DNA of 38,382 nt from a virus. How positions within the stretch are numbered: the stretch's first letter is position 1; every line of letters starts with the position of its first letter. Positions 1 through 38,382 of the stretch are shown one piece after another. Where the stretch lies: IMG/VR virus record IMGVR_UViG_3300025132_000107, positions 1 through 38,382 of that record. One strand, given 5' to 3'. A model generated the notes under the pieces. That model worked only from the letters and a program-made list of their open reading frames with translations. It ran no database searches and had not been told where the DNA came from. Made by a program: the position numbers and the translations under genes.

Positions 1-1
1 T

Positions 2-928
2 GAAGGGTTAGATTTTTCATTACCTGTTATTTCTAGCCCAATGGATACCATCACAGAAGCCGACATGGCAGTTGCACTTCACAAGGCTGGTGGCCTTGGA
101 GTCGTACATCGTTACAATACTATAAATGAACAGGCAGATATTGTTAAGCAAGTGATAGCTGAGTGCAAAGCTGCGCCGGCAGCTATAGCAATAGGGGCCA
201 CTGGAGATTATTTAGATCGCGCAGAACGTGCCGTGCATTTAGGTGTAAAGGTTCTCTGCATTGATACCGCCCATGGTCATCATTCGGCCATGGAGCGTGC
301 CATAAAAACCCTCAAGGATGGCTACGGCAGCCGCGTGCATGTGATGGCTGGGAATGTGGCAACTCTGGATGGCTTCAACGCTCTAGCTGAGTGGGGTGCT
401 GACAGTGTTAGGGTTGGCATAGGAGGGGGCAGCATATGCTCTACAAGGCTAGTGACAGGGCACGGGGTGCCAACACTAGAGAGTATTATGGAATGTGCCA
501 AGACCGGCCATAGCACCAAAATCATTGCTGATGGCGGGATAAAAACCAGCGGAGACATTGTGAAGGCCCTGGCTGCCGGCGCCGATTTTGTAATGATCGG
601 TTCGATGCTGGCGGGAACAAAGGAGACGCCTGGAAATGTTTTTACGTCGAAAGAAGGGAAAAAATACAAAATTTACAGAGGTATGGCTTCGTCTAAAGCG
701 CAAACTGACTGGAGAGGTGCGTCTTCTACGCCTGAAGGAGTCTCCACAACAGTGGCCTTCAAGGGAGAGGTTGCTCCTATATTGGATAATATTTTGGGTG
801 GTATTAGGAGTGGATTTAGCTATTCTGGTGTACGGACCTTGAAGGATTTTCAGATTAAGGCCCGTTTTATTCGACAGTCGCCAGCATCTCAAGTTGAAAG
901 CTCTACTCACATCATGCTAAAAAGGTAA
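2..928 (+). CDS. IMP dehydrogenase/GMP reductase family enzyme, 5' end outside window
   Basis: The frame is open to the window edge; the Met codon at 41 lies inside the conserved S-S-P-M-D-T-I-T-E segment (IMPDH: S-A-A-M-D-T-V-T-E), so the true start is upstream. Seen in order: A-G-G-L-G-V-V-H-R, the D-T-A-H-G-H substrate/NAD segment, the catalytic-loop G-G-G-S-I-C-S-T-R (Cys codon at 437), the phosphate-binding A-D-G-G-I, and Y-R-G-M-A-S. The tail P-E-G-V and F-I-R-Q-S-P resembles IMPDH more than GMP reductase. IMPDH oxidises IMP to XMP with NAD in guanine nucleotide synthesis; GMP reductase does the reverse-direction step GMP to IMP. The segment where IMPDH carries about 120 residues of paired CBS domains is only a short linker here, so the regulatory module is absent. 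Likely role: adjusting the host purine pool during infection. Confidence 0.85.
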   Translation, partial: EGLDFSLPVISSPMDTITEADMAVALHKAGGLGVVHRYNTINEQADIVKQVIAECKAAPAAIAIGATGDYLDRAERAVHLGVKVLCIDTAHGHHSAMERAIKTLKDGYGSRVHVMAGNVATLDGFNALAEWGADSVRVGIGGGSICSTRLVTGHGVPTLESIMECAKTGHSTKIIADGGIKTSGDIVKALAAGADFVMIGSMLAGTKETPGNVFTSKEGKKYKIYRGMASSKAQTDWRGASSTPEGVSTTVAFKGEVAPILDNILGGIRSGFSYSGVRTLKDFQIKARFIRQSPASQVESSTHIMLKR

Positions 929-933
929 AAGAG

Positions 934-1260
934 ATGTCAGATTATGGAGCAAATAAAAAACAAATCTGCTTTGACAGTCTGGCAAAAACACACGCCGACT
1001 TAAAGATAAGACTTCACGCGGATGATCTTAAAATAAGAGATTTTTTCAATGAGGTGATTCTGGCATACGTGAGTTGTGATGAAAATATAATAAAATTTGT
1101 AGATAAATTGAAAGAAAAGAAGAGAGTTTCAAAGACTCTAAAAAACAAAACATCCCAGTCCAGAAGAGCACAAAAAAAGGTTGTTGATCAATTTGGACTG
1201 TCGCCCGATGAAATTGAGAATATATTTGATATAATAGAAAAGGAGAATTCAAATCTATGA
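934..1260 (+). CDS. hypothetical protein, possible small DNA-binding protein
   Basis: This 108-aa protein is lysine-rich (a run near residues 57-80 is K/R dense) with predicted helices throughout; there is no membrane segment. The middle (L-K-I-R-L-H-A-D-D-L-K-I-R-D-F-F) has the alternating pattern of a short strand followed by a helix, as in ribbon-helix-helix proteins, but this is only a resemblance. It follows the IMPDH-type gene by 5 nt and its stop overlaps the next start (ATGA), so it is translationally coupled to the sigma region 4-like gene. The pairing suggests a regulatory role; function unknown. Confidence 0.6.
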   Translation: MSDYGANKKQICFDSLAKTHADLKIRLHADDLKIRDFFNEVILAYVSCDENIIKFVDKLKEKKRVSKTLKNKTSQSRRAQKKVVDQFGLSPDEIENIFDIIEKENSNL

Positions 1261-1496
1261 GAGATTGTCTAAAAAAATGCTTAAAGCGGAGCAAAGTCTG
1301 CGAACAAACAGATTGCCGAGTTTGGGTTGACCACAAGGATGACTTAAATTGCTGCCTCCTGTCCGTGGAGAAGTACGGCAATATGACTTTAGAGGAGACT
1401 GCAAAGCGCTTAAATTTAAGCATTGTTCGAGTAAAACAGATACAAGACGCAGCCATACAAAAATTGCAAAAAAACAGACGTTTAAAGGTATTGTAA
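1257..1496 (+). CDS. sigma70 region 4-like small HTH protein
   Basis: This 79-aa protein has a C-terminal half (M-T-L-E-E-T-A-K-R-L-N-L-S, then I-V-R-V-K-Q-I-Q-D-A-A-I-Q-K-L) that matches the helix-turn-helix of sigma70 region 4, which binds the -35 box (T-L-E-E-V-G...R-I-R-Q-I-E-A-K-A-L-R-K-L in classical sigma factors). The N-terminal half carries five cysteines, including C-L-K-K-C and a C-C pair, possibly a metal site. There is no region 2 for -10 recognition, so it is not a complete sigma factor. It may be an appropriator or anti-sigma-like protein that redirects host polymerase. Its start overlaps the upstream stop by 4 nt. Confidence 0.65.
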   Translation: MRDCLKKCLKRSKVCEQTDCRVWVDHKDDLNCCLLSVEKYGNMTLEETAKRLNLSIVRVKQIQDAAIQKLQKNRRLKVL

Positions 1497-1506
1497 CTAT
1501 TTATTA
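1495..1506 (+). promoter_or_regulatory. candidate phage late-promoter element
   Basis: AACTATTTATTA lies in the gap before the acidic scaffold-like gene. It matches 11 of 12 positions of the identical 12-mers at 29883 and 30759, which also precede putative virion genes with an SD and ATG 30-55 nt downstream. None has a TTGACA box, unlike the accessory-region promoters. Assignment as a late promoter is inference. Confidence 0.35.
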
Positions 1507-1559
1507 GAGGAAACGCCAGAAGGTACTGGCATATGATCATAAACAAGGAGATATTTCCA

Positions 1560-2159
1560 ATGAGTAACAAGAAGAACCTATTAGAAGAAAATACAGTTCG
1601 TCGCTTTATGAAACTGGCCGGTACACAGCCCTTCGCTAGCGATTTCTTAAATGAAACAACGCTGACGGAGGCTCCCGAAGATGAGCTTGAAATGGGAGAA
1701 GAGGTAGAAGTAGAAGAAGAGATGCCCGAAGAACCAGAAGGCGTTGAACTCGAAGCGGAAGACGATGGTAGCGCCGAAGACGCAGCCGAAGGTTCGGTTG
1801 AAGCATTTGCAAAAGATGCCCTAGAGGCGATTGCTGGCGTTGCTAAAGAGCACGGTGTTGACATTGAAGTCGAAGAAGGTGATGAGCCTGAAGAGGTTGA
1901 GGTCGGTGAAATGGAAGTCGAAGAGGGCGACATGGAAGGCGAGCTTGGACCTGAAGACGAAGAAATGGAAGTCGGTGAAGAAGACGAAGAAGCTGCCCTG
2001 GAGGCGCTCGAAGAGATCGCTTATATCGACGAAGACGTTTTGATGGAGAAGGTCTACAAGCGCGTTGCAAATCGCCTCTTGCGGGAAAAGCGTGCAGATG
2101 ATGTAGCTGAAAAGTTGGCAAGAAAACTTGCCTCCCGCGTTTCCAAAAAGCTGCGTTAA
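1560..2159 (+). CDS. very acidic scaffold/prohead-core-like protein
   Basis: This 199-aa protein starts at the ATG preceded by AAGGAG 9 nt upstream; an in-frame ATG at 1533 lies before that SD and is less likely. The N-terminus (L-L-E-E-N-T-V-R-R-F-M-K-L-A-G, then D-F-L-N-E) is a compact amphipathic segment. Residues about 30-150 are dominated by Glu, Asp, Val and Met in E-V-E-V-E-E type repeats; the C-terminal 40 residues switch to a basic helix rich in K and R. An acidic core with a basic tail resembles phage prohead core/scaffold proteins. L-N-E after the N-terminal motif looks like a T4 gp21-type cleavage site (L/I-x-E). Function inferred from composition and context. Confidence 0.55.
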   Translation: MSNKKNLLEENTVRRFMKLAGTQPFASDFLNETTLTEAPEDELEMGEEVEVEEEMPEEPEGVELEAEDDGSAEDAAEGSVEAFAKDALEAIAGVAKEHGVDIEVEEGDEPEEVEVGEMEVEEGDMEGELGPEDEEMEVGEEDEEAALEALEEIAYIDEDVLMEKVYKRVANRLLREKRADDVAEKLARKLASRVSKKLR

Positions 2160-2161
2160 AA

Positions 2162-2539
2162 ATGTACGAACTGATTTGGTTCCTGTGTGGTGCTGTCTCT
2201 TATAGACTTTTATCAAAGCTATTGGCTTTGGGGCAGGCCACCGCAGTTTTCCGAACTCTCGAAATCAACCTTTTAGTGATGTTATCCTCTTTGACGGAGG
2301 ATATTGCCTTCATAAAGGCACTTCGCTATAAGGTGATGGAGGAGTCTGGGCTGCCTCTGGAGCAAATTGAAAAAAATCGTGATGCGGACGACGAGTTTTT
2401 TCAAGTATGGAAAACATCCTGCGTGCAGAATATGCACAAAACAGTCCCACCATACATAAAACCCTCTTTTAAAACGTGGAATGAGGGCATGAATTTAGTG
2501 AGTAAGTTTTACAGAGAATATAAAAATGGCGGCAAATAA
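2162..2539 (+). CDS. hypothetical protein with N-terminal membrane helix
   Basis: This 125-aa protein starts 2 nt after the acidic gene. Residues about 3-40 are hydrophobic (L-I-W-F-L-C-G-A-V, then a second apolar stretch around L-L-V-M-L), consistent with one or two membrane segments. The rest is soluble and helical, with W-K-T and P-P-Y-I-K-P-S-F-K-T-W. Family not recognised. The 3' end overlaps the next gene by 14 nt, indicating co-translation within the block leading to the ClpP-like protease. Confidence 0.55.
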   Translation: MYELIWFLCGAVSYRLLSKLLALGQATAVFRTLEINLLVMLSSLTEDIAFIKALRYKVMEESGLPLEQIEKNRDADDEFFQVWKTSCVQNMHKTVPPYIKPSFKTWNEGMNLVSKFYREYKNGGK

Positions 2540-2813
2540 ATCAAGTGATAGAATAATTGAGTGGTTCAAGCAAGAAGGCGCTCTTACGCAAGAGGGCAAC
2601 CTATATAGAGCCAAGCGCGTTTTTGTAGCTAACTCTATTATTACGTGGATAAGAGAGCAATCAACCGGATTGCAGCAAGACGAAATTGAATATGTGATGA
2701 AGACAGTGAGGCTGTTTTTACAAAATCAAGTGGATTTGAAATGGAACCTCGGAAGAATTGAAATTGGAGCCATTCCGGGTGGCGAAACGCGACCCCTTTT
2801 TGGGGAAATTTAA
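2526..2813 (+). CDS. hypothetical protein
   Basis: This 95-aa soluble, mostly helical protein has a short strand-rich C-terminus (I-E-I-G-A-I-P-G-G-E). Its start lies inside the upstream gene. No catalytic motif is recognised. Its place between the acidic scaffold-like protein and the ClpP-like protease suggests, only by position, a morphogenesis role. Confidence 0.55.
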   Translation: MAANKSSDRIIEWFKQEGALTQEGNLYRAKRVFVANSIITWIREQSTGLQQDEIEYVMKTVRLFLQNQVDLKWNLGRIEIGAIPGGETRPLFGEI

Positions 2814-2828
2814 ACAAAGGAAAGACAA

Positions 2829-3551
2829 ATGAAGTGCGCGAAAGAAGAAAAAGAAGAAAAAGAAGAGAACGAAACAATCGAAGAGGTGCCTGAGTCAACT
2901 GATGATGTGGAGGGCAGCGAGCCGCTCCCCGCAGAGGATGTATCTCCCATAATTTTATTGAATGCGCCAAGAGAGGAAAGCTCTTCAAAGTTGCGTATGA
3001 TAGGGCTGTTTGGCACCCTAGATGAAGAAAAGGTGACTGATTTAGTTCAGGGGCTCTTTGCTTTGCGCGAATATGGGGCTGAGAAGATCTATGAGAACCC
3101 AGAAGATATAGACTCTCCCGTAAAAGAAGTTATTTACAAGCCTATTGATTTTAATATTTCTACTTGGGGGGGTTGCGCGAGAGGCATGTTTGCCGTTTAT
3201 GATACGATGCGAGCAGTGCGCGAGCAGTGTGATGTTGTGACATACGGCTTGGGAAAAGTGATGTCTGCCGGCGTACTGCTGCTAGCTGCGGGCACAAAGG
3301 GCAAGCGCAAGATTGGTAAGAATTGCCGCGTTATGATCCACAGTGTCCGAGCCGATCAATTTGGCGCGATTCATAACCTTGAAAATGAATTTGAAGAAAC
3401 CAAGTGGCTTCAAGAGACTCACATTAATGCCCTGATAGAAGAGTCAGATATGACCAAAAAGCACCTCAAAAAACTTTTGGATAGAAAAGTGAATGTATAT
3501 TTGACAGCAAAAGAAGCTGTTGAATATGGGATTGCTGATATTATTGTTTAG
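2829..3551 (+). CDS. ClpP/S14-like serine protease, possible prohead protease
   Basis: This 240-aa protein has a disordered acidic N-terminal extension (residues 1-40, E/K runs) and a ClpP fold core. Readable motifs are Y-D-T-M-R (ClpP Y-D-T-M), the nucleophile region G-L-G-K-V-M-S-A-G (Ser146), L-L-L-A-A-G-T-K-G-K-R, and C-R-V-M-I-H (His171). The end reads T-A-K-E-A-V-E-Y-G-I-A-D, as in ClpP S-A-E-E-A. In my alignment the third triad residue (Asp, two before the F in D-x-F-x-S-A) is Asn222. The ClpP S-P-G-G oxyanion segment reads S-T-W-G-G. An insertion of about 15 residues sits before it. Phage S14 members can act as head-maturation proteases; the acidic gene upstream could be a substrate. 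Confidence 0.8.
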   Translation: MKCAKEEKEEKEENETIEEVPESTDDVEGSEPLPAEDVSPIILLNAPREESSSKLRMIGLFGTLDEEKVTDLVQGLFALREYGAEKIYENPEDIDSPVKEVIYKPIDFNISTWGGCARGMFAVYDTMRAVREQCDVVTYGLGKVMSAGVLLLAAGTKGKRKIGKNCRVMIHSVRADQFGAIHNLENEFEETKWLQETHINALIEESDMTKKHLKKLLDRKVNVYLTAKEAVEYGIADIIV

Positions 3552-3562
3552 GGAGGTGCGAC

Positions 3563-4465
3563 ATGGGATGGCGTCAGAATCGTTACAACAAAAAATCTGC
3601 AAAAAAGTATGGGTGGGAGCCGCATTGGTTCGAGGCGACTGGATTTGATGATGCTTTAGCAGAAAACATCAAAGACTTTCAAATGAGGCATGACCAGGAG
3701 CAAGATGGTTTGTGTGGCCCTGTCACATATCGCCTAATTCTCTCCGAAAGGGAAGCGGTTATTGATGGTATAGTTGAGCAGTCCGACTTAAACGAGAATC
3801 ATATTATTTGCGGTGGTCAACGTGTGCCTGTAGAGTGGGATAAAGTGCAAAACTTATACGACGTGGGCTCATTGGCACTCCCTTCAGATTGTTACCGGAG
3901 CTATAAACCTGGCAAAAGAAACATAGGCATGATCATTACTCACTTCGATGTGTGTCTTTCTGCCGCATCTTGCAAGCGAGTGTTGGAGAAGAAAGGAATA
4001 TCAAGCCATTTTGTTATTGATAACGACGGCACGATATGTCAAATGGTCGATCCACAACATAGTGCCTGGCACGCTGGCAGGAGAGTGGTCAACAGGGCTT
4101 CCATTGGAGTAGACATCTCAAACGGCTATTATACCAAGTATCAGAGTTGGTATCGCAGAAAAGGATTTGGCAACCGCCCAGTCCTGGAGGGCGTTAAGGT
4201 ACATGGTACTACGCTAAAATCATGTCTGGGGTTTTATCCCGTTCAGATTGAAGCATACAAGGCTCTAGTAAAGGCGCTGTGTAGTTTCTATGACATTCCG
4301 CTGGAAATGCCGATGGATGAGGAAGGAAAAGTTCTCAGAAAGGTAAGCAAGAAAGTTAGAGGCGGCAAGTTTAAAGGCATCGCCAATCATTTCCACGTAA
4401 CCCGAGGAAAAATAGATACGGCAAATCTTGATTGGGATAAGGTATTGAAAGAATTGGGAGACTAA
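3563..4465 (+). CDS. N-acetylmuramoyl-L-alanine amidase (endolysin) with peptidoglycan-binding domain
   Basis: This 300-aa protein has a consensus GGAGG SD just upstream. Residues about 25-60 form a PG-binding-1-like three-helix unit with the characteristic Q-D-G-L-C-G-P-V-T-Y. Residues about 115-290 are an Amidase_2 domain: I-I-T-H-F-D (zinc His127), S-S-H-F-V-I-D-N-D-G-T-I-C-Q, H-S-A-W-H-A-G-R-R, S-I-G-V-D-I-S-N, and the C-terminal zinc/catalytic segment N-H-F-H-V-T-R-G-K-I-D (His276 or 278, Lys283, Asp285). It cleaves the amide between muramic acid and L-Ala. No signal peptide is visible, so release would need a holin, or it could be virion-associated. Confidence 0.9.
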   Translation: MGWRQNRYNKKSAKKYGWEPHWFEATGFDDALAENIKDFQMRHDQEQDGLCGPVTYRLILSEREAVIDGIVEQSDLNENHIICGGQRVPVEWDKVQNLYDVGSLALPSDCYRSYKPGKRNIGMIITHFDVCLSAASCKRVLEKKGISSHFVIDNDGTICQMVDPQHSAWHAGRRVVNRASIGVDISNGYYTKYQSWYRRKGFGNRPVLEGVKVHGTTLKSCLGFYPVQIEAYKALVKALCSFYDIPLEMPMDEEGKVLRKVSKKVRGGKFKGIANHFHVTRGKIDTANLDWDKVLKELGD

Positions 4466-4473
4466 TTAATATT

Positions 4474-5952
4474 ATGGTAGACATTAATAAAATGGTAGAA
4501 GGATATTTTGATCAAGCAGGATTGAGCTTCAATCGGCTTTTGGGATTAATTGAGGAGCAGATGGATGTCCTCGACCAAATAAGCCTGATGCAAGAGAAGA
4601 TGAATCTCGATCCAGGCGAAACTAAGAGCATCGACATTAAATTTCCTAAGATCCGGATCAATGAGGATTTTGGGAAAATGGGAACAGACGACCGCGCAAT
4701 TATTGAAAAATTTACAAAAAACATTGCCGGTTCGACCCTGGAGGAAAAGCTAGCCAACATTAATCAAATATTGACAACAAAAAAAGAGGGCGCTACCATT
4801 GGAGAGATCCTCTCCACGATGGTTACATGCGAGATTCTTTCATCAATCATTACTCAATACACTGAGTCGGCAGGCGGTTTTATTTTCGAGGGATTTTTGG
4901 CAGGCTTGTTTGGAGGACAATCTGTTCAAATCACTAAACCCGAGGACATTCCCGGCATGGACGCAAAAGGAAAACCGATTACTGATGTTGTTTTGAACGA
5001 CAAGCACTACTCTTTGAAGCTACTTGGGGCAACCACTGGCGTGAAGGGGTCTTTCAACAATATGGTGGAGCATTTTAAAGCTGTCAATCATGTTATTTAT
5101 TTAGATGCACGGCGCATAGACAAAGACCAGGGGCTTCAGTTTGGAGAGTTTACTATTACTCTAGAGGGGTTTTTAGATGTTTTTGTGACACCATTCCTGA
5201 AAACAGTCTGGAAAAAAGATGCTGATCGCTTTGAAGACGCCGCAGCATTCCAGCAGAAAGTGTCTGAACTAAAGAACTCAAACGTGGGTGTCAAGAGGAT
5301 TTCTTTTGGGAAAAAAGGCTTTTCGACACAGTTGCCAGGATGGACCACATTTGACTTTTCGCCAAAGGCAGGGGTGCTGCAAGAAGGTAAGATAAGCCCA
5401 CAAGGCATGTCACAACTGATGGACGAGATAATCAGCGCCGACCCAGAAGAGTTACAAAAATTTGCAAACTTCTCAGTAATATATGCTGAGAGTAAATTTG
5501 AGGGAACAAAAGCAGAAAAACTCTTTGGCTCATACGGACTAGTCGAAGACATCAAACAGGCGATAAAAGATAAAAATCGAGAAGAAATTCTGAGATTATT
5601 GGAATTGACACCAGGTTACGGACCAGTGCCGCAACAATTTGAATTTACTAGAGAACAAGCAGAGTCTATTGGCAACTTTAAAGAAATCGGAACTTTAATG
5701 ATCGGCAAGGAATATATGCTGAACACTTTCGCTATGTACGCAGATCTTCTAAAAGCTACCATTTCTCCAGTTTACGAACAACTACAGTTCTTTACAAATA
5801 ATATCAATGATTATTTCTTGGGCGTGTCTGGAGAAGAAGCACCTCAAGATAGAAAACAATATGCACTGGACGCCATAACAAATGCAAAAGAGCTGCGCGT
5901 TGCCACAGATGCCGCAGTCAAAAAAATCGAGGCCGAAGGAAGCACTGAGTAA
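4474..5952 (+). CDS. large hypothetical protein with PD-(D/E)XK-like motif
   Basis: This 492-aa soluble protein has a helical N-terminus. Around residues 130-185 it shows a pattern typical of PD-(D/E)XK nucleases: an acidic helix (S-A-G-G-F-I-F-E-G-F-L-A-G-L), then I-T-D-V-V-L, then Y-S-L-K-L-L. This gives Glu, Asp and S-x-Lys in the expected order and spacing for the E...D...(E/S)xK catalytic core. The remainder has no motif I recognise. It could instead be a structural protein; the nuclease reading is an inference. It ends in the block before the groEL promoter. Confidence 0.5.
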   Translation: MVDINKMVEGYFDQAGLSFNRLLGLIEEQMDVLDQISLMQEKMNLDPGETKSIDIKFPKIRINEDFGKMGTDDRAIIEKFTKNIAGSTLEEKLANINQILTTKKEGATIGEILSTMVTCEILSSIITQYTESAGGFIFEGFLAGLFGGQSVQITKPEDIPGMDAKGKPITDVVLNDKHYSLKLLGATTGVKGSFNNMVEHFKAVNHVIYLDARRIDKDQGLQFGEFTITLEGFLDVFVTPFLKTVWKKDADRFEDAAAFQQKVSELKNSNVGVKRISFGKKGFSTQLPGWTTFDFSPKAGVLQEGKISPQGMSQLMDEIISADPEELQKFANFSVIYAESKFEGTKAEKLFGSYGLVEDIKQAIKDKNREEILRLLELTPGYGPVPQQFEFTREQAESIGNFKEIGTLMIGKEYMLNTFAMYADLLKATISPVYEQLQFFTNNINDYFLGVSGEEAPQDRKQYALDAITNAKELRVATDAAVKKIEAEGSTE

Positions 5953-5988
5953 GCAGATCTTTAATTTATAAAAAAATTAAAAAATCAC

Positions 5989-6017
5989 TTGACTTTTAGT
6001 GTATAATGCATTATAGT
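5989..6017 (+). promoter_or_regulatory. sigma70-type promoter for groEL
   Basis: TTGACT, 17 nt, TATAGT, in an AT-rich gap. A second TATAAT-like hexamer lies inside the spacer. The start would be about 30 nt before the groEL ATG, which has its own GGAGG-type SD. Confidence 0.7.
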
Positions 6018-6047
6018 TTAAACATCACGCAATTAATCGGAGGATGA

Positions 6048-7622
6048 ATGTCGCGTAAGTACGAATCTGGTACGAGTCTCCACCAGAAAATATTAAAGGG
6101 GGCAAATGTTTTAGCGGATAATGTAGCATCCACCTTGGGACCAAGAGGGAGAAATGTCATTCTCCATCACCCAGAACAAATGCCAGTGATCACCAAGGAT
6201 GGTGTAACTGTGGCTAAGTTTGTATCATTCACCGATCCGTTTGAGAACGTAGGCGCTCAGATTATTAAACAAGCCGCCGCCAGAACCAACTCGGAAGCGG
6301 GTGACGGAACCACCACATCGACGGTATTGACGAGAGCAATCTTACAACAGGCTCAAAAATATTTGATGGCAGGCTCTGCGCCCATTGAACTCAAGCGAGG
6401 CATGGACAAAGCAACGGAAAAAATCGTTGAAAACTTGAAAGAGTTAGCAACTCCTATCAAATCGATGGAGGATGTCGCACACATCGCCACTATCTCGGCA
6501 AATAATGATGAGAAGATAGGCAAGCTAATTGCACGCGGCGTAGATCTCGCTGGAAAAGACGGCGCAATCTCCATTCAAGAGGCGCGTTCGCTAGAAACTA
6601 GCCTGGAGGTGGTAGAGGGCTTTCGCTTTAATTCCGGATATTTAGCTAGCGCATTCGTCACAGACGAGAAGCGTGGAGTTGTATCCTATGATGAGCCCAT
6701 TATTCTGGTTACCGACGAGAAGATTGACTCTGTTGATGATATGATGCCAGCATTGGAGATTGCCGCCAGGGAGGGCCGTCCATTTATTATTGTGGCGGAG
6801 AATATCGAAGGTCAAGCCCTTGCAGCCCTCATCATGAATGCTATGCGCGGAACGATGCGAGTAGCTGGCATCAAGGCTCCACGATATGGAGAGGAACGAA
6901 GGAACATCTTAAAAGATTTGGCGTTGTCGGTGGGTGCAACCTTTATTACGCGACAAAACAATCTCAGATTGCGCGACGTAAAACTGACACACTTTGGTAG
7001 GGCTAAAACTATTGAAAGTTCCAAGTCCCTTACGACTATCGTTGGCGGGAAGGGCAGCATGGACGAGGTAGAAAAGCGCATCGATCTTCTCAAAGCGGAG
7101 ATAAAAGAAACAGAATCCCTTTCGGAGTGTGAGAAGATTCAAGAAAGAATTACTCGCTTGGCTAGTGGTATTGCGGTCATCAGGGTTGGTGCAGCCACAG
7201 AAGTAGAGATGATAGAAAAGAAGCACAGAGTGGAGGATGCACTTGAAGCAGTGAATGCGGCCCAACTTGAGGGGATTGTTCCAGGGGGAGGGGTTGCGCT
7301 AATTCGCGCTTCAAGAAACCTGAAGATCAAAACTGATAATCCAGATCAGAAGTTGGGTGCAAAAATTGTATGCGAGGCCGTCAAGGAGCCTTTGCGTCAA
7401 ATGGCGCTGAATGCGGGATATTCTCCTGATATATTAATTTCAATGGTGGAGAAAGCGAAGGGCGATCGTGGCATTGATTTTAATACTGGCAAGCTAACTA
7501 GCTTATTAGAAAAAGGAATTATTGATCCTGCAAAAGTAACACGCTGTGCGGTGCAAAATGCAGTTTCTGTAGCCTCTACTTTAATTACAACTAATTTTGC
7601 CATTATCGAGTCGCCCGACTAG
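6048..7622 (+). CDS. groEL: phage GroEL-like chaperonin
   Basis: This 524-aa protein is colinear with bacterial GroEL and in the normal size range. ATPase signatures present: L-G-P-R-G-R-N-V near residue 30, T-K-D-G-V-T-V-A-K (Asp51, E. coli D52), G-D-G-T-T-T-S-T-V-L (Asp86, E. coli D87), T-E-V-E-M-x-E-K-K-x-R-V-E-D-A (Asp398 equivalent), G-G-G-V-A-L and D-P-A-K-V-T-R. The Gly-Gly-Met C-terminal tail is missing; the protein ends soon after the I-T-T segment. It probably folds capsid or other phage proteins, either with host GroES or without one, since no GroES gene is visible here. It is driven by its own promoter. Confidence 0.95.
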   Translation: MSRKYESGTSLHQKILKGANVLADNVASTLGPRGRNVILHHPEQMPVITKDGVTVAKFVSFTDPFENVGAQIIKQAAARTNSEAGDGTTTSTVLTRAILQQAQKYLMAGSAPIELKRGMDKATEKIVENLKELATPIKSMEDVAHIATISANNDEKIGKLIARGVDLAGKDGAISIQEARSLETSLEVVEGFRFNSGYLASAFVTDEKRGVVSYDEPIILVTDEKIDSVDDMMPALEIAAREGRPFIIVAENIEGQALAALIMNAMRGTMRVAGIKAPRYGEERRNILKDLALSVGATFITRQNNLRLRDVKLTHFGRAKTIESSKSLTTIVGGKGSMDEVEKRIDLLKAEIKETESLSECEKIQERITRLASGIAVIRVGAATEVEMIEKKHRVEDALEAVNAAQLEGIVPGGGVALIRASRNLKIKTDNPDQKLGAKIVCEAVKEPLRQMALNAGYSPDILISMVEKAKGDRGIDFNTGKLTSLLEKGIIDPAKVTRCAVQNAVSVASTLITTNFAIIESPD

Positions 7623-7647
7623 TTAATGGTGTACAGGAGGGGGTCCA

Positions 7648-7920
7648 ATGGCCACAGCTACAGGTGCAGTCGCGTTCGCAGAGATGAACGGAAAGTTTGA
7701 TCAAATTATGCAAAAATTAGAAGTTGTAAACGAAAAACAGGACGAGATGGCTGAAGACATCGCCAAAATTAAAGAAGCGGTCTATCATCCTGACGAGGGC
7801 TTATACGCCCGCCTAAGAGAATTGGAGGGCTGGAAAGATACTTCATCTAAATTGATTTGGATTATCATCACCGCCGTTGTGGGCCTAACCGTGGCTACTG
7901 CATACAAAACCCTTCTTTAA
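7648..7920 (+). CDS. XhlA-like coiled-coil protein with C-terminal membrane anchor
   Basis: This 90-aa protein has a strong AGGAGG SD. Residues 10-45 form a coiled coil (L-E-V-V-N-E-K-Q-D-E-M-A-E-D-I-A-K-I-K). After a short loop, residues about 68-88 form a single transmembrane helix (L-I-W-I-I-I-T-A-V-V-G-L-T-V). This layout matches hemolysin XhlA/holin-associated small phage proteins. It may assist membrane lesion formation with the amidase; alternative: a membrane-tethered adaptor. Confidence 0.55.
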   Translation: MATATGAVAFAEMNGKFDQIMQKLEVVNEKQDEMAEDIAKIKEAVYHPDEGLYARLRELEGWKDTSSKLIWIIITAVVGLTVATAYKTLL

Positions 7921-7925
7921 TTTTC

Positions 7926-7953
7926 TTGACAAATATTTTATATATGTTATACT
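7926..7953 (+). promoter_or_regulatory. sigma70-type promoter
   Basis: TTGACA, 16 nt, TATACT, directly after the XhlA-like stop and before an AAGGAG SD. It would drive the chain of overlapping small genes beginning at 7976. Confidence 0.7.
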
Positions 7954-7975
7954 TAACGCAATCAAGGAGTATTTT

Positions 7976-8299
7976 ATGCGAGTAAATGTTGCATACTCAG
8001 TAGATCTTTCTGAACTGAAGCAAATCGTTCAGGAGCTTTTACTGAAAGTGGAAGATGAAGTGGAGAACGTTAATGGGCTTTTTACCAAAGTTCAACAAAG
8101 CGTCAGTCGAGAGCAAGAAGAAAAAGCTATCAAACTTATTGAAGAGTGTCGCGCAAGTATTGCCAAGGTAGATCACTCCCTGTTTGATTCTTTTAATATT
8201 TTGAGCGGGTTACAACGCGCGAACGTGCAAATACGCAACGCCGAAGCGGCAAAAAAAGCACAAGAGAAAAAAGAGGGGAGCCATGCTGAAGGTGGGTGA
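7976..8299 (+). CDS. hypothetical coiled-coil protein
   Basis: This 107-aa helical protein has heptad-like stretches (residues 10-45 and 55-100) and a K/E-rich tail (A-A-K-K-A-Q-E-K-K-E). First gene after its promoter; its end overlaps the next gene by 17 nt. Family not recognised. Confidence 0.6.
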   Translation: MRVNVAYSVDLSELKQIVQELLLKVEDEVENVNGLFTKVQQSVSREQEEKAIKLIEECRASIAKVDHSLFDSFNILSGLQRANVQIRNAEAAKKAQEKKEGSHAEGG

Positions 8300-8546
8300 T
8301 TTAGTTTACGCACCATCTGAAGTGAGACTTCTAAAGTTTCATGAGCAGGAAAATTTCAGCGGGACTCAATTACAGCGCATGGCAGCAAAGGTGCCCACAA
8401 AAGTGTATCACTTGAAGGCTCCGACCAATCTCCTATTAACACAAACGAGCACCCCCTATGGTAATTATTTAAAGGTGCTTTACGATGGGGACGAGTGGTA
8501 TGTTGAGAGGAGAGACATTAACACTATAGAAAGGGGATCAAAATGA
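8283..8546 (+). CDS. K-V-G-D-L-V small protein (SH3/KOW-like family), outlying member
   Basis: This 87-aa protein begins M-L-K-V-G-D-L-V-Y-A-P and ends in a strand-rich segment (L-K-V-L-Y-D-G-D-E-W-Y-V). This is the same N-terminus and probable small beta-barrel pattern as the cassette array near 17-19.5 kb, with a longer insertion. The function of the family is not known to me. Stop and next start overlap as ATGA. Confidence 0.65.
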   Translation: MLKVGDLVYAPSEVRLLKFHEQENFSGTQLQRMAAKVPTKVYHLKAPTNLLLTQTSTPYGNYLKVLYDGDEWYVERRDINTIERGSK

Positions 8547-8818
8547 TTAAATTAGTAGAGGTGCATGAAACTTCTAGTGGGCATACACTACGTGAGGTGT
8601 ATGTAAACCCAAAGCATGTAGTTTCATTGAGGGAAGATATGAGGGTTAGAAAGAAGCTCAAAGAGGGGCATATGCCATCTGGGCTCGACGACGAACACGC
8701 TTTCACACGTATGACCCTAGATAAAGGGTTCAGCGGCCTAGAGATCGTAGTTGTAGGTTCTCCGAGCGTAATTGAAACAAAACTTAAAAGCCCTAGCCGG
8801 GAGTTACTTCATGGGTGA
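8543..8818 (+). CDS. hypothetical protein, weak FlbD-like pattern
   Basis: This 91-aa protein begins I-K-L-V-E-V-H and has Y-V-N-P-K-H-V-V-S-L-R-E-D, then F-T-R-M-T-L-D-K-G, then V-V-V-G-S-P-S-V-I-E-T-K-L. The order (short strand, N-P-x-x-I-x-x-L, T-L-x-x-G, V-V-x-x-S-x-x-x-I-x-x-K) recalls the FlbD-like small beta proteins, but I would not assign function. It overlaps the glutaredoxin start by 8 nt. Confidence 0.55.
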   Translation: MIKLVEVHETSSGHTLREVYVNPKHVVSLREDMRVRKKLKEGHMPSGLDDEHAFTRMTLDKGFSGLEIVVVGSPSVIETKLKSPSRELLHG

Positions 8819-9071
8819 CCACATCACCATCTATATAAAGTCTGAATGTCCTTTTTGCATAAAAGCGCAGCAGGAGCTAGTAAAACAAAAGATCAATCAT
8901 ACCACTTTTATTATGGATGAGGAGCCCGACCTCCTCTTAGAGGCCAAAGAAAAGTGGGGACACTTTACGGTGCCGATTGTTTTGTCCCACGAGAAGCCCG
9001 GCGAAGGTCCAGCTAGACTAGTCGGCGGTTGGACCGAGCTTAGAGAGCTTTTGGCTAGTGAGGGAGCATGA
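8811..9071 (+). CDS. glutaredoxin-like protein
   Basis: This 86-aa protein starts at the ATG with a GGGAG SD 7 nt upstream; a longer in-frame reading from 8772 would bury the SD. I-T-I-Y-I-K-S-E-C-P-F-C is the glutaredoxin beta1 and active site (C-P-F-C), T-V-P-I-V is the cis-Pro loop, and G-G-W-T-E-L is the glutathione-binding G-G/helix segment. Glutaredoxins reduce disulfides with glutathione and commonly serve phage ribonucleotide reductase. It overlaps its neighbour by ATGA. Confidence 0.85.
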   Translation: MGDHITIYIKSECPFCIKAQQELVKQKINHTTFIMDEEPDLLLEAKEKWGHFTVPIVLSHEKPGEGPARLVGGWTELRELLASEGA

Positions 9072-9472
9072 TAGAGTGCAGGCTTATCCCGATGGAAAAA
9101 AACCGCTTCCTTGAGAATAACCCACCTTATAAAAGACATGGCCACTACATTTCATCTCGATACTCTATGGCTGGGTTTGGTAAGACCTGCTGGGTCGTCG
9201 GCGTAAATATTTTAGTTGATCACGCTCGCTATCTTGAAGAGGGGTTAAGCCTCGATGAGATTACTCGTCGTTGCATAGAATTTTTAAACCATCGACCTAA
9301 GAGTAAGTATGGGAAGCGCCGCAAGAAAAAGCCCAAATATGGCTTTTTTCAGCCCGAGCCGCACTTATCAAAACTCTTAGTGGGCGATAATGGAGAAACT
9401 TATTTACAGGCGCTTCTAGTTACTAAAGACAGGTGCAATCCTAATTTTTGGGGAGAAGGGCCACGGGAGTAA
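9068..9472 (+). CDS. hypothetical basic protein
   Basis: This 134-aa protein is rich in aromatic and basic residues, with a K/R patch (S-K-Y-G-K-R-R-K-K-K-P-K-Y) near residues 80-92 suggesting nucleic acid contact. No known motif. Translationally coupled to the glutaredoxin (ATGA). Confidence 0.55.
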   Translation: MIECRLIPMEKNRFLENNPPYKRHGHYISSRYSMAGFGKTCWVVGVNILVDHARYLEEGLSLDEITRRCIEFLNHRPKSKYGKRRKKKPKYGFFQPEPHLSKLLVGDNGETYLQALLVTKDRCNPNFWGEGPRE

Positions 9473-9475
9473 TAT

Positions 9476-9823
9476 ATGTCTTCGCAGAAAAAAAGTGTAG
9501 TCTTTACGTTTGAAGAAGAAGTCTGGCTTCGTTATATTCACAAGATTGAAAGTGATAGGGTTATTTTGGATAACCTGCTATTCAGTGGAAAAGATGGGGA
9601 TCTCACTCCATATAACAAAAGCAAACTCTGCGAATATTACAGTGTCCTCTATTCTCTCGAAGAAATAATGTATAAATTAGCCGATGATGATTTCTTCGAC
9701 CCTGAAACTAAAAGTTTTATTGTTTCAGAGGACTTAGCCATGAAATTTTCTCTTTTCATGCAGGCGCTTGTCCTCTCCAAAGAGATTGTGACTGAGAATA
9801 ATTGTTCTATTTCGCTCCACTGA
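9476..9823 (+). CDS. hypothetical protein
   Basis: This 115-aa acidic, helical protein has no membrane segment and no recognised motif. It lies 4 nt after the previous stop, in the same apparent operon. Confidence 0.5.
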   Translation: MSSQKKSVVFTFEEEVWLRYIHKIESDRVILDNLLFSGKDGDLTPYNKSKLCEYYSVLYSLEEIMYKLADDDFFDPETKSFIVSEDLAMKFSLFMQALVLSKEIVTENNCSISLH

Positions 9824-9837
9824 GGTCTAATTAAAGC

Positions 9838-10224
9838 ATGGCCGAGCTTTTATATATTGCGTTTTGGATAGTGGCTGCTGTTATCTATTCCTCCTTGTGG
9901 ATGCGCGTATATAGGCTCCACCAAGAAGAGGAAACTATTGGCAGTATCTCTGTATTTCCCTCTTCTATGCTCGTGTGGTCACACAGTGCATTCTTGGTTA
10001 TTCAACCTTATTTCTTTTTGGGTATTGTGGGGGCGTTTCTTTTTCACTCACACTTCAAGTGGCTGGCAAAAAAACGGCCACCCGGCGCCGATGTGTGGTG
10101 GAGTTATGGCTATTATGTAGAAAAGTTTCAGAATATCAATGGAGTTATTGTGGAGTGGCCTGTTCAATTAGCGGCAACCAATTTGGTTGGCGCCCGTGGG
10201 GGCTCTATGCGTGAAAGAAAGTAA
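9838..10224 (+). CDS. small membrane protein
   Basis: This 128-aa protein has a clear helix at residues 4-25 (L-L-Y-I-A-F-W-I-V-A-A-V-I-Y) and a second hydrophobic region about 42-73. A soluble tryptophan- and tyrosine-rich C-terminus follows. Family not recognised. It overlaps the next, exported protein by 14 nt, so the two may act together at the membrane. Confidence 0.55.
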   Translation: MAELLYIAFWIVAAVIYSSLWMRVYRLHQEEETIGSISVFPSSMLVWSHSAFLVIQPYFFLGIVGAFLFHSHFKWLAKKRPPGADVWWSYGYYVEKFQNINGVIVEWPVQLAATNLVGARGGSMRERK

Positions 10225-10492
10225 GAAAGTTTTATTTTTGTTTTCCCTTTATCTGGTGATTATGTGTCTAGTTTTTGTTATGTTTTTTTGTAAAGTGGCG
10301 CACGCCCAATCAAAGTCTCCAAAGTCAAAGTTTTATGACTTCAGCGAACAGTTAATTGATGGCCAAATTAAAAAACCTACAGCACTCTATACAGATGCTA
10401 GACAAAAGGTGAAGTTTGACAGGCTGTTACGATTAAAGAAATCTTTTTTGAAGGCTCTTTACTCGACAGCAAAAGAAAAAGTCTTTAAATGA
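10211..10492 (+). CDS. hypothetical exported protein with signal peptide
   Basis: I chose the GTG preceded by GGGGG about 8 nt upstream; an ATG 24 nt earlier would give a poorer N-terminus. The 93-aa product starts with K-E-S-K-K, a hydrophobic core of about 20 residues, and V-A-H-A before Gln: a typical signal peptidase I site (A-H-A|Q). The mature part is basic (R-L-L-R-L-K-K-S-F). Probably periplasmic; function unknown. Confidence 0.6.
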   Translation: MKESKKVLFLFSLYLVIMCLVFVMFFCKVAHAQSKSPKSKFYDFSEQLIDGQIKKPTALYTDARQKVKFDRLLRLKKSFLKALYSTAKEKVFK

Positions 10493-10539
10493 AGAATAAT
10501 TTTTCTTTTTTAAAAATTTACTAATATGTATGTATAGGG

Positions 10540-10559
10540 GTGTGAATTTGTTTGCACAC
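10540..10559. repeat. short inverted repeat, possible operator
   Basis: GTGTG and CACAC arms flank 10 nt (AATTTGTTTG) in the gap before the PAP2 gene. The arms are too short and lack the T-tract of a terminator. A protein-binding site is possible but unproven. Confidence 0.25.
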
Positions 10560-10626
10560 TTCGAGCCATTTCTAAAGACTTTAGCCAAGCCTTTAGGACT
10601 GATCTGTTTTATTTGGGAGGGCCGCG

Positions 10627-11319
10627 ATGACAACAGGTGTGAAAGCTAAATATCTTTTTTTGGCCTTCATACCTTACTGTATCGTTTACTTTCTTTTTCA
10701 GACGGGGTTTATACCCAACGAGTACGACCTTTTAATAGATCTTGATACTAAAATTCCTTTTGTGGCTGAGTTCGTTTGGATATACCACACGTTAATTCCA
10801 GTCCTCGCCTTCACTGGCTTTATGCTTTTTCGCGACAAGAAATTATTCTCGTTAATGACGTATGGAAATCTGGCAGCAGGCATCGTTCTTTGTATTTTCT
10901 ATGTGCTTGTTCCATCTTATTATCCTCGCGAGGCACATGGTGCAATAGACACAAGCACTTTGTCTGGCTACCTTGTTGAGCTAACCAGAAGTATTGATGG
11001 TGCCAACAATACCTTCCCTTCAGGGCACGTAACTTTTTCATGGCTCATGGCGTATTTTGTGAGCCTCTCGGAAGTTGGCAGAAAGCATTTAAGCGTTACG
11101 CTGGCTTATTTTTGCTGGGCGACCTTGATCGCTATCTCCACCCTCACTTTGAAACAGCACTACTTATTTGATGTGGCGTCTGGCATCGGGCTGGCATCTA
11201 TTATTTTTTATATATCTCGCAGAGTATATTTATTTCGCAGCATTTCGGAGCTAGTTACTAAAGATGTTGAATTCATACCCTCAAGAACTTCTACAGCAGA
11301 AGTGTCAGTTGATTGTTGA
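10627..11319 (+). CDS. PAP2-family membrane phosphatase/phosphotransferase
   Basis: This 230-aa protein has about six hydrophobic segments and a GGGAGG SD. The family's C2 motif is F-P-S-G-H (residues 130-134, His134) and the C3 histidine/aspartate unit is Q-H-Y-L-F-D (His178, Asp182). The classical C1 K-x6-R-P is not obvious; the arrangement resembles the inositol-phosphotransferase-type branch (H-Y-x-x-D). Such enzymes act on lipid phosphates at the outer face of the membrane. This gene is unusual in a phage and might alter envelope lipids or undecaprenyl phosphate supply. Confidence 0.75.
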   Translation: MTTGVKAKYLFLAFIPYCIVYFLFQTGFIPNEYDLLIDLDTKIPFVAEFVWIYHTLIPVLAFTGFMLFRDKKLFSLMTYGNLAAGIVLCIFYVLVPSYYPREAHGAIDTSTLSGYLVELTRSIDGANNTFPSGHVTFSWLMAYFVSLSEVGRKHLSVTLAYFCWATLIAISTLTLKQHYLFDVASGIGLASIIFYISRRVYLFRSISELVTKDVEFIPSRTSTAEVSVDC

Positions 11320-11851
11320 AGAAATTTTAAAGCAGAATTATGTTAAGTTTGGGGTTGAGGATTTTCTTTTGAGAGAGTCAGACCAAACCCAAATTGAATG
11401 CAGCCTTTGTTTTTCTAATGATTGGAAAGACATCCTTATTCAAGGTGCTGGTGACGGACCCGTGGATGCTCTTTATACAGCGATGGTCAAACATTTTTCC
11501 CCCACATTTGTTTCACTCAAGAATGTTTTTTTTGATGACTTCGTAATGAAGGTGGATTTCAAAAAGACCGCCCGAAAGTCGGCTGCGCCCGTGTGTATTA
11601 AATTATCCCTCAAGAACCATAGCGAGCGCAATATATTCTTTTCTGCTCAGTCTCACTCGATGGTGGGTGCCTCTACGGCAGTCGTTATAGGCGCGTGCGA
11701 ATATTTAATAAACGCGGAGATGGCCTTTGTAGAGTTAAAGCGATTGATTGCAGACGCTCGGAAGCGTAGCAGGATCGACCTGGTGGATAAATATGTGGAG
11801 AAGATGGTTTCGTTGGTTGGAATTGCTACTTACGAGGAGATTGCAAATTAA
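11264..11851 (+). CDS. orphan LeuA-type allosteric (2-isopropylmalate synthase C-terminal) domain protein
   Basis: This 195-aa protein overlaps the PAP2 gene by 56 nt; a TTG at 11309 is an alternative start. Residues about 45-160 follow the LeuA dimer/regulatory domain: two strands, then G-A-G-D-G-P-V-D-A-L-Y-T-A-M (family G-x-G-P-V-D-A-x-x-x-A-L), S-L-K-N-V-F, a strand pair, and S-M-V-G-A-S-T-A-V-V-I-G-A-C-E-Y-L (family helix after D-I-I-x-A-S). The catalytic TIM barrel is absent. In LeuA this domain senses leucine; here it could bind an amino acid or interfere with a host synthase. Confidence 0.6.
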   Translation: MLNSYPQELLQQKCQLIVEEILKQNYVKFGVEDFLLRESDQTQIECSLCFSNDWKDILIQGAGDGPVDALYTAMVKHFSPTFVSLKNVFFDDFVMKVDFKKTARKSAAPVCIKLSLKNHSERNIFFSAQSHSMVGASTAVVIGACEYLINAEMAFVELKRLIADARKRSRIDLVDKYVEKMVSLVGIATYEEIAN

Positions 11852-11854
11852 TAC

Positions 11855-11883
11855 TTGACAGGGGCATATTTTTGTGATAGGAT
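11855..11883 (+). promoter_or_regulatory. possible weak promoter
   Basis: TTGACA, 17 nt, TAGGAT (4 of 6 in the -10), just after the LeuA-domain stop. A TTG inside the -35 could be mistaken for the start of the next gene. Confidence 0.4.
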
Positions 11884-11902
11884 TGTTGGAGAGTTAAACA
11901 AA

Positions 11903-12091
11903 TTGAAGATAGGTGACCTAGTTGAACCGTATGATAAATTTATGGTGGATAACACTTACTATGGAGTCGGTGTAATTTTGGACAGATATGAAACCGAGGA
12001 TGGAATTATTTATTTTGAAGTTCAGTGGGCACATGCGCGACAGTGGTTTGGTCAAGATGAAATGCGGGTGGTGAGTGAAAGTGGCCGATAA
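11903..12091 (+). CDS. K-V-G-D-L-V family small protein, TTG start
   Basis: The TTG start is chosen because it gives (M)-K-I-G-D-L-V-E, the exact family N-terminus, with GGAG 11 nt upstream. This 62-aa product continues with G-V-G-V-I-L, a variable loop and F-E-V-Q-W, and ends R-V-V-S-E-S-G-R, close to the E-S-R terminus of the main array. Its end overlaps the next member's GTG by 17 nt. Confidence 0.65.
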   Translation: MKIGDLVEPYDKFMVDNTYYGVGVILDRYETEDGIIYFEVQWAHARQWFGQDEMRVVSESGR

Positions 12092-12344
12092 AGTTAATCA
12101 GGATTTGAAAGTGGGGGACGTTGTTAGGATGACAAATTCTAAAGAATCTTCTACAAATTACGGAATAGTAACGCGATTGGCCCATAGCCTCTCTACTTAT
12201 GCCGCGTTCAGATGTATTGGTGACGTACAAGTTATCAATGTCCTGTGGGCAGGCTCCTCTTCCCCCTCCAGGATGGATGTTAGTGCATTGAGAGGTGGGG
12301 CAGTGGAGGTCGTGCGCTGGGACGAGACTGAAGGCGATCAATGA
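12075..12344 (+). CDS. K-V-G-D-L-V family small protein
   Basis: This 89-aa protein has a GTG start giving M-K-V-A-D-K-V, followed a few residues later by L-K-V-G-D-V-V-R-M. The family start appears twice, as if two starts were merged. G-I-V-T-R and V-L-W-A strands follow. An internal TTG at 12105 is an alternative start. The stop overlaps the next ATG (ATGA). Confidence 0.65.
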   Translation: MKVADKVNQDLKVGDVVRMTNSKESSTNYGIVTRLAHSLSTYAAFRCIGDVQVINVLWAGSSSPSRMDVSALRGGAVEVVRWDETEGDQ

Positions 12345-12547
12345 AGGTAGGCGATTTAGTTAAAGTGTACGACCCAGATGAAGATCAACTAGACGGCACC
12401 CCATACTGGACAATGGGGGTGATACTCAAAGTTGAGAAGAAGTCTAAAACCGTCATGAGCAATCGAATTTTCACTATTCATGCAGAGGGGCATGAGATGG
12501 TCTTTGACGAGCCCTTTTGGGCTGTCTCGCTGGTTAATTCAGCTTAA
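12341..12547 (+). CDS. K-V-G-D-L-V family small protein
   Basis: This 68-aa protein begins M-K-V-G-D-L-V-K-V-Y, then T-M-G-V-I-L-K-V, a K/S-rich loop, F-T-I-H and a final F-W-A-V-S. This fits five short strands of an SH3/KOW-type barrel (inferred). It lacks the E-S-R end and closes this first cluster. Confidence 0.7.
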   Translation: MKVGDLVKVYDPDEDQLDGTPYWTMGVILKVEKKSKTVMSNRIFTIHAEGHEMVFDEPFWAVSLVNSA

Positions 12548-12574
12548 TTATTTTATTTTTAAAAGGAGAAGAAC

Positions 12575-12679
12575 TTGAAAAACAAAACAGCGGCAGAAGC
12601 CGAAAAACTTTTTATTATTTTGACCGTGGCCGGTATTGGTGCGATGTTTACATACGCACTCGCGCTAGCCACTTTATAG
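12575..12679 (+). CDS. 34-aa single-helix membrane peptide
   Basis: A TTG start follows AAGGAG. The product has a charged N-terminus (K-N-K-T-A-A-E-A-E-K) and a 20-residue hydrophobic helix to the end. It lies directly before a strong promoter, like several other micro membrane proteins in this window. Confidence 0.45.
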   Translation: MKNKTAAEAEKLFIILTVAGIGAMFTYALALATL

Positions 12680-12692
12680 AGGATATTTTTTC

Positions 12693-12721
12693 TTGACAAA
12701 ATATTTTCTATCAGTTATGAT
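12693..12721 (+). promoter_or_regulatory. sigma70-type promoter upstream of structured RNA
   Basis: TTGACA, 17 nt, TATGAT. The predicted start is about 12728, roughly 190 nt before the next gene, an unusually long leader for this region. Confidence 0.75.
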
Positions 12722-12746
12722 GGCATATATATTACTAAACTATGAG

Positions 12747-12891
12747 AGGGGGCAACTTCCCCTGTGAGCTAACACCGGAAGAGTCGTATTGCACAGGAAG
12801 TCGAACCACAAACCTTCAATGATGCTCGTGAGGGGAAAAGAAACTGAAAGGCATCTAGCGATTCGCGGCGAAGACAGCGAAACGGCTCTTC
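12747..12891 (+). ncRNA. candidate structured RNA or long 5' leader
   Basis: No ORF of note lies here, but there are several pairings: AGGGG with CCCCT (12747/12763); GAAGAGTCG at 12778-12786 with CGGCTCTTC at 12883-12891 (9 bp, one G-U); GATGC at 12821 with GCATC at 12851; TTCGC at 12862 with GCGAA at 12877. CCTGTG at 12761 also pairs with CACAGG at 12792, crossing the long stem, so the fold is a pseudoknot or a switch between two states. It precedes a K-I-G-D-L-V gene and could be a regulatory leader or a separate RNA. Confidence 0.45.
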
Positions 12892-12921
12892 TTTCTTGGA
12901 TTATTTAAGGAAGCAAAGGAT

Positions 12922-13137
12922 ATGAAAATTGGCGACTTGGTTAAGTTTGATTACATTCACCGGGAGGCAACAAGCCTAAACAACAAGGTGGGTGTTTTTT
13001 TGGGGGATCGCCCTATCAATCGCCCTGACGGCGTTGTGGTTAATAATTTCGCCGTCTGGATGTTGCATGACGGTATGGAACACATATGTGACAGAGGTGT
13101 GATGAGGTGGGTGACAAAAATCGACATGGAAAGTTAA
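12922..13137 (+). CDS. K-V-G-D-L-V family small protein
   Basis: This 71-aa protein begins M-K-I-G-D-L-V-K-F and shows K-V-G-V-F-L-G and F-A-V-W-M-L-H-D-G-M-E, the family strand pattern. The last residues, V-T-K-I-D-M-E-S, replace the L-E-V-I-N-E-S-R end. It stands alone downstream of the candidate structured RNA and may be controlled by it. Confidence 0.7.
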   Translation: MKIGDLVKFDYIHREATSLNNKVGVFLGDRPINRPDGVVVNNFAVWMLHDGMEHICDRGVMRWVTKIDMES

Positions 13138-13155
13138 TTTTTTTCATTTTTTTTG

Positions 13156-13184
13156 TTGACAAGTCTAGTTGTTTATGAGATAAT
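13156..13184 (+). promoter_or_regulatory. accessory-region promoter
   Basis: TTGACA, 17 nt, GATAAT with upstream TG (extended -10). Six nt later comes ATAAACGATTGACGGAG: the conserved +1 element running into the SD. T-rich upstream flank. Confidence 0.85.
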
Positions 13185-13216
13185 ACTTGCATAAACGATT
13201 GACGGAGACGCTCTCA

Positions 13217-13870
13217 ATGAAGAATACAACAGAACTAATCGACAGAATTACCAACGCTCTGGACACCCACACAAAGCATAATACTTTGTCTGATTGGGGG
13301 GTTGGATTTTGTGAATCCCTGCTTGATCAACTTGACCGAGGCCGTCGATTATCTGACAAGCAACTGTCCGCCCTCGCGAAAATTGAGAGGAAATGCACCG
13401 CTGAAGCTATCGAGGTATCACTTCACTGGGGTGAAACATACAAAGAGAAGCACCGCGCCGATGCACTCATTTGCGCCACTTACTACAAGAATGTTGGATA
13501 CTTTGTCGGCCTCGCAACTCGCATTTTGGAGGAGGAAACATTTGTCCCACCGCGTCAGGCTTTCGAGAAGATGACGGGCAACAAATATGCTCAAACTGTT
13601 TTGGCCACCTCCAAGGCTGCGCCGAAGTACCCTGTTGGAAGTGACGTAGAATTTCGACGCCCTGCGCTTGGTTATCGCACGCGCCACCTAGAGGGCACAC
13701 CCTGCTTGGTCCTAGAGGTGTTCTCGGAAGTTATCAGCGCAGCCAAGGGCGCGAAGCAGTACAGCATTCTTCCTTACGGTGGGGTTAAGCCTTTAGTTGT
13801 AGAGGAGCGCCACATTAAGAAGTGTCGGTACAAGAAGGCGGTTAAAAAGACCGAAGAGATCCCTTTTTAA
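13217..13870 (+). CDS. hypothetical protein with C-terminal SH3-like segment
   Basis: This 217-aa protein starts at the ATG after GACGGAG; an in-frame TTG at 13187 lies before the transcription start. Residues 15-45 contain F-C-E-S-L-L-D-Q-L-D-R-G-R-R-L-S, a helix pair seen at the ends of many phage replication-associated proteins. Around residues 140-185, Y-P-V-G-S-D-V-E-F-R-R and C-L-V-L-E-V-F-S resemble the K-V-G-D-L-V fold. The tail is lysine-rich. It could bind nucleic acid; not assigned. Confidence 0.6.
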   Translation: MKNTTELIDRITNALDTHTKHNTLSDWGVGFCESLLDQLDRGRRLSDKQLSALAKIERKCTAEAIEVSLHWGETYKEKHRADALICATYYKNVGYFVGLATRILEEETFVPPRQAFEKMTGNKYAQTVLATSKAAPKYPVGSDVEFRRPALGYRTRHLEGTPCLVLEVFSEVISAAKGAKQYSILPYGGVKPLVVEERHIKKCRYKKAVKKTEEIPF

Positions 13871-13899
13871 AAAAAAGTGAAAAAAAGTAAAAAAAGTTA

Positions 13900-13928
13900 T
13901 TGACAAATTCCGAATCTTATGAGATAAT
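13900..13928 (+). promoter_or_regulatory. promoter for the MoxR-like gene
   Basis: TTGACA, 17 nt, GATAAT, preceded by A-tracts with short GT breaks that resemble an UP element. The leader is about 40 nt with AAAGGAG before the ATG. Confidence 0.85.
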
Positions 13929-13972
13929 TATCTATAGAAAGGTCGGAAAACTTAAAAGGAGCGACATTCAAC

Positions 13973-15055
13973 ATGGCAATCGATTTCAAAACTTTCCTCT
14001 CTTGTGCGCCGCACGTTATTGCAGTTCGCAAGCCTATCCTTCTTCGTGGTCGTCATGGAGTTGGCAAGTCTGAAGTTGTCTATCAGGTAGCTGAAAACAT
14101 GAGCTTGCCCGTTGTTGAGCGCCGCGCCTCTCAAATGACGGAGGGTGACTTGCTGGGGATGCCCTCGCCTGAATTGGTTGAGGTCAATGGAGAGCAGGCT
14201 TCTGTCTTCCGTCCGTTTGCATGGCTGATCCAGGCTTGCACTGAGCCAGTCGTCCTCTTTCTCGACGAGGTAGACCGCGCAACCCAAGAGGTGCGCCAGG
14301 GTATCTTCGAGCTAACTGATAGTCGCAAGATTGCCGGTTGGACTCTGCACACAGATACAATCGTTATTGCTGCCGTCAATGGTGGCGAGCATGGCGACCA
14401 GTACCAAGTGAACGAGATGGACCCCGCAGAACTCGATCGATACACCGTGTTCGATGTCGAGCCTTCGGTCGAAGATTGGCTGGAGTGGGGCAAGGATAGC
14501 GTGGCTGGCATTGTCTGGGACTTCATTAACCAGAATCGCCTGCACCTTGAACACAAGGACGACTATGAGCCCAACAAGGTGTACCCTTCCCGTCGTTCTT
14601 GGAAGCGACTAAACGACTGCCTTGACAACTCAGGACTCCTAAAGGAGTCGTCACCGCTTCTTTTCAACCTGGCCACTAGCTTTGTTGGCTTCGAGGCAGC
14701 GGTTGCATTCAATGACTTCGTAAAGAACTACGAGCGAGTTGTAACCACTGAGGACATCCTGGTGCACGGCAAGGTGGATGCCACCTCTAAGTTCGACCTT
14801 AACGAACACTGCGCCCTCATTGAGAAGATGGAGGCCGAGGACACCTTCAAGCGTGAACTCACTGACACTGAAATTCAGCACCTTGCCGACTACGCAGTTT
14901 CCCTTCCCTCTGAAGCGTTCATGAAGATGTGGCAACTCATTGGCCAGGGCGACGTACTAGAAAACACAAAGCGCCTGCATATGGCGACCTCTGTGACTGG
15001 GGTGCGAGTCTCTTCATACATTGTCGAAGTTCTCACAGGTAATAAACAAGATTAG
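13973..15055 (+). CDS. MoxR-like AAA+ ATPase
   Basis: This 360-aa protein has Walker A G-R-H-G-V-G-K-S (26-33), M-T-E-G-D-L-L-G (the MoxR pre-Walker B segment), Walker B V-V-L-F-L-D-E-V-D-R (93-102), sensor 1 A-A-V-N (Asn136) and E-L-D-R-Y-T (Arg156, finger region). The helical C-terminal part is specific to this subfamily. MoxR ATPases remodel partners together with VWA proteins, one of which follows immediately. Codons here are richer in C/G third positions than in the 28-38 kb region, perhaps for strong expression. A terminator follows. Confidence 0.85.
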   Translation: MAIDFKTFLSCAPHVIAVRKPILLRGRHGVGKSEVVYQVAENMSLPVVERRASQMTEGDLLGMPSPELVEVNGEQASVFRPFAWLIQACTEPVVLFLDEVDRATQEVRQGIFELTDSRKIAGWTLHTDTIVIAAVNGGEHGDQYQVNEMDPAELDRYTVFDVEPSVEDWLEWGKDSVAGIVWDFINQNRLHLEHKDDYEPNKVYPSRRSWKRLNDCLDNSGLLKESSPLLFNLATSFVGFEAAVAFNDFVKNYERVVTTEDILVHGKVDATSKFDLNEHCALIEKMEAEDTFKRELTDTEIQHLADYAVSLPSEAFMKMWQLIGQGDVLENTKRLHMATSVTGVRVSSYIVEVLTGNKQD

Positions 15056-15059
15056 TCAA

Positions 15060-15101
15060 TGGGGCCTTTCGCAAAAAAAAAGCAAAAGGCCCCACTTTTT
15101 T
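15060..15101 (+). terminator. Rho-independent terminator after MoxR-like gene
   Basis: A perfect 10-bp stem, TGGGGCCTTT with AAAGGCCCCA, with a 15-nt A-rich loop, then C and TTTTTT. The T-tract abuts the next -35 box, so termination and re-initiation are packed into about 70 nt. Confidence 0.9.
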
Positions 15102-15102
15102 C

Positions 15103-15131
15103 TTGACAATCCTGCAATCCTGTGAGATAAT
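15103..15131 (+). promoter_or_regulatory. promoter for the metallopeptidase/VWA gene
   Basis: TTGACA, 17 nt, GATAAT with TG extension. The predicted +1 (7 nt after the -10) coincides with the A of the ATG at 15138, leaving no room for an SD. Confidence 0.85.
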
Positions 15132-15137
15132 ATACGT

Positions 15138-16385
15138 ATGAATAAGACAAGTACAACTTTTGATCTGAATATGCACACTGCTCGCTTGTTGATGCAGGAG
15201 CCCTTCTTTGCCTCTCTTAGCCGCCGCGTAACCAAGGCCGCTAGCACCGCTATTCCCACTGCTGGTGTGCGCGTGAACCCTGACACTGCTCGGTTTGAGA
15301 TGCTTTACAATCCCAGCTTCTTCGAGAGTCTCGCGGATGAAGAGCGCACTGCTGTTCTTATTCACGAGTTCTATCACTTGATCTTTCAGCATGTGACTGA
15401 TCGCAAGCCCTGGACAGGTCAGGACGTGAAGCCCAAAGAAGCAAAGCTATGGAATATTGCGTGCGACCTGTCAATCAACTCGCACATCAAGAACTTGCCA
15501 GCTATGGCTTGCAAGCCAGGTGTCGGCCCTTTTGAGGAATTTCCAGTAAACCTTTCGGCTGAAGCATACTTGAACCTTCTCAAGAAGAAGCAGGAGGAGA
15601 AGGAGCAGGAAGATGAGCAGGGCAAGGACAAGGGCGAAGGCTCTGAAAGTGGTTCAGGGCAAGGTTCCGAAGAGGGCGACGGAATGCCAGAGGACTCCTT
15701 CGACAGTCACGATGCTTGGGGTGAGGGCGATAGTGCTTCCACTGATATTGCACGAGAGCGAGTGAAAGAATATCTGAAAGAAGCCGCCAAGGATGCACAG
15801 AACTCTGGCAGCGGCTGGGGTAGTGTTACAAGCCCGATGCAGCGTGAGATCTTAGAGAGACTCTCGACCAAGGTGGACTGGAAAAAGGTTCTGCGCTACT
15901 TTGTTAAGACTTCACGCCGCGCATCTAAGCGCAGCACTGTGAAGCGCCTCAATAAGCGTTACGCCTACATTCATGCAGGCAAGAAGGTAACGCGGAGAGC
16001 CAATATCGCTATCAGCATCGACCAAAGCGGCTCTGTCAGCGATCACATGCTTGCCGCTTTCTTCAGTGAACTCAACAAGTTAGCCAAGCTGGCAGAGTTT
16101 ACCGTTATTCCATTTGACGATCGTGTCTTCGAGGAGAAGATTTATGTTTGGAAGCAGGGCGAGAACAAGAAGTGGGAACGTGTACTCTGTGGGGGCACTA
16201 ACTTTGATGCACCCACTGAATACGTCAACAAGCACGGGTTCGATGGACACATTGTCCTCACCGACATGCTCGCTCCAAAGCCAAAAGCTAGCAAGTGTCA
16301 GCGCATGTGGATGACGACTACTTACTACGCCAACCGCCCTTACTTCAAAACCAATGAGCGCATCTTAGCAATCGATTGTGAGTAA
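15138..16385 (+). CDS. HExxH metallopeptidase-like/VWA domain protein (MoxR partner)
   Basis: This 415-aa protein has an N-terminal DUF2201-type zinc metallopeptidase-like domain with H-E-F-Y-H (residues 76-80), a further His85 and W-N-I-A-C-D-L-S-I-N (Asp110, likely ligand). A low-complexity E/G/S/D linker covers about 150-205. The C-terminal VWA-like domain has a MIDAS-type D-Q-S-G-S-V-S (295-301), a G-G-T motif and H-I-V-L-T-D-M. MoxR plus VWA pairs act as metal- or protein-remodelling machines in bacteria. The phage target is unknown: it could be an assembly factor, a host-takeover protease or an anti-defence module. The start seems leaderless; the next in-frame ATGs (15171, 15192) have no better SD. 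Confidence 0.85.
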   Translation: MNKTSTTFDLNMHTARLLMQEPFFASLSRRVTKAASTAIPTAGVRVNPDTARFEMLYNPSFFESLADEERTAVLIHEFYHLIFQHVTDRKPWTGQDVKPKEAKLWNIACDLSINSHIKNLPAMACKPGVGPFEEFPVNLSAEAYLNLLKKKQEEKEQEDEQGKDKGEGSESGSGQGSEEGDGMPEDSFDSHDAWGEGDSASTDIARERVKEYLKEAAKDAQNSGSGWGSVTSPMQREILERLSTKVDWKKVLRYFVKTSRRASKRSTVKRLNKRYAYIHAGKKVTRRANIAISIDQSGSVSDHMLAAFFSELNKLAKLAEFTVIPFDDRVFEEKIYVWKQGENKKWERVLCGGTNFDAPTEYVNKHGFDGHIVLTDMLAPKPKASKCQRMWMTTTYYANRPYFKTNERILAIDCE

Positions 16386-16391
16386 AAATTG

Positions 16392-16420
16392 TTGACAAAC
16401 CTAGAATTTTATGAGATAAT
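16392..16420 (+). promoter_or_regulatory. accessory-region promoter
   Basis: TTGACA, 17 nt, GATAAT with TG extension. A short leader carries AAGGAG before the TTG start of the zinc-knuckle gene. Confidence 0.85.
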
Positions 16421-16447
16421 AGACTTCAGAAAACAAGGAGAATTACT

Positions 16448-17077
16448 TTGAGCTATCGTCAAGTGTACTGTGGGTGGTGTCACAAGAAAGGCCACAACGT
16501 TAGGACTTGCCCTGACCGCAAACTTTGGATTGAAAAAAATCCAGACAGTGAAGAAGCCAGGGTAGAAAAGATGCGTAAACCAAACACAAGCACCCGGAAG
16601 TGCTCCTACTGCAAAGAGGCGGGGCACACCCGTCGTACTTGCTCCAGGCTCAAAAGCGATCGTATTATGCTGCGTGAGAGAATTAAGAATCAGCGCGAGC
16701 GTGTAGCACAGGTTTTGCTCGATAGGGGCATCGGCGTTGGGTCTTTGGTTAGGATGCAGGAGGGATACTGGGATCCCGTTTTCTTTTGCGGGTGGCTCGA
16801 AAAGATTGTGTGGTCCCAAAGCGATCGAACTTCAAACGTGAAGGTTGTTGTTCGACGCCTCAGAGATAATAAAGAGTACCATCGAGAGGTAGACCTGGAG
16901 AGGGACGACACCGCGTACAACGCCTTGTGGATCGAGTCGCGAGTTCCAGAGGACTGCATACTTCCAACTTTTCCAGCCTCATGGAAGTCTGGCTCTGACT
17001 TCAACGAAGATAAATACTTACCCAAAGGCGAAAAGCGACCTTGGCATCTTGATGATCCTGACTTTGTGGTGACTTGA
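16448..17077 (+). CDS. double CCHC zinc-knuckle protein
   Basis: This 209-aa protein has a TTG start with AAGGAG. Two C-x2-C-x4-H-x4-C knuckles are intact: C8, C11, H16, C21 and C52, C55, H60, C65, each with the G-H and aromatic/basic residues typical of nucleic-acid-binding knuckles. A basic helix follows. Residues about 92-160 (G-V-G-S-L-V-R-M, then V-K-V-V-V-R-R-L) resemble the K-V-G-D-L-V barrel, so this may be an RNA- or DNA-binding fusion. CCHC knuckles are common in retroviruses and eukaryotes and unusual in phages. It leads the operon that contains the cassette array. Confidence 0.75.
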   Translation: MSYRQVYCGWCHKKGHNVRTCPDRKLWIEKNPDSEEARVEKMRKPNTSTRKCSYCKEAGHTRRTCSRLKSDRIMLRERIKNQRERVAQVLLDRGIGVGSLVRMQEGYWDPVFFCGWLEKIVWSQSDRTSNVKVVVRRLRDNKEYHREVDLERDDTAYNALWIESRVPEDCILPTFPASWKSGSDFNEDKYLPKGEKRPWHLDDPDFVVT

Positions 17078-17080
17078 GAA

Positions 17081-17290
17081 ATGAAGGTGGGCGACTGGGT
17101 GAAAGTAAAGCGAACTCTAGGGCATGAGGGCGCAACTGGACTGATTGTAGCCAAAGGCCAAGGAGGCGAAGAGCCTGGAGAGGGTTGGTACAAAAGTTCA
17201 TGGATCTACTTTGACGTGTTAGTTGATGAAACACAAAAGACCATTCGGTGCCTGGAAGAAGACTTGGAGGTAATCAGTGAAAGTCGGTGA
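17081..17290 (+). CDS. K-V-G-D-L-V cassette protein, unit 1
   Basis: This 69-aa protein begins M-K-V-G-D-W-V-K-V and has G-L-I-V-A, F-D-V-L-V-D and the conserved end L-E-V-I-S-E-S-R. The last codons contain GGAGGT and the next GTG, so the unit initiates its successor. The variable body (G-H-E-G-A-T, G-G-E-E-P-G-E-G-W) is unlike its neighbours. Proposed five-strand SH3/KOW-like barrel; ligand unknown. Confidence 0.8.
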   Translation: MKVGDWVKVKRTLGHEGATGLIVAKGQGGEEPGEGWYKSSWIYFDVLVDETQKTIRCLEEDLEVISESR

Positions 17291-17444
17291 TACAGTAAAG
17301 GCAGTCTGGTCAGATGGTCTAGAGATTGTCGGAAAATACGTTGGCGATGAGCAGGGATACGTGATCTTGCTGGATGAGAACCAAAACAGGATCGTATGTA
17401 ACACTTCAAGCGTAACATTTGAGGTTATCAATGAAAGTCGGTGA
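17277..17444 (+). CDS. K-V-G-D-L-V cassette protein, unit 2
   Basis: A GTG start inside the previous gene gives a 55-aa protein, M-K-V-G-D-T-V-K-A-V to F-E-V-I-N-E-S-R. The body has E-I-V-G-K-Y-V-G-D and Y-V-I-L-L-D. Among the shortest units; overlaps both neighbours by 14 nt. Confidence 0.75.
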   Translation: MKVGDTVKAVWSDGLEIVGKYVGDEQGYVILLDENQNRIVCNTSSVTFEVINESR

Positions 17445-17595
17445 TTTAGTTAAGCGTGCTCACGGTCGAGGATTCTATCAGATTCTGGAAATTTACAGAA
17501 ACCAACATAATGCGCCTCGTGTATCTGTTTTAAACTTGTGGACTGGCACCGTCTTGATCGACATTCGACCATCACACGTAAAGGTTTTGAACTAA
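17431..17595 (+). CDS. K-V-G-D-L-V cassette protein, unit 3
   Basis: This 54-aa protein begins M-K-V-G-D-L-V-K-R and has Y-Q-I-L-E-I-Y-R, V-S-V-L-N-L-W-T-G and ends H-V-K-V-L-N. Here the E-S-R joint is lost and the stop overlaps the next ATG only as TAATG, a simplified junction. Confidence 0.75.
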   Translation: MKVGDLVKRAHGRGFYQILEIYRNQHNAPRVSVLNLWTGTVLIDIRPSHVKVLN

Positions 17596-17765
17596 TGAAG
17601 GTGGGCGATTTGGTAAAATGGTGCGGACCCGGCCCAGAAATTGTTGGCATCATTACGGACAAGACATCCATTGGTTGGTTTCGCGTCAACTGGATCTCAG
17701 GAGGCACCGTCGAATTCACGAGAGAGCCCGCTATGCACCTGGAGGTAATCGGTGAAAGTCGGTGA
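17595..17765 (+). CDS. K-V-G-D-L-V cassette protein, unit 4
   Basis: This 56-aa protein begins M-K-V-G-D-L-V-K-W and has E-I-V-G-I-I-T-D-K, F-R-V-N-W-I-S-G-G and the end L-E-V-I-G-E-S-R. An in-frame upstream ATG at 17538 would add residues that no other unit has, so it is not used. The GTG of unit 5 lies in its last codons. Confidence 0.75.
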   Translation: MKVGDLVKWCGPGPEIVGIITDKTSIGWFRVNWISGGTVEFTREPAMHLEVIGESR

Positions 17766-17928
17766 TCTAGTAAAGCACACTGGTGTCGATTCGCTTGGGG
17801 TGGGCGTCGTGACTGGCGTTTCGACTGCCCTGGTGACCGAAAGGCTAACCGCGATGGTCTTGTGGCCTCACTTCCGCGACCCAACTTTGGAGGTCGCATC
17901 GATGCTAGAAATTGTAAGTAAAAAGTGA
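17752..17928 (+). CDS. K-V-G-D-L-V cassette protein, unit 5
   Basis: This 58-aa protein (GTG start) begins M-K-V-G-D-L-V-K-H-T and has G-V-G-V-V-T-G-V and A-M-V-L-W-P-H. It ends L-E-I-V-S-K-K rather than the E-S-R joint. The last unit before a promoter. Confidence 0.75.
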   Translation: MKVGDLVKHTGVDSLGVGVVTGVSTALVTERLTAMVLWPHFRDPTLEVASMLEIVSKK

Positions 17929-17937
17929 AAAAAGTTC

Positions 17938-17966
17938 TTGACAAATTCATTCTCCTGTGAGATAAT
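17938..17966 (+). promoter_or_regulatory. accessory-region promoter, copy 1
   Basis: TTGACA, 17 nt, GATAAT with TG extension; six nt later ATAAAGTTGGAGG combines the +1 element and SD. Near-identical to the promoter 514 bp downstream. Confidence 0.85.
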
Positions 17967-17990
17967 GTTTACATAAAGTTGGAGGTCAAG

Positions 17991-18185
17991 GTGGAAAAAA
18001 ATGGAATTATGGTGGGCGATTTAGTTCGCGGCTTTCTTACTGAGCAAGTTGGTATCGTACTTGCGAAGGATGCACTAGAGGGGCATTGGGATCAACTCCA
18101 CGTCCTTTGGACTACCCAGGGCATTTCCATGTTTGGTCCCGGCACACAAGAATGGATCTCCTCCCAAAGTGTGGACGCAATATAG
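17991..18185 (+). CDS. K-V-G-D-L-V family protein, unit 6
   Basis: I chose the GTG 5 nt after GGAGG; the product is M-E-K-N-G-I-M-V-G-D-L-V-R-G. An ATG at 18009 would begin directly at M-V-G-D-L-V. The body (V-G-I-V-L-A, L-H-V-L-W-T-T-Q-G) matches the family. The stop is immediately followed by the GIY-YIG start. Confidence 0.7.
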   Translation: MEKNGIMVGDLVRGFLTEQVGIVLAKDALEGHWDQLHVLWTTQGISMFGPGTQEWISSQSVDAI

Positions 18186-18455
18186 ATGGCAACCAGGCAT
18201 TGGTATCTATACGTCGTCAAGTGCAGGGATACGACCCTTTACACTGGCATCACCACCGACCTAAAGCGCCGATTGCAGGAACACAACACGAGCAGCAAGG
18301 GCTCAAAATACACACGCACTCGTCGCCCTGTTACATTGGTATATCAACAGGCGCATCGTAATCGGTCGGAAGCACAGAAAGCAGAATATGCTTTTAAGCG
18401 ATTAACGAAACAGCAGAAGATAGAAATAATCAAAAAAAGTGAAAAAAGTTCTTGA
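18186..18455 (+). CDS. GIY-YIG nuclease domain protein (YhbQ/UPF0213-like)
   Basis: This 89-aa protein has W-Y-L-Y-V-V-K-C followed by L-Y-T-G-I-T-T-D-L-K-R-R-L (the GIY and YIG equivalents with the catalytic Arg), H-N, G-S-K-Y-T-R and the conserved Glu in Q-K-A-E-Y-A-F-K. Length and order match single-domain bacterial YhbQ-like proteins rather than large homing endonucleases. It may process DNA, or may have helped move or duplicate the surrounding cassettes. Confidence 0.85.
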   Translation: MATRHWYLYVVKCRDTTLYTGITTDLKRRLQEHNTSSKGSKYTRTRRPVTLVYQQAHRNRSEAQKAEYAFKRLTKQQKIEIIKKSEKSS

Positions 18456-18480
18456 CAAATTCATTCTCCCGTGAGATAAT
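18452..18480 (+). promoter_or_regulatory. accessory-region promoter, copy 2
   Basis: TTGACA, 17 nt, GATAAT, then six nt and ATAAAGTTGGGAG. Second copy of the 63-bp promoter repeat; it begins inside the GIY-YIG stop region. Confidence 0.85.
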
Positions 18481-18504
18481 GTTTACATAAAGTTGGGAGA
18501 CAAA

Positions 18505-18585
18505 ATGTTACTTAAAGGTATTATCATTCTTGGGTGTCAAGCCTTAGCATGTTTGGTGTTGATACGCTTTCTTGGAGGAAAATAA
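18505..18585 (+). CDS. 26-aa membrane peptide
   Basis: M-L-L-K-G-I-I-I-L-G-C, a hydrophobic run and R-F-L-G-G-K. The SD GGGAG lies 7 nt upstream. The stop abuts the next cassette ATG, and its last codons provide the GGAGG SD for it. Confidence 0.45.
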   Translation: MLLKGIIILGCQALACLVLIRFLGGK

Positions 18586-18804
18586 ATGAAAGTCGGTGAT
18601 TTAGTAAAATTGAAGAGGCCAACGACTAGGGATTATGCTAGCAAGGCTTTTGTCGTAACAGAAACACACACTCCAAGCGCAGGCTCGGTGGCTACATGGG
18701 GTGACGAATGGTCCCTCTGGATCAAGCTGGCTGCCCCAGAAGGTTCTTATTTGTCTGGCTGGACTTCAGCTTCAGACTATGAGGTGATCAATGAAAGTCG
18801 GTGA
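18586..18804 (+). CDS. K-V-G-D-L-V cassette protein, unit 7 (duplicate A)
   Basis: This 72-aa protein begins M-K-V-G-D-L-V-K-L-K-R-P and has K-A-F-V-V-T-E-T, W-S-L-W-I-K-L and ends Y-E-V-I-N-E-S-R. It is identical to unit 9 except for one residue (Pro versus Gln in A-x-E-G-S-Y). Confidence 0.8.
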   Translation: MKVGDLVKLKRPTTRDYASKAFVVTETHTPSAGSVATWGDEWSLWIKLAAPEGSYLSGWTSASDYEVINESR

Positions 18805-18961
18805 TTTAGTTGTACAGCTAGGATGGGAAGCAGACGGCGCAGGCATTGTAACTAAAATATGGAATGCTGGCGGCGAGCAGAATTATGCTGCGGTTCAGTG
18901 GCCGCAAGGCGCCTGCGACATGGAATGGAATCAGTTGAAGGTGATCAATGAAAGTCGGTGA
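18791..18961 (+). CDS. K-V-G-D-L-V cassette protein, unit 8
   Basis: This 56-aa protein begins M-K-V-G-D-L-V-V-Q-L and has G-A-G-I-V-T-K-I, A-A-V-Q-W-P-Q-G and ends L-K-V-I-N-E-S-R. It overlaps both neighbours by 14 nt and is enclosed by the two copies of the duplicated unit. Confidence 0.75.
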   Translation: MKVGDLVVQLGWEADGAGIVTKIWNAGGEQNYAAVQWPQGACDMEWNQLKVINESR

Positions 18962-19166
18962 TTTAGTAAAATTGAAGAGGCCAACGACTAGGGATTATGC
19001 TAGCAAGGCTTTTGTCGTAACAGAAACACATACTCCAAGCGCAGGCTCGGTGGCTACATGGGGTGACGAATGGTCCCTCTGGATCAAGCTGGCTGCCCAA
19101 GAAGGTTCTTATTTGTCTGGCTGGACTTCAGCTTCAGACTATGAGGTGATCAATGAAAGTCGGTGA
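18948..19166 (+). CDS. K-V-G-D-L-V cassette protein, unit 9 (duplicate B)
   Basis: This 72-aa protein is the near-identical copy of unit 7. The single amino acid change and one silent change imply a recent event or ongoing gene conversion. It overlaps both neighbours by 14 nt. Confidence 0.8.
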   Translation: MKVGDLVKLKRPTTRDYASKAFVVTETHTPSAGSVATWGDEWSLWIKLAAQEGSYLSGWTSASDYEVINESR

Positions 19167-19353
19167 TTTAGTGCAGCTTCAGGACGGAACACGTATGCAC
19201 TGGAACTTGTCTACAGGCATCGCCCTCCTGACTAAGAAACTACCAAGGAATGATTCTCTTGAATATGATTGGAAGGTCTTGGTCGATGGTCGATATATCG
19301 AGCTTGGCAGACAACTCGAACAATCGTCGGAGGTAATCAGTGAAAGTCGGTGA
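19153..19353 (+). CDS. K-V-G-D-L-V cassette protein, unit 10
   Basis: This 66-aa protein begins M-K-V-G-D-L-V-Q-L-Q and has T-G-I-A-L-L-T-K-K-L-P, W-K-V-L-V-D-G-R and ends S-E-V-I-S-E-S-R. T-K-K-L-P is shared with unit 11, so these two are closer to each other than to the rest. Confidence 0.8.
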   Translation: MKVGDLVQLQDGTRMHWNLSTGIALLTKKLPRNDSLEYDWKVLVDGRYIELGRQLEQSSEVISESR

Positions 19354-19552
19354 TTTAGTTAAAATAGTTGAATACGCTTCGCGCCACACCCCTCTAGGTA
19401 CAATGGGGATAGTCACCAAGAAGCTACCCAAACCCTTTCAGCATAGGATTTATCACCAGTGCTATGAGGTTCAATTTGACAACGGCTATCTGGGTCGTCA
19501 TGCCAATTTTTGTTTAGAAGTTATAAGTGAGGCCAAGGAGGGCCTAGAATAA
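19340..19552 (+). CDS. K-V-G-D-L-V cassette protein, unit 11 (last)
   Basis: This 70-aa protein (GTG start) begins M-K-V-G-D-L-V-K-I-V and has G-I-V-T-K-K-L-P, Y-E-V-Q-F-D-N-G-Y and L-E-V-I-S-E-A-K-E-G-L-E. The terminal joint has decayed (E-A-K instead of E-S-R) and the next, unrelated gene starts at TAATG. Confidence 0.8.
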   Translation: MKVGDLVKIVEYASRHTPLGTMGIVTKKLPKPFQHRIYHQCYEVQFDNGYLGRHANFCLEVISEAKEGLE

Positions 19553-19716
19553 TGACAAGAGAAGAAGAACTACGCCTAATGGCTGAATTTATTGAGAAAA
19601 AGGGAATAACAATGCTTCCAAAAGGTGTCGCACCCGACCCTGAAGAGGTTCGCTTTAGTGCCTGGGGTCGAAAGAAAAGGAAGAAAAAAGAGAAAAAAAA
19701 GGATAAAAAGTCTTGA
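19552..19716 (+). CDS. hypothetical small protein with lysine-rich tail
   Basis: This 54-aa protein has an acidic helix (T-R-E-E-E-L-R-L-M-A-E-F-I), P-D-P-E-E-V, F-S-A-W-G-R and then an almost pure K/R/E tail. F-S-A-W also appears in the C-terminal tags of two proteins further on. The stop lies within the next -35 box. Confidence 0.5.
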   Translation: MTREEELRLMAEFIEKKGITMLPKGVAPDPEEVRFSAWGRKKRKKKEKKKDKKS

Positions 19717-19741
19717 CAATCTGAGTTTTATGTGAGATAAT
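19713..19741 (+). promoter_or_regulatory. accessory-region promoter
   Basis: TTGACA, 17 nt, GATAAT with TG extension; six nt later ATAAACAGTTGAGAGAGG, one of the fullest versions of the +1 element. Confidence 0.85.
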
Positions 19742-19772
19742 ATATCCATAAACAGTTGAGAGAGGAAACATT

Positions 19773-19922
19773 TTGTTCAATTCAGTAGAAGATATTCAAG
19801 AAGCAAATCGAGAAGACATCGTGCAGTACCTGGAGAACTGGGGCACAGCTTGCTACGATGACGAATCGACAAGTTTGCTGCGAGAAGCTGCAATCGAAAC
19901 CTTTGAAACGGAGGGTTGTTAA
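19773..19922 (+). CDS. hypothetical small acidic protein
   Basis: This 49-aa protein has a TTG start after GAGAGAGG: M-F-N-S-V-E-D-I-Q-E-A-N, D-I-V-Q-Y-L-E-N-W-G, C-Y-D-D-E-S-T, L-R-E-A-A-I-E-T-F-E. Helical and acidic; not assigned. Next ATG follows after 1 nt. Confidence 0.55.
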   Translation: MFNSVEDIQEANREDIVQYLENWGTACYDDESTSLLREAAIETFETEGC

Positions 19923-19923
19923 A

Positions 19924-20130
19924 ATGTTGACGCCTAATCCTCAATCCTATGGAGAATTTGAACTTAAAGAAGGTTCAGCCTGGGTCACCGTTGGAAACAT
20001 TAGTGTTTATATTCGCAAGAATGAATCCGGCGTTGCAGTTGACCTTTTCCCGTTAGGCGACGAGATGGCTGAATCTCTCGCCGGAACGTGGCTCACGTAT
20101 GCAGAAGCCGAGCCAGAGGAGAATCTCTAA
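19924..20130 (+). CDS. hypothetical small beta-rich protein
   Basis: This 68-aa protein has alternating strands (S-A-W-V-T-V-G-N-I-S-V-Y-I-R and G-V-A-V-D-L-F-P-L) and a short helix. The ATG is preferred to an in-frame upstream ATG inside the previous gene. Not assigned. Confidence 0.55.
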   Translation: MLTPNPQSYGEFELKEGSAWVTVGNISVYIRKNESGVAVDLFPLGDEMAESLAGTWLTYAEAEPEENL

Positions 20131-20131
20131 A

Positions 20132-20638
20132 ATGAAAACAGATGATTATCTCATGAAAAAGTGGTGCTTCGGCTTCGGTCGAGGCAAGACGAAGGCTCGC
20201 GAAGAGGCTCGAATGGGTGCGGATGGCGAACTCAACACCTACCGCACCTACCCAAAGTATCGCACCATCGTCTTTAAGGTCGATAAGGCTACCAAGAAGG
20301 ATACAGAATGGCACGTAGAGGGCACGCAGTTCGCCTCCCTCACTGCCAAGCCTAAAAAGGTCAAGATGATCTTGCTGGAGCGAAACGGGGTGTTGTACGT
20401 ACCGGGTCAGAAAAGGCCATTCCTACGCATCCAGAACCCAGGGATCGTCACAGAGGATGGAATTCCTCCGGTGGGCTCGCTTATCACAGTGGACAAAAAA
20501 CATGCCATTGTGACCGCAGTCGATCGCAACCAACTAACTGTCTTTGTCAACGGCAAGACAAAGAACATTGTGTGCCGCCCAGGTCAGATCAAGTGGCACT
20601 CCGACAAGGTACTAATTCACGCAACCAATCAGAAATAA
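20132..20638 (+). CDS. hypothetical protein with C-terminal SH3-like pattern
   Basis: This 168-aa basic protein. Residues about 109-150 read P-P-V-G-S-L-I-T-V-D-K, A-I-V-T-A-V and Q-L-T-V-F-V-N-G, similar to the K-V-G-D-L-V pattern. The N-terminal part begins K-T-D-D-Y-L-M-K-K-W and is K/R rich. It may bind nucleic acid; not assigned. Confidence 0.55.
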   Translation: MKTDDYLMKKWCFGFGRGKTKAREEARMGADGELNTYRTYPKYRTIVFKVDKATKKDTEWHVEGTQFASLTAKPKKVKMILLERNGVLYVPGQKRPFLRIQNPGIVTEDGIPPVGSLITVDKKHAIVTAVDRNQLTVFVNGKTKNIVCRPGQIKWHSDKVLIHATNQK

Positions 20639-20649
20639 AGGAGAATTTT

Positions 20650-20985
20650 GTGGACGATTATGCTTTTGATGATATTCTTTTCTCAGAGGGTGAATTTTAT
20701 TATGGTAGCGACACCGATGAAGTAGCCACCATGATTGATAAATTCCTGCTTGAGAAGGACGCTCGCTCAACTCAGAAGAAGCGAGGTAGGCCCCGAAAAC
20801 ACTTCACAAAGACAGTAACGATGGTCCGTATGGAGTGCTTCGGCCCTTCCATCATGGTGAAGGCCGGAAGAGGACGGCCAGCCAAACACGAGAAGCGGGT
20901 GGAAATCTCTGTACCTCGTGACTTTGAGGTTTCCAAGGATGCTGTTTATCTATACACCAACGGCAGGTTAGAGGTGGTTGTATGA
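20650..20985 (+). CDS. twin AT-hook protein
   Basis: This 111-aa protein has a GTG start 6 nt after AAGGAG. The acidic N-terminus (D-D-Y-A-F-D-D-I-L) is followed by two AT-hook cores: K-K-R-G-R-P-R-K (43-50) and G-R-G-R-P-A-K (73-79), each the R-G-R-P minor-groove binding core with flanking basics. The C-terminus is strand-rich. It may compact or mark AT-rich DNA, or regulate promoters. The stop overlaps the next start (ATGA). Confidence 0.65.
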   Translation: MDDYAFDDILFSEGEFYYGSDTDEVATMIDKFLLEKDARSTQKKRGRPRKHFTKTVTMVRMECFGPSIMVKAGRGRPAKHEKRVEISVPRDFEVSKDAVYLYTNGRLEVVV

Positions 20986-21209
20986 AACACATTCTGGTGA
21001 CAGACTCGGAGCTTCAAATTCTCTTGGAAGCGGTCAATGAAGCACAGCTAGCCCGCGAAGCCTCGATGGAGGAATGGCAGAAAGAAAACGTCTCACGGTA
21101 CGATAATGAGATGCAGTGCCTCCAGGTGGACTATAACCGGACACAACGAGTCATCCAGAGCCTTGAAAAAAGATCACTTTTTTCTCATTTTTCTGATAAA
21201 AAGTCTTGA
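20982..21209 (+). CDS. hypothetical helical protein
   Basis: This 75-aa protein has one long amphipathic helix (L-L-E-A-V-N-E-A-Q-L-A-R-E-A) followed by a second; the last 15 residues are encoded across an AT-rich hairpin (GAAAAAAG/CTTTTTTC, 21165-21184). The stop is inside the following -35 box. Coupled to the AT-hook gene. Confidence 0.5.
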   Translation: MKHILVTDSELQILLEAVNEAQLAREASMEEWQKENVSRYDNEMQCLQVDYNRTQRVIQSLEKRSLFSHFSDKKS

Positions 21210-21234
21210 CAGTCCTGAATATTCATGGTATTAT
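21206..21234 (+). promoter_or_regulatory. accessory-region promoter
   Basis: TTGACA, 17 nt, TATTAT; six nt later ATAAATTAATTCGGGAG. Variant -10 class (TATTAT), also found at 25380. Confidence 0.8.
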
Positions 21235-21265
21235 AGGGACATAAATTAATTCGGGAGAATTTTTA

Positions 21266-21439
21266 ATGCTTGAAGACATTATACGGTACGAACAGGGCGG
21301 CATGGATACAGAAGAAGCAATAGGCTTCTTTCAGGGTCTTATCGACAGTGGTTTGGCCTGGAGGCTCCAAGGCCACTACGGTCGCACTGCCAAGGATTTA
21401 ATTGAGAATGGCTTTTGTCACATCCCCGGAGGTGAATAA
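21266..21439 (+). CDS. conserved-looking small phage protein
   Basis: This 57-aa protein (L-E-D-I-I-R-Y-E-Q-G-G-M-D, F-F-Q-G-L-I-D-S-G-L-A-W-R-L-Q-G-H-Y-G-R-T-A) has the sequence pattern of a short hypothetical protein I associate with many phages. Stop and next start overlap as TAATG. Confidence 0.65.
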   Translation: MLEDIIRYEQGGMDTEEAIGFFQGLIDSGLAWRLQGHYGRTAKDLIENGFCHIPGGE

Positions 21440-21807
21440 TGGGTTACCGATCATCCGTCGCACTGGCAATCAGTAAAGAATTAATGCCCCGCTTTCTAAC
21501 GGTCTTCGCGAAGTGCCCAGAGGCGCAGGCTATGGTCTTTAAAGACCATGATCGAATGGACGAGGATTATGATGGTGAGGGCACGTTCTTTGTTTATTGG
21601 GATCACGTAAAGTGGTATACCAGTTATCCAGAGGTGGAGGCCATTGAGAATTTTCTAGCAGATTGCGAGCTTGATGACTTTGAGGATTTAGATAATTCTT
21701 ACGAGCATTATCGTTTTCTGCGCTTGGGCGAGGACCATGATGATCTTGATATGATGGGTCATCTATGCGAGTATGACATTCGACTTACGCGGGAGCTATC
21801 GTTTTGA
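21439..21807 (+). CDS. hypothetical acidic protein
   Basis: This 122-aa protein begins M-G-Y-R-S-S-V-A-L-A-I, followed by a D/E-dense region (D-D-F-E-D-L-D and D-H-D-D-L-D). F-F-V-Y-W-D-H-V-K-W-Y may be a beta hairpin. Such a charge pattern is seen in DNA-mimic proteins, but this is only suggestive. Coupled to both neighbours. Confidence 0.6.
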   Translation: MGYRSSVALAISKELMPRFLTVFAKCPEAQAMVFKDHDRMDEDYDGEGTFFVYWDHVKWYTSYPEVEAIENFLADCELDDFEDLDNSYEHYRFLRLGEDHDDLDMMGHLCEYDIRLTRELSF

Positions 21808-22112
21808 TGAAAACAAAAGTCAATAAACCTATTATGTGCGCCGATGGTTTTAAAATGAGTGTGCAGGCGCACACGATGGCACACTCGATGTACGACCCAG
21901 AAAAGAAGCGATATACGCACGTTGAGGTGGGCTACCCAAATCGATTTGAGCCACTGCTTCAGAATTGGGCAGAGGACAAGAATAAGCCTACTGAGACGGT
22001 TTATGGTTTTGTACCAGTCGAGAGGGTTGCCCTTGTGTGTGCCAAACATGGCGGTGTTGTTTCTGGAGAGCTTCCAGAAGGTGTTGTTAGACTAGACCCG
22101 GTGGAGAGCTAA
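21807..22112 (+). CDS. hypothetical protein
   Basis: This protein is about 101 aa; the ATG overlaps the upstream stop (TGATG) and a TTG 3 nt earlier is possible. It begins with D-G-F-K-M-S-V-Q-A-H-T-M-A-H and has a H-V-E-V-G-Y-P segment and a late strand-rich part (V-P-V-E-R-V-A-L-V). Not assigned. Confidence 0.6.
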   Translation: MKTKVNKPIMCADGFKMSVQAHTMAHSMYDPEKKRYTHVEVGYPNRFEPLLQNWAEDKNKPTETVYGFVPVERVALVCAKHGGVVSGELPEGVVRLDPVES

Positions 22113-22115
22113 GTT

Positions 22116-22253
22116 ATGGAATTATCAGACATTCTTGGAGCCGTGGGCATATTTATTCTATGTCTCTCGGTTAGTTCATTGACCATGTACGTATTGCACA
22201 AGCTAGACAAGCGAGAACAAGAGCGTTACCTAGAGGAGAGGAAGAAAAAATGA
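22116..22253 (+). CDS. 45-aa single-helix membrane protein
   Basis: M-E-L-S-D then a hydrophobic helix of about 20 residues and a charged tail (D-K-R-E-Q-E-R-Y-L-E-E-R-K-K-K). The stop overlaps the next K-V-G-D-L-V start (ATGA), and its tail codons supply the SD. Confidence 0.55.
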   Translation: MELSDILGAVGIFILCLSVSSLTMYVLHKLDKREQERYLEERKKK

Positions 22254-22468
22254 AAGTAGGCGACCTCGTGGAGTTATCCCAGAAAGGTCGCGATACCCTT
22301 TGGTGTAAGAAGTTTCGCGACATGGTTGGGATCATAACAGAGATGGAGGAGAGGACTTCTATCGATGACCCTCGCACCATGCTAGCTTATTACACCGTAA
22401 TGTTCACAGGAAGGAAGGGTAACCGTCAACAGACCCGAATTCCGCGCTCTTATTTGAAGTACGTGTGA
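22250..22468 (+). CDS. K-V-G-D-L-V family small protein
   Basis: This 72-aa protein begins M-K-V-G-D-L-V-E-L-S and has V-G-I-I-T-E-M, Y-T-V-M-F-T-G and a basic end (R-I-P-R-S-Y-L-K-Y-V). An isolated member outside the main array, coupled to a membrane peptide. Confidence 0.7.
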   Translation: MKVGDLVELSQKGRDTLWCKKFRDMVGIITEMEERTSIDDPRTMLAYYTVMFTGRKGNRQQTRIPRSYLKYV

Positions 22469-22540
22469 CGGGCGGCGGGCGTCCCCAAGTAAGTGAAAAC
22501 GCGAATCGAAATTTTTTTTTCATTTAATCAAGAAAAATGC

Positions 22541-22569
22541 TTGACAACAAGCAAAATTTGTGAGATAAT
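22541..22569 (+). promoter_or_regulatory. accessory-region promoter
   Basis: TTGACA, 17 nt, GATAAT with TG extension; six nt later ATAAACAACTTAGGAGAG. A T-tract and A-rich flank lie upstream. Confidence 0.85.
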
Positions 22570-22600
22570 ACACTCATAAACAACTTAGGAGAGTCATTTC

Positions 22601-23017
22601 ATGGCCATTATTGACTATAAGGAAGAGCAGGTTGGTTGGGACTACAAGGGTTCCGACTGGTACGATGTAGAATATGCTTACCCAACGATTGAATTCTTTA
22701 TTCACGTTTGGCAGAATTCCAACAGCGTCGTTGACGTAAAGCAAACGCTTGAGTACGCATTTAAGAAAGATGCGCGTTATCGTGTGGTCCATGTTAAAAA
22801 CAGGCGTCTTCCGCTTGAGTGTCACACTCACTCCCCCAGTTGCACGGCAGAGAATCCGCCGTGGAAATACCAAATGAACGCCAGCTACTCAAACCTTAAA
22901 GCACGCGCCAACAGGTGGCGAAAAAAAGGAGTGCCCTTGAAAGAACTGGCGCAGCCTCCTCGCGAGAAGGCAAAACTAAAAGAACTTATAGAACTAGCCA
23001 AAATGGAGGCGCTCTAA
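22601..23017 (+). CDS. hypothetical protein
   Basis: This 138-aa protein has an aromatic-rich N-terminal half (W-D-Y-K-G-S-D-W-Y-D-V-E-Y-A-Y) and a C-terminal basic helical half (K-A-R-A-N-R-W-R-K-K-G). L-E-C-H-T-H-S-P-S-C may be a metal site. Not assigned. Next gene starts at TAATG. Confidence 0.6.
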   Translation: MAIIDYKEEQVGWDYKGSDWYDVEYAYPTIEFFIHVWQNSNSVVDVKQTLEYAFKKDARYRVVHVKNRRLPLECHTHSPSCTAENPPWKYQMNASYSNLKARANRWRKKGVPLKELAQPPREKAKLKELIELAKMEAL

Positions 23018-23214
23018 TGACACGCAAAGACTTTCAAATGATTGCAGATATAGTTTCTTCGACGCTGGCAACGGTCACGCCAGAGGCTCGACAGTGCCTC
23101 GCTCTTGACTTTGCGGCTCAACTCGGAAAGACAAACACACGATTCGACCAAGTTCGCTTTGTCAAAGCGTGTCTATCCAATGAGTTGGCGGAAAACCAAC
23201 GTGCGGCCTGGTAG
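23017..23214 (+). CDS. hypothetical small helical protein
   Basis: This 65-aa protein (T-R-K-D-F-Q-M-I-A-D-I-V-S-S-T-L, L-G-K-T-N-T-R-F-D-Q-V-R-F-V-K-A-C-L) resembles a short hypothetical protein common in phages (M-T-R-x-D-F...N-x-R-F-D-x-x-R-F-x-x-A-C). Function unknown. Confidence 0.6.
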   Translation: MTRKDFQMIADIVSSTLATVTPEARQCLALDFAAQLGKTNTRFDQVRFVKACLSNELAENQRAAW

Positions 23215-23264
23215 AAGGTCGTTTGGCTCTCTTTGCGCCTAGTTATGGGCGCGAGGGAAAAAAG

Positions 23265-23375
23265 ATGACTTACTTAGAGAACGGTGATTTTATTATTGGT
23301 ATTCTTTGCATGTGGGGTGGTCTTGTGATTGTTCACCAAATCATAAGCCGCCTCGAAAAAAAAGGAAAAAAATAG
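23265..23375 (+). CDS. 36-aa single-helix membrane protein
   Basis: M-T-Y-L-E-N-G-D, a hydrophobic helix (I-I-G-I-L-C-M-W-G-G-L-V-I-V) and a basic tail. Ends immediately before a promoter, as several other micro membrane proteins do. Confidence 0.5.
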   Translation: MTYLENGDFIIGILCMWGGLVIVHQIISRLEKKGKK

Positions 23376-23404
23376 TTGACAAATTCCTTTTTGTGTGAGA
23401 TAAT
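23376..23404 (+). promoter_or_regulatory. accessory-region promoter
   Basis: TTGACA, 17 nt, GATAAT with TG extension; six nt later ATAACGAATTGAGAGAGG. Confidence 0.85.
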
Positions 23405-23433
23405 ACCTGTATAACGAATTGAGAGAGGCTCCA

Positions 23434-23922
23434 ATGAAAATTCCATTCTTTCCCGCACCGTCTGACGCTGTTATCGACGAAGCCAAGAACGGCAAGCATA
23501 TCAAAGCTGCACGCATGTGGGTGAAAGAAGCACGCGCAAACCTCGCCAATGGCGATCGTGTAGCGCCCTCTCCCATGTTTGCGATGCAAGTGGTCAAGTC
23601 GATTGCAAAGGGCCTTCCTGCGCTTAAAATGGCAGTGCAACGGGGAAAGTATCAAGAGGCTCGTCGAGTTGAAGCAGCCGAGGAAAAGGAAAAATTACTA
23701 GCGGAACGCTTCGCGTTCTTTATGAAAGAGGACAAGCCTGCGGCCACAACCACCGGTGTCTGCGATGTCTGCAACGAAGTTGGTAAGCATGTCACCAACC
23801 ACTATGCACCGGACGGAATGGGCTATCCCACGATCGTTTCTCAAACCTGTGTCGTACCTTGCGACCAGAAAACTACCTTGGGCGACTTCAGCGCCTGGGA
23901 CAAGATACCAGGAGGATTTTAA
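23434..23922 (+). CDS. hypothetical protein with C-terminal G-D-F-S-A-W tag
   Basis: This 162-aa protein: residues 1-100 are helical and basic, then a P-A-A-T-T-T linker. A Cys/His cluster follows (V-C-D-V-C-N-E-V-G-K-H-V and T-C-V-V-P-C), which looks like a degenerate zinc ribbon. The C-terminus is G-D-F-S-A-W-D-K-I-P-G-G-F, repeated almost exactly at the end of the unrelated protein at 25872. The ATG is used rather than a TTG 15 nt upstream that overlaps the leader. Confidence 0.6.
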   Translation: MKIPFFPAPSDAVIDEAKNGKHIKAARMWVKEARANLANGDRVAPSPMFAMQVVKSIAKGLPALKMAVQRGKYQEARRVEAAEEKEKLLAERFAFFMKEDKPAATTTGVCDVCNEVGKHVTNHYAPDGMGYPTIVSQTCVVPCDQKTTLGDFSAWDKIPGGF

Positions 23923-24060
23923 ATGCCGTTAGATGCTTACTTTTTGTTAGGATTCGGAGGAGGGTATTTACTTGGGGTCGTGGTGGGTTACCTCTTTGGA
24001 CTCCACGGTTTTCTTCACAAAAGAGTCTTAAAAGAGAAAAAAAGTAAAGAAAGTTCTTGA
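23923..24060 (+). CDS. 45-aa membrane protein, glycine-rich helix
   Basis: Hydrophobic residues about 5-32 contain G-F-G-G-G-Y-L-L-G-V-V-V-G-Y, followed by a K/E/S tail. Small-residue spacing suggests helix packing. The stop lies in the following -35 box. Confidence 0.5.
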   Translation: MPLDAYFLLGFGGGYLLGVVVGYLFGLHGFLHKRVLKEKKSKESS

Positions 24061-24085
24061 CATTCTCAGCATTTTATGAGATAAT
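24057..24085 (+). promoter_or_regulatory. accessory-region promoter
   Basis: TTGACA, 17 nt, GATAAT with TG extension; six nt later ATAAACAGTCGAGGAAG. Confidence 0.85.
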
Positions 24086-24113
24086 ATATATATAAACAGT
24101 CGAGGAAGACATC

Positions 24114-24341
24114 ATGCTAGCAAAAGCACTTGAAAACGCAATCACCGTCCGTTCAACCGAAACCTTGCCCAATGGGGTCAAGGTTGTTAAGCTCGATGTG
24201 GCAGATTACATCGACTTTATTCGCAAGCCTCATGCCATCGAGTATGAAGGCGAAATTTATGGTCGCAGCGGCTGGAATAGTGATACACACGTCGCTTTCT
24301 ATCGCTCTGACGTTCAACCTGCTTTTGCTGTACAATGGTAA
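24114..24341 (+). CDS. hypothetical small protein
   Basis: This 75-aa protein has T-L-P-N-G-V-K-V-V-K-L-D-V-A-D-Y and E-G-E-I-Y-G-R-S-G-W-N-S-D-T-H-V-A-F-Y: a strand-rich, compact domain. Not assigned. First gene after its promoter. Confidence 0.55.
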   Translation: MLAKALENAITVRSTETLPNGVKVVKLDVADYIDFIRKPHAIEYEGEIYGRSGWNSDTHVAFYRSDVQPAFAVQW

Positions 24342-24352
24342 AGGGGAACCAT

Positions 24353-24580
24353 ATGAAAAATCAAATCAAAGTTAATTTTCCGTTCACTGGCCACTTCACG
24401 GACTATCATGAGGGCTCTTATGTGGCTAAAGTTCTGAAGCAAATCACTGGTAGGCGCATTTTCTATCAGGAGAAGGGCTTCGATAAGAAGGGCTACAAGT
24501 TTATTTTCGACGTTGTGCCTGTGAAGGAAGAGGAAGAAGACAACTTTTCACGCGATAAAGAAAGTTTTATCGCACCATAA
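24353..24580 (+). CDS. hypothetical small protein
   Basis: This 75-aa protein uses the ATG after AAGGGGAA rather than one 18 nt upstream. Alternating strands and an acidic linker (V-K-E-E-E-E-D-N-F). Not assigned. Confidence 0.5.
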   Translation: MKNQIKVNFPFTGHFTDYHEGSYVAKVLKQITGRRIFYQEKGFDKKGYKFIFDVVPVKEEEEDNFSRDKESFIAP

Positions 24581-24591
24581 GTGTTTTTTTG

Positions 24592-24620
24592 TTGACAAAC
24601 CTGGAGACATCTGTTATAAT
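24592..24620 (+). promoter_or_regulatory. accessory-region promoter
   Basis: TTGACA, 17 nt, perfect TATAAT. The +1 element here reads ATGAACGACG, so an ATG coincides with the expected start base. Confidence 0.85.
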
Positions 24621-24677
24621 ATGTTCATGAACGACGAAACACGAGACTGCCTAATAACCTCACGAGGACAGTGGATT

Positions 24678-24917
24678 ATGCAACCAGCTACGAAACCAAA
24701 TATTGCTACCGTAAAGGTGGAGCGACTAGACATTGACCTCTTGAGGAGTCAACGCGATGCGCTGATTGCAGCCATTGAATTGCGCGAGATCGAAGACATG
24801 GCACCTTATGGTGACGGTGAAACGCTCCAATGGTTCCAAAAGCAAACCGAGTGCCTCGATGGCCTCGTTAACCTGCTCGATCACATGATTGACACCGCCG
24901 AGGGCTTCAATGTTTGA
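24678..24917 (+). CDS. hypothetical helical protein
   Basis: This 79-aa protein begins at the ATG with GAGGA 9 nt upstream. An in-frame ATG at 24627 sits exactly at the predicted +1 and would give a 96-aa leaderless product. The core (V-K-V-E-R-L-D-I-D-L-L-R-S-Q-R-D-A-L) is similar to the gene at 25012 (L-K-D-V-D-L-V-R-L-E-Q-Q-K-E-A-V), so the two are likely paralogs. Confidence 0.55.
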   Translation: MQPATKPNIATVKVERLDIDLLRSQRDALIAAIELREIEDMAPYGDGETLQWFQKQTECLDGLVNLLDHMIDTAEGFNV

Positions 24918-24932
24918 GGCGGTTTTAGTTTT

Positions 24933-25019
24933 ATGATAATTGCAGCCTACATTTTCGGCTATTTGGGCTTCCTGGTCTTAACAACCTACCTTTTGGAGCG
25001 TTATTTTCCCTATGAGTAA
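24933..25019 (+). CDS. 28-aa membrane peptide
   Basis: M-I-I-A-A-Y-I-F-G-Y-L-G-F-L-V-L-T-T-Y-L, then E-R-Y-F-P-Y-E. One helix. It overlaps the following start and sits between the two paralogous helical genes. Confidence 0.4.
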   Translation: MIIAAYIFGYLGFLVLTTYLLERYFPYE

Positions 25020-25236
25020 ATTAAAACGAACAACAGCCTTAAAGCTGAAAGATGTTGACCTGGTTCGCCTGGAGCAGCAGAAAGAAGCCGTTCTTGACGT
25101 ACTAGACGACATCGACGACCTTAGTGGTTTTATGCCTGAATTCTTTTGCAGGCTGATTGGACCGAGAGCAGACAGGCTAGCCGAATTGGTTGAATTCTTA
25201 GAAGACATCCTAAAACAAGGAAAACCTCGTAAATGA
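25012..25236 (+). CDS. hypothetical helical protein, paralog of the gene at 24678
   Basis: This 74-aa protein has V-D-L-V-R-L-E-Q-Q-K-E-A-V-L-D-V-L-D-D-I and ends with G-L-V-type helix D-R-L-A-E-L-V-E-F-L-E-D-I-L, paralleling D-G-L-V-N-L-L-D-H-M-I in the earlier gene. Helical hairpin likely. Coupled by ATGA to the next peptide. Confidence 0.55.
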   Translation: MSKLKRTTALKLKDVDLVRLEQQKEAVLDVLDDIDDLSGFMPEFFCRLIGPRADRLAELVEFLEDILKQGKPRK

Positions 25237-25337
25237 TTGATATTACAGTGCTTTTATGGCTTGCATTGACTTTTGGTGTCGCTTGGGGTTGGGAAAAGAT
25301 GAACCCACCGAAGGGCAATTTTCGCATAAAAAAGTGA
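25233..25337 (+). CDS. 34-aa membrane peptide
   Basis: M-I-D-I-T-V-L-L-W-L-A-L-T-F-G-V-A-W-G-W then E-K-M-N-P-P-K-G. One helix, overlapping the upstream stop (ATGA), and followed by A-tracts and a promoter. Confidence 0.45.
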   Translation: MIDITVLLWLALTFGVAWGWEKMNPPKGNFRIKK

Positions 25338-25356
25338 AAAAAAGTGAAAAAAAGAG

Positions 25357-25385
25357 TTGACAACTTTGCTTTTTAATGGTATTAT
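25357..25385 (+). promoter_or_regulatory. accessory-region promoter
   Basis: TTGACA, 17 nt, TATTAT, preceded by repeated AAAAAAGTG blocks resembling an UP element. The leader keeps AAACGACTTGAGGAA, displaced by a few bases. Confidence 0.8.
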
Positions 25386-25416
25386 ATATACATCTTAAAC
25401 GACTTGAGGAATTCTC

Positions 25417-25653
25417 ATGACAGACGAAAAATACAATGGTTGGACAAACCGATCGACATGGAATACGGCCCTGTGGCTATTTAACGGGCCATCGCGCTAC
25501 GCTATGATGCGCGACATTTTCTCTAACAAAGAGGCAACCCCAAAGACGGCAGAGACTTTTTGTCGAGGGACTTTTGGAAAGAAAACGCCTGACGGTCACT
25601 CGTTGGACGTTGTAGACTGGAAAGAAATTGCAGCCGCTATCAACGAGCAGTAA
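25417..25653 (+). CDS. Y-N-G-W-T-N-R-S-T-W small phage protein
   Basis: This 78-aa protein has the N-terminal Y-N-G-W-T-N-R-S-T-W-N-T-A-L-W-L, the hallmark of a widespread small phage protein family of unknown function. The rest is helical, ending E-I-A-A-A-I-N-E. First gene after its promoter. Confidence 0.65.
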   Translation: MTDEKYNGWTNRSTWNTALWLFNGPSRYAMMRDIFSNKEATPKTAETFCRGTFGKKTPDGHSLDVVDWKEIAAAINEQ

Positions 25654-25665
25654 GGAGATCCCAAA

Positions 25666-25863
25666 ATGACTAAAGTTCAGGCAGTTGAATTATTTAAAGA
25701 ATCGATGATCCCCACAGTCTCTGCGACCCACGAGAGGTTTGGCAGAAAAGATGTTGGAGCAAGGCGAGAGGCTTGGGCCTTCTTTACGGATGGTCTTTGT
25801 CGCGATGGTCAAATCACAGATCGTCAGTACATGAATTGGGCGACACCCAAATGTTGCGAGTAG
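25666..25863 (+). CDS. hypothetical small phage protein
   Basis: This 65-aa protein (A-W-A-F-F-T-D-G-L-C-R-D-G-Q-I-T-D-R-Q-Y-M-N-W) has a pattern seen in short phage proteins. AAGGAG precedes the ATG. Not assigned. Confidence 0.55.
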   Translation: MTKVQAVELFKESMIPTVSATHERFGRKDVGARREAWAFFTDGLCRDGQITDRQYMNWATPKCCE

Positions 25864-25871
25864 GAGAGAAA

Positions 25872-26111
25872 ATGAAAAAGTTTATCGTACCGGTTACTTG
25901 GAAGGTCGAAACCGTCGTCATGGTTGAAGCAGAAAGCATCGAGGATGCAATCCATGAAGCACACTGCGTTGACATTGATAATATGCCTGACCCCGAATAT
26001 GTCGGAGATAGCTTCGAAATCACTAGTGAAGACGACATTCAAGAGGTGTCAACCGAAAAGAATGAAACCGGCGACTTCTCCGCATGGAATGATATGCCCG
26101 GAGGGTTCTAA
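25872..26111 (+). CDS. hypothetical small protein with C-terminal G-D-F-S-A-W tag
   Basis: This 79-aa protein begins M-K-K-F-I-V-P-V-T-W-K-V-E-T, a strand pair and helix (A-E-S-I-E-D-A-I-H-E-A) typical of a small ferredoxin-like fold. After a flexible E/T/N linker it ends T-G-D-F-S-A-W-N-D-M-P-G-G-F, matching the tail of the 162-aa protein at 23434. The ATG is chosen by GGAGAG upstream. Confidence 0.6.
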   Translation: MKKFIVPVTWKVETVVMVEAESIEDAIHEAHCVDIDNMPDPEYVGDSFEITSEDDIQEVSTEKNETGDFSAWNDMPGGF

Positions 26112-26116
26112 ATTTG

Positions 26117-26277
26117 AAAAAGTGAAAAGAGATTCTCGGTGGTGCCTACTGGCTTAATAGGCAACCTTTCAAGTTCTTAGCCTGCCTGGTCGCTCCAGGG
26201 AGTAAGGAAATCGATGAAAGCTAGACCATCGACTCGGAATGGCCAAACGAGCGCCGAGAATCTTTTTTCACTTTTTT
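26117..26277 (+). ncRNA. candidate structured RNA closed by a 23-bp helix
   Basis: Arms 26117-26139 and 26254-26276 pair over 23 bp (GATTCTCGG with CCGAGAATC at the inner end, one G-U). The 114-nt interior folds into three hairpins: GGTGCCTA/TAGGC-ACC (near 26140-26165), CTTA-CCTGG/CCAGG-TAAG (26177-26208) and CGATG/CATCG (26212-26233). This is a four-way-junction, cloverleaf-like layout. T-runs in the 3' arm could also end transcription. No ORF is present. It matches no RNA family I know. Confidence 0.6.
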
Positions 26278-26289
26278 GAATAAAAACTG

Positions 26290-26318
26290 TTGACAGATGC
26301 CTTGTCAGATGTTATAAT
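26290..26318 (+). promoter_or_regulatory. accessory-region promoter
   Basis: TTGACA, 17 nt, perfect TATAAT; six nt later ATAAACAACAAGGGG. It starts just after the structured RNA. Confidence 0.85.
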
Positions 26319-26364
26319 AAGGGCATAAACAACAAGGGGAAACAATCCCCGCAGGAGAGATACC

Positions 26365-26637
26365 TTGATTAAAGTTGGTGACAAAGTTCGGTCCTACGAT
26401 TTTCCTCACACACGCGAATACTGGTACGAAGGAACCGTTGAGGGCTTTGAAGAGATTGAAGGGTGCAAACGATACAAGATTCGCATCGAAAAGCAATTTA
26501 TCGAGAGCAAAGAAGTTCAAATCAGTGCAGACCGAATGGAAGCTGCGCCACATATTTATCCGCCTGTAAATGGTACACGACGCGCACTCGGAGGAGTATG
26601 CAACGGTGTTGATCTACTAATCGAGGGAGTACAATAA
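26365..26637 (+). CDS. K-V-G-D-x-V family protein, longer member
   Basis: This 90-aa protein has a TTG start after GGAGAG: I-K-V-G-D-K-V-R-S-Y, W-Y-E-G-T-V-E-G-F, Y-K-I-R-I-E-K-Q-F. This is the same strand order as the array proteins, with an added C-terminal segment (G-V-C-N-G-V-D-L-L-I-E). Confidence 0.65.
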   Translation: MIKVGDKVRSYDFPHTREYWYEGTVEGFEEIEGCKRYKIRIEKQFIESKEVQISADRMEAAPHIYPPVNGTRRALGGVCNGVDLLIEGVQ

Positions 26638-26638
26638 A

Positions 26639-26764
26639 ATGAGGGTAATCAAATCATTTCTTTTTGCGACGGAAGCTGCAAACTATATCGAGAAGCATAA
26701 ATTAAATGCTATCATTGACAAGAATATATTCACAGGCAAGTACGACGTTCTCGACGCATCGTAA
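26639..26764 (+). CDS. hypothetical 41-aa protein
   Basis: M-R-V-I-K-S-F-L-F-A-T-E-A-A-N-Y-I-E, K-L-N-A-I-I-D-K-N-I and a short tail. The stop of the previous gene is 1 nt away. Not assigned. Confidence 0.45.
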   Translation: MRVIKSFLFATEAANYIEKHKLNAIIDKNIFTGKYDVLDAS

Positions 26765-26788
26765 ACAATTCGAGAGAGGATAAAAAAT

Positions 26789-27046
26789 ATGATTGGTACA
26801 AAGACAATATTCCTAGCGCAGTGGGACCATAAGCATGGTCAAGATGTTTCAGCACATAAGACCGAGAAAGGAGCCTTTGAACAGTGCGTTGTTTGGATGC
26901 GTGAGTGTCTGAGCGAATGGTACGCACCCGATGACGAAGACCACGAGCGTTATTCTCAGATGTCCGACGATGACTTGTTTGCGTCTTGGACTGACATTAC
27001 AGGCGAAGAATATATGACCGTTGCAACTGTAGCCTTGCACAATTAA
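26789..27046 (+). CDS. hypothetical acidic protein
   Basis: This 85-aa protein has F-L-A-Q-W-D-H-K-H-G, a helix with C and W, and an acidic stretch (Y-A-P-D-D-E-D-H-E-R-Y and S-D-D-D-L-F). GAGAGAGG precedes the ATG. Not assigned. Confidence 0.55.
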   Translation: MIGTKTIFLAQWDHKHGQDVSAHKTEKGAFEQCVVWMRECLSEWYAPDDEDHERYSQMSDDDLFASWTDITGEEYMTVATVALHN

Positions 27047-27070
27047 AAGAGAGAGAAGAGAATATTATTC

Positions 27071-27099
27071 TTGACAAACTCTTAAATATGTGAGATAAT
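27071..27099 (+). promoter_or_regulatory. accessory-region promoter
   Basis: TTGACA, 17 nt, GATAAT with TG extension; six nt later AGAAACGATGGAGAGAGG. A leader of about 105 nt follows, with a 2-codon ORF after the SD. Confidence 0.85.
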
Positions 27100-27211
27100 G
27101 TATATAGAAACGATGGAGAGAGGATAAAATAAAATGAACTAAGCGTTACCCTAAAGCTGTATGGGGTCAGCCTGTTTCTTGTTTCATGGCTTTATTTCTG
27201 GAGGGTTCAAA

Positions 27212-27385
27212 ATGGAATACTACGTACAAAAATTAAACTTTGATCACTGGATTAATATCTGTGGTCCTTTTGGTTCAGAGAGTGAGGCTTACAACTATGC
27301 TAAAGGGTGTAAGAGCAACTCTATTCACGGTAAAAAGATTCGTATTGCTACTAAGGAAGGACGAGTAGTTGATATTCTTATGTAA
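27212..27385 (+). CDS. hypothetical small protein
   Basis: This 57-aa protein begins M-E-Y-Y-V-Q-K-L-N-F-D-H-W and has G-S-E-S-E-A-Y-N-Y-A-K and K-K-I-R-I-A-T-K-E-G-R-V-V. Likely beta-alpha-beta. GGAGGG precedes the ATG; an in-frame upstream ATG at 27161 lacks an SD. Confidence 0.55.
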   Translation: MEYYVQKLNFDHWINICGPFGSESEAYNYAKGCKSNSIHGKKIRIATKEGRVVDILM

Positions 27386-27512
27386 TCTTCAGGGGTTGGG
27401 AGGAACCCTAAGCCAAAGTATTTTTAAACGTACTACTTTAAGCCTATAGGGAAATAGGTTGAAATAGATTAGATAGTATAGTACATATACGCTAGAAAGT
27501 CAAGAGAAAAGA

Positions 27513-27605
27513 TTATACACTTAGCGCATACTTACTATACACTTACCGTGTGTATACTTTTTATACACCGTAAAGCTACTAAACGCAAAGGAACTATACA
27601 CATGC
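27513..27605. repeat. cluster of TATACAC repeats
   Basis: TATACACTTA occurs at 27514 and 27536 (22 nt apart); an inverted TATACACAC lies at 27549-27557, then TATACACCGT at 27562 and TATACACATG at 27596. The spacing and mixed orientation suggest protein-binding sites, for example for a replication initiator or repressor. The preceding 27386-27512 holds only AT-rich sequence and small hairpins. Confidence 0.5.
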
Positions 27606-27787
27606 TGCTCGATCCATTCGCACCGATAACACACGCCAACCTATTGAAAGTATTGCCGTTTGGGCTTGGCTATATGTCCGATGACAACGACGAGCCGAGC
27701 ATTACCTCGCTGCGAATTGCGTTGGCCTTGCGTACCCTTCGACCTTATTCTGACTCTCACAAAGAAAAAATGTATGAAATTAATTAG
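27602..27787 (+). CDS. hypothetical small protein
   Basis: This 61-aa protein begins M-L-L-D-P-F-A-P-I-T-H-A-N-L-L and continues to a helix (S-L-R-I-A-L-A-L-R-T-L-R). AAAGGA lies 10 nt upstream. Codon use and position inside the repeat cluster leave some doubt that it is expressed. Confidence 0.4.
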   Translation: MLLDPFAPITHANLLKVLPFGLGYMSDDNDEPSITSLRIALALRTLRPYSDSHKEKMYEIN

Positions 27788-28171
27788 TAATAATTTCAAT
27801 GGGTTAGTTTAACTTTCTCTAGGTGGAGATAGAATTATGCCGGAGGGTAATAATGTAAATAAGATATACACTCAGCTAGTGTACACTTCCTATACATGTT
27901 AACATACTATACAGCCGAGGGTAGGCAAACAAAGTAAAGAAACATGTAGAAAGTACTTGACAAAGCACAGAGAAGGTGTTATAGTAAAAACAATGAAGTA
28001 ATCAAAAAGCACATAAGAGGGGTACCCCCCCTCCCCCCGGTATAGCCGAATCTATGTCCTAGTGGGAAAAAACCCCGCGATCGGGGCGCCTAAGTACATG
28101 AACGAATCGTAAGCCAATTTTCGAGATCTTAAAAAAATTCCCCAAAAATATTTTGAGGATAAAGGAAAATA
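27788..28171. other. AT-rich intergenic region with repeats, C-tracts and hairpin
   Basis: No convincing gene. It holds more TATACA copies (27865 TATACACTCA; others near 27890 and 27907), one promoter (27957), GGGGTACCCC at 28019 running into two C-tracts (7 and 6 C), and a CCCCG-CGAT-CGGGG hairpin at 28073-28086 without a T-tract. It separates the accessory block from the late-like block. Origin or boundary function is possible. Confidence 0.5.
27957..27985 (+). promoter_or_regulatory. sigma70-type promoter
   Basis: TTGACA, 17 nt, TATAGT. It lacks the ATAAAC +1 element. The nearest gene starts about 185 nt downstream, past the C-tracts and hairpin. Confidence 0.65.
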
Positions 28172-28444
28172 ATGAAAGCAACAAAAGAAGAATTAATTAA
28201 CGAAGCAAAATATCTTAGAGGAGAGTCCAGCAAGATAGCGAGAGCAGCCCGTACAAAGAAAGCCACTAGAACGCGTTTAAAGCAATTGGCAATGGAAGAA
28301 GGGGTGCTGCTAGCAATTGAGGAGAGAACGGCTTTAAAACGCGCTTTAAGGGCGAAGAGAAAGAAGTTTAACGAGGGCGCAGATACATGTGAGTTGGTAC
28401 AGCTAGCGCTAAAAAATAAAATCAAATTAGACGCGATATGGTAA
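28172..28444 (+). CDS. hypothetical basic helical protein
   Basis: This 90-aa protein is rich in Lys, Arg and Ala (A-R-A-A-R-T-K-K-A-T-R-T-R-L-K-Q-L and R-A-L-R-A-K-R-K-K). Helical, possibly DNA- or RNA-binding. AGGA precedes the ATG. First gene after the repeat region. Confidence 0.5.
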   Translation: MKATKEELINEAKYLRGESSKIARAARTKKATRTRLKQLAMEEGVLLAIEERTALKRALRAKRKKFNEGADTCELVQLALKNKIKLDAIW

Positions 28445-28467
28445 GGCGGAGAACTAGATATTAATGT

Positions 28468-28755
28468 ATGGAAGAAGAAGAAAATTTATGGCCGAAATCA
28501 AAAACAATAATTCGGTGCACCATATGCAAGAAAAAATGGTTTTCAGTCGATATAAACCGAGATAATGAGAAAGCCGAGTGCACATGTGGTAACTTAAAAT
28601 TGGGAATATTAGACATGACACCGCCTACGAGAGCGCCGGAAGGTTTTTTTGTGACAATAAAATATAAAGAAGCATATCCAGAACTATACGAGGTGCATGT
28701 CGACGAAAGCGGCAAAATAGTCAAAAAAGGCAAAGCTCTAGAGCGAAACTCGTAG
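28468..28755 (+). CDS. zinc-ribbon-like small protein
   Basis: This 95-aa protein has I-R-C-T-I-C-K-K-K-W-F and, 17 residues later, E-C-T-C-G-N: C-x2-C...C-x-C, a short zinc ribbon. A C-terminal beta segment follows (F-V-T-I-K-Y-K, Y-E-V-H-V-D). ATA is used repeatedly for Ile, of interest beside the CAU tRNA. Function unknown. Confidence 0.55.
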   Translation: MEEEENLWPKSKTIIRCTICKKKWFSVDINRDNEKAECTCGNLKLGILDMTPPTRAPEGFFVTIKYKEAYPELYEVHVDESGKIVKKGKALERNS

Positions 28756-28766
28756 AACATATACGA

Positions 28767-28839
28767 GGGCCCATAGCTCAGCGGTCAGAGCTGCCGGCTC
28801 ATAACCGGTAGGTCCCTGGTTCAAATCCAGGTGGGCCCA
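28767..28839 (+). tRNA. tRNA with CAU anticodon (Ile2 or Met)
   Basis: 73 nt with a full cloverleaf: acceptor GGGCCCA/TGGGCCC, D arm GCTC/GAGC, anticodon arm GCCGG/CCGGT (one wobble) with loop CTCATAA, and T arm CCTGG/CCAGG with TTCAAAT. Discriminator A; no CCA encoded. The overall sequence resembles bacterial tRNA-Ile2 (CAU, read as AUA after lysidine modification) more than elongator Met, and flanking genes use ATA often. The identity remains uncertain. Confidence 0.9.
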
Positions 28840-28860
28840 CTTAACACAAAGGTAAAGAAG

Positions 28861-29316
28861 ATGACAAAAAAGAAAAGATCAATCGTGGCGCTTAGCGGCG
28901 GCTTTCACCCCGCGCGCAAAAGTCACATAGCCATGATAATGGACGCAGCGAAGCTTGGCGATGTGGTAATCATTCTCAACAGTGATGAGTGGTGTGCCGA
29001 GCGCCATTGGAGTGGCCAGCTATTTTCGAAATACGAAAATCGTGAAGCGTTGCTTAAAAATATTCCTGGTGTGGTTGATGTTATTCCAGCGGATGATGCT
29101 GATGGTACTGTATGTAACACACTTCGTAACCTCAAGCCTGACTTTTTTGGAAATGGCGGAGGCAGGGACGCTAGCAATACTCCGGAAGTTGAGCTTTGCA
29201 AAGATCTTGGCATAGGCATGGTTTGGTACTTGGGCGACACAAACGATAAGTCTGTTTTAGAGGAGGCCGAGACCTACCTTAAGATGGCCATGGCAAAAGT
29301 ATACCAAAATAGCTAG
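28861..29316 (+). CDS. nucleotidyltransferase-like protein (HIGH superfamily, RfaE-type)
   Basis: This 151-aa protein begins I-V-A-L-S-G-G-F-H-P-A-R-K-S-H-I and has V-V-I-I-L-N-S-D-E-W and a later G-N-G-G-G-R-D. The layout matches cytidylyltransferase-like folds (G-G-F-D-P-x-H-x-G-H and L-N-S-D), but the H-x-G-H catalytic motif reads R-K-S-H, keeping only the second His. It may activate a sugar or lipid head group, or be an altered or inactive relative. The ATG after AAAGAAG is used; an in-frame ORF upstream overlaps the tRNA and is not. Confidence 0.65.
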   Translation: MTKKKRSIVALSGGFHPARKSHIAMIMDAAKLGDVVIILNSDEWCAERHWSGQLFSKYENREALLKNIPGVVDVIPADDADGTVCNTLRNLKPDFFGNGGGRDASNTPEVELCKDLGIGMVWYLGDTNDKSVLEEAETYLKMAMAKVYQNS

Positions 29317-29379
29317 TAGCCGGCTGTTTTTGCTTATTATTTATTGCTTTATAGCTATAGGCGACTAGTTACTGCACAT

Positions 29380-29394
29380 TGCATGCATGCATGC
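29380..29394. repeat. TGCA tetranucleotide repeat
   Basis: TGCATGCATGCATGC, an alternating purine-pyrimidine and self-complementary run in a 93-bp gap. It could form a cruciform or a binding site. Confidence 0.5.
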
Positions 29395-29409
29395 GGGAGA
29401 TCTTTTATA

Positions 29410-29511
29410 ATGAAGAAACTATTAGTTGGAGCGAAAGCTCTTGTTGTCCGTCACTGGAAACTATTGGTGGCACTAGCCGCTGGAGTTGCCATACTCAAAG
29501 AGTGCTTATAA
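29410..29511 (+). CDS. 33-aa amphipathic membrane peptide
   Basis: M-K-K-L-L-V-G-A-K-A-L-V-V-R-H-W-K-L-L-V then A-L-A-A-G-V-A-I-L-K-E-C-L. GGGAG upstream. One cationic amphipathic or membrane helix. Expression is plausible, function unknown. Confidence 0.4.
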   Translation: MKKLLVGAKALVVRHWKLLVALAAGVAILKECL

Positions 29512-29785
29512 AGTGTTCAATAGTCCCGTAGAATACGTGGTTCCTTTTTTGCCCTTTCGTAAAAAGCTTATCAAGCCAATTACAAAGACGTCCGCTTTGG
29601 ACGAATATAATTATAGAGAACCACAACAGGGCGGGGACGGGACTATGACAACTAGTATTGATGAGGGGAGTCGCTATAATCGATCTGAAAATGAGGAATT
29701 ATGCGTCTCCTCTTTTTTTATTAACATGCCTACTGAGCATTTTTGCGTTCTCCGAGCAATGATTAAACGCTATTCTGCGGTATAG
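29486..29785 (+). CDS. doubtful hypothetical protein
   Basis: This 99-aa reading overlaps the previous peptide by 26 nt and lacks a clear SD. Composition (Y/S/N/E-rich with a hydrophobic end) does not suggest a fold. Retained because no better use of the stretch is visible. Confidence 0.25.
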   Translation: MPYSKSAYKVFNSPVEYVVPFLPFRKKLIKPITKTSALDEYNYREPQQGGDGTMTTSIDEGSRYNRSENEELCVSSFFINMPTEHFCVLRAMIKRYSAV

Positions 29786-29882
29786 TTGGAAAAAAAATTT
29801 TCGTGAAATTTTCAATTTCAATATGGCCTCGCGACCGTCGACGCCGCGCACCAACAAAAATGAAGCTTTTATCCTCTTTTGC

Positions 29883-29894
29883 AACTATTTATAA
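29883..29894 (+). promoter_or_regulatory. candidate phage late-promoter element
   Basis: AACTATTTATAA, identical to 30759-30770. It lies 33 nt before the ATG of the cysteine-rich gene, with CAAGGAAAAA as SD. No TTGACA box. Inference. Confidence 0.4.
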
Positions 29895-29926
29895 CCAACG
29901 ACAATCGATGTCAAGGAAAAAGTACG

Positions 29927-30034
29927 ATGAAGAAAATTATGCACAAACTAGTCAACCTATTTAAAGATCACTGCAGCTGCTGCTGTGAAACTTGCACATG
30001 CGACTGCTGCGCTAGCGGCTGCTGTGGAGAGTAA
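29927..30034 (+). CDS. 35-aa cysteine-rich protein, metallothionein-like composition
   Basis: After M-K-K-I-M-H-K-L-V-N-L-F-K-D-H, the second half contains ten cysteines in 18 residues (C-S-C-C-C, then C-T-C-D-C-C, then C-C), mixed with E, T, D, A, S and G. The C-x-C and C-C spacing is that of a thiolate metal-cluster peptide. The gene has AAGGAAAA before its ATG, its own candidate late promoter, and stops 3 nt before the first tagged virion-type gene. Confidence 0.55.
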   Translation: MKKIMHKLVNLFKDHCSCCCETCTCDCCASGCCGE

Positions 30035-30037
30035 ACA

Positions 30038-30736
30038 ATGAAATTGTTATTTGAGAGCTGGCGAAAATATTTAGTTGAAGAAGAAATGCCAGGACTTGGA
30101 CCAAGCACCGGAGAAGCTCACGGCTGGCAATCAGAAGAGGAGCGTTCCGAAAAAACATATGAGGACGAAAGAACTGGAGAGGAAAGAAATCCGTATCCCT
30201 ACGAGCTAGCTAAAGATCTTTTTGATAGAGATCGTCCAAAGCTTTTGGAATTTTACAGCGAAGTCGTATCTCCATGGAGTCGCGATGGAAACGGTTACGA
30301 AGAGGGTTCAAAAGAAAAATATAGAGATGGGCTTGAAAAGCACGCCCCTTGGTTGGGTATTACTCGCCATGACTCCCCCAGCTTAAATACACCAAGCACA
30401 AGCAAGTTAATGTCAGGCACTGATGTAAGACACTATTTGCGTGAATTTCACAAGCAAATTGTTGACCTCTATGGTGCTGCCATTAATAACGCAGAAGAAG
30501 GTAGCCAAGAGCGGCAAGACCTGCTAGTAGAATTTCAAGGTATTCTAGAAGAAACAAAAGGGGTTCAAGCTAATTATATCGTTAACGTCCTGAATATTCC
30601 AGAATTTGATTATTTAAAGGATCGAACACAGGAAGGCGGCGATAACAAAACTCTTGGTGGATATTTGAATGAAAGTATTCTTCGAAAACTTATTCGAGAA
30701 CACATTCGTAAGCATGTTCGCAAAGAAAAAATTTAA
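30038..30736 (+). CDS. tagged virion-type protein, M-K-L-L-F-E-S-W-R N-terminus
   Basis: This 232-aa protein has the tag M-K-L-L-F-E-S-W-R-K-Y-L-V-E (L-x-E at 12-14). The next 60 residues are acidic and low-complexity; the body is helical. The C-terminus (Y-L-N-E-S-I-L-R-K-L-I-R-E-H-I-R-K-H) is a second amphipathic basic motif with L-N-E before it, similar to the start of the next protein. Two putative targeting or cleavage segments in one protein suggest an internal head protein. Inference only. Confidence 0.6.
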   Translation: MKLLFESWRKYLVEEEMPGLGPSTGEAHGWQSEEERSEKTYEDERTGEERNPYPYELAKDLFDRDRPKLLEFYSEVVSPWSRDGNGYEEGSKEKYRDGLEKHAPWLGITRHDSPSLNTPSTSKLMSGTDVRHYLREFHKQIVDLYGAAINNAEEGSQERQDLLVEFQGILEETKGVQANYIVNVLNIPEFDYLKDRTQEGGDNKTLGGYLNESILRKLIREHIRKHVRKEKI

Positions 30737-30758
30737 AATTTATTTAAGAAAATATTCT

Positions 30759-30770
30759 AACTATTTATAA
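30759..30770 (+). promoter_or_regulatory. candidate phage late-promoter element
   Basis: AACTATTTATAA, identical to the copy at 29883, located 43 nt before the ATG of a head-protein candidate with AAGGAAAA as SD. Confidence 0.4.
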
Positions 30771-30813
30771 CATCGTCCAATTGTCTGCGGCGAAACCAAC
30801 AAGGAAAAAAACA

Positions 30814-31338
30814 ATGAAACTGACAAAATCAACACTTAAAAGACTTATTAAAGAAGAGATTGAAAGCCTCTTGGACGAAAACTTTATCTCTGGCGCCGCC
30901 AAAAAAGCCGGCGAGGCCCTTGGCGATGCAGCGGCATCCGGCTATGGAAAGGAAACTGATGATGAAATGGCAGCTGTTCACAAGTCGTTTTCAGATGCCG
31001 GCGCCGATTCGCTGGATAAGCCGGAAAATAGAGAACTGATGCAAAACCTATACAAGATTCAAGCAGACGTCGACGAATATATTAAACAAGGCGAATTTGG
31101 AGGTGCAAGAAAGCACGTTAACGCGGCTTGGAAAAGCGGCGCCTTTGGAAAAAATCCAGAATTTGCAAAAGCACAATGGAGACGCCTCCGAAGAATGGTT
31201 GCTAATGCAAAGCGAAAGGCGGGACGTCGTAGCCGTAAGTCTGCCATGGCACCAGGAGAGGGGAAGCCGAGTGTGAACCCGGATGGCACCCTTAAGGGCG
31301 GTGATGTCAGTGCGGCAATGGGCGGCCTGAGCGAATAG
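30814..31338 (+). CDS. putative internal head protein with T-L-K-R-L-I-K-E-E-I start
   Basis: This 174-aa protein is read from the ATG, not from an in-frame TTG at 30781. It begins M-K-L-T-K-S-T-L-K-R-L-I-K-E-E-I-E-S-L-L-D-E, an amphipathic motif in the position of a targeting peptide. Ala/Gly/Asp-rich middle; residues 120-150 very basic (W-R-R-L-R-R-M-V-A-N-A-K-R-K-A-G-R-R), fitting DNA contact. Not assigned to a known family. Confidence 0.55.
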   Translation: MKLTKSTLKRLIKEEIESLLDENFISGAAKKAGEALGDAAASGYGKETDDEMAAVHKSFSDAGADSLDKPENRELMQNLYKIQADVDEYIKQGEFGGARKHVNAAWKSGAFGKNPEFAKAQWRRLRRMVANAKRKAGRRSRKSAMAPGEGKPSVNPDGTLKGGDVSAAMGGLSE

Positions 31339-31424
31339 ATAAACTCTTCAGTGCGAAATAAAATGGCTTTTAATGTAAGTCTGGTGGGAAATCATCTAGG
31401 CTTTTTAGGTTTGTGGATAGTTTC

Positions 31425-31643
31425 ATGAAATGGGAAACCAAAGATAAGCTACAAAAGACCGGAATGGTTTTATTTATTATCGGCTTTGTGGCGATCGTAG
31501 GGTGGGGGTATGAAAATTGTCAACGCTCTGTAGTTAAAAAAGCTATATACAATGGCTGGGGGGCCACTGCTGAAGGGATATGCAATAAACTATCCAGCAA
31601 GACGTGCTTCCGTAGCTCAGTTGGTAGAGCAGCTGATTTGTAA
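31425..31643 (+). CDS. small membrane protein overlapping the tRNA-Thr gene
   Basis: This protein is 72 aa from the ATG; a GTG at 31413 is possible. A 21-aa ORF (31363-31428) ending at the same ATG as ATGA could couple to it. One membrane helix (M-V-L-F-I-I-G-F-V-A-I-V-G-W-G). The last 12 codons (C-F-R-S-S-V-G-R-A-A-D-L) are simply tRNA sequence read as protein, and the stop is the TAA of the anticodon loop. Confidence 0.45.
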   Translation: MKWETKDKLQKTGMVLFIIGFVAIVGWGYENCQRSVVKKAIYNGWGATAEGICNKLSSKTCFRSSVGRAADL

Positions 31644-31678
31644 TCAGCAGGTCGTCAGTTCAAGTCTGACCGGAAGCT
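31606..31678 (+). tRNA. tRNA-Thr (UGU)
   Basis: 73 nt: acceptor GCTTCCG/CGGAAGC, D arm GCTC/GAGC, anticodon arm GCTGA/TCAGC with loop TTTGTAA (anticodon TGT), T arm GTCAG/CTGAC with TTCAAGT. Discriminator T, no CCA. It would help read ACA codons, frequent in this AT-rich block. Confidence 0.95.
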
Positions 31679-31689
31679 AGGAAGAAATT

Positions 31690-31854
31690 ATGAGCTTTAT
31701 AACATCATTAACAATTATTTTTATAACAACTGCCTTAACAACTTATGCAGCTTGTTATTTTTTAGGTAAAAAGATAGATAATCTCACAAGAAAAATTGAA
31801 AGAAGAAATAGGAGCGAAGCAAAAAGTCGAAGGCTGTTTCGGCACGATGATTAA
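31690..31854 (+). CDS. 54-aa membrane protein
   Basis: Starts 11 nt after the tRNA. A hydrophobic Thr/Ile-rich helix (L-T-I-I-F-I-T-T-A-L-T-T-Y-A-A-C-Y-F-L) followed by a basic tail (R-K-I-E-R-R-N-R...R-R-L-F-R). Bitopic, tail likely cytoplasmic. Not assigned. Confidence 0.5.
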   Translation: MSFITSLTIIFITTALTTYAACYFLGKKIDNLTRKIERRNRSEAKSRRLFRHDD

Positions 31855-31873
31855 TCATAACCCTATTTAAAGC

Positions 31874-32032
31874 ATGGCCGACGAACTTATCAAACAAGTC
31901 ATGGAGGAAAACCAAAAACTAAGAAGCGAAATTACTATACTTAAAAGTATAATAAAATCATTGAGAACAGAAATTCAAAATGTTAAATCTGATGCTATTG
32001 TGGAACAAGCGATGAAAAGAAATCGTCCATAG
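31874..32032 (+). CDS. 52-aa coiled-coil protein
   Basis: M-A-D-E-L-I-K-Q-V-M-E-E-N-Q-K-L-R-S-E-I then a continuous heptad pattern (I-L-K-S-I-I-K-S-L-R) to the end. Similar in style to the small coiled-coil proteins at 35370 and 36087. Confidence 0.5.
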   Translation: MADELIKQVMEENQKLRSEITILKSIIKSLRTEIQNVKSDAIVEQAMKRNRP

Positions 32033-32123
32033 AAATCTTAGTTTAGTTTTATGTTAAAAATCCACAAATGGTGTGGTAGTATGTATGAAGCCTTACTAAT
32101 AACGTTATATAAGGAGGTATGTA

Positions 32124-32306
32124 ATGGCAACGAATAAACAACTAGAAGTGGAAATCAAAGAGTGTGGTAAAAGAATTTCAGCTCTTGCGGCTGCAAATTC
32201 ACAACTAACTGATGAAGTTTTTATTTTAAAGAACAACTACAGCAAGCTTGTTAAAGAGATTGAAAGTCGCTTGGAAAGCGTTTCACAAAAAATATTTCGT
32301 GAATAA
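32124..32306 (+). CDS. 60-aa coiled-coil protein
   Basis: Perfect AAGGAGG SD. M-A-T-N-K-Q-L-E-V-E-I-K-E-C-G-K-R-I then heptads (L-T-D-E-V-F-I-L-K-N-N-Y-S-K-L) to the end. Function unknown; could be a structural or scaffolding peptide. Confidence 0.55.
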   Translation: MATNKQLEVEIKECGKRISALAAANSQLTDEVFILKNNYSKLVKEIESRLESVSQKIFRE

Positions 32307-32373
32307 AAAGAAAAAACCCTCACGATTTAAAATGTTTATAAACACAATAAAATCATTTTTATTGCTAAAATAA
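32299..32373 (+). CDS. possible 24-aa basic peptide
   Basis: A GTG start overlapping the previous stop: M-N-K-K-K-K-P-S-R-F-K-M-F-I-N-T-I-K-S-F-L-L-L-K. Cationic amphipathic. No SD, so expression is doubtful. Confidence 0.2.
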   Translation: MNKKKKPSRFKMFINTIKSFLLLK

Positions 32374-32382
32374 GGAAAAACT

Positions 32383-32595
32383 ATGCAACAACAACAAGTT
32401 AATATCGATATCAGCCAAGCTGAAGACATGGGGTGTGAAAAGTGTGGCCACTTATATTTTGCACCGGTGGCAATGATGAAAAAGCTTTCTGCTCTTTTAT
32501 CTCCGACCGGACAGGAGCTTAAATTTCCAGTCCAATGTTTTCAGTGCACAAAGTGCGAACATGTATTGGAGCCTGCAGCGCCGGGTTCTCAATAA
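32383..32595 (+). CDS. zinc-ribbon small phage protein
   Basis: This 70-aa protein has V-N-I-D-I-S-Q-A, then C-E-K-C-G-H-L-Y-F and, about 35 residues later, C-F-Q-C-T-K-C-E-H. Two C-x2-C knuckles around L-L-S-P-T-G-Q-E-L form a zinc ribbon. I associate this pattern with a small conserved protein of T4-like marine phages; function unknown. Followed by a terminator. Confidence 0.65.
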   Translation: MQQQQVNIDISQAEDMGCEKCGHLYFAPVAMMKKLSALLSPTGQELKFPVQCFQCTKCEHVLEPAAPGSQ

Positions 32596-32620
32596 GTTTT
32601 TTGATAACAAATGAAGAGAA

Positions 32621-32645
32621 GGGGAGCTTTACGCTCCCCTTTTTT
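32621..32645 (+). terminator. Rho-independent terminator
   Basis: GGGGAGC-TTTAC-GCTCCCC, a perfect 7-bp stem, followed by TTTTTT. It closes the transcript with the zinc-ribbon gene. Confidence 0.9.
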
Positions 32646-32656
32646 GTACTTATTAT

Positions 32657-32860
32657 ATGAAGGTTCCGGAATTTCAAATTGGAGACATGGTGCAGTTTGA
32701 TTCTTATGAAAATGTAGTAGGAATTGTAATTGACATTAAGGAGTCAGTAAGCTTTGAGCCGCGCGAAGCAATAAGGGATATTTTAGTGTGCTGGTCAAAT
32801 GGTCATATATTTTGGTGCCTAGACTTTACTTTAATACTCCTTTCTAAAAAAGAAAACTAA
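32657..32860 (+). CDS. K-V-G-D-L-V-like family protein, divergent
   Basis: This 67-aa protein begins M-K-V-P-E-F-Q-I-G-D-M-V-Q-F-D-S and has V-V-G-I-V-I-D-I, I-L-V-C-W-S-N-G-H and L-D-F-T-L-I. Same strand order as the array proteins with a five-residue shift of the G-D-x-V. The only member in the late-like block, just after the terminator. Confidence 0.6.
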   Translation: MKVPEFQIGDMVQFDSYENVVGIVIDIKESVSFEPREAIRDILVCWSNGHIFWCLDFTLILLSKKEN

Positions 32861-32868
32861 TTAATAAC

Positions 32869-33318
32869 ATGAAGTTGATCGTTAAAATTAAAAAAGCAGC
32901 CAAAGCAATTAAAGATTTGGTTTGCCCTCCAGCAACTCAAGACCTGAAGTTGAATACAAAAAATAGAAACTCTGCGATAAAAGCGGACCATATACAGTAT
33001 GGCCCAATGAATTTGTCAGATGAAAAATATTGGGATAAAGCAGCAGAGCATTGGAATACAACACCCGATGTTGCGAAAAAGTCGCGATGTGGCAATTGTG
33101 TTGCTTTTGATATTTCCCCTCGCATGTTAGACTGTTTGCCCGGGCCAGTTTCTGAACCTATTGAAGACGAAGACGGCAAGCTTGGCTATTGTTGGATGCA
33201 TCACTTTAAATGCCACTCTGCGCGCACATGCTTTACGTGGGCGGCGGGAGGGCCGATTAGTGAAGATAAGATCTCAGACGACTGGCAACGTAAAGCTTCT
33301 TTTGGGAAGGAAAAATGA
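32869..33318 (+). CDS. cysteine-rich phage protein, HiPIP-like spacing
   Basis: This 149-aa protein: residues 1-20 form a basic amphipathic helix. The core has Y-G-P-M-N, W-N-T-T, then R-C-G-N-C-V-A-F-D-I-S-P-R-M-L-D-C, L-G-Y-C-W-M-H-H-F-K-C and R-T-C-F-T-W-A-A-G-G-P. The C-x2-C...C...G-x-C spacing recalls high-potential iron-sulfur proteins, so an Fe-S or zinc site is likely. The R-C-G-N-C-x-A-F-D-I-S pattern is one I associate with marine phage genomes. Overlaps the next start (ATGA). Confidence 0.55.
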   Translation: MKLIVKIKKAAKAIKDLVCPPATQDLKLNTKNRNSAIKADHIQYGPMNLSDEKYWDKAAEHWNTTPDVAKKSRCGNCVAFDISPRMLDCLPGPVSEPIEDEDGKLGYCWMHHFKCHSARTCFTWAAGGPISEDKISDDWQRKASFGKEK

Positions 33319-33947
33319 AAATATTATTTGAAAGTTGGCGAGGATTCCTAAACGAGGAGATCGAAGAAGACGACACTTTGGATGCAAAAATAAGACAAGC
33401 TCTTATTGATGAAGGTGGCGCAGCTGGGATGGAGGCGTTGGAAAAACACACAGGAAAAAATGCCGGAAATATTCGAGCAAAAATAGAAGAAATGGATGAT
33501 GTAGGTGAGCACCCAAATGGGGATTATATTCTTTCAGGTGGCGACGTCGTAATAAAAGAAGAAAAGGAAGAAGGCGATCCATGCTGGAAAGGTTATGAAA
33601 TGGTCGGAATGAAAATGAAAGACGGCAAAGAAGTTCCAAATTGTGTTCCGATACAAAAAGAAGAACAAGGGCTTGAAGAAAATATAGATAAAGAAAAAAT
33701 GCCATGCAATAAACCCAGAAGAACGCCCAACCACCCAACCAAATCACATGTTGTAAAAGCATGCGAAGGTGGAAAAGAAAAAATAATTCGTTTTGGTGAA
33801 CAAGGTGCTTCAACGGCAGGCGCGCCTAAGAAAGGCGAAAGCAAAAAAATGAAAGCAAAAAGAAAATCCTTTAAGGCTCGACATGGCAAAAACATTAAGA
33901 AAGGCAAGATGTCAGCTGCATATTGGGCAGACAAGGTAAAGTGGTAA
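33315..33947 (+). CDS. tagged virion-type protein with D-P-C-W-K-G-Y and basic C-terminal domain
   Basis: This 210-aa protein has the tag M-K-I-L-F-E-S-W-R-G-F-L-N-E (L-N-E at 12-14). After an acidic stretch come D-P-C-W-K-G-Y-E-M-V-G-M-K-M-K (a short Cys/Trp module) and D-K-E-K-M-P-C-N-K-P-R-R. A very basic C-terminus follows (S-F-K-A-R-H-G-K-N-I-K-K-G-K-M-S-A-A-Y-W-A-D-K-V), resembling DUF5872-type phage segments. Modular; probably packaged and DNA-binding, which is inference. Confidence 0.6.
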   Translation: MKILFESWRGFLNEEIEEDDTLDAKIRQALIDEGGAAGMEALEKHTGKNAGNIRAKIEEMDDVGEHPNGDYILSGGDVVIKEEKEEGDPCWKGYEMVGMKMKDGKEVPNCVPIQKEEQGLEENIDKEKMPCNKPRRTPNHPTKSHVVKACEGGKEKIIRFGEQGASTAGAPKKGESKKMKAKRKSFKARHGKNIKKGKMSAAYWADKVKW

Positions 33948-34454
33948 ATGAAACTATTATTTGAAAATTGGCGAGGATATATCCTTAAAGAAGAAATTGA
34001 ATCTGGCGACCTCTCTAATTGGGATGACTGGGTTACGGTAGACCATCTCACGCAAATAATCAGGTCAAGTCGAGAAGATGAGGAATCAGACGCGAAAAAG
34101 TGGCTTGCGAAAGAATTAGGTTGGGAGTTCGCGAAGGCCATACCATACGCTGGCAGCGTTGTGACTGCTGGGTTTGTTCTGGCTGATGCTTTTAAAAAGT
34201 TTGGAAGAAAACCAGAAGGGGCGGAAGGGGCAAAAGAATTTCCTATTTTAGATAAATTGGATGTTGATCCCCACTTAATATCAACCATCGATAATGATAT
34301 AATGAATGAAATGGATGAAGAATATGAGCGATATTTAGAGAGTCTCCCTGGCGATATGCTTGTTAAGGATATTGTGGATGTGAATGATTATATTAGAAAA
34401 ATTATCGCTACCGACACAAACAATCATGTTGTAATAAGGGACGAAAGCGAATGA
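33948..34454 (+). CDS. tagged virion-type protein with hydrophobic middle
   Basis: This 168-aa protein has the tag M-K-L-L-F-E-N-W-R-G-Y-I-L-K-E-E (L-K-E at 13-15). Residues about 65-85 (A-K-A-I-P-Y-A-G-S-V-V-T-A-G-F-V-L-A-D-A-F) could insert in a membrane. The C-terminal part (F-P-I-L-D-K-L-D-V-D-P-H-L-I, Y-L-E-S-L-P-G-D, D-T-N-N-H-V-V-I) is a defined domain of unknown function. The gene abuts the previous stop and overlaps the kinase start by ATGA. Confidence 0.6.
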   Translation: MKLLFENWRGYILKEEIESGDLSNWDDWVTVDHLTQIIRSSREDEESDAKKWLAKELGWEFAKAIPYAGSVVTAGFVLADAFKKFGRKPEGAEGAKEFPILDKLDVDPHLISTIDNDIMNEMDEEYERYLESLPGDMLVKDIVDVNDYIRKIIATDTNNHVVIRDESE

Positions 34455-35392
34455 AACTCCTATTTGAAAATTGGCGAAAATATATGAATGAAACAACTGC
34501 ACATAAAAGAGTGGTATTAAATGAGCTTACAGAAATAGCTGAAGAGCAGTTAAAAGAATTCCCTCTCTCCGAAGAAGAATTAGAGAAAATTAAAGCATGG
34601 GGCGAGTTAGAGGGGGATCCCTTATTCTTGGGGTCTGGTACGATGGGTAGTGCTTATCAGTTTGGAGATCTCGTTCTTAAGGTTACAAAAGATCATGCGG
34701 AAGCCATGGCGGCAAAAGCAATTGAAGGTGAGTTTCACCCAAACGTTTATAAAGTTAGAAAAGTGGCTAAGCGTGATCCTCGTGATATGGAAAGGGCAGA
34801 AAAGCTATCTAAAAACGCATACTTAATTGTGTACGACCTCGTGGGCCATGAAATTGGCGGCCCTGATTTGCCCAACATGGAGCAGCAAAATATAATTAAG
34901 TCTATATATGCCAACCCTCGTGGTATTTTTTATAATTGGCCAAGCAACTTTGATGAAATAAAAAATATTTTTAGCGAATGGGTTAGCGCAAATCCTGAAA
35001 TTGTGGAACAAGATCAAATCGCCAAATTTAAAAGTCATGAAGAAAAATTAGGATCTTTGTTAGAACAGACGAACCTCAACAAAGAAGAATTAGAGGCGCT
35101 AAAAAGAGGGTGGGGAGTTGCAATTGGTTTTTATGGAGCAGCGAACATTAATTCCTCTGAGGGGATTTTAAACGCCCTACAGGATCCGCGTTTTAATTAC
35201 GTTAACGAAGTCTCCAAAGGCTTGACTTTCTTAGAAGAACACGGCGTACATTTTAAAGATTTAAAAACAACTAATGTTATGAACGATGATGGCAACCTAG
35301 TTATTATTGATATTGGAAAATCATATGTGAGAGATAAAGGTGAAATTCCAACTATAGGAGAACTAGTAGGTGCCAACAATCGAGAAATATGA
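34451..35392 (+). CDS. tagged protein kinase-like protein
   Basis: This 313-aa protein has the tag M-K-L-L-F-E-N-W-R-K-Y-M-N-E. The kinase fold follows: G-loop L-G-S-G-T-M-G-S-A-Y (60-69), ATP-binding Lys77 in L-V-L-K-V-T, and a helical segment with E-G-E-F-H-P-N-V. An unusually long insertion covers about 135-245. The catalytic loop is V-H-F-K-D-L-K-T-T-N (Asp270, Asn275) and the metal site is I-D-I-G (Asp287, DFG equivalent). All core residues are present; the C-lobe after the DFG is very short, so it resembles atypical or bacterial-effector kinases. The tag suggests packaging and delivery. A GTG gene overlaps its 3' end by 23 nt. Confidence 0.75.
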   Translation: MKLLFENWRKYMNETTAHKRVVLNELTEIAEEQLKEFPLSEEELEKIKAWGELEGDPLFLGSGTMGSAYQFGDLVLKVTKDHAEAMAAKAIEGEFHPNVYKVRKVAKRDPRDMERAEKLSKNAYLIVYDLVGHEIGGPDLPNMEQQNIIKSIYANPRGIFYNWPSNFDEIKNIFSEWVSANPEIVEQDQIAKFKSHEEKLGSLLEQTNLNKEELEALKRGWGVAIGFYGAANINSSEGILNALQDPRFNYVNEVSKGLTFLEEHGVHFKDLKTTNVMNDDGNLVIIDIGKSYVRDKGEIPTIGELVGANNREI

Positions 35393-35609
35393 AAAAATTA
35401 TAGCTGACCTCAAAAAAGAAAACGAAAGACTTTTAGAAGAAAACGAGATTGTCTGGGAAATGTGTAATGAATTGAGAGCGTCAGATATTAGCTTCAATGA
35501 GAATTTACAGCACATGCTAAAATCCGTGCAGGAAGATGCCTTTTATCATGCATGGATAAGAAAAGTGGTTGATGTAAACGAGGAAGCTAAAGATGAAAAT
35601 AGTTCTTGA
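35370..35609 (+). CDS. small coiled-coil protein, W-x-M-x2-E-x-R-x-S-D-I family
   Basis: This 79-aa protein has a GTG start with GGAG 8 nt upstream, inside the kinase gene. It has a coiled coil (I-I-A-D-L-K-K-E-N-E-R-L-L-E-E-N), then V-W-E-M-C-N-E-L-R-A-S-D-I. The same pattern recurs at 36087 (L-W-N-M-L-D-E-M-R-E-S-D-I), so the two are paralogs. Confidence 0.6.
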   Translation: MPTIEKYEKIIADLKKENERLLEENEIVWEMCNELRASDISFNENLQHMLKSVQEDAFYHAWIRKVVDVNEEAKDENSS

Positions 35610-35955
35610 TAGATATACAATCAAAATAATCCCCGAAAACGGCCAAGATGTTGCATTCATAGAAGATACAATGGGGCTTTGGAGGGACGGAGAGGGAATA
35701 ACCCTTGAAAGAATCGACGCTAGCGACGAGGAGAGTGGATTTAGGCTTGAGACAGACTTATCGCCTAAGCCAGTAGGGGCCAGGAAAGACCCCGAGAACG
35801 CCGAGTCAACCAAAACACTACCCAATGGTTACCTTTTGCCGGAAGATGACGGAGAGACCTATCAGAGGCCTATTGATGACTTTATAGACGTTGAGGGCTC
35901 ATGGGATGGGCCCCCGTACAAAAGGACGGGGCAAACAAAGAAGGTGTCTGAGTGA
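35593..35955 (+). CDS. hypothetical protein
   Basis: This 120-aa protein has an N-terminal beta-rich half (I-V-L-D-R-Y-T-I-K-I-I-P, T-L-E-R-I-D-A) and an acidic, Pro-rich C-terminal half likely disordered (L-L-P-E-D-D-G-E-T-Y). No recognised motif. Overlaps the coiled-coil gene by 17 nt. Confidence 0.5.
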   Translation: MKIVLDRYTIKIIPENGQDVAFIEDTMGLWRDGEGITLERIDASDEESGFRLETDLSPKPVGARKDPENAESTKTLPNGYLLPEDDGETYQRPIDDFIDVEGSWDGPPYKRTGQTKKVSE

Positions 35956-35956
35956 T

Positions 35957-36067
35957 ATGACACGAAACATACCGGAATTACTTAAAGTTTTATTTCGGTA
36001 TGTTACAATAGGCTTGGCACTTCCACTATTTATTTTATATACAATTTTTAAACTTTGGACTAACTGA
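35957..36067 (+). CDS. 36-aa membrane peptide
   Basis: M-T-R-N-I-P-E-L-L-K-V-L-F-R-Y then a hydrophobic helix (I-G-L-A-L-P-L-F-I-L-Y-T-I-F). No clear function. Confidence 0.4.
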   Translation: MTRNIPELLKVLFRYVTIGLALPLFILYTIFKLWTN

Positions 36068-36086
36068 AGAACATCAGGAGAAAATA

Positions 36087-36311
36087 ATGACAAAAACAAA
36101 AAAACCGAAGACGATTAAAGAATTTAAAGAATTAACTCAGGATTTAAAAAATAAAATTGTTGCGCTAGAAGATGAAAATAAACTATTATGGAATATGCTA
36201 GATGAAATGAGAGAGTCGGATATTAAAAATTATTCTGAGATGCTCGAAGAAATAACGCGAGATGCCTTGACCGCGCAATTGATGGTATCTACAACAAAGG
36301 GGGAGGCTTAA
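36087..36311 (+). CDS. small coiled-coil protein, paralog of 35370
   Basis: This 74-aa protein has a basic start (T-K-T-K-K-P-K-T), coiled coil, then L-W-N-M-L-D-E-M-R-E-S-D-I and M-L-E-E-I-T-R-D-A. Good AGGAG SD. Spacing between the W and S-D-I is identical to the paralog. Confidence 0.6.
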   Translation: MTKTKKPKTIKEFKELTQDLKNKIVALEDENKLLWNMLDEMRESDIKNYSEMLEEITRDALTAQLMVSTTKGEA

Positions 36312-36312
36312 T

Positions 36313-36939
36313 ATGTTAACTACAGTTTTTTTAATGGGAACACTTTTTGGAGGTGTCTCTGTGCCTATAGAGTTAGAAGATAAATATGCAAACATAGTAC
36401 ACCAAGCAATTCACAACTGCCCAGGGATTAAAGCATCCCAGGTTGATCAAAAGTTAGTTTGGGAGTTGGCAAAAATAGAAGACAAATATAACCCCCCAGA
36501 AGAGTTGCGTGGAATGTTGCTTGCCGCGGCCTGTCAAGAATCAAAGTACAATCCAAATGCCAAAGGGGATAGAAAGTTCAGCAAGCGCGGGAAGCCGAAA
36601 GCCATTGGGATTTTACAATTCTGGCCATGGGCCTCAAAATATATTGACCGCACTGACCCTTACCAGTCTGCAGATTTTTGGATGAAAAGAATTGTTAGAC
36701 AACTGGATACATCTATAAAAAAGAATTGCAAATTTCGAAACCTTCGAAGAAGGTGGATAGCAGCGTGGGTGACAGCCATTAGATATCCTAAAAAGGGTGG
36801 TAGATGTTATGAAAAGCCCAAGCATTATTACCTACTTAAGAAGTGGAAAAAAAATATAAAGAACTATTATAGGGACAATTTGTCCTGCGATGCTTATCTA
36901 AAAGATCATGGCAATAAGACTTTATTGAGAACTATTTAA
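36313..36939 (+). CDS. lytic transglycosylase-like (SLT) protein
   Basis: This 208-aa protein begins with a hydrophobic start that could be a signal peptide (T-T-V-F-L-M-G-T-L-F-G-G-V). The lysozyme-like core has L-A-A-A-C-Q-E-S-K-Y-N-P (catalytic Glu in Q-E-S), then K-A-I-G-I-L-Q-F-W-P-W-A (the G-I-L/M-Q motif) and a helical end with K-K-G-G-R-C-Y. It would cleave peptidoglycan glycan strands, as a tail or DNA-entry enzyme or a second lysis enzyme. GGAGG precedes the start. Confidence 0.75.
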   Translation: MLTTVFLMGTLFGGVSVPIELEDKYANIVHQAIHNCPGIKASQVDQKLVWELAKIEDKYNPPEELRGMLLAAACQESKYNPNAKGDRKFSKRGKPKAIGILQFWPWASKYIDRTDPYQSADFWMKRIVRQLDTSIKKNCKFRNLRRRWIAAWVTAIRYPKKGGRCYEKPKHYYLLKKWKKNIKNYYRDNLSCDAYLKDHGNKTLLRTI

Positions 36940-36943
36940 TAGC

Positions 36944-37036
36944 ATGAAAAGCGACAAGGTTGACGTGATTGTTTTTTGTAGTATGATTGGTATGTTAGGT
37001 GCTACCATAGTATACGCTTTAGTAGTCGGGTGTTAA
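36944..37036 (+). CDS. 30-aa membrane peptide
   Basis: M-K-S-D-K-V-D then a helix (V-I-V-F-C-S-M-I-G-M-L-G-A-T-I-V-Y-A) ending V-V-G-C. Next to the transglycosylase, so a lysis accessory is conceivable; no supporting motif. Confidence 0.4.
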   Translation: MKSDKVDVIVFCSMIGMLGATIVYALVVGC

Positions 37037-37037
37037 T

Positions 37038-37436
37038 ATGGATTTAATATCAACTCATGTATGCATGACGAAAGATGTCGGCGTGCATGGAAATTTATTT
37101 GGAGGAGTAATGCTGGCATGGCTTGATGAGGCAGGCGCAGCTTATTCTTCAGAGGCATGCGGGACGCCGCGCATGGTGACCGTTAAAATTTCTGAAGTTA
37201 CATTTCAAAAACCAGTTCGGCCTGGTCAGATAATTAAAATTTATGGTAACATGGTAGCTGTCGGTAATACTTCAGTTACTATAAGATTAGAAGCTCGCCG
37301 GCACAGCCCCTATAACGGGTCACAAAAAATAGTTTGTACCACTGACATGACTTTTGTAAGAATTGATGGCGATGGGGAGCCAGTTCCAATTGACAAACTA
37401 ATTAAAGATAGATTTAAAGAGCATATTGAGAAATAA
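37038..37436 (+). CDS. hotdog-fold acyl-CoA thioesterase (YciA/4HBT-like)
   Basis: This 132-aa protein has V-G-V-H-G-N-L-F-G-G-V-M-L-A-W-L-D-E-A-G-A (catalytic-helix motif with Asp), V-T-F-Q-K-P-V-R-P-G-Q-I (hotdog strand turn) and T-D-M-T-F-V, in family order and usual length. It hydrolyses acyl-CoA thioesters. A lipid-metabolism gene among virion-type genes is unexpected; it may alter membrane lipids or reflect capture from the host. Confidence 0.85.
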   Translation: MDLISTHVCMTKDVGVHGNLFGGVMLAWLDEAGAAYSSEACGTPRMVTVKISEVTFQKPVRPGQIIKIYGNMVAVGNTSVTIRLEARRHSPYNGSQKIVCTTDMTFVRIDGDGEPVPIDKLIKDRFKEHIEK

Positions 37437-37438
37437 CA

Positions 37439-37951
37439 ATGTTGGTGTTACTATTTATACATGCAATACTGCTGGGCATTGCAGTTATATATTTTCACAA
37501 GGAACTTAAAAAAATGGCACTTGGATTACAGAGATTAGAAAAATTAGTTGAAGAGCTAAGAAGAGAGATTGCTTTTGGGGGATCTCAATTGGAAGGGTAT
37601 CGTCGCACAGTTGAAGCAAAAACTTCAGACTACACAATAAGTGCTGCCGATAGCGGCAAGATATTAACGACAGAAGGTGCAGGAGGTGCCGTCGTATTCA
37701 CACTACCCACGCCCACAGAAAGTTTAAAAGGAGTTTGGGTAGATATAGTTCAGGCTGCAGATCAAAATATGAGAGTTACCTGTGAGACCGCCGACAAGAT
37801 CATTACTCAAGGAAGTATTGTTACCAATTTTATTGAAAACACGACGGTGAGCTTGAAAATCGGCGCACATTGTGAATGTGTTTGCACTGGCACAAAATGG
37901 ATTGTGCGGGTGGCTGGTGTCTCCGCTACATATTGGACTTTCAACAGCTAA
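37439..37951 (+). CDS. membrane-anchored coiled-coil protein with beta-rich C-terminal domain
   Basis: This 170-aa protein: residues 1-20 form a membrane helix (L-V-L-L-F-I-H-A-I-L-L-G-I-A-V), 22-48 a coiled coil, and 58-170 a beta domain. The latter has Y-T-I-S-A-A-D-S-G-K-I-L-T-T, F-T-L-P-T-P and C-T-G-T-K-W-I-V-R-V, a pattern common at the ends of phage tail or decoration proteins (S-x-D-S-G...F-T-L-P). The membrane helix is unusual for a structural protein. Confidence 0.55.
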   Translation: MLVLLFIHAILLGIAVIYFHKELKKMALGLQRLEKLVEELRREIAFGGSQLEGYRRTVEAKTSDYTISAADSGKILTTEGAGGAVVFTLPTPTESLKGVWVDIVQAADQNMRVTCETADKIITQGSIVTNFIENTTVSLKIGAHCECVCTGTKWIVRVAGVSATYWTFNS

Positions 37952-37960
37952 GAGGTTATA

Positions 37961-38382
37961 ATGAAAATTCTATTTGAAAACTGGCGAAGGTTTGTTAACG
38001 AATCTGCATTTAGTGGAAATGGCCCTTTGTCTGAACCTACTGAAGAACAAAACGACGAGCAAAGCGAAGTGGAACAAAAGCCTGCAATTGTGACTTTTGA
38101 TTTTGACAGCACTTTAATATTGTCGCGTTGGGATGATGAAAAAGATGATTATGTTTATGATGGCCCTCATCAAGAAATGATTGATAAATTACGCGACTAT
38201 CATAAGCAGGGCGCCGTGGTCTACATTGTTACATCGCGCAAGAAAGAAAAGCAAGATAGCGAGCGGCGATGGTTTGTTGATATGCCAAATTCTAGTGAGC
38301 CTGTAAAATACCTTCCCGATTATCAAATGCCTGTGTGGAAGTTTGTAAAAGAAGCGGGACTTCCTGTAAAAGATGTAATATT
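37961..38382 (+). CDS. tagged HAD-type phosphatase, 3' end outside window
   Basis: The tag M-K-I-L-F-E-N-W-R-R-F-V-N-E is followed by an acidic linker of about 25 residues. Then comes V-T-F-D-F-D-S-T-L-I-L (HAD motif I, D-x-D-x-T) and V-Y-I-V-T-S-R-K-K-E (motif II-like T/S and a basic residue). The layout resembles phosphatases acting on polynucleotides or nucleotides. Substrate unknown; motifs III and IV lie beyond the window. Confidence 0.7.
   Translation, partial: MKILFENWRRFVNESAFSGNGPLSEPTEEQNDEQSEVEQKPAIVTFDFDSTLILSRWDDEKDDYVYDGPHQEMIDKLRDYHKQGAVVYIVTSRKKEKQDSERRWFVDMPNSSEPVKYLPDYQMPVWKFVKEAGLPVKDVI

Follow-up and report, generated by a model that had tools for sequence, protein, structure and literature searches.

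The window analysed here, a 38,382-nt record of a marine virus of bacteria (IMGVR_UViG_3300025132_000107), contains at 17081–19552 an array of small genes which we read, with a probability of roughly 0.7, as a set of cassettes for early and probably host-directed barrel proteins that is free of an integrase and shuffled at a dual-coding connector. The array would be modular and belong to a marine phage of the T4 type, with each cassette being a single gene for a predicted KOW/SH3-like barrel of 50–75 residues. Eleven KVGDLV genes encoding 54–72 aa are found in the array (Table 1), and 26 copies of the start motif ATGAAAGTNGGNGA were counted at up to 2 mismatches, versus 4.7 ± 2.0 in shuffled sequence. 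All 11 genes of the preliminary description were recovered with their positions and lengths, but they are not all adjacent as proposed there, because 17979–18185 is split from 18586 by a GIY-YIG gene followed by a 26-aa ORF.

Table 1: Features of the cassette array and of related genes in the window.
Feature	Position	Strand	Remarks
cassette 1	17081..17290	+	69 aa, C-terminus LEVISESR; profile E 1.5e-15
cassette 2	17277..17444	+	55 aa, GTG start; profile E 3.5e-4
cassette 3	17431..17595	+	54 aa, without ESR end; profile E 2.3e-6
cassette 4	17595..17765	+	56 aa; profile E 2.6e-15; unit modelled with AlphaFold2, pLDDT 93.7
cassette 5	17752..17928	+	58 aa, closes first block; profile E 4e-12
cassette 6	17979..18185	+	family domain from ~18009; profile E 9e-6
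GIY-YIG endonuclease-like gene	18186..18455	+	within array; PF01541 E 1.8e-17
26-aa ORF	18505-18585		between cassettes 6 and 7
cassette 7	18586..18804	+	72 aa; profile E 5e-11
cassette 8	18791..18961	+	56 aa; profile E 4e-16
cassette 9	18948..19166	+	near-identical copy of cassette 7
cassette 10	19153..19353	+	66 aa; nine other units share its type
cassette 11	19340..19552	+	70 aa, closes array, without ESR end; profile E 5e-12
connector 1	17277..17290	+	14-nt stop/start overlap
connector 2	17431..17444	+	14-nt stop/start overlap
connector 3	17752..17765	+	14-nt stop/start overlap
connector 4	18791..18804	+	14-nt stop/start overlap
connector 5	18948..18961	+	14-nt stop/start overlap
connector 6	19153..19166	+	14-nt stop/start overlap
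connector 7	19340..19353	+	14-nt stop/start overlap
sigma70-like extended -10 promoter	16392..16420	+	11/12 consensus bases; precedes zinc-knuckle gene and array
sigma70-like promoter	17938..17966	+	precedes cassette 6; repeat family D4/D9
sigma70-like promoter	18452..18480	+	precedes second block
zinc-knuckle gene	16448..17077	+	two CCHC zinc knuckles, long helix, SH3-like barrel (residues ~98-165)
stand-alone member	11903..12091	+	family profile; degenerate connector at end
stand-alone member	12105..12344	+	family profile; ORF opens at 12075
stand-alone member	12341..12547	+	family profile
stand-alone member	12922..13137	+	family profile
stand-alone member	22250..22468	+	family profile
stand-alone member	32657..32860	+	family profile

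The connector GGAGGTNATCARTGAAAGTCGGTGA is an overlap of 14 nt that unites stop, Shine-Dalgarno site and start in one sequence. Each cassette begins with the 14 nt [A/G]TG AAA GTC GGT GA; read one base earlier they form the end of the preceding cassette, [N/S] E S R stop, and the Shine-Dalgarno site is provided by the last codons of the upstream cassette (GAG GTN ATC A). The constant C-terminus LEVI[N/S]ESR, previously regarded as a feature of the protein, is therefore nothing but the +1-frame reading of the ribosome binding site and start codon of the next gene. Seven of the 11 units in the window have an ESR end (17081, 17277, 17595, 18586, 18791, 18948 and 19153) and all seven overlap the next unit by 14 nt, compared to 0/4 of the units without it; cassette 3 overlaps its neighbour by only 1 nt. 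Over all loci, ends of the ESR, EGR or ENR type are present in 91% of the overlapping units versus 5% of those without a unit downstream, and ASR ends, also seen in L176 (a contig outside IMG/VR), precede M/V-Q-VGD and once V-R-VGD starts. As the connector is stop, Shine-Dalgarno site and start, any two cassettes joined at it would keep a proper stop and remain coupled in translation. Fusion of the units to a polyprotein by programmed +1 frameshifting at CGG-UGA would agree with the next unit being in the +1 frame at all overlapping junctions, but is highly improbable given that the overlapping start codon is ATG or GTG in 384/384 cases and that an SD-like sequence is located ahead of 85% of these starts (14% of random stretches), neither of which frameshifting would need.

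The 865 units in IMG/VR loci were grouped into ~634 cassette types by clustering only their middle parts at 50%, which replaced a single-linkage clustering at 35% identity that had merged 614 units. Cassettes of the same type with at least 90% amino acid identity kept their downstream neighbour in 3/28 pairs, whereas in the same loci this was so in 38/39 for all other genes and in 10/10 for small genes outside the family. In 66 cases nucleotide identity drops from ~0.9 to chance at the connector, and 80% and 74% of the cross-contig match ends are at most 30 nt away from a unit start where 29% would be expected, with the unit pairs in these comparisons not being independent. In the assemblies, phages thus differ by the shuffling of one cassette at a time, the breakpoints being at the connector, and the turnover between related phages that the preliminary description implied is large. 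The contigs are short-read assemblies, and wrong joins at a repeated junction are conceivable in principle, but misassembly is insufficient as an explanation because cassettes at 50–90% identity are likewise scattered. The type of cassette 2 is also present in L044 and L127.

Ordinary illegitimate recombination followed by selection, with the connector kept for double coding and translation and having no role as a homology site, might also lead to this picture, and many phage mosaics do break at gene ends. Conservation of the head indeed relaxes without overlap, so a translational or coding constraint suffices to explain it: GGT is the Gly codon in 29% of cases and GTC the Val codon in 19% in gene bodies, compared to 100% and 78% in overlapping heads and 43% and 34% in isolated units, the heads and isolated units being from loci of a codon-degenerate scan. 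Against this alternative, which we regard as rather unlikely although it is the most serious one, stand two pairs of loci. In L022_10993/L036_801 identity breaks exactly at ATGAAAGTC even though the two copies differ in what precedes it, an overlap in one and a non-coding spacer in the other, and in L022_10416/L036_554 it extends across the 3' spacer as far as the next head, showing that breakpoints follow the head sequence and not gene ends as such. In the cassette reading the connector itself would be the site of homologous recombination (UvsX/RecA or annealing type) during co-infection, and RecA/UvsX-type recombinases were found in 11/13 records. The shared tract of ~14–25 nt is short for RecA-type exchange, which speaks against the connector as a homology site. 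Selection for intact units alone could also explain why the breakpoints that survive are where genes end.

A system with a site-specific recombinase, integron-like or other, has very little probability, and so has a diversity-generating retroelement. The cassettes behave similarly to those of integron arrays, which are also strings of single-gene cassettes with lost synteny, and phages have been reported to carry integrons (PMC9892861). However, the present array lacks an integrase, attC and intergenic space: tyrosine recombinases/integrases (PF00589) and reverse transcriptases (PF00078) were both detected in 0/13 records, seven of them >150 kb and with positive controls detected, and six joints folded no better than shuffled sequences (z -2.0 to 0.3) with no attC-like fold. 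The earlier wording ‘hypervariable’ or ‘diversifying’ should be changed accordingly: the diversity results from the shuffling of many distinct types and not from hypermutation, with conservation inside every cassette type and no reverse transcriptase found in these records.

To take a closer look at the encoded proteins, the unit of cassette 4 was modelled with AlphaFold2, resulting in a five-stranded SH3-like/KOW barrel (predicted strands 6–9, 17–25, 28–35, 38–45 and 49–53). The closest solved structures are KOW domains of Spt5/NusG (Z 8.5–9.4 for the best matches), from which the units differ as free-standing barrel proteins, and the family shows a weak profile match to NusG/Spt5 KOW (E 1e-3); Pfam KOW (PF00467) was matched by only 2/110 members with a best E of 0.003. 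Model and structure matches support the SH3/KOW-like single-domain barrels suggested earlier, but function cannot be carried over from the predicted fold. Decayed copies, which had been named as a counter-indication, are not what we found, with a median dN/dS of 0.20 (189 pairs) indicating purifying selection. DNA mimicry is not suggested by the net charge (mean -0.45, sd 4.1). Selfish or neutral cassettes that duplicate without being of use to the phage would fit with the high copy number (5–33 per contig), recent duplicates within contigs such as the one-cassette duplication of 18586 and 18948 (217/219 nt identical), and the GIY-YIG gene inside the array. Purifying selection within types, the confident common predicted fold and the fact that types are all distinct within an array make this improbable.

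Regarding the phage itself, the T4-type major capsid protein Gp23 was present in 10/10 tested related contigs of at least 107 kb, whereas the 38-kb record of the window, possibly a fragment, lacks it; the VWA-like protein of the window is 57–63% identical in nine Gp23-bearing contigs. The window has 13 sigma70-like promoters with at least 10/12 bases plus one more at 11855, and every one of them is on the + strand; none was called at any cassette joint and those of the array are located only between blocks. Rfam identified two tRNAs only. The units are probably early, host-directed proteins that may bind nucleic acid or a host protein, and the early-type promoters together with the turnover of array content make a role in host takeover or anti-defence plausible.

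Family members also occur outside the array. From the eight stand-alone members claimed previously the six listed in Table 1 were supported by the family profile (E 2e-9 to 4e-4), but not 8283 (E 0.13) and 26365 (E 4). Similar segments had also been proposed inside three proteins, of which those at 13217 and 20132 gave no family-profile match; the one at 16448 gave none either but is predicted to carry an SH3-like barrel behind its two zinc knuckles (AlphaFold2 pLDDT 92). Homologues of this zinc-knuckle protein lie at most 1 kb from units in 26 loci and are a recurrent array neighbour. Pfam and PHROGs searches with single units gave nothing above threshold, and tblastn against 50,697 phage records, with a consensus of the family, an actual unit and a concatenate of 1,248 aa as queries, gave no match beyond a weak one to a Streptomyces phage (E 1). 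The zinc-knuckle protein had no match in phage records, nor did a DNA search with the first 8 kb of the window give one. Scanning bacterial genomes with the head pattern led mostly to chance matches, L176 being the sole true array, and our literature search found nothing on point for the motif or for overlapping-cassette arrays. The family is abundant in large uncultured marine phages, yet without a match in the phage records searched.

Among known systems, the PeSL promoter/stem-loop cassettes of T4-type phages (Arbiol 2010 and Comeau 2014, as cited in PMC4503421) are similar, as far as they are described there, in their many small early genes and gene-by-gene shuffling ascribed to short intergenic repeats. 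PeSLs are intergenic promoter-terminator elements according to the same account, whereas the present repeat lies inside coding ends and its joint has neither promoter nor stem-loop. The ‘ORFanage’ of cyanophage S-PM2 is likewise an accessory region of small ORFs that shows little synteny between metagenomes, for which shuffling but no mechanism was found and PeSLs were judged unlikely by the authors, but no KVGDLV-type array has been described for it (PMC4503421). T4 MotB is, by description, also an early protein with a predicted KOW domain, which affects fitness, binds DNA and alters H-NS binding; in contrast to the arrayed single-barrel units it is a single conserved gene with an additional C-terminal OB-fold (PMC7827196).

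In summary, every phage would carry its own repertoire of early, host-directed factors. We tentatively propose, at somewhat less than even odds, a recombinase-free system with a universal dual-coding connector, single-gene exchange at co-infection and phage-specific single-domain effectors against host targets. For annotators the locus is a caution that what looks like a common C-terminal ‘motif’ can be the start of the next gene showing through in another frame. The base-resolution joint bears on how phages trade small early genes without breaking their expression and gives testable predictions, and the hundreds of small barrel proteins are candidates for host-directed functions.

All 11 units of the array in the preliminary description, each a small KVGDLV-type gene, are present in the window, whose 38,382 bases are the entire virus record, and the unit start sequence occurs 26 times there vs 4.7 ± 2.0 times in shuffles. 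The units had been called adjacent, but the array is split by a GIY-YIG gene and a 26-aa ORF. This free-standing GIY-YIG gene is flanked by near-identical promoter copies (86%), and homologues are found in eight further loci of the set, mostly close to arrays. At seven joints, connectors of 14 nt in which the stop of one unit overlaps the start of the next, the DNA reads ...GAGGTNATCA[A/G]TGAAAGTCGGTGAT, with AAGG or CGG variants, encoding E-V-I-[N/S/G]-E-S-R-stop in the upstream reading frame and [M/V]-K-V-G-D one base later. The units ending with ESR are exactly the seven with an overlap downstream, the remaining four having none (7/7 and 0/4), and the constant N- and C-terminal ends turn out to be one joint sequence rather than two features. 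Among 865 units the 14-nt overlap is the commonest arrangement (386 units), and 36 stretches of IMG/VR contigs contain the exact 30-base joint. Where the next gene begins with M/V-Q-V-G-D rather than M-K-V-G-D the upstream protein ends with ASR instead of ESR, and in the larger set a single ASR end is followed by V-R-V-G-D; all ESR ends without a recorded overlap lead into an overlapping start that escaped the search pattern, lead into a truncated unit or stop where the stretch ends. At the level of DNA sequence, these reading frames demonstrate dual-coding connectors. An SD-like sequence precedes 85% of the overlapping starts vs 14% of random within-unit stretches, indicating that the joint doubles as ribosome-binding site. 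Using loci from a scan that left the GGT/GTC codon positions free, we found GGT in 100% and GTC in 78% of overlapping heads (the conserved unit starts), compared to 29% of Gly and 19% of Val codons in gene bodies and 43% and 34% in heads of isolated units. Both codons are enriched over gene bodies and isolated units, which confirms that the head is constrained beyond what the protein requires. Upstream stand-alone members carry degenerate connectors, for example RVVSESGR followed by GTGAAAGTGGCCGA, which are possibly remnants of an older array.

When only their middles are compared, about 634 types can be distinguished among the 865 units, and the anticipated turnover of array content between related phages is large: when contigs carrying six or more units are paired, 91% of the pairs have no type in common. 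Same-type pairs from different loci (at least 90% identity) had a downstream neighbour of the same type in 3/28 cases and non-family genes of the same loci kept theirs in 38/39 (small ones 10/10), these pairs being drawn from short-read assemblies and not independent of one another. In 66 cases, nucleotide identity of paired cassettes is about 0.9 inside and falls to chance level at the joint at either end. When the comparison was not restricted to whole units, matches had a median length of 190 nt, and their ends lay no more than 30 nt from a unit start in 80% of cases at the 5′ side and 74% at the 3′ side vs 29% expected. The window holds a duplicate of one cassette (217/219 nt) with the repeat end inside the joint. 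Taken as sequence comparisons, these data demonstrate cassette shuffling with breakpoints at connectors. The connector's short homology may drive the exchange, or selection may just retain exchanges that happen to fall at the connector; case pairs with the break at a head preceded by a non-coding spacer favour the first of these readings. Integrons and diversity-generating retroelements are very unlikely, as their defining enzymes, integrase and reverse transcriptase, were not found in 13 records; RecA-type recombinases occur in 11/13. The nearest known shuffling device is the PeSL elements of T4-type phages, described as intergenic promoter/stem-loops (cited in PMC4503421); unlike PeSL in that description, the joints contain neither promoter nor stem-loop.

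A single iterated profile reached 802/865 units. AlphaFold2 predicts a five-stranded barrel (pLDDT 93.7) whose nearest solved folds, among many SH3-like barrels, are the KOW domains of Spt5 and NusG, in agreement with the SH3/KOW-like barrel proposed earlier; the family profile matches NusG weakly (E 1e-3). Median dN/dS within types is 0.20 (189 pairs), showing purifying selection within cassette types, and therefore the units are neither decayed copies nor, despite having been termed hypervariable, hypermutated. The protein at 16448, encoded directly upstream of the array, combines two invariant CCHC knuckles with a barrel that is predicted to share the units' topology; in 26 loci, homologues of this protein are encoded no more than 1 kb from units. 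The MoxR/VWA-like pair also recurs near arrays in many loci, and the window's VWA-like protein is 57–63% identical to those of nine contigs bearing Gp23 (T4-type capsid protein). Among the contigs tested, 10/10 with a length of 107 kb or more carry Gp23, which is absent from the 38,382-base window. An array of the same kind lies on PAQX01000001.1 (locus L176), binned as a marine Deltaproteobacteria genome and probably a phage contig within that bin.

Features of the window and of locus L176
Feature	Position	Strand	Remarks
GroEL, phage-encoded	6048-7622		~44% identity to closest phage-record chaperonins
LeuA allosteric dimerisation domain	11264-11851		PF08502, weak match, E 5e-5, just below cut-off
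Degenerate connectors	12050-12097, 12329-12367		
Near-consensus sigma70 promoters, repeated	13156, 13900, 15103, 16392, 17938, 18452, 19713, 22541, 23376, 24057, 24592	+	TG before -10, 17-nt spacer
MoxR-type ATPase, then VWA-like metallopeptidase-like gene	13973-16385		
Promoter copies flanking GIY-YIG gene	17920-18010, 18434-18524		
GIY-YIG gene	18186-18455		
tRNA-Met(cat)	28767-28840		
tRNA-Thr(tgt)	31606-31678		
Array on PAQX01000001.1	L176:2400-3500		

The repeated sigma70 promoters stand 5′ of small-gene blocks across the region. As such strong sigma70-like promoters with extended -10, all on the + strand, precede the blocks, and by analogy with T4, early expression by host RNA polymerase is suggested. 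MotB of T4, which has a KOW domain, binds to DNA and modifies the binding of H-NS (PMC7827196); by this analogy, one of kind only and not of membership, the units may be early, host- or nucleic-acid-directed factors. The connector would let any cassette follow any other with stop, SD and start retained, so that recombinants joined there likely remain expressed.

Follow-up and report, generated by a model that had tools for sequence, protein, structure and literature searches.

A probable new structured RNA with a five-way junction and a terminator-like end in uncultured phages

Introduction

Does the long inverted repeat between two transcription units of an uncultured phage enclose a working RNA, or is it an intrinsic terminator with an oversized loop? 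Little is known about the structured RNAs of large lytic phages, and many of those described have no assigned function. Phage T4, for instance, makes two stable RNAs similar in size to the present element, RNA C and RNA D, which lie within a tRNA cluster and have no known function. Here we analysed all 38,382 bases of an IMG/VR virus record (the window), in which the element lies between a gene end at 26111 and a promoter at 26290. A first-pass annotation made from the letters had proposed a new structured RNA with a cloverleaf-like four-way junction, perhaps a decoy, a regulator or a terminator-linked small RNA, and had suggested an Rfam scan and covariation with homologs among other checks.

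Results

Closing helix and folding stability

The element is framed by a closing helix, P1. Its arms (26117-26139 and 26254-26276, inverted repeat I1) form 23 pairs, 22 Watson-Crick and one G-U, exactly as first annotated, and the helix is present in the minimum free energy (MFE) fold as well as in the sequence. The arm motif occurs a single time in the window and in 0 of 100 shuffled windows. The MFE fold of the + strand reaches -66.2 kcal/mol (z -6.0), and none of 200 shuffles folded equally well. The minus strand folds almost as well (MFE -63.7), because the long helix is nearly symmetric. The closing helix is the source of all the excess folding stability: in the element and its four relatives (the five members, see below), the inner 106-113 nt are no more stable than shuffled sequence (z -1.25 to +0.10). 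Neither the strand nor the inner hairpins can therefore be established from folding. By thermodynamics, the "good stems" that the first-pass annotation had seen in the internal hairpins are not special; they rest on conservation and paired changes in relatives.

Relatives of the element

Four relatives were found in other uncultured phage contigs, L009 (23.8 kb), L042 (185.5 kb), L070 (189.6 kb) and L094 (50.7 kb). L009 first came from a scan for the closing-helix core, in which one of five stretches was real, and was confirmed by blastn (81% identity to the window element, E 1.5e-33). L042 and L070 came from an inner-block pattern containing the ten letters of loop L4 (3 of 31 stretches real), and L094 from another inner-block pattern (4 of 15 real); the patterns that brought in L009 and L094 did not contain the L4 letters. 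Two further patterns (3 of 6 and 4 of 31 real) gave no additional relatives, and none of 12 stretches was real in a pattern scan of genome contigs. When the 81 loci dropped from the inner-block, further and genome-contig scans were searched with the RNA model, one match was obtained, at E 3.2. For the four stretches dropped from the closing-helix scan, the verdict came from their sequence and from searching their records at the DNA level. Search patterns select for their own letters; conserved letters outside the patterns are free of this bias.

By construction, model R1, derived from the five members, matches each member record once on the coding strand; nine other records searched gave no match. 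Three of these nine (L014, L015 and L018) share a neighbouring 415-aa gene at 85-87% and end before the RNA region, so their missing match says nothing. The element occurs once per record in all five records that reach the region, and blastn returned short partial matches only and no second copy, unlike a MITE-like transposable repeat with several copies per genome.

Fold of the five members

When the five-row alignment was folded with RNAalifold, P1 and four hairpins were obtained. The junction is thus five-way, and the three internal hairpins and four-way junction of the first-pass annotation have to be revised. The parts of the predicted RNA are as follows.

26117..26277, + strand: whole structured RNA element, five-way junction (fold, inverted repeat, five-member alignment, covariation)
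26117..26140, + strand: P1 closing helix, 5' strand; 8 outer pairs (window) and 16 inner pairs kept in all five members
26141..26166, + strand: hairpin P2 with loop L2 (26148-26158); one pair changed on both sides
26167..26173, + strand: joining strand J2/3, TTTCAAG; one of seven columns variable among the five members (alignment)
26174..26208, + strand: hairpin P3, its tip (26187-26197) variable; one pair changed on both sides
26212..26231, + strand: hairpin P4; 10-nt loop L4 AAAGCTAGAC (26217-26226), same letters in all five members
26233..26251, + strand: hairpin P5 with loop L5 (26237-26247), core ATGGC in all five members; one pair changed on both sides
26253..26276, + strand: P1 closing helix, 3' strand, with the T-rich stretch as its outer part
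26263..26276, + strand: T-rich stretch behind the GC part of P1, terminator-like end (sequence, alignment)

In the five-sequence alignment, 99.1% of the 215 pair cells are paired, and when the partners were slid by one to three columns the value was 39.7-50.2%. Changes on both sides were found in 8 of the 43 pairs, located in P1, P2, P3 and P5, so that four of the five helices carry compensatory changes; P4 has one G-C to G-U change. As many double-sided changes were reached in 0 of 500 shuffles, a control that is inflated by kinship among the members, five sequences in all and all metagenomic. The wobble cells comprise 15 G-U and 0 A-C, and therefore the functional strand is the + strand.

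Database and literature searches

In the window, Rfam release 15 at gathering score matched only two tRNAs, located elsewhere, and three of the five members searched at E<=10 gave only matches far below gathering score. The element was matched neither as tRNA nor as tmRNA by ARAGORN or Rfam, in agreement with the earlier remark that it does not resemble a tRNA. With relatives that covary in the proposed helices and no Rfam family match, these two checks came out in favour of a new structured RNA, and that the element is a structured RNA is almost certain from the comparison of sequences. Very probably it is a genuine folded RNA of a kind not yet catalogued and a working molecule.

Searches of other collections returned no match in E. 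coli genomes, chance-level short matches only in the plasmid collection (2 records), and, in the phage collection, chance-level short matches only for the window query (7 records) and none for the L070 query. The RNA model had no match in 7, 398 and 395 prokaryote genomes, the last two searched with stricter filters. As the genomes could not be chosen by host, these negatives show little. A host RNA mimic or a prophage origin was considered and dropped, with no match above chance in the E. coli, plasmid, phage and prokaryote searches; a toxin-antitoxin or defence link was likewise dropped, six neighbouring proteins having no PADLOC match. In the excerpts consulted from the literature on phage structured or five-way-junction RNAs, nothing was recognised as this element. 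Judged by sequence, the element is a new family within a known kind, the phage-encoded structured noncoding RNAs.

Constraint on the RNA compared with neighbouring genes

The inner RNA core is identical to that of the window at 87/105 positions in L009, 92/111 in L094, 99/111 in L070 and 106/112 in L042 (83-95%). Invariant columns make up 46 of 54 inner paired columns, and 32 of 50 inner unpaired columns without the variable P3 tip (33 of 61 with it). In contrast, the fourfold-degenerate sites of two long genes shared by the window with L070, L094 and L009 are 28-37% identical, which is close to chance, and the proteins of these genes are 60-66% identical. When ±1.5 kb was compared pairwise by blastn, the window aligned with L042 and with L009 over the RNA only. 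These comparisons show much stronger conservation in the loops and joining strands than in the neighbouring coding DNA. Near-invariance of the RNA while synonymous sites are near saturation suggests that the element is important to the phage. With identity this high between the window and L042, exchange between phages may have played a part besides strong selection.

Genomic setting

A tract of small genes surrounds the element in all five members. The features next to it in the window are as follows.

25357..25385, + strand: nearest upstream promoter found, TTGACA-17-TATTAT, taken to drive the RNA-ending operon
25872..26111, + strand: upstream neighbour gene, 79 aa, no Pfam, PHROG or PADLOC match
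26290..26318, + strand: promoter of the next transcription unit, TTGACA-17-TATAAT
26365..26637, + strand: downstream neighbour gene, 90 aa, TTG start, no family match; the relatives have different genes at this place

Behind the core motif, all five members have a promoter of the repeated type, at +61 to +75 (+61 to +73 in the four relatives). The nearest upstream promoter found precedes the preceding gene or genes, at -858 in the window, -685 in L042, -389 in L070 and -502 in L009; in L094, the pattern used detected no operon promoter at a short distance upstream. From this spacing on both sides, we take the RNA to form the end of a short operon. Only L070 and L094 have a homologue of the window's 79-aa gene directly upstream; a different gene stands there in L042 and L009, so the RNA does not belong to any single gene. 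The first gene downstream is MTRKDF in L042 and L009 and MLHEKAVKK, followed by MTRKDF, in L070 and L094; the window has a gene of a third kind.

As in an intrinsic terminator, a GC-containing stem runs directly into a T tract in all five members of the alignment. The short loop of 3-8 nt is replaced by a 112-nt structured insert in P1, and the terminator scan did not list the element. The suggestion that the RNA is terminator-linked fits, the order closing helix, T-rich stretch and promoter being kept in all five members.

Promoter-like and repeated elements were also seen elsewhere. Repeated promoters resembling TTGACA-17-TATAAT occupy 12693-27985 of the window, and AAAAGTGAAAA stretches before several of them (near 13871, 17920, 18433 and 25328) resemble the outer arm of the RNA. 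In the relatives' loci (L108-L111) the repeated promoter is CTTG(T/A)(C/A)-17-TATNWT, with 5 to 9 pattern matches each and a -35 element unlike the TTGACA of the window. Short CCGAGAATTTTTTTT-like stretches, at 12309-12329 of L109 (before another promoter) and, in turned orientation, near 13909 of L110 and near 13533 of L111, resemble the 3' end of the RNA; they may be remnants or a shared operon-end motif.

Discussion

Proposed function

The reading we lean towards is a terminator-ended noncoding RNA that is borne on a 3' UTR and probably acts in trans. This lineage of large uncultured phages would carry one copy of a gene for a noncoding RNA of roughly 135-160 nt. P1 and the T-rich stretch would terminate the operon transcript, and cleavage in or before P1, or protection by P1, would leave a stable RNA. 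The released RNA would act in trans; its invariant loops and joining strand (L4 AAAGCUAGAC, J2/3 and L5 AUGGC), held by loop-loop contacts, would present a binding surface for a protein or RNP of the phage or the host. This mode of action is a tentative proposal. If a host factor were bound, the RNA would point to a step in host takeover or counter-defence that is RNA-based and new, and its small size makes it amenable to in vitro structure determination, pull-down and mutational work.

A comparable origin is described for phage phiKZ, in which an RNA of ~100 nt was confirmed by Northern blot; in the part of the report consulted, the authors assume that it is processed from the 3' UTR of the PHIKZ298 mRNA and possibly ends in its terminator (PMC8545117). 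Both would then be phage RNAs from an mRNA 3' end that may be terminator-ended. The phiKZ RNA has two stem-loops, unlike the present element, beside which it is set by description only (PMC8545117).

Alternative explanations

An unlikely alternative is a cis-acting switch, in which an aptamer in the terminator responds to a ligand or protein and thereby controls read-through to the operon behind it. The compact multi-branch core sits directly on the terminator-like stem, and MTRKDF, as the first or second gene downstream in four of five members, speaks for a cis role. However, the downstream unit has its own promoter right behind the element in all five, and the first downstream gene is one of three kinds among them. 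The model for such a switch is the HMP-PP riboswitch, likewise a structured element built into a terminator stem; as far as the consulted text describes it, it has an unusually small aptamer and belongs to thiamin genes, whereas here the core is large, at an operon end, with a promoter behind (PMC6478431).

An antisense small RNA, pairing with phage or host mRNAs through the exposed J2/3 or the loops, is no more probable than the switch. This mode is known for phage small RNAs, according to the portion of the source consulted (PMC12197685). J2/3 pairs slightly better with predicted than with shuffled start regions at all five loci, as a pyrimidine-rich strand would do anyway; the excess is small, a conserved target is absent, and this complementarity was not retained as evidence. 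The best candidate target, ~20 nt of complementarity in the MLHEKAVKK gene at loci A (L108) and B (L109), was rejected with the site broken in C (L110). The 12-mers shared by the window and D (L111) lie in unrelated contexts, and the best sense-strand duplexes were not clearly above the minus-strand control.

That the element is an operon-end intrinsic terminator only, its inner part being filler in an oversized loop, seems quite unlikely. Its GC-containing stem followed by a T-rich stretch in five of five members would suit a terminator, as would its site between an operon end and the next promoter. The invariant inner columns exceed the needs of a terminator loop, however, with fourfold sites near saturation, and the element occurs once per record against 5 to 9 pattern-matched promoters per flanking locus.

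A micropeptide is very improbable. The earlier statement that there is no open reading frame holds for frames of at least 60 aa across the element, but a 21-codon frame with AAGGA then ATG (MKARPSTRNG..., 26214-26279) begins inside it at 26214, and P3 and P4 would control it. The Shine-Dalgarno-like AAGGA and the ATG are found in all five members and MKARPS(T/S)RNG in four (alignment, translated by eye). However, the frames of L042 and L094 stop after ten codons, and that of L009 diverges after five codons with a frame shift in L5, yet the P4 and P5 pairs are kept.

A packaging or scaffold RNA like the phi29 pRNA, suggested by similar size, the closing helix and loop-loop complementarity, is scarcely credible: the terminase encoded in the L070 record has 530 aa, with PF03237 (T4-type terminase N-domain) in the first half and a nuclease half judged by eye, whose RGDGxDxS stretch we take to be a nuclease motif, so that it appears unlike a reduced phi29-type terminase, and the element lies in the small-gene tract, far from terL in both large records. 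The pRNA shares size range and closing helix with the element but is, in the account consulted, peculiar to phi29-related phages (PMC11476376); the Rfam pRNA model did not match the element.

Loop contacts

L2 and L5 both carry a UGGCY-type motif complementary to L4. The possible L2-L4 pairing runs for 7, 7, 5, 5 and 4 bp in the five members, and shuffled loops paired as long in 0 of 1000 trials, in which the members are not independent; for the window sequence by itself, the chance is 0.006, uncorrected for the number of loop pairs tried. The complementarity between L4 and L5 is 4-5 bp. A self-associating phage RNA, in which L4 (AAAGCUAGAC) would pair with L2 inside the molecule and with L5 between molecules to form rings or cages, is suggested by this pairing pattern but improbable. 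If true, it would be a small counterpart of GOLLD and ROOL and might, in the infected cell, scaffold a host factor or act as a sink for it. As described in the excerpts consulted, GOLLD and ROOL are phage-encoded, structured RNAs of function not known with loop-loop contacts, like the element as predicted here; they are much larger and often near tRNA islands, whereas the element has no Rfam match and the nearest tRNA of the window is 2.5 kb away (PMC12286853). Two other contacts were discarded: a J2/3-L4 pseudoknot, whose columns are all invariant and hence give no supporting evidence, and L2-L5 kissing (4-6 bp), which shifts register in L094.

Other genes in the window and relatives

The tRNA genes of the window are tRNA-Met (CAT, 28767-28840) and tRNA-Thr (TGT, 31606-31678), and L094 has five tRNAs. 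Small proteins starting with MKVGDLV occur many times per phage, at 19153-19552 of the window and at many sites in L108-L111, and are possibly a small-domain family grown by duplication. A match to a protein kinase domain (Pfam PF00069) at 34451-35392 is weak and below the cut-off. At 6048-7622, the window carries a phage-borne GroEL-type chaperonin (phrog_5725, E 1e-138), which is 42-45% identical to the best 15 phage-collection records listed.
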